Source of the DNA: Saccoglossus kowalevskii
Taxonomy: Eukaryota; Hemichordata; Enteropneusta; Harrimaniidae
Length of the DNA stretch: 27,830 nucleotides
NCBI RefSeq assembly: GCF_000003605.2
Contig: NW_003130360.1
Coordinates: forward strand, 143,036 to 170,865
Direction: 5' to 3'
Shown here one piece after another: positions 1 to 27,830 of this stretch (within the stretch, counting starts at the first letter, position 1; each line of letters opens with the position of its first letter). Made by a program: the position numbers and the translations under genes. Under the pieces are notes generated by a model. It worked only from the letters and a program-made list of their open reading frames with translations. It made no database searches and had not been told where the DNA came from.

Positions 1-3000
1 AATCGATGCAGGTTTCATCACTACAGACGAGACAGGGCGATGCAAATTAAACGAACTCTGACTCTGGAAATACTCATTCATAGAGTTTTAGTACCAGAGG
101 TCGCCGATCACGACCATACAACGTAGTTTGCGACATCGCTACCGGTGCATGCTAGCTGACAAGGGGGTTTCCGATTAAGGTAACCAAGATGGCATCGCAG
201 AGTGCATGATTTTTCCGCGGTGTTTAAAAACAGCATCTCATTGCCGATTCTTCAGTAATTCCCAGGGTATTTTTTTTATTTTTAATTAACCGAGCATTTT
301 ATGTTTGTGTATTTTGGCACTGAAAAGTTAGTTATCGATGACAGCAACAGCAGTGTTGTTTGTCAATTGCATCACAATTCTATCAGCACGATAATCATTA
401 CATCGAAACGAAAAATGGAGTAAAAATTTGTGGAAACATTTTTTAGTTTCGCCCACAATGCGAAAAAGCTTGAAATCTATGCACCAAGAAAACAAGAAAA
501 ATTGTGGCCTTGTTTTGCGCGAAAATTAAATCGCCCTATCGACGCTACCTCCTACATGAAAATAAATGAAAAAAACAATCTATTTAAGGGTGAAAATTTT
601 TACTTATCAGTTACAAGTGTATGTTTTGTTTCACTTCGCTTGCATGCTGGAAGCGTCTACGTCTTGTCTATTTTTTGTAGTTTGCTAGTTAATCACGCTT
701 GAGGTAAGTAAACAGAGAGCCAGGACAGGAAGTCGCACACCGGCTGCTCCGTAACTGGGGCCAGCACTCATTTGCATATAACATCAACAGTGACTTGTCA
801 ATCAAAGAGTAACGCAAACAAACTTTCGGGACTTTTAATCACATACGTGTGCCTCGGTTTCCTATATTTTAAAATTGATTGTTGAGTATGTTCCAACAAT
901 GACAATGCTCCGAAATTTTAACACTATCTAGCCAAGACTGTCTGGGTGAGAAAAAGAAAAAAAAAAAATAATTCACGAAAAATGCCCACGAACCTGCATC
1001 TCTACCTTAAATCCAACCACCTACACACAGAAACCAAACTTCTCTTGAAGGCAGAACTGATGTTTAAACTCATGAATGGTACGGTATTCATTGCATCCAT
1101 ACAACAGTTGTCCTGTTACAGTGAATTAAGGCCTTAATGGCCAACATTTATGTCCCATGGGATGGGCGGAGCTTAATATTCTAATTTGACTGATTATTCA
1201 ACGTCGACAACTGTCAATCGTTCCTTGTATGCAGATAGTCAATGACTACGCTAATCTCTTGTTTATGTGTATAGTTACTGATCTGAGCTGTGTAAAAAAA
1301 ACTGTTGGACTCCAAATTCAAGTCAAGTATATGCGCAGTTCCTTCTAGAGTGACGTGGTCTATGCTGCAATGTTCAATAAATATATTCAAGGACATAAAC
1401 CATGTTGTGTAGAGTAAATAAATATTTTCGGCTGTATGTTGTTCTACTGCAATTCTAAACCTGGTCTCTGAACGATCAATTGTTTTTCATTCTGTCTGGC
1501 AATGTTTTCTTCAAGATTACTTTCTACATCAAACAACTAAGATAACTGAAATAATTGTCTGAGATTACATGTATATTCAAGTAATATTTGTATCAATTGC
1601 CCTTGCATCATCTAGTGCGCTACCAAGATCTTTTCAAAGTTACGACGCGACATAACTTACTTCGCGATGTCATACACCGATTATACCAATAATTCCTCTC
1701 ACTCAGTCATGATGCCATGCAAAATATGATACTTCTTTTTTTTTGATATGAAATAAAAGTCAAATTTGACTTAGTTTTATCGGGAGTGGTTATTTTAGAT
1801 CACTCAATCGCTTTGGTAAAAAACACATACCCGCCACGATGTTTGTGACGTATTAGTTAACTGGCATGTGTCCTTTGACCCGATGTGTTGGCATCGATTT
1901 CAGTAGAAAACTGCATGATGGTTTTCAAAAGAGGTGATTAGCAATTCTAAAAAGGTAAAATAGTTCCTGAAAGAAGAGTTTTTACATGATTCGCGATGAT
2001 AACAGTTCAAATGTATTTTACCAAATCGCGCAATAAACACGTTGTTTTTTTATTGAGCAGCGTAAACTGATCGTGAACTCCGCATTGACAATGTTATATA
2101 GAGGTGGAATTGATTTTGAAAGATTTTTAGCTTTCAATCTAAAGACTGTGTCCATCACAGAAAGTAATCACTTACAAAGAGGTGCTAATTTCACAAAATT
2201 GAAGTGGCCACTACGTATCGTGCGACTAGGTCTATTGTTTACAAATTATAATCCACGACTGGCAGGATGTGTGTCTGTCAGTGCATAATCACAATAACAA
2301 TCAGACAATAGTCCTGGTCGGAAGCATTTCTGTGGTGGTTGCTAATTTTGAGTGCCGGTCGGGCCGACCACCGCCAACCAGCATGGCGAGATCCCTGCCA
2401 AATCAAATTTAACAGTTCGTGTGCCCACTCTTTTCACCATCTACAACTCAAATTAGTTGGGAGACCAACAGGACAATACAAGACATCATGCGTCTAACTC
2501 TTCATCAAGATTTACGTGTCGTAAATACAGAATAAAAAACTGAGGAGAAACAACACATTGAGGTCCACCATGTTGGACATTTCTGACATAACAAAATAAA
2601 TAGCCTAAATAATGATTGTTTTGACTTAATCATGTCTATAAAAAGCATTCAACAAACCAAAATTTGGGCCGGCCTCTACAAAAATAATTATTCAAATACA
2701 AATAACTTATTGTGAACGCCATTTTTCGATAAAGATTTTTAAATGCACAATCAAAATCAATTATTTTGTTATGAGTAAAGTAAACAAGATTACAAATAAA
2801 GTTTGAAATACTAAAATTACAAATGAAAAGCTAGTATTATACCCTATTTGTGAAAACACTGGTAAAATCATCTAAGAATGTAATGCCGAATGCAAGTATC
2901 TCAACTACAAACAAAATCATTAAAATCAATTTTTTTTTTTAATGCTTGGTAAACTCGATTTTTGTAATCATTAATTCACCCTCCCATTTTCATTCCATAA

Positions 3001-5902
3001 TAATATTCTATGAGTCAGTGTGCCTCACTCCTAAATTAAATTTTACCCTAAACTTCAGGCCCACATTAACTTTAGGTAATTCTACGGAAAGCCTGGAAGC
3101 TTTCATTGTACACAGGTTATGGGTTCATACAGAGATCAATAGTTTTACTATTAATACAATGTACTTCTGTTTTCTCTGTAACGAGTTAAATTGAGGCATT
3201 ACTTTGAACTCCCCATGTCAATGATTAATTATGTCCAGGTTTGCTGTTGTTTTTTCCTTATAACGCTTCCATGTTTTTATGAGCAATGTAGGTCTTCAAT
3301 TTAGGTTTTTTTCTTGTAACAGAAAGTAATGTTTCTGATGGAACTCTCCAATAAAAAAATTAACCCTATTTCCTGTTCTCATGAGATGTTAATCAGGAAT
3401 CCTTCACATCAATCAAACTACAAATCTTCAGCACATGTACTTTTTTTCTGTTATGGTAGGCATGATTCAAAATTGTCCACTGACCTCTGTGACCTCCAAT
3501 TACAAAACCTTTTATTCTGTGTGTCTTGAATGGTTTTACATAATAATGCACACAAAAGAAACCCCATTGATACAATTTCCTTTGCAGTGTTCTAATTAGA
3601 CTATGAATACAGGCAAAATGAGTTGACATTTTATTTACCCCCTTCCTACATGTAGTACACCCTACAAAGCAATAGGTGTAAACAAAACAACGCTGGCAAC
3701 AATCTGACCTGGATTTGGAAAAACAAATTCTAGGATATGCACATGCAAACACACACACAAGTTTTTTCACTTACAAAATGAATCCACAGAATTATTTTTC
3801 ATTCAGTACTAGAAAATCATATTAATTTGGTTCGAAATGAAAAAAGGAAATATAGTAACACTGTAAATACATAATAAATGTGGAAATGTTCACACCAAAA
3901 TTTGGGCAGAGAAAAATGATAGCTTTCAAATGGTTAAGGCTTCCCCCCTCCAGGCAGTGGAGAGGAAAACAATCCCATTACATTTATTTTTGTAACAAGT
4001 ACTGCCCTCAGGAATCTATTTTCCCACAACCTGCGACAAGATTGATACCACTTACAGTTCTGTGATCAGTAGTTTCAACTACGTAAAGAGCAGAAAAAAT
4101 AAAAATCAATGAATACAGAAGTGTAGCATAAAAATGAGAAAAAAAAATACAAAGACTGTCAGTTTTGAATGAAAGAAACAGAAAGAGGTCACTGCGTTTG
4201 TAAACAAACAACATGTACTACTAGTGTATATACGTCACAGCATACCTGTATTTTTGTTTAATACGTCCTTTAAATTGAAAAAATTAATAGCAGTAATCTA
4301 TACCAAATTCTGTACAAAATCACCAATGAACACACATTGAAAAATATAGAATATATGCAGAAAAACATTGAACATGTATCTGATTCACCATTTACAGGTA
4401 ATTCTAACAACTACTTTCCCATCTACTATGGCAATTACAATGACCTTTGTATGACCTACAAAAAATTAGGTCACACAGACCTTGTTTTTATTTCAAAACC
4501 TCTTGAATCGTCACAGTAATTAACGGATTCAACATAGATTTCAACTCTTTTACAAATTTAGATATTTTATGTGCAGAATACAGCACCCAATTTTTATCAA
4601 AATCCAATTTAAATCAAAATATTTATGAGCTACTGAATGTCAAGTGTAAATCCAAACCTTTAAGTTCAGATACGTGTCTTGTCAAGGTGCACAGATGAAG
4701 AAATATTTTTGCTTGTAAGTGATACACTAGATTTTTTTTTTATTTTCTAATTGGTTTCATATTCTGGGAACTACAATTAACATATTAGATGACTGCTGAA
4801 ACTATTTCACATTCCAAGTGTTCACATTTGTATTCATAACCTGAAGAATATTTAATTTTAAAATGTTACTTTGTATTTCATTCCAGATTGATATGCCCTG
4901 AAAATACAACATAGTCTGGTAACATATGCATCTATAGTGACTATAAAAAAAATACAATTTATTTTAGTTAGGTAATCAAAACCAAATATTATAGGCAAAT
5001 TATCTATTGACACATTTAAAAAAAAAATACTTTTACCATGAAAATAGAATAAGAATAATCTCTTTTAAAAATAAAAATGGATTTCAATGGTTATCAAATC
5101 ATACATAGAGCAAAAAAGCCTGAAGTAAAAACAGGTAGAACTACTCATATAGGTGAATTTTTATTTAACTAGCCTAAAAAGACACACAAAACGAAAATTG
5201 TTCATGGTACGATAGGTAGCAAATTTAAAAACAAAAGTTGAATCATGTGCTTTTGTTTACATATGTATTCCCTACCTTCTAGGATTACCAAACATAATAG
5301 AAATTAAATTTAGAATTAATCTTTAAAAGATTTGAGTATCACAAATTAGATGAAATTGTTTTTCTAAAAAAAAAAGGAGCGCTGGGCTGTTGTATTGTAA
5401 CATACTACAAAACAAGGCCAAACACAACAAAGGGTGAATTATGTTGAATTTTAAAAAGCACTGTACTTTGTATTTGTGTAGTTTGACATGTGATTGACCT
5501 ATACTGTAATCTTTCACAATAAATACAATTCGTATGAATGATTATCCGCACCCCTGTTTAACAGAAGGCTCTCAAGAAGAAGTGCAGGAACTACAAAGTC
5601 GACTACTACGATATACGTGCAGAAAATAAATTGTTCAAATGACCCTCATCTGTGGTGAGTTTCTATTGTTTTGTTTAATAAATCTAACTTTACTACAGGT
5701 GGATTGCACGACACGCACGACAAAATCATTACTATCGTTGAAGGAACGAAAATCACTAGTGATTAAATGATTTACAATTATGAGTAATCCGTGTATCATC
5801 GGAAATGTTGTGAACTGATGAAGGAAAATTCGATGACCACGTTTACAACAACGAGACAACGTACTCCAGATACGACACCACACACGCAATCATACGACTT
5901 AC
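1..5902 (-). other. CECR2-like intron 2 (partial, at least 5.9 kb); no coding exon recognised
   Basis: AT-rich sequence left of the exon 2 donor, with many poly-A/T runs. I looked on the minus strand for the expected next conserved blocks (SYLEDIINYRW, DYRLDADDVFDLL, ALYWYFYG) and found none, so exon 3 probably lies outside the window. All open frames here are short (below about 125 codons) and unconserved to my eye. The only contents of note are direct-repeat TGACCT motifs at 3481 and 4441, and a short plus-strand coding-looking stretch at 5565-5642. Both are discussed as findings. Confidence 0.7.
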
Positions 5903-6009
5903 GTTATGTCTTTTCTTTGGTAACAACCACGGAGAAGACGTACAATTAAATCAACTAAAAAATCGTTCCATTCCGTCCCAGTATCAGCTGCTAAAGCCTC
6001 TTCTAATTC
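5903..6009 (-). CDS. CECR2: CECR2-like coding exon 2
   Basis: The acceptor is ccgttttcag at 6010-6012 and the exon is 107 bp. It encodes ELEEAL...GCYQRKDIT and ends with two bases of a split codon before a consensus GTAAGT donor (5902-5897). It is the direct continuation of exon 1 in the family alignment. Confidence 0.86.
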
Positions 6010-6557
6010 CTGAAAACGGCGAGTGAAAAACAACGTAAAATTAGCAACTACCACGAAACCCAAGGTGAGAATAAACAAAAGACCTGGCTTATTTTAATGA
6101 AATTCAAGGGCGTCACAAATTACTTTAATTAAAATAAAAAATCGCACATCCCAATTTACCCCATTGGGACTATTTGGAATACAGTGGGGAAAATCGGGAC
6201 CTGTTACATTATAACTGTGCCCTATCTGGTTCAATAAAACACCCCGGAAACAACAAAAACATAGGCTTGGCAGACTCTCAAACTCTAGTTTCAACTTTGC
6301 GGAGTTTCCCCGCTGTCCCGTGAGCGAAACATTGAAATTTCCGATGATAAAATCAAACCAATAGTAATATACGCCATACAAATCGAAAGGAATATGTATT
6401 TATATTGCCAAAAAATTACAAAACGTACCTCAATTTCAAAATCGGACAAGTTAAATGCTGCCCGGAACAGCGAGCAAAAATGTGCTATCGCTGGTACTTC
6501 CCACCAACTACGGATTTCACACAAAACATTGGAGTCTTTTTTCGTTTCTTCTGCCAT
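5903..6557 (-). CDS. CECR2: CECR2-like chromatin-remodelling protein, N-terminal part (exons 1-2; gene continues off the left edge)
   Basis: Two coding exons on the minus strand, 6557-6429 and 6009-5903, encode 78 residues. The start is the ATG at 6557-6555, context gagttATGG. Residues 14-43 read EIRSWWEVPAIAHFCSLFRA then AFNLSDFEIE. Exon 2 continues ELEEALAADTGTEWNDFLVD, then LIVRLLRGCYQRKDIT. This matches, block by block, the N terminus of vertebrate CECR2 as I recall it (LRSWWEVPAIAHFCSLFR, DFEIEELE, LLQGCYQRRDIT). CECR2 is a nuclear bromodomain protein that partners ISWI ATPases (SMARCA1/SMARCA5) in the CERF remodeller. Only the N-terminal conserved region is present; the bromodomain exons must lie left of the window. 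Introns are GT-AG and the frame is kept across the junction. Family assignment is strong; one-to-one orthology is inferred from about 78 residues. Confidence 0.88.
6010..6428 (-). other. CECR2-like intron 1
   Basis: A 419-bp GT-AG intron between the two conserved exons. It contains a small perfect hairpin, tcccaat...attggga, near 6149-6170. No other feature is seen. Confidence 0.85.
6429..6557 (-). CDS. CECR2: CECR2-like coding exon 1
   Basis: This exon has 43 complete codons from the ATG, ending at GAG directly before a GTACGT donor (6428-6423), phase 0. It carries the hallmark SWWEVPAIAHFCSLFR block. The first 13 residues (MAEETKKDSNVLC) have no recognised similarity, as expected for this variable N terminus. 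Confidence 0.88.
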
Positions 6558-7159
6558 AACTCTCTTCTACAGCCGCTATCCTATATACCCGATTGACACA
6601 AGTCGGTTTGTGTTACGTAAAGATCACGAAAAATAACACAGTTTGTTGTTCATTCTGGCTGTTCGAATTGACCTTCCAGTGTAACGCATAGACAGATGGC
6701 ACTCGCACACTACAACGATAGGAAGTACGAAAATAGCCGAAGCAAGATCGGAAATTCCCGAACAATAGCAGCCTCGTTCGAGGTTTTTTCAGGCTCATTC
6801 AACCATAGTTCAACGAACTCGCGATATAATATTGTACACGATAAAAAACAATCTAATTTCTTCTTTTCCCACAATTATTTGTTTATTCTTTTAGTTTTTC
6901 ATTTTTTCGCCATTTTTTCTTCTTGTCATATTTATATTTATTTTCTAATACTGTTTTTAAATTTTTTGACATAAAGCAGAATTAAAAGATTATTTTTTGT
7001 AAATAAAAACAATACAATAAGTGAAAAATCCGAAAAGCCCGATAAGATTACATTTAAAATATTCTGGACATACTAGTGAAATATTTGTCAAAATGTTGTT
7101 AAACCCTCAACACAAGTCATTGGGGAAATGACAAACCGATTCATACCATAAGTGAAGGA

Positions 7160-7227
7160 AACACCACGGGACAGAGAGGTGTTGTGAGGGCGTCGCTCGA
7201 AACAACTCTCCGATGTCCCATGGTGTT
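7160..7227. other. 68-nt imperfect hairpin, possible structured RNA
   Basis: AACACCACGGGACA (7160-7173) pairs with TGTCCCATGGTGTT (7214-7227) at 13 of 14 positions. Inside it GAGAG pairs with CTCTC after a CGA bulge, then TTGT with ACAA, then GAG with CTC closing a terminal loop. Length and near-continuous pairing resemble a miRNA precursor. There is no evidence of transcription, and an inverted-repeat remnant is equally possible. Confidence 0.35.
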
Positions 7228-9673
7228 AGCTATTTATATACTGGCAACTCCAATTCAATTTAAAGTACTGGGCAAGGTCAACATAACTCCCATAACAACA
7301 ATTCATCATGATCATCTATAAGTTACACCTTCTGGTGAAAATGGTTTAGAGTTCATTGCTCGAAATAACCGGTGAACTTGCCACACAAATGTCATAAAAA
7401 CGAACAAAAAATGTTACATAATATGTTGTTTGTGAGTCCAACTTTCTCAAAAACAAAAAAACGCATTGGCATATTTTTTCTCGGGAAGGAAAAAAACTTC
7501 CTTAAAATCTTCTTGTTTTTCTTCAAAAATCAGTCCACTGGTTTATATGTTTCAGCACATGTAATAAAGCCCATAGGACCATCATTATTGTTGACGTGTC
7601 TTTGTATGATTTCGCTTGCATAGGGGTGATCTTTTGTTGTCATCCCTCTCTTGTAAGCGTAATGAATTCGCGTACGTCCATCGCTTTGGCAAATTGTCAT
7701 ATACGTGTCATGGCACGATGGAGTAGTTGTCCTGGTCTGCACAGTTCACCGTGACATCGGTGAGAGAGGTCACCAGTCGGCATTAAAAACAGTCAGACGA
7801 GCTTTTACTGTCAATATAGTCAATCGAGGGAGTCTTATAGTTTATTTCATTCTTACGTTATGTGCTGGCGTTCTTTTCCCAGTAGAAATTCATTTGGTGC
7901 AACAGCGCCTGTATGACTACTACTGTGCTGGTCATTATGGGCGTCAATACGCCTTCTAAGTTCTTCGGTTTTCAAATATACTGGAGTATCAAACGGTTTT
8001 GATTATACTTCAATGCAATCACAATCATTATTGTGGCTATTACCTATACCTGCTGTACACTGACTTAATACGTGGGCATCACAGTATTACTAACCGATGG
8101 TACCGCACACAGTAGATGGCGACAATCGCAAATTGCAGCACCTTCCATCAGTCACGTTGACCTTCTTCCAACAAGATTAGATAAGTTGTAAGGAATACTT
8201 TACTTATCAATTAGCTTTTCATTTTTCCTTTTAGGTGTCCACATTGCATGATATTACAGTTTTTGTGAGGTAATATTTTATGTTATTTTATTTGGTTATG
8301 GTCAATATATATTAATATCAAATCTATAATACCAATCAGTTTTTCAAAAAAAGTTCATTGATCCTAAATTCAACATCATCACTAGTATTAATTTATTGGG
8401 TTGCTTTTCCGTATTTAACATTTGTTATTATTTTGAAATATACTTTGATAAACTGGAAATTGGGCCTTTAAATACAAACGAGTAATTTTATATAAACCAG
8501 ACCAGACTGAACCTGTACAAGTACCGCGACGAAGCGGATTTTCCCGCGAACCTCGTAGGGAGAAAAACATACACATCGAAATAGCTACCATGGCAATAGT
8601 AATTTCAATGTCTCGTGCAAACCGTGCCCTTATCCTCGGCAGTCATGGCAGTGGTTACATTCTCTGCGTAGACTCCGAAATCCATTGTAAACTACTGAAT
8701 GTCTACAAAGAATCGTTTTAGCTCAATCCGCGGAACTTGGGACTGGATACTATGTTGGCACACGGCCAAATCACACGCATGTCGGTCATATAGAGCAATC
8801 ATTTTAAAAGCCAAATTTAAAACTAACGCGTTGCTTGAAAACAGGAGAGGTAAACAGCTGATTCAATTGAGCCCCCCCCCCACACCGAAAAACGCCCTCT
8901 AGAGTTCAATTTTCAATCCCACAATTCTTTACAAAATCCAATATGAATTTCTTCCCTATAGTAAAATAATGGTATTTAGCGAGAAACATCTTCTGTAATC
9001 CCAATCTTTGTTTTTTGTCCTAGTCCTAGAATGTTATAAAATTTCGGTATTATGGCCCCGATCAAGAAGCGAAAATTCAAGTTCACGGAACGAGAGGTTT
9101 TATTACTGCGCAATGGAATGATTAGCACTGTAATGCTCGATTGAATCTGCTATATGTTAACTTGAACATGACTCATAAGGCGGTATTAGGCTTCTCAGTC
9201 TGATTTGGCACGTACAGACGTCAATGACTCACACTAAACTGATTGGTTTACTCACTTTAATACTATGTATCTTCGAGGGAGACAGTATGTGATGAAGAAA
9301 CAGCAAAAACAACAACATGGACACTTTGCCATTATTTATCTAAACATTTCCCGGTCACCTCAGTTTCATAACTGTTTTCTAATGGCATGAACCCATAACC
9401 ATGAAAGTATGAAGAAAATGTAATCTTGAATACGTCGTATATTGCGCCCTCTAACGACTGACATTTCAAATGTGTCAACAATATAATTTATCTAACTATT
9501 TCGAAGTTAAGCTGTGTATCACTGCCCAAAATTGAGATAATCTTTAGCTGATACGTCATCAGGCTGAGGAGTGATCTCTATTCTCACACGTCGTGCTCGC
9601 ACTAGGGAATTCGCCGTCACTCGACAAGCCCCTGTGTACACCTTACATATAAGTCTCGCCCTTAGCTCTTCTG

Positions 9674-9681
9674 TGACGTCA
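9674..9681. promoter_or_regulatory. CRE palindrome TGACGTCA
   Basis: A full 8-bp CREB/ATF consensus palindrome in a locally GC-richer patch (about 9540-9720), roughly 3.1 kb upstream of the CECR2-like start. Motif match only. Confidence 0.3.
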
Positions 9682-11361
9682 GAGAGCTGCGGTTGTTTGT
9701 GTGGCCGTCGTTGCACGATGAGTAATCATCACAGCTCCCTGATTATACTGACGAATGAATACAGTTTCACCCATCATGTATATAGAGGGCGTATGTTTCT
9801 CTGCAATACTTGAATGCGGTCCATCACCAAATTCCATCACCAATACTTCACATGACGTTCAACTGAATACAATGTAATAATATTATATAAATTTGTTTCA
9901 GTCGTCAAATAAACTAGAAAGATCAACAATGTAAATGCGTTGGAAGTAATTTATACAAATTAATGCTAATTAAATACGACCAATCCCGCCCTGTGTGGCG
10001 AGGATCTCAAGGTTTGCTGCGGATACTGAAAGAGATAAAGTGTCGAGGCCGCACGCGGCGTCACTTTATCGCGGGAAGAACTTTATATCCCAGAGAGTGC
10101 CCACATACGAGGTGTTTAAATTACCCGACTTGAAATCTGTCACCCGCACCGTCCGAAAACTTACATTTCAAGAGAGTATAATACTTTAATAAAATAAATT
10201 CAGTCGTGTGAATAGCCCTCCGCGAGTTCCGTTCTGGGGAAAGGCTCCATATCCCCCCCCCCCCATAGAATACGCTATACAAACCCTGGAGCTTTATTGC
10301 GCTATGCATGAATGTAATACACGTGTTTACGAGTCGTGGATATATTTCGGAATTTATTTTAATTCTTCTATTAAATTTGCATATTTAAAATGTGGCAGCT
10401 GGACGCTATACTCAAGCTTGCATAACGATCAACTGACGAAAATTCGTGCTCTAACCCTGAACATGACAGTTGAGTCGAAGCATATGTGATACGTCGAAAA
10501 CAAATTTCAACAAACAAGCTGTTGACTGATTGGTCGATTTGGTGTTGGGTTGGCCAGCCAATCAGGCACATTCTTGTAAGCAGCTTCGTAATGACCCGAA
10601 CACACTGAGTTCGAATGTCAATGATTGACATGGAATTATATGTAGACTATGGAGCTGTGTTTGTATCCAGACACACGTTCTGAGAGTTCGAAACCAGCTG
10701 TGGTTGTTTTTCTTTGTTCTACTCATCTTGGTCAGAGTATTTTTTTTTTCAAATTGTCATCTATTAAAAAGTCCTATGGTATAAAGTATTTATATTATAA
10801 GTAATCCCTTTTATGTAATATATGTATTGTAAATATAACATTACATGAAACAATTCAAAATGTGTATTTGTAAGTACATTTGTATTGCGTTACACAATGA
10901 AAATGAAGTATGTGTATTTGTAAGTATTACGTTACACGCTGAAATTAAATATGTATTATAAATGACATATCATATGTGTATTCAGTTGAGTGGAAAAAAG
11001 CCACGTCGTCACAGGCATCGTTATCTCACCATTGACATTTTTGAGCTGTAAATCATTCTATAAAGTTCTGGCTGGTGTTCCGTTGTGTTTGACGACGAAC
11101 GTATCTCTTTCTGAATATTTACAACAAGCATGCAAATGAAGCTACACATCGGGTACGAGGTTAATTGTTACTTTGAAATGATGACGATAGCAATTAAGCT
11201 ACCTGGACAAAGATATATCATTTAAACAAAGCTAAACAATCGAAATTACACTTTTTCTTGGCAACTATTTAGATATTGCAGAAATCGAGTTAAAAGTGTT
11301 TTTACAGTAAATTTCACAAAACGCTATTGGTGGAAACAAAAACAACCCAAGATTTTCGTGA

Positions 11362-11743
11362 AAGAGACATTGTCAAAACTTTTATTCAAATTGCACGCAG
11401 ATCGTAAAAATAAATAATTCTGCGTCTGAATCTAATGAAATTAAAATAGGGGTTCTACAGGGGTCCATCCTGGACCCACTATTATTTTGATCATATGCAA
11501 ATGATAAGCCGACCGCTGTTTGTAATTCTAATATTAACATATACGCGAATCAGACGGTTATTGATTATGTACAGACTTCACGTGGTGAAGTGTAGCATAA
11601 CTTTAACGGCGACCTTGAATGATCAAATTCATAGCTACAATACCAATTATTCATCTCAAATCCACCCTGTTACAATTAGGGCGCATTATATATAATGTAG
11701 TTTTAGCTACATCGGGGCAAACTTATGGAACTCAATCTCATAA
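11362..11743 (+). pseudogene. Degenerate non-LTR retrotransposon (LINE) reverse transcriptase fragment
   Basis: From 11362 the plus strand reads, in one frame, FYSNCTQIVKINNS, then IGVLQGSILDPLLF. This is the LINE reverse-transcriptase block normally of the form GVPQGSxLGPLLF. After a stop at 11488-11490 the same frame continues ANDKPTAV and then YANQT at 11542-11556, where catalytic YADDT would stand, followed by VIDYVQTS. Further stops lie at 11593 and 11620. In a different frame, 11705-11743 gives SYIGANLWNSIS, like the C-terminal GAxLWNSIP block of CR1/Jockey-type elements. The piece between is too short, so an internal deletion is inferred. The copy is dead: three stops, altered active site, no endonuclease domain. 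The clade is not certain. Confidence 0.75.
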
Positions 11744-12737
11744 AATACTTTAAGAGTCAGAACTGTCATATTGTTACATTGTATGGAATAAAGAAGGATG
11801 TGTACTATAAATATTATAATTTATAGAGGAATTAAGTATGTAAATTATGGGGAGAGGAACTATGTATATTTTAAGTACATGCACTGCGTTGTATGGAGAA
11901 AGGGAGTATTTGTTTGTAAGTACTAGTATTACAATATTCGGAGCAAAAATAGCGAAATGATAAACATGGTGCTAAGACTCTCAAGTTGCACTGCCCTCCT
12001 TATCAAAGCAATAGCACCACATGTATCCGGTTTTACACATACATCCCTGGCGGTTCAGACAGCTTGTATGTCAAAACCATATTCGCAATAATCACGGGTG
12101 AAGAGCGGCCAATGTCACACTCGATACTCACATGGACGCAATGAACGTATACACAATGGCAATAGTAATGATTTGTCGTATTCCCTCCGGAGACCATAGT
12201 CGCTACTGTCATCATTCCAAGCTGATAAGCCTGCTAAATAAAGTTTTAAGACAAGTTCTTTGGAGTTGCTGATACTTTGTGAATGAATTGCCATACTATA
12301 CAAGATCATACGTGAAACATTTGGCGGAACAAACTGTTTTTGAATATTTCATAATTGAAGGTGTTTTATTTTTTTCGCATAGAATCGTGTGTATTATCCC
12401 CGTATTCAACTTAAAGTAATGTCGTAGTGTCAACTCAAAAATGTAGTGAACGCATGTTTTGGATATGACTTTGTATAGCAATAAACAATACAATCACAAA
12501 GCATCAACACTTTGCAAGAACTGGTAAATGGTATGAGGCTTACAGGTAGGCCAAACAGATACATCAAACAGATGAATGGGTCAATTATATCGATAGAATA
12601 ACAACTGACAGTTCAGGATCGAAAACATACAATCATGCTATTAAATTGATATCAACACTTGATCTATCAAGATATTGGAGTTATCGGCCACCAAGGCATA
12701 CAGTTTGTTTCTTTTAAAGGGTGGTAGTCGTCGCGCC

Positions 12738-12890
12738 ACACATGCGCGAGATATACGAGTCTCCTATAAACAAAGATGGCGACTTTGACTGTTGCGCAGA
12801 TAAACGAGTACAAACTTTGATTAGGTATTTGTTAGGTGATTTGATTATGGGAAAATCAATGTTTATAAACACAAATGTCGCACATGCGCA
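12738..12890 (+). promoter_or_regulatory. Candidate promoter patch (YY1-like and NRF1-like motifs)
   Basis: CpG-richer sequence contains AAGATGGCGAC (12773-12783), the canonical YY1 element often found at transcription starts. It is flanked by CATGCGCGA (about 12741) and CACATGCGCAG (about 12881), which resemble NRF1 half-sites. A 14-codon frame starts at the ATG inside the YY1 motif (12776). About 560 bp downstream is a strong splice donor. This could be the start of a noncoding first exon for the CSRP gene; nothing here proves transcription. Confidence 0.3.
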
Positions 12891-14100
12891 GCGAGAAGAC
12901 CACGCCCTTTCAGATTTTTCTATTTGATAAGTATTCTGAGATTACAAAGACAAAATTGAAAAACTATGTTCTAGTCACCCTGGTTCTATTATGAATAGCC
13001 TTGACAAATTTGTTAACCTGTTTTCGTTGTTTATGTAATTTACCGTACTGAGATGTTATGTTGCGTATACTGTGTTTTTTATTTTATGTGAATTATTCTG
13101 TTTTGCACCTTGAAGTGCATTGAACTATCCTACCAACAGAGAAGCTTTCATGGCAACTACGATTGTTGACACGAGCTAGATAATAAAATATTCTTTAAAG
13201 TTTATTGTCCATTTGTGGGGAACACGTGAAGTGTCGTGTGCAAATTATTTGCAGAATTCCTACCCAGAGTTACCCACGGCTTGCCTAATAACAGGAATCT
13301 GCCAGTCTGTCTCACACATCTTTCCGTCATTCCTGAAGGTAAGTCCGATGCTCGCATCTTTGATATGAAAACCTTTTGACATTATTGTTATATGAGTTCA
13401 CGGATCGACGCTACTGATGTTAGAGTACACTGCCCAAGTTTAATATGAATTTAAGTAGCGACTGTCTAACTTTTTTGTTAAAGCTCGTTATTTTTAGTCG
13501 GAGTTATCGCTAATTATCACTGATCACTGTTTAACGGTCGTTGTGTTAACAACCTCCTTAAGATAAAGAAAACACATTTACCTTCAAAATTATCGCTTCG
13601 TCATGTGAAATGTCCACGGAGTGAGATGTCCATCTCCTGTGAGCTAATGTTCAATGTCCTCCGACTTCGGTATGCCAGCAGAGTGTGGCGTCTGAAAAAA
13701 TTCGAAATATTCAACTCTATACAACTGCTAGCAAAATGGGAGAAAGCACATGTACGCAATGTTACAGTTGTGAATCGCTGTGTACGCTCCATGGGCCGGG
13801 TCAACGTTTGTTTGAGATTTGTTTTTGGTTTGTTTGACAGTACTGTCATTGTGCCAGGCGTACACCGCGAGCATATACATATGTCAAGAAAGTGTGTATT
13901 TCATTCCATCAAAGAAAGGAGTGTTGTTTATTTTGCGACTTAAACACTACTACCGGTGTAGTAGTTAATATACACTTTTGATGGGATTCGCATGAAATGG
14001 TACGCTTTACGATGCATTGGTGACTTTAGAAAAAGTTCAGGAGTTCATCCAAAGGGGGCCTTGTGAAATATGATGAAAACGCATTGACAGTAAGCCGAGT

Positions 14101-14116
14101 AGATAACCGGTTATCT
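14101..14116. promoter_or_regulatory. Perfect 16-bp palindrome: Grainyhead core flanked by GATA motifs
   Basis: AGATAACCGGTTATCT is its own reverse complement. The centre AACCGGTT is the Grainyhead/TFCP2-family consensus, and each end is an AGATAA GATA-factor motif, inverted relative to the other. It lies about 3.2 kb upstream of the CSRP start codon. Confidence 0.35.
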
Positions 14117-14392
14117 TCGGTACATTGCTAAAATTATACATAACTAACATTGCAGTGTTGAAGGAGCCATGCCCCCATTGGGGCCCCTTGCCCTTAAGCC
14201 CAGACTCCTAAATATGTCAATACAAACGCCTCTCGTACAGTACGTACGTGTTGGTGTATCAATTCAGTAACGGTCTCCCCGGTCACCACAAATTCAGTTT
14301 ATTGTCAACTTTAGATCCCCGAAATTTGTACAGAATTCAATAACGCGACGGATTCATTTCTATCATCTACTACATGATTGTCTCGTAGCTAT

Positions 14393-14402
14393 CCTTATAT
14401 GG
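14393..14402. promoter_or_regulatory. Perfect CArG box (SRF site)
   Basis: CCTTATATGG fits CC(A/T)6GG with no mismatch. Vertebrate CSRP genes are known SRF targets, and this one lies about 2.9 kb upstream of the CSRP ATG, so a role in muscle expression is plausible but only inferred. Confidence 0.4.
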
Positions 14403-14892
14403 CCATTAACTGCGGAGACGTGCTCTAGGGCTGGCATTGGTATTTCGCACTCGGGTCAACGTTCTCAGTTACCGATGTATGTGTAATAACAATATGTATA
14501 TTGGAAAATCCATCACACGGGAAACCGTGACAGTGACATTTTTTGGACAGTTTTGAAGCCATGTAATGAAAAGCTTTTCTCCCCAGTCTACTCAGTAACC
14601 AGATATGGTGCTTGACTCCCCGTAGGGGATCTCATACTTTGCACAGTATGCATATATGCGGAATACCCGCTTTGTGGTCACACTGTTATAAGCATAACTA
14701 CTCTAGTAACTGGTGAAAACATAAATACCACACTTAAAAAAAATAAAACGAACTTGAATCTCAGCATAACTTGAGCAATCGGTAAACGAATTAAATCAGT
14801 GAACGGGTAAAAAGCAACAACGCCCAAACGGCTCTGTATAAAGCTGTACAGACTGTACTTTATATTTGTAAAACAAATAAACACAGTAGGCA

Positions 14893-15169
14893 TGACGTCA
14901 CATATGCCGGATGAAGATTGTTGACGTCCCGGTCGTATTTTTTTTACGCTTCGCTGATCATCAGATGTTTACATCCGGGCTAATTCACGACCTTTCCCCT
15001 GTGCAATGTTACAGAGTTTATCCACTTATCAACAGATTTTCAGACAGCAGCACAAAAACGATTTGCGCAACGTATTTACGTACATGTACATCAATGTGTA
15101 ACTAAACTTGTGTTTATACGGTATTGGCTTGGGTTATTTTTGGTGCCGCTCAATCTTGATGTGACGTCA
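14893..15169. promoter_or_regulatory. Pair of CRE palindromes
   Basis: TGACGTCA occurs at 14893-14900 and again at 15162-15169, each followed by CAT/CAC. Two full 8-mer CREs within 280 bp would be rare in sequence this AT-rich. Both lie upstream of CSRP. Motif evidence only. Confidence 0.35.
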
Positions 15170-15741
15170 CATTACAGCTTCCATGGCAGCGCATGTCGTC
15201 CTAACGAACGATCCCTGGCCCTTGACAAGTGATATTTTTTTTTACATAAATGACAAACATGCAAATAAAGTGTTAAGACTTGTCTAAAACCCCGTCTAAA
15301 ATATCAATATGTGCGATAAATTCAGCTTATTTGAAGTATTTGGAAGGACCCGGAATTCTATCGTCGTGCGACGTATAAAACAAACGACGACACAATATGT
15401 GCCACTAATCCCCGTATATCGGATAGTATTTCCAGATCGTAGTCATCAACTGAACCAGCGGCTTTTATATCACCAACAGCTGTGCTTTGCCAGTACCTCA
15501 GACAACCTCTGAACCAGTACGTACTGTTGTGTGCCAGTGATTTATGCTAATCGTAGTGGCGGTCCTTGTTTCCTAGATGGTACCTCCTGGTGTGTCCGCA
15601 TTTTCTTCAAAGAATGTGTCGTCCAATTAGGTTTAACATGCCCCTACAAAATAGGGGTCAGGTATGGATGAAATAACAACTGTCATGAACAACGCGAAAA
15701 TTTAAATAACGTCCACGATGGTCGGAACTCAAATTCCTTGT

Positions 15742-15750
15742 CATTGATTT

Positions 15751-15786
<36 letters not shown>
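15742..15786. repeat. (TTGA)n tetranucleotide microsatellite
   Basis: A run of TTGATTTA then TTGA units ends at TTGCCCG. No other role is seen. Confidence 0.85.
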
Positions 15787-17287
15787 CCCGTCTGATTATT
15801 TTTTAAAAAAAAAATTAGAAATACCATGGTAGTTTTGAAACATTATGGATGTTTCGAAAACTGTGGAAAACACCCTGAATGATTACAAAAACTTGATGCT
15901 AAAAACGCAATGTCAACTAAAGTTTTACAAGAATGCAATGTAGTACAATAATTATATTTTTGTTATGTTGTAAAACATTCTTGACCCCCTGCCCCCGACT
16001 TCGTGAAACACCACAGGAATCATACCCTGATTATAGCTGTGAACTTACACACGTGGGCACACATGCATTCTTTTCATGCTTCGATTCATCGTATTGACGC
16101 AGCTGCCCCACCCTAAACATATCTGGAATTTTACAAGTGTGCATATTGTTATCGCCTTTGGTTAAATGTATCGCAATCGGACACCAGAACTATGTCGAAA
16201 TCACCACCAAGTATGGTGTTTTAACTAACATTTTTTGAATAGCAATAAGCATTGCGTATGATTCATAGTGATGGGATGTCTGCTTATAATCACAGCATAC
16301 CCCTCATTCCAAGCATCGTTGTGCAACTTCACCTACTTATAAGCGAAATGTATGAGCCGTGATAGTTAAAATGTACAAGACACTGAAGCCCAATTAATTT
16401 CAAGGGTTACTGTGACAATTGTGACCTTTTCAAAGTAGGTCACAATGATCATAAAGAATCCTATACTTCTCAGGACAAGTCTCGCGAGAAATATCTGACA
16501 CATATACGAGTATCACTGACAACACTTACAAATTAATATGAATTTGATCACCAATATTACAGGACAACACCAGACGCACCATAGATGTTGTGTGCCTGTT
16601 TATAGGGATGTGTACATGCCGCCGAAGTTTGAAGCTTCGCCATCTTTTCCAAACATGAGTGCAATTTTTCAATATTAGTTTAAATTAAAAATAAAACACG
16701 ATATTCAGATAAACTGTCTGAAAAAAACGAAGTTATCGAAGAATTGACCTACAGTGGTGCTAATTTCCGTGTCATCGGAGGAACTAGTACACTCAAACAA
16801 AGACAACCCCTTTCCATTATAAACGTATGCCGATAACACAGCTCGGACAGCCGATTACAGACTTTCACAATTTTAATAGTTGCGTGAACTTCGACAGTAA
16901 ATAATGTGTATGTATATCTTTTTCATTACAAACCAATAATAAAGAGTCATTTAAAAAAAATACTATTGGTGTGAAATATCTGACGTAATGCGGAGAGAAG
17001 ATGATTAACATTCTCGAAGACAATATTATTGAACCAAGGGAGGTATTTTCGAGAAAAAATAAACAAGCTAGGGGAGGGGTATTTATCGCCCCAGGCACAC
17101 CCGTGCTCTCCACTCACCCGCCTGTATAACATACAAAATGGTAACTACTGTGAATGGTTATTCATTGAATAATTTATAAAAACGTGCTCCATTCGCCCCA
17201 ACCATCCATTAGTACTTTTATTGTAAGTTTGATGTGCCACATTTTTACATTTATGCACAGGCACAGTCAAATACAACATAATTCAAC

Positions 17288-17399
17288 ATGCCTAAATTCG
17301 GAGGAGCCCCGAAATGTCCCAGATGTTCTGGATCAGTATACCACGCAGAGGAGAAGATCGGTGCTGGAGCCAGCTGGCATAAAATGTGCTTCAACTGCA
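17288..17399 (+). CDS. CSRP: CSRP coding exon 1 (residues 1-37)
   Basis: It starts [13 protein letters not shown], the standard CRP N terminus, and carries the first five LIM1 ligands. A cag acceptor at 17258-17260 suggests the exon really begins at 17261 with a 27-bp 5' UTR segment, so a noncoding exon should lie upstream. The donor is GTAAGT at 17400, phase 1. Confidence 0.93.
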
Positions 17400-19600
17400 G
17401 TAAGTACCAGTATTCCGTGTAATGTACATTTCCCCGCTTTCCAAGAAACATACAGTGCCCCCAGTTTACACATTACCGTTAAAATTGTTTAGAAACTTAA
17501 AATGCCGCTTTTAAAATCAATTACAGCAATAGTAAATTTTGGTGTAGATGTAGACTGGCAAGACTTTACAAAAAATATATAATTAATTGTCAATTTAGCC
17601 TTTTTAACGTGATAGCAAAAAATATCGCGACTGCGAAAGAAATTCCTGTCGATCAAGTTCGTTTTCGCAATCACGCTATAAGGACTACAATAACAATTAA
17701 TTGGTTCTTTTTGTAAAACAAAAAAGAAGTCCCGACTTTGCCAGTCTAGTGTAGATGATATAATTTCGGAATGATTAGAGCAACCATTTGAGCGTCGTCT
17801 GATCAAACAGTAACTATAGTTTCGAGCACACATGTACAATATTAAATATTCTTGAAAATAAATAAATAAACACTCCCTCAGTCATTCCATAAGTTTTCGG
17901 CGTTATTGTAATGAAAATAAAATAAACTTGCCTAGATTTACTAATGTATTTGAATTACTTGAATTAATTAACGAAATAAATTTCCATTCTGCTGCTGGAG
18001 AAAAATAAAAGTTTGGAATAAATTTTAGCCTAAGATTGGCATATTGTGGGCAAATCAGAAGCATGTGATACTAGTACTCATTTTCAATTTGATAACAACA
18101 AAATGGACAAAACTTCGGTGGGTTACCGGGAGTCAATTGTGACAATTAATTAATATAACGTATGGATTTGAATAACCAAAGACATTTCTATTGTCTTTGG
18201 AATAACCAAGGCGCATTTTTCTTTTTGTAAGATTTGTGCCATAAAATGTTGGATTCAAGCACCCTTGGAGAACATGACGGTGAAATCTACTGCAAGAGTT
18301 GCTACGGGAAAAAGTATGGACCTAAGGGATATGGATTTGGCGGTGGTGCTGGCACATTGAGCATGGACCAGGGTGAGCGTCTTGGAAACAAGCCTACGCA
18401 ACAGTAAGTTGTCTTGTTTACTGTTTTAACAATCCGCCCATATACCGTGTATATTTTACACGTTGTCAGTTAACTCGACCGTATGGACTCTTGAGTGTTT
18501 TGATGACAATCCTAGAAGTAAACTGGTGAGCGTAAACTGCTTTCATGTAGCGTGTAAATAACCATGACAAATGAATCAATCTGTATGATCTTTGTATGAG
18601 GCTTTAGACTCTGAAAAGTTTATAACAAATTTTATCTAATACAAAATCTCGAAATGGAATTTAAAATACTCTTCTAAAATCAAGTAAACCGGGCTTTGAG
18701 TGAACACAACATTAAAAAGTATGTTTGATTTAGTGATTACCAATATTTCAGGATTTGTTAACAAACCAACCCATTTTATCTTTTTTCATGGTGACCACAA
18801 ATCAACGGGAGGTGTTCTGATATAATACAAAGTGGGAGTGTAACTTTAAAAATTGAAACAGTGTGAAATATAGTTATACTAGTAAATACTTGACTTCAAG
18901 CAAAGATATCCTCATTGCTAGTCATTGTGAGCATTCTCCGTTTTCCTGTGCATTTTACAATAACACGTTTTAATACATGCTATGATTGCTTTGCAGAACT
19001 GGGCCAGCAACAGCCCAAGCCTACACTCACTGTGATGTGGCTTCTGACGCCCCATCTAAATTTGGCGGTGCTGACAGGTGTCCTCGTTGTGGACATTCAG
19101 TGTACCAAGCAGAGAAGATGATCGGTGCAAACTCAGTAAGTTGTCAATCCCTGTCATATCTATCCCAAATGAAGTAGACAACCTCTCTGTTCACAATCAG
19201 TTTATCAATTTCAATGGAAAAGGGTGTATTTACAATATCCATAGATTTGTCTAAAAATGTTCTCACTTATATTTTCTACTCTCTCTTTCTCTCCCTAGAG
19301 CTGGCATAAGAAGTGCTTCTCTTGCGCCGCCTGTAATAAAGGTCTGGATTCCACAACGGTGTGTGACAGGGATGGGGAAATTTTCTGCAAAGGTAAGAAG
19401 ACATTTTATATTCCACCAAATGATACTGTATATGTACAATCAGAGCTTCAGTCCGTACGATTTGGATTCGTATTCAACTTCGCAAGCAATGATATTTGTT
19501 CTCCTCGATTTTTCTCTTCACAGCTTGCTACGCAAAGGGATTTGGCCCAACGGGTGTCGGTTATGGCCAAGGAGCTGGTACACTCAGCACAGGACAATAA
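17288..19600 (+). CDS. CSRP: Cysteine- and glycine-rich protein (two LIM domains, CRP/muscle LIM family), complete
   Basis: Five exons (17288-17399, 18232-18403, 18997-19135, 19299-19392, 19524-19600) join in frame to 197 residues; vertebrate CRPs have about 193. LIM1 zinc ligands are C10, C13, H31, C34, C37, C40, C58, C61. LIM2 ligands are C123, C126, H144, C147, C150, C153, C171, C174. Each LIM is followed by the family's glycine-rich linker ([30 protein letters not shown]). The KKYGPK motif at 64-69 is the nuclear-localisation sequence described for CRPs. CRPs bind alpha-actinin and zyxin on actin filaments and act as nuclear cofactors of SRF and GATA factors in muscle. No catalytic activity is expected. 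All introns are GT-AG. The gene is convergent with the ZDHHC17-like gene. Assignment to CSRP1, 2 or 3 is not meaningful outside vertebrates. Confidence 0.95.
17400..18231 (+). other. CSRP coding intron 1 (832 bp), containing a MITE
   Basis: A GT-AG intron interrupting LIM1 after its third cysteine. A 198-bp terminal-inverted-repeat element occupies 17551-17748. The 116-codon minus-strand frame at 17489-17839 mostly reads through this element and is not a gene. Confidence 0.85.
17542..17757. mobile_element. MITE with 9-bp target-site duplication
   Basis: The direct repeat GTGTAGATG at 17542-17550 and 17749-17757 flanks a 198-bp element. The element's ends are TAGACTGGCAA (17551-17561) and TTGCCAGTCTA (17738-17748), perfect 11-bp inverted repeats. 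Pairing continues inward imperfectly, including AATTAATTGT against ACAATTAATT and a longer arm of about 40 bp at roughly three-quarters identity. A 9-bp duplication points to a Mutator-like or related transposase family. There is no coding capacity. Confidence 0.8.
18232..18403 (+). CDS. CSRP: CSRP coding exon 2 (end of LIM1 and glycine-rich linker)
   Basis: The acceptor ttttgtaag is at 18230-18231, after a T-rich tract. The exon encodes [24 protein letters not shown] and the [18 protein letters not shown] linker, ending in a split CA|A codon before GTAAGT at 18404. Confidence 0.93.
18404..18996 (+). other. CSRP coding intron 2 (593 bp)
   Basis: A GT-AG intron between the two LIM units' coding exons. 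AT-rich; no repeat or other feature recognised. Confidence 0.85.
18997..19135 (+). CDS. CSRP: CSRP coding exon 3 (inter-LIM linker and start of LIM2)
   Basis: The acceptor is tttgcag at 18990-18996. The exon encodes the 28-residue linker then [20 protein letters not shown], holding the first LIM2 zinc ligands. It ends in frame (phase 0) before GTAAGT at 19136. Confidence 0.93.
19299..19392 (+). CDS. CSRP: CSRP coding exon 4 (core of LIM2)
   Basis: A pyrimidine-rich acceptor (ctctctttctctccctag) precedes [20 protein letters not shown] and [11 protein letters not shown]. The donor is GTAAG at 19393, phase 1. Reading through the donor gives only short extensions without similarity. Confidence 0.93.
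19524..19600 (+). CDS. CSRP: CSRP coding exon 5 (C terminus)
   Basis: The acceptor is ttctcttcacag at 19512-19523. The exon encodes the last LIM2 cysteine in [10 protein letters not shown], the second glycine-rich repeat [10 protein letters not shown], then TGQ and TAA at 19598-19600. Confidence 0.93.
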
Positions 19601-20360
19601 ATTTGCCAGCCGTCAGGGAATTTCATTTGAAGTTCAACCTCAATTTCCATACTGAAGATATCTAAATACACTGTTCTACAGAAATAATAAAACAAACATA
19701 CACGACATACAGATCACTGGGGAATTACGGACATTAGAAGCAAAATTTACCATGAATTTTAGAGGTCTGAAATAATCACGTGATAATCACATGGTGCACT
19801 GTTTACGTCATGTGATAATCACGTGATTTGTTATAGCTGAACATCGAAAATAAATCCACGGTTGCTAAAAAAGTAACCGTGATAAAGCCTACCGGAAAGC
19901 ACGTAATCGCACGTGAAAAAAAGTTAACACTATTTTCTCGGCCACATTAGTGTCCAACTTGAACTAAGAAATGTTTTATTCACTAATAAATAAAAATAAT
20001 ATGCACATAGGCATACAGATTTTACGACAATTCTACCCATATCCTTAAAATAGATTATATACATTGTAGAAGCTTTCCTTTCCTTTCACACATCTTTCTA
20101 GTTTCTTAAAACGCTTCCATATGCACTGCACCCACTTTAATATAGCAGAAACAATAATAGTTTTTAACTTATAAAATAAAGAATTTGAGGGTAAAATTCA
20201 CCTAAGTGCCTTTCTGAGAATAATATAGCAAGGACTCATTCAAGTCGTAAATCGCACAACCATTCGCATGCAGCACACACTTTGCATAGCCTAGTGTATT
20301 GTAATGCAGAATTTTTCTTCTTTCTTCCATAGGCTAATAAAGTTATTTCTTTTTACGTCC
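19601..20360 (+). other. Probable CSRP 3' UTR with several poly(A) signals
   Basis: AATAAA hexamers on the plus strand occur at 19686-19691, 19849-19854 and 20336-20341. Which one is used cannot be decided from sequence. If the second or third is used, the mRNA would carry the inverted repeat at 19774-19828. Confidence 0.5.
19774..19828. repeat. Near-perfect 20-bp inverted repeat with E-box (CACGTG) cores
   Basis: AATCACGTGATAATCACATG (19774-19793) is the reverse complement of CATGTGATAATCACGTGATT (19809-19828) at 19 of 20 positions, with a 15-bp spacer. Each arm holds one CACGTG and one CACATG/CATGTG E-box. It could be a hairpin in the CSRP 3' UTR or a small transposon relic. Confidence 0.7.
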
Positions 20361-22213
20361 TTTTAAAATCTCGGTCTGTTTTGTCGCGTGATCTCAGTCT
20401 CTCTCTCTCTCTCTCTCTGCCCCTGTATGTCAAAGAACACAAAGTTTCCAAAAGAAACAGTTCAAACACGAGCCCCTGTCTGGTATAGATATTAATAATA
20501 AAACAACACTTTTACTGATTTACCCTAATTTACTTCTACTGATAAAATGCGGACCATTAGAAAAATCAACCAAAATACCCTTATGTCAGTCTTTCAAATA
20601 ATAGGCAATGTTTATGCTTGTATTCTTCCTTCTACGCGGAATTCAGAACGCATATGCGTATCCCTGAACAAGACAAGCGTGTTGGCGCTATATCATTAAA
20701 AAGGAAATTTTTATTATTATCGCCAGTGAGATTTAGACCACGTCGTTGGTTACACCATTGGCCATCGAATGTATACAAAAATAATATGCAATATTAAAAT
20801 ACTGACTCTGACAACTATATTTGATTGAAAGCTAGACCGGGTTTTAAGTTGAGATTTCTAGAACAAGTTATATTATTCATACATGTCGATTATTATGCCA
20901 AGTATCAGAACAATACAGCATACACGCATTTCCTTGTATCATTAAATAGCGCCACCTAGTGTTCAATCCAGAGTGATCCTTACTGCACTGATGGTGAGGT
21001 ACATCACTGTTGTCACTAATACACTCTTTAACCAGAGTTATTGGGGAACCAGAATTGCATATTACAGAGTATGACATGGTAGAAATGTGTACAAATCTTT
21101 GGCTGAGCAGTGTTGGTAGTGTTGTTTATGTGTGGGCTTCGAATACGAACACAATGTTCAGCACCATCAATGAGGTTTGATTGACAAACCATGGAAAAAG
21201 GGACTGAAGCATGCGCATAAAATATTGTAATGACCTTTAACGAGGTTATGATGTAGACACATCTCGTGAATATTATAATTATTAATAGAAAGCATTTATT
21301 ATGAAATGCCGTAATCATGTATTTTCGGTCTCAACTCTGTCTATTGTGGTAATTTGAAAACTGTACACACTTTCTATCATACTAAACCGGTCACCTAATT
21401 TAACAACTGTCTCTGGCCTTTACACTGTAATCTGCATGAGCGTAGACAAGCCTATATAGGTTTTGATTGTATATAGCGTCACAAGTGGCTGTTCTCGTCT
21501 CCATGTGTCCGATATAAAATTAAACATTTGGTAACATTTTTGCATACCTGATTTCAGTGGCAAATTAAATGTTACCTTTTAAAGACACACTTTAATGCAA
21601 ATAAGATTTTTTCCAATATACAATCACCCTAACCATTAAATCACCTGGGATTTTCAGTTGTTTTATGAGATAAACTAAAAAAATTGTGTCCTGAAATAAT
21701 GAACTTTGTAATATAAAATTGTGTTTTTAAATTAAAAAAGTAAATTGCTGATTTTAGCATTTGTCTGCATCTCTCATACAGTGTTCCAAAACAAATTGCA
21801 GGAGACAGTAGTTGAAAAAAACCATAAAATCAAACTATTGTTAAGAATCAGATTTGTAATCACTCCTATTTTACAACACTTTGCTCACTGAACTAGGGAG
21901 TCTTAATAAGCCAACATAGTTCAATACACTAAGTATGAAAATACATACTAGTAATCACAGATTCCATCAAATTTCATGTTGCAATGATTTACTGTATAGA
22001 AATAGAATTGAGTATTTCCCAGGACGAGATATACATTAGCATTACAAAGTTTTCAATCATGATTTAGACAAACATTTTCATCATTTCACCAGCAGCAGAT
22101 TTAGAGGGGACGCAGGAAGGCGGGCACGGTGCTCAATCTGCTGTTACTTGTACACGTATATCCTGTCTGTCACCATAACGCCATAAGTTACAGTGTGCCT
22201 CAATTTTGCGGTA
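20361..22213. other. Intergenic region between convergent CSRP and ZDHHC17-like genes
   Basis: AT-rich sequence with only short, unrecognised open frames (for example 21028-21318 on the minus strand). Nothing else is supported apart from the TC microsatellite. Confidence 0.6.
20398..20418. repeat. (TC)n dinucleotide microsatellite
   Basis: About ten TC units just downstream of the last candidate CSRP poly(A) signal. Confidence 0.85.
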
Positions 22214-22420
22214 CTGTAAAATACTTTATTTTCACTTGGAAATAATTTTCACTATTTTCGCTGAAGGAATGATTCAGTGAAAATAAAATCCAGCGAATAT
22301 ACCTTTTTCCTATATTTTACATTCAACTCATCAAAAATCAGTGGAAATAAATTCCATACAAAATATCTGAAAATTGCTTTCAGCGAAAATTAATTACAGC
22401 TAAAATAAAGTATTTTACCG
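22214..22420. mobile_element. 207-bp MITE flanked by TA (Tc1/mariner-type target)
   Basis: The left end CTGTAAAATACTTTATTTT and the reverse complement of the right end, CGGTAAAATACTTTATTTT, match at 18 of 19 positions. Similarity continues inward through AATTTTCGCTGAA-like blocks, so almost the whole element can fold back. TA dinucleotides flank both ends (22212-22213 and 22421-22422), the signature of Tc1/mariner-superfamily insertion. There is no coding capacity. Confidence 0.75.
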
Positions 22421-22549
22421 TATTGCACTGGGTATTTTCATCCTACCATAAACGCGAATTCCAAATATGGAACAGTTACGCGCGCGTAAGTGTCTTCTAA
22501 TAGTAGGAACCAAACATGGCTGCCCCCAGGGTTTGACTGGACGTTTTTG

Positions 22550-22733
22550 ATTTCGGCATTCTCATTGTGTATTCCTGGGAGATAAAGATGTATAATAATA
22601 AGGTTATTACGAGGATATTGCAGCTGTACTTTCTCATGCATACTTTGCAGTATCCTCCCAATAACCTCATAATTATGCAATGCAATAATGATGTCATTAT
22701 AAAAGCTAATTTCCATAATGTTAATGCTGATAT
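22550..22733. repeat. Imperfect long inverted repeat, probable fold-back/MITE relic
   Basis: The inner arms 22591-22622 and 22646-22677 pair at about 26 of 32 positions around a 23-bp loop. A second matching block lies further out (22550-22569 against 22714-22733, about 15 of 20). Overlapping frames of 92 and 81 codons (minus) and 69 codons (plus) run through it. Plus and minus frames share LQYPxNNLII only because the DNA is palindromic. Confidence 0.6.
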
Positions 22734-24549
22734 ACAGTACAACCTGAAACTAACAATTTCAGCACTAAATCAATGAAAGTGATAAAAAGACTGCTGCTGC
22801 AGCAGGCTTCCCTAACTGTTTAAGAAACTTCACTAATCAGTACTACTTAACTTGCTGTTTGTACATAGCTGTGATGATTCCAGTGTAACAATAAATAGCT
22901 AAGTAAGATCACTATGGCAACCATGAAATATCAAATATGTAATTCCTAAGACATTTCTTTGAATAAATAAAAACAGTAACAAAAAAATTCTAATGCCAAA
23001 AGTAAAGAATTAATAACACCTTTGACAAATTGAGGATACAAGAATACTCATGTTGAAAGAAATAAGTAGAAACAACCCTTTATTAGTAAGTGCCATATCT
23101 GCTCCTGCCAAACAAGTTTTGATGTCACATTTTCATGTATTATTCAATAATCTCTTTGTTAATTTATAGGTATTGATAAAATATTGAAATTATTAAAACA
23201 TAAATGTCACAATCTGGAGGCAAAACAAGACATATATGGCCTTGGATATCATAAATAATTAGATGGTCACATGAACTTATGTCAAGGCATGTTTGAAAAT
23301 TGGTTAAGAAGACTTAAAAATAAAAAATAACACGGCTGCCACATTAGACATTTCAAATTATATCAAAATAATTTGTCTGTAAAATGAAGGGTAATACAGT
23401 TCTTCAAAATAATACAACATAAGAGCATAAAGATGGAGAGAAGAGGTTACTTCAGAATTACTGTTCTCAGCCAGTGTGATTTTTTTTTTACAAAAGCTCT
23501 TGCATAGATGTGTATGTACAAAGACAGTAACAAAATAAGATTTTAAAACTACTACAGGAATTAAGAAAAAAATTAGATAAAAACACATGCATACATAGCT
23601 TGGAAATCATACTCTGGTTTTATATACAAAATGAGTCAATGGGTTTACGAAAAAAAAACACATTTTAGATCAACTTGCATTATAAAACAGTTCAACAATC
23701 AAGATGCTTCAATATGAAAGAAGGACTAATACCAGGGATAACATAGTGGTCCTTTAACTGAATGCTTGGATTTTCATTACTATATTTAGAAATACTGGTG
23801 GCAAATATGAAACTTGTATAAACTTATCTTTGGTTAATTGCCGATAACACACATGTACATTTTCATTTTTGATATCATACATACCATATTTGCTCTATTA
23901 GTAATGCATGCACTTTCAAGAATTAGAAGTAGTACCTAAAAATAAGTAAAAGTTAATTGATACAGCGTACTATAAAAAAGCAATTTCAGGGATGTGCTTC
24001 TAATAGAGCAAATACAGTAATCATATTTCATTTAAAAAAAACAACTCCTAATACGCTACAGGGTCTAGCACTGATTAAAAACATAAAAGTAAATGTCACA
24101 AGGAAGCAGATGAATAGACATTAATGTTACACATTATTCTTATGAAGATAATTAATCCTTAGAATTAACAAGCCTAAATTACTAGATTGTACTAGAAAAT
24201 GAACTTCATTAAAAAAAATTGTTCAGTCATTAACCAAACTCCAAATAAATTGATTTGGTCAAATTTGACTTCAATAGTGATTGATCAGTTGAGTACGTTA
24301 TCATCTAAGTACCCTGTACTCTCATCACACAGTATTCTTGAAAGCAGACGCATCATTAGAAAATGTGCACCAGCCAGTTACTGTGAAACATCTACATGGA
24401 TTATACTACATAGAAAATTGAAGTTCTTGTAAGCAATGCAGTAGCCATAAATACTTAACGGTCCAGTCGTTATACACTGGCGTCACAGACATACAGGTTA
24501 CAATATACACCAACTCTATAACAAAGTAATAACCATGTACAGCTTGTCA
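22734..24549 (-). other. Probable 3' UTR and downstream region of the ZDHHC17-like gene
   Basis: The first AATAAA I find on the minus strand past the stop codon reads TTTATT on the plus strand at 23079-23084. That would give a 3' UTR of about 1.5 kb, plausible for this family. The stretch also contains a TA-flanked MITE at 23884-24017. No coding sequence is recognised. Confidence 0.45.
23884..24017. mobile_element. 134-bp TA-flanked MITE (family copy 1)
   Basis: The left end CCATATTTGCTCTATTAG and the reverse complement of the right end, CTGTATTTGCTCTATTAG, agree at 16 of 18 positions. TA flanks both ends (23882-23883, 24018-24019). A diverged second copy is at 26007-26158. Confidence 0.7.
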
Positions 24550-24715
24550 CTACACAAACTGATAGTTTTCTTGGGTTGAAAGTGGTTTGTAAGTGTAGCT
24601 GCCTGTTGACTGTATGTCCATATCAAACTGAGTCTTCCAATCAATTTTCATTGGCCGACACAATCCACAGCAACGAATCTCAAAGAAGTTGACAATATTT
24701 CTGATGTAGCCATTG
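24550..24715 (-). CDS. ZDHHC17: ZDHHC17-like terminal coding exon
   Basis: The acceptor is ttctgttttccag, ending at 24716. The exon encodes [31 protein letters not shown] and the tail ending ENYQFV, then TAG at 24552-24550. Human ends SGYQLV, so the C terminus is intact and slightly longer here. Confidence 0.92.
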
Positions 24716-27338
24716 CTGGAAAACAGAATGAAAAAACAACTGTAAATACTGTTGTTAACATAAACAGAATATTTCAAGTTTAGGTCAAACAAAGAAATAA
24801 TCTGTTTGTACTCAGTTCAAAAGAGGACTTTCATGACTTTTTTACAAAAATACTGAAAAAGGCGCACCATCACACCTGTTTTATGAGCATTTTAGACCCA
24901 GAAACTAATCTTTTTTTTAGTCCAGCCTAGTTAGATAGCTGAATCTTACAGTTCCAGCCAACTCACAGGTAGGATTGCATCCATCTGGACATGCACCATT
25001 AGACTAAGATTGATCACATGGATGTTAGCATGCATGAAAGTATACAATGATACTCCACTTACATCACCACTCTAAAGGAAACTGAAGGAAACACACTCAC
25101 TTGAAAGGACTTCTGATTCTTCCCTTTTCATGTCGGAAATGTTTATATCTTGTCTGGTTCATGCGTTCATTTGTTGACATGCCCAATGCACTGATCTGAA
25201 AGAAGAAGTATTATCATGTTTTAGTAATAGTAGTCACATGACACTATCAAAGAAACACAAGACAGTCACATGAATATCACATGGCAACTGTCAACGTAAC
25301 ACATGACAGTCACATGGACATCACATGGCAACTATCAAAGTAACACATGAGTCACATGGACATCACATGGCAACTATCAAAGTAACACATGAGTCACATG
25401 GACATCACATGGCAACTATCAAAGAAACACATGGCAGTCACATGAACATCACATGGCAACTATCAAAGAAACACATGACAGTCGCATGAACATCACAGCA
25501 GTAAAATATGCTTAGATTAGTACATACCTGGTACATTTGACAGATGAATAGGAGTCCAACCCATACAACATGTACCAGTGCATTGACAGAAGTCCAAAAC
25601 ACCCATGGTGAACACTTCATTACTTGAAACAACCAGGCAAAGATTCCATCCTCCTCAAAGTTAGTCTCACATTCACCATTCCAAACTATAGTGGTCAAAG
25701 ACATGTAATTATGAATACCTTGATAAGCAGCTAGGATAGATATTATTCAATGATATATATTTATATACACACTCAAAAGTAAAATGAGAGCAATTTTCAA
25801 TAACCATTAATACCAATGATATGTCCATGGTTGTTAACACCCAATAATGAACATTCATTTTCACAGCAGATTATCAATTAAACAGGGCACTGACATTTTT
25901 TTCAACTTAAAACTGAGTACTTCTCATAGACTAATAAGGAGGAATCAGAGAAACCAGCGGGCATTACACCTGTTAAACTGTCACCGGGCAAACCCAATAT
26001 CACATACCATATTTTCTCTATTAATAGTGCATATTTTTTAACAAATTACAGTTGTAATTGTTTCTATGGTCAAAATAGGTGATATTTTGATGATTCAGAA
26101 CACAGTATATGTGATTTTGGGTTTGCAAGTATATGCATTTCTAATCGAGTATTAAAAGTATACTATATTTGCACACAAAAGAGGGACATGATATAAAACA
26201 AGCCTGTTTTTAACAAAGAAACGAACACATAGGAGCAAACATGGTAATGTTATTTATATTGTAGGTATTATAAATTTGTTTTCCCATAGTAACTTGGGTC
26301 GATGGTGAATACAAACATATTCCCAACTTGACTATATAGCTGTGAAAGATACAACAATGAATGAAAATCAGTGATAAATTACTCACATTGAATCGTTCCG
26401 TACAGACACCATATGATCATGATTTCCAAGAAAAATAAATAACCAATAAAATATTTGTGATTGCCGGCACCTGTTGTTATGAACAGCAGACAATTTAAAA
26501 CATTAAATTCAATGTCTAGATGTGATGAAATTTTGCTGATTCCAAAAATGTACAGAGCTACCACAACAACATCTTCACATACTGTGGCCCAGTTAATATG
26601 CATATATATAAAATTTAAAACAAATCATTAGGAATATTACAACCCTATCTTTTTGTAACTGTATATGTTTCAATCTACACTCTGTACTAAATAATTGGAC
26701 TGCAATATAATCACTATATAATATAGACAAAAGACCTCAATGGAACACAAAACTCGCTTATTATCTATGCAAGATTTGAGATACATGTAGAAGCAAAATT
26801 GCACAAAATAAAATAAAAAAATAAAAAAAACAAATTGATTGCCAGTCAGTCACACTGGATTAGATGATGACACAAAAAAAGTGTTATTGATGTGTTAAAA
26901 TACAACTCTGTGTACCAAGCTTGAACCTACTTGAACTGAGTGAATTTGATATATACATGCAAGCACTGTGCAAAAAAAGTCAAACATTGTAGAAATTGGT
27001 CAAACATACAAACAATCTTAGATTGGGCTATGACGTGGACAAACTTTTACTGTGTTACTGTGCAATTATTTATCCACCAAGCAGAACTGTGCCGAAAAAG
27101 ACAAAATTGAAAGAGAATGAAAATAGCATACACACAGTAGTAAAACACAAACTAAATCATATTTTATAGTGTAATACTCACCAACACAGTTGTCAATCCA
27201 GGGACAGTGGTGGTCAAACTTAGCAATACATCTATTACAATATGAACAATGCTTGGATCTGATTGGCTTTCTAATTATACAGGTTGTACAAAATACCTCA
27301 ATTTTCAACTTTCCAGTTTCAGCCAGCTCGATAATAGT
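24550..27338 (-). CDS. ZDHHC17: Palmitoyltransferase ZDHHC17/HIP14-like, C-terminal half (5 exons; 5' part off the right edge)
   Basis: Five minus-strand exons (27338-27182, 26470-26387, 25685-25528, 25195-25101, 24715-24550) join in frame to 219 residues plus TAG. Residues 1-52 hold the cysteine-rich domain: [39 protein letters not shown], with catalytic DHHC at 42-45 and zinc cysteines and histidines in place. [15 protein letters not shown] begins one membrane helix; [20 protein letters not shown] forms the last. STNERMN stands for the TTxE motif, and [13 protein letters not shown] closes the family's cytosolic C terminus. These blocks match human ZDHHC17 as I recall it; ZDHHC13 is the closest alternative, but its active site is DQHC, not DHHC. 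ZDHHC17 sits in Golgi membranes and S-palmitoylates huntingtin, SNAP25 and others, recruited by N-terminal ankyrin repeats not in this window. Confidence 0.93.
24716..25100 (-). other. ZDHHC17-like last intron
   Basis: A 385-bp GT-AG intron with no recognised feature. Confidence 0.85.
25101..25195 (-). CDS. ZDHHC17: ZDHHC17-like exon with TTxE-type motif
   Basis: The acceptor is ttcag, ending at 25196. The exon encodes [20 protein letters not shown] then [11 protein letters not shown]; human has LGITTNERMNARRYKHF. The first threonine of TTxE is serine here. The donor is GTGAGT at 25100, phase 2. Confidence 0.92.
25232..25496. repeat. 42-44 bp minisatellite filling a ZDHHC17-like intron
   Basis: About six copies of a unit beginning GTCACATGAACATCACATGG followed by CAACTATCAAAGAAACACAT. 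Units differ in length by a CA insertion (44 against 42 bp), and the first copy is shortened. The tract takes up most of the 332-bp intron 25196-25527. Each unit carries three CACATG hexamers. Confidence 0.85.
25528..25685 (-). CDS. ZDHHC17: ZDHHC17-like exon, lumenal loop and last membrane helix
   Basis: The acceptor is ccactatag, ending at 25686. The exon encodes [30 protein letters not shown] and LLFICQMYQ, aligning with HCETTY...CSPWMFW...LLMCQLYQ of human ZDHHC17. It ends in frame before GTATGT at 25527. Confidence 0.92.
25686..26386 (-). other. ZDHHC17-like intron (701 bp) containing a MITE
   Basis: A GT-AG intron between the GAGNH and last-helix exons. A diverged TA-flanked MITE lies at 26007-26158; nothing else is recognised. 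Confidence 0.85.
26007..26158. mobile_element. 152-bp TA-flanked MITE (family copy 2, diverged)
   Basis: It begins CCATATTTTCTCTATTAATA, close to the left end of the element at 23884. It ends TAATCGAGTATTAAAAG, 13 of 19 with the other copy's right end counting the TA. TA flanks both sides (26005-26006, 26159-26160). Confidence 0.55.
26387..26470 (-). CDS. ZDHHC17: ZDHHC17-like exon, GAGNH block and membrane helix
   Basis: The acceptor is aacaacag at 26478-26471. The 84-bp exon encodes [20 protein letters not shown] and WCLYGTIQ, the NH-containing block after DHHC and the third classical membrane span. The donor is GTGAGT at 26386. Confidence 0.92.
26471..27181 (-). other. ZDHHC17-like intron (711 bp)
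   Basis: A GT-AG intron after the DHHC exon. It contains an A-rich tract near 26806-26831 (AAATAAAA-type). No other feature. Confidence 0.85.
27182..27338 (-). CDS. ZDHHC17: ZDHHC17-like exon with the DHHC catalytic core
   Basis: The acceptor is atattacag at 27347-27339. The exon has 157 bp, 52 codons plus one base, with donor GTGAGT at 27181. It contains the catalytic D42-H43-H44-C45. In CPWIDNCVG an aspartate replaces the glycine or asparagine usual between W and NC. Reading through the donor gives EYYTIKYD, which is intronic. Confidence 0.93.
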
Positions 27339-27421
27339 CTGTAATATTATATCAACGTTTACAGAAAATGGTGAAAAACAAGCAGCCTATCGGCTGAGAT
27401 AGCTCCGCTGTTAGCAATGCA

Positions 27422-27830
27422 CATTTCAATTAAAGAACTGAAGACATCATTAGAAAATAAACAATATGAATAGTATCAAAGGAATCGGACTTACAGTTTT
27501 CAACAAGAAGTCGAAAATATCACTTTTTACCAAAAATGACAAAAATATTCACCAAAATTAGAGAATTAAAGATATCATTACAAAATAAACAAATCTGAGA
27601 GAGGTCCACTTGTAGTACCTATATATGTAATATCAAAGCAATTGCACTTGCGATTTTTAACAAGAAGTCGAAAATATCACTTTTTACCAAAAATGACAAA
27701 AATATTCACCAAAATTAGAGAATTAAAGATATCATTACAAAATGAACAAATCTGAGAGAGGACCACATGTAGTACCTATATATGTAATATCAAAGCAATT
27801 GCACTTGCGGTTTTTAACAAGAAGTCGAAA
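27422..27830. repeat. 157-bp satellite array in a ZDHHC17-like intron (runs off the window)
   Basis: Two full units, 27504-27660 and 27661-27817, differ at only 4 of 157 positions. A third begins at 27818 and is cut by the window end. A diverged, internally deleted copy of about 80 bp precedes them (about 27422-27503). The region lies upstream of the DHHC exon, so it is intronic if the gene continues rightward. Near identity implies recent amplification or homogenisation. Confidence 0.9.

Follow-up and report, generated by a model that had tools for sequence, protein, structure and literature searches.

Pairs of unrelated genes that remain adjacent across distant animals form a known class of conserved animal microsynteny, and the ancient pairs described by Irimia and colleagues in 2012 reportedly rest on many genomes together with regulatory data. 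The second described system of relevance is the 2R paralogon of vertebrates, a set of linked paralogues of the kind likewise seen with CSRP1/2/3, NAV1/2/3, E2F7/8 and ZDHHC13/17. The CSRP family comprises two-LIM muscle/actin-associated proteins, in which each LIM domain is followed by a glycine-rich segment and the first one also by a KKYGPK motif, whereas the ZDHHC13/17 proteins are ankyrin-DHHC palmitoyltransferases that are defined by their N-terminal ankyrin repeats. In human the pairs CSRP2-ZDHHC17 (12q21) and CSRP3-ZDHHC13 (11p15) are presumably each convergent in their direction of transcription.

Linkage of the two families at both loci had been part of the original prediction, and published mammalian gene lists bear it out. 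On human chromosome 12 the genes OSBPL8, ZDHHC17, CSRP2, E2F7 and NAV3 are listed consecutively between 76.3 and 79.3 Mb (PMC4754774), the gene list of a human 11p15 deletion gives ZDHHC13, CSRP3, E2F8 and NAV2 consecutively (PMC5322952), and mouse chromosome 7 carries Zdhhc13 at 48.78, Csrp3 at 48.83, E2f8 at 48.86 and Nav2 at 48.95 Mb (PMC6378724). An interval of ~2 Mb on goat chromosome 16 lists both NAV1 and CSRP1 (PMC9495202), and ZDHHC17, CSRP2 and E2F7 are also named in lists that give the pair no order (PMC3914808). These lists extend the linkage, as E2F7/8 and NAV are further duplicated neighbours, and the pair belongs to a larger linked paralogue set.

Here we describe a single CSRP-ZDHHC17 pair in a stretch of 27,830 bp from Saccoglossus kowalevskii (hereafter the window), which lies on a 473-kb contig (C2226) of a 572 Mb genome comprising 4,830 contigs. 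The locus resembles the conserved microsynteny pairs in that two unrelated genes adjoin in distant animals, but it is described from one genome and mammalian gene lists, unlike the many genomes and regulatory data reportedly behind the sets named above. It also differs from the 2R paralogons, in that the window links only two of the four families. A literature search that left most subscription journals outside its coverage found nothing for ZDHHC17, CSRP2 and synteny combined, and among the papers found with the same coverage to name ZDHHC17 with CSRP2 none was, by its title, concerned with the evolution of gene order.

Identification of the CSRP and ZDHHC17-type genes

A CSRP gene on the plus strand and a ZDHHC17-like gene on the minus strand, converging with a gap of less than 5 kb, had been predicted from the sequence, and the exon models confirm this arrangement: the two genes face each other tail to tail, with their stop codons 4,949 bp apart (Table 1). 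The CSRP model is complete, with five coding exons, GT/AG boundaries in all four introns and an uninterrupted 197-aa reading frame, which contains two LIM stretches and agrees with the family size of ~190-200 aa. The best of its 38 matches to solved structures is CRP1 (1b8t; residues 1-194, E 8.5e-66), which we take to be the chicken protein, and this alignment displays both the glycine-rich segments and the KKYGPK motif. In mouse Csrp2 a single non-coding exon accompanies five coding ones (PMC2529283), so that the count of coding exons is the same as in the gene described here. When the protein was searched against the searchable part of the genome six matches were obtained, namely the five local exons and a LIM piece of 36% elsewhere; by this sequence search a single CSRP1/2/3-type copy is present.

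Table 1. Features of the CSRP-ZDHHC17 locus (positions in the window)
Feature	Position	Strand	Remark
CSRP coding exon 1	17288..17399	+	ATG at 17288; donor GTAAGT
CSRP coding exon 2	18232..18403	+	remainder of LIM1 and glycine-rich segment; exon model
CSRP coding exon 3	18997..19135	+	exon model
CSRP coding exon 4	19299..19392	+	part of LIM2; exon model
CSRP coding exon 5	19524..19600	+	stop TAA 19598-19600; exon model
Gap between both stop codons	19601..24549	.	4,949 bp
Candidate poly(A) signal, first AATAAA past CSRP stop	19686..19691	+	86 nt downstream; consensus only
Dispersed inverted-repeat (MITE-like) element	22207..22427	.	copies elsewhere at 83-87% identity
Candidate poly(A) signal, first AATAAA past ZDHHC17 stop	23079..23084	-	~1.5 kb downstream; consensus only
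Second inverted repeat	23882..24019	.	20-nt arms, 90% complementary
ZDHHC17-type last coding exon	24550..24715	-	contains stop; exon model
ZDHHC17-type exon	25101..25195	-	exon model
ZDHHC17-type exon	25528..25685	-	exon model
ZDHHC17-type exon	26387..26470	-	exon model
ZDHHC17-type exon with DHHC motif	27182..27338	-	FDHHCPW; exon model

The opposite gene is represented by the five 3'-end exons of a ZDHHC17/HIP14-type palmitoyltransferase gene, which show GT/AG at those exon edges that were seen and encode the C-terminal 219 aa. This gene runs on past the window, with its 5' part, the expected site of the ankyrin repeats, outside, and position 27338, at which the original prediction ended, lies at the 5' boundary of the outermost exon recognized and does not mark where the gene ends. 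The encoded protein contains a Pfam DHHC domain (E 2.5e-37, obtained with a query in which one residue, at the last exon junction, was provisional). With provisional reference sequences, it shows 57% identity to human ZDHHC17 over 208 aa and 41% to human ZDHHC13 over 183 aa, as against 48% over 185 aa between the two human references themselves. The structure of ZDHHC9 (8hf3) also aligns with residues 15-214 (E 5.6e-18), and those of ZDHHC20, ZDHHC5 and the yeast-type enzymes align around the DHHC core only.

Searches across the searchable part of the genome with the ZDHHC17-type protein recovered 15 places, i.e. the five exons of the window and ten partial pieces. A locus on contig C2342 is the only other one that matches both the DHHC part (57% over 47 aa) and the C-terminal part (37% over 46 aa), and judging from these similarities the gene there appears to be a more distant relative, perhaps, as we assume, the ankyrin-DHHC gene named patsas in flies. 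The gene in the window is closer to the ZDHHC17 reference than this similarly laid-out gene. A motif scan of 138 kb of C2226 detected no ankyrin repeat on its minus strand, and the N-terminal part of the provisional ZDHHC17 reference had no match in the 138 kb covered. Both gene calls are far beyond chance, and the evidence that the DHHC gene is the ZDHHC17 orthologue is good but not formal, because the reference sequences were provisional.

The region between the two genes

Candidate poly(A) signals were sought in the gap with the AATAAA consensus, which is a weak test of 3' overlap, being common in AT-rich DNA, and which occurs there 15 times on the plus strand and 5 times on the minus strand. 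The nearest candidates (19686 and 23079) are ~3.4 kb apart, and if these signals are used the distance between the 3' ends argues against an overlap. Plus-strand copies extend as far as 24244, and hence there is room for a long CSRP 3' end. The gap also contains two inverted repeats, one of which is dispersed, with relatives near 447 kb on C2226 and at L037 and L039 among the DNA compared; the second has only a similar piece of 29 nt elsewhere in the same DNA. The window has 3 CArG boxes (SRF sites), two of them in the gap, versus 2.05 expected, and as 34 of 100 shuffles also reach 3, enrichment of this motif was dropped as evidence for regulation. The features of the gap thus lend no support to shared regulatory DNA, and the earlier suggestion that such DNA, or overlapping 3' ends, connects the two genes is unsupported given the distance between the signals and the mobile-element-like sequence in the gap, neither of these points being decisive.

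Genomic context of the pair

In the 17 kb that lie 5' of CSRP no gene was recognized: of the 187 stop-to-stop frames of at least 40 aa situated wholly before position 17288, the 26 with at least 81 aa were searched against Pfam and none reached the curated cut-off, a search from which small exons could escape among the 161 shorter frames left aside. The window as a whole contains no Rfam match and no tRNA. A survey of neighbours covered 138 kb of C2226, window included, and the seven frames of at least 100 aa that were sent to Pfam include a piggyBac-type transposase, an ApeC (apextrin) piece and a bromodomain piece (one each), along with one frame with a sub-threshold AT-hook match and three frames without any match. 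The transposase, ApeC and bromodomain genes are absent from the mammalian gene lists consulted (PMC6378724, PMC4754774, PMC5322952).

The other members of the mammalian linkage group were located by means of their domains. The E2F domain (PF02319) has four matches in the genome, one of which, on contig C1380 (31,633 bp), is E2F7/8-like, a label that we take from one domain exon and from general features of the family. Both matches to the NAV AAA-lid (PF25408) lie within 1 kb of each other on contig C1296 (493,889 bp), and the oxysterol-binding protein domain (PF01237), which was included because OSBPL8 is listed beside ZDHHC17 in human (PMC4754774), has 16 matches. None of these falls on C2226 (0/4, 0/2 and 0/16 genome matches, respectively). 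Two provisional pieces of the E2F7/8 domain, searched with an E limit of 1, had no counterpart in the 138 kb of that contig that were covered. The genome counts are lower bounds, as they refer to the best candidates scored in the searchable part, and a second copy is possible; the low numbers for CSRP, NAV and E2F7/8 are as expected for an animal without the vertebrate duplications.

In mammals the pair is present twice, each time followed in the gene lists by E2F7/8 and NAV, whereas one copy was found in this genome, with E2F7/8 and NAV on other contigs. A tight block of the four families in mammalian order would place E2F7/8 5' of CSRP, in the ~160 kb over which C2226 extends in that direction. 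The CSRP-ZDHHC17 junction is the one part of the linkage seen to be tight here, and the wider block is either broken, or spread beyond the ends of the contig, or was never tight.

Origin and retention of the pair

What gives the adjacency its significance is that members of both families also adjoin at the mammalian ZDHHC17-CSRP2 and ZDHHC13-CSRP3 loci. The simplest reading is that of one ancestral linkage which was duplicated in early vertebrates. Before the genomes of early vertebrates were duplicated, CSRP and ZDHHC13/17 would already have adjoined in convergent orientation, and the duplications would have produced ZDHHC17-CSRP2 and ZDHHC13-CSRP3 along with E2F7/E2F8 and NAV3/NAV2, with the association of CSRP1 with NAV1 as a putative third remnant. 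On this reading the window preserves, unduplicated and of ancestral type, the pair of which mammals have two copies. The original prediction of a single ancestral pair is upheld to this extent by the one CSRP copy beside a ZDHHC17-type gene and by the mammalian linkage in the gene lists, and its component of shared control or 3' overlap is unsupported. The short tail-to-tail junction may simply have been missed by breakage and inherited passively, which would require neither a shared enhancer nor an overlap of 3' ends.

The identities of the genes, their orientation, their distance and their low copy number are read directly from the searchable genome, and the mammalian linkage is taken from published lists; from these we infer the descent of the adjacency and its mainly passive persistence. 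The dispersed repeat in the gap and the ~3.4 kb between the nearest signals speak for passive retention. We consider it probable that an ancestral CSRP-ZDHHC13/17 pair was inherited here, duplicated in early vertebrates and retained mainly passively. The comparison involves one non-mammalian genome and the mammalian gene lists, and the age of the pair is bounded only by the vertebrate duplications, which it predates on this reading.

That the pair has lasted so long argues to some degree against a purely passive process, and it might instead be held together by function, either because regulatory DNA of CSRP resides in or beyond ZDHHC17, as in a bystander or genomic regulatory block, or because the 3' ends overlap or share termination. 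The recurrence of the same two families side by side in a distant animal and at two mammalian loci is what such a constraint could produce, and the 17 kb 5' of CSRP in which none of the 26 longer frames identified a gene offer room for long-range control. However, the separation of the nearest poly(A) signals, the dispersed element inside the gap and the unremarkable number of CArG boxes all count against this explanation, which we regard as rather unlikely. A broader version would assign the entire ZDHHC13/17-CSRP-E2F7/8-NAV block to an early animal ancestor, with three copies in vertebrates and with CSRP-ZDHHC17 as the part that lasts best, maintained across many phyla by CSRP regulatory DNA situated in or across ZDHHC17; this proposal seems to us unlikely.

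That CSRP and ZDHHC17 became neighbours separately here and in the vertebrate ancestor would agree with the presence of the remaining mammalian neighbours, E2F7/8 and NAV, on other contigs, and with the transposase, ApeC and bromodomain genes recognized on C2226, which are missing from the mammalian lists consulted. Yet the chance adjacency of two low-copy genes in a given order is about one in tens of thousands, a rough estimate from typical gene numbers, and such an independent origin is therefore very improbable. Inheritance of a single ancestral pair with mainly passive retention is thus the reading that we prefer, and CSRP-ZDHHC17 is most likely a new example of a known phenomenon, that of conserved animal microsynteny through passive retention.

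Conclusion

The CSRP-ZDHHC17 pair alone reveals no new mechanism. Two unrelated genes that adjoin in an unduplicated animal genome, and do so at two loci in mammals, provide a clean marker with which the vertebrate ancestor can be reconstructed, and the pair anchors the paralogon uniting CSRP1/2/3, NAV1/2/3, E2F7/8 and ZDHHC13/17. What is worth keeping is this three-locus, four-family paralogon and the test that it offers, with the pair itself as a defined site for asking why certain gene neighbours stay unseparated.

Repeats and neighboring domains

The piggyBac-type transposase frame, which lies beyond the window's ZDHHC17 end, is 851 aa long and was recognized in Pfam by its DDE_Tnp_1_7 match. 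Tandem repeats occur at the ZDHHC17-type gene itself, namely a CACATG-rich minisatellite within an intron and a longer-unit array upstream of the DHHC exon that reaches the window edge. A short inverted repeat (AATCACGTGATAATCACATG) is situated just past the 3' end of CSRP.

Features in and around the window (L010, L014 and L021, DNA pieces outside the window, in their own positions)
Feature	Location	Strand	Details
Minisatellite	window 25234-25497		44-bp units, ~6 copies, 91% match
Tandem repeat	window 27474-27830		157-bp units, 2.3 copies, 94% match
Inverted repeat	window 19774-19828		20-nt arms, 95% complementary
Transposase frame	L010:6335-8887		E 7.9e-54 (Pfam)
ApeC (apextrin C-terminal) piece	L014:8358-8750		E 1.1e-29 (Pfam)
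Bromodomain piece	L021:3937-4287	minus	E 9.9e-7 (Pfam)

The bromodomain piece is adjoined by long minus-strand frames in L021, and this locus may be a CECR2-type gene. Near the ApeC piece, frames in further stretches outside the window (L015 and L017-L018) share a start resembling LGVSYNGL.GN.EGD and may constitute a local cluster, but a Pfam search with a single frame of this kind gave no match.

Region upstream of CSRP

In the ~17 kb 5' of CSRP (window 1-17287) the Pfam search recognized no genes. The first exon of mouse Csrp2 is described as non-coding in PMC2529283, and by analogy this region is possibly a long first intron behind a non-coding exon.
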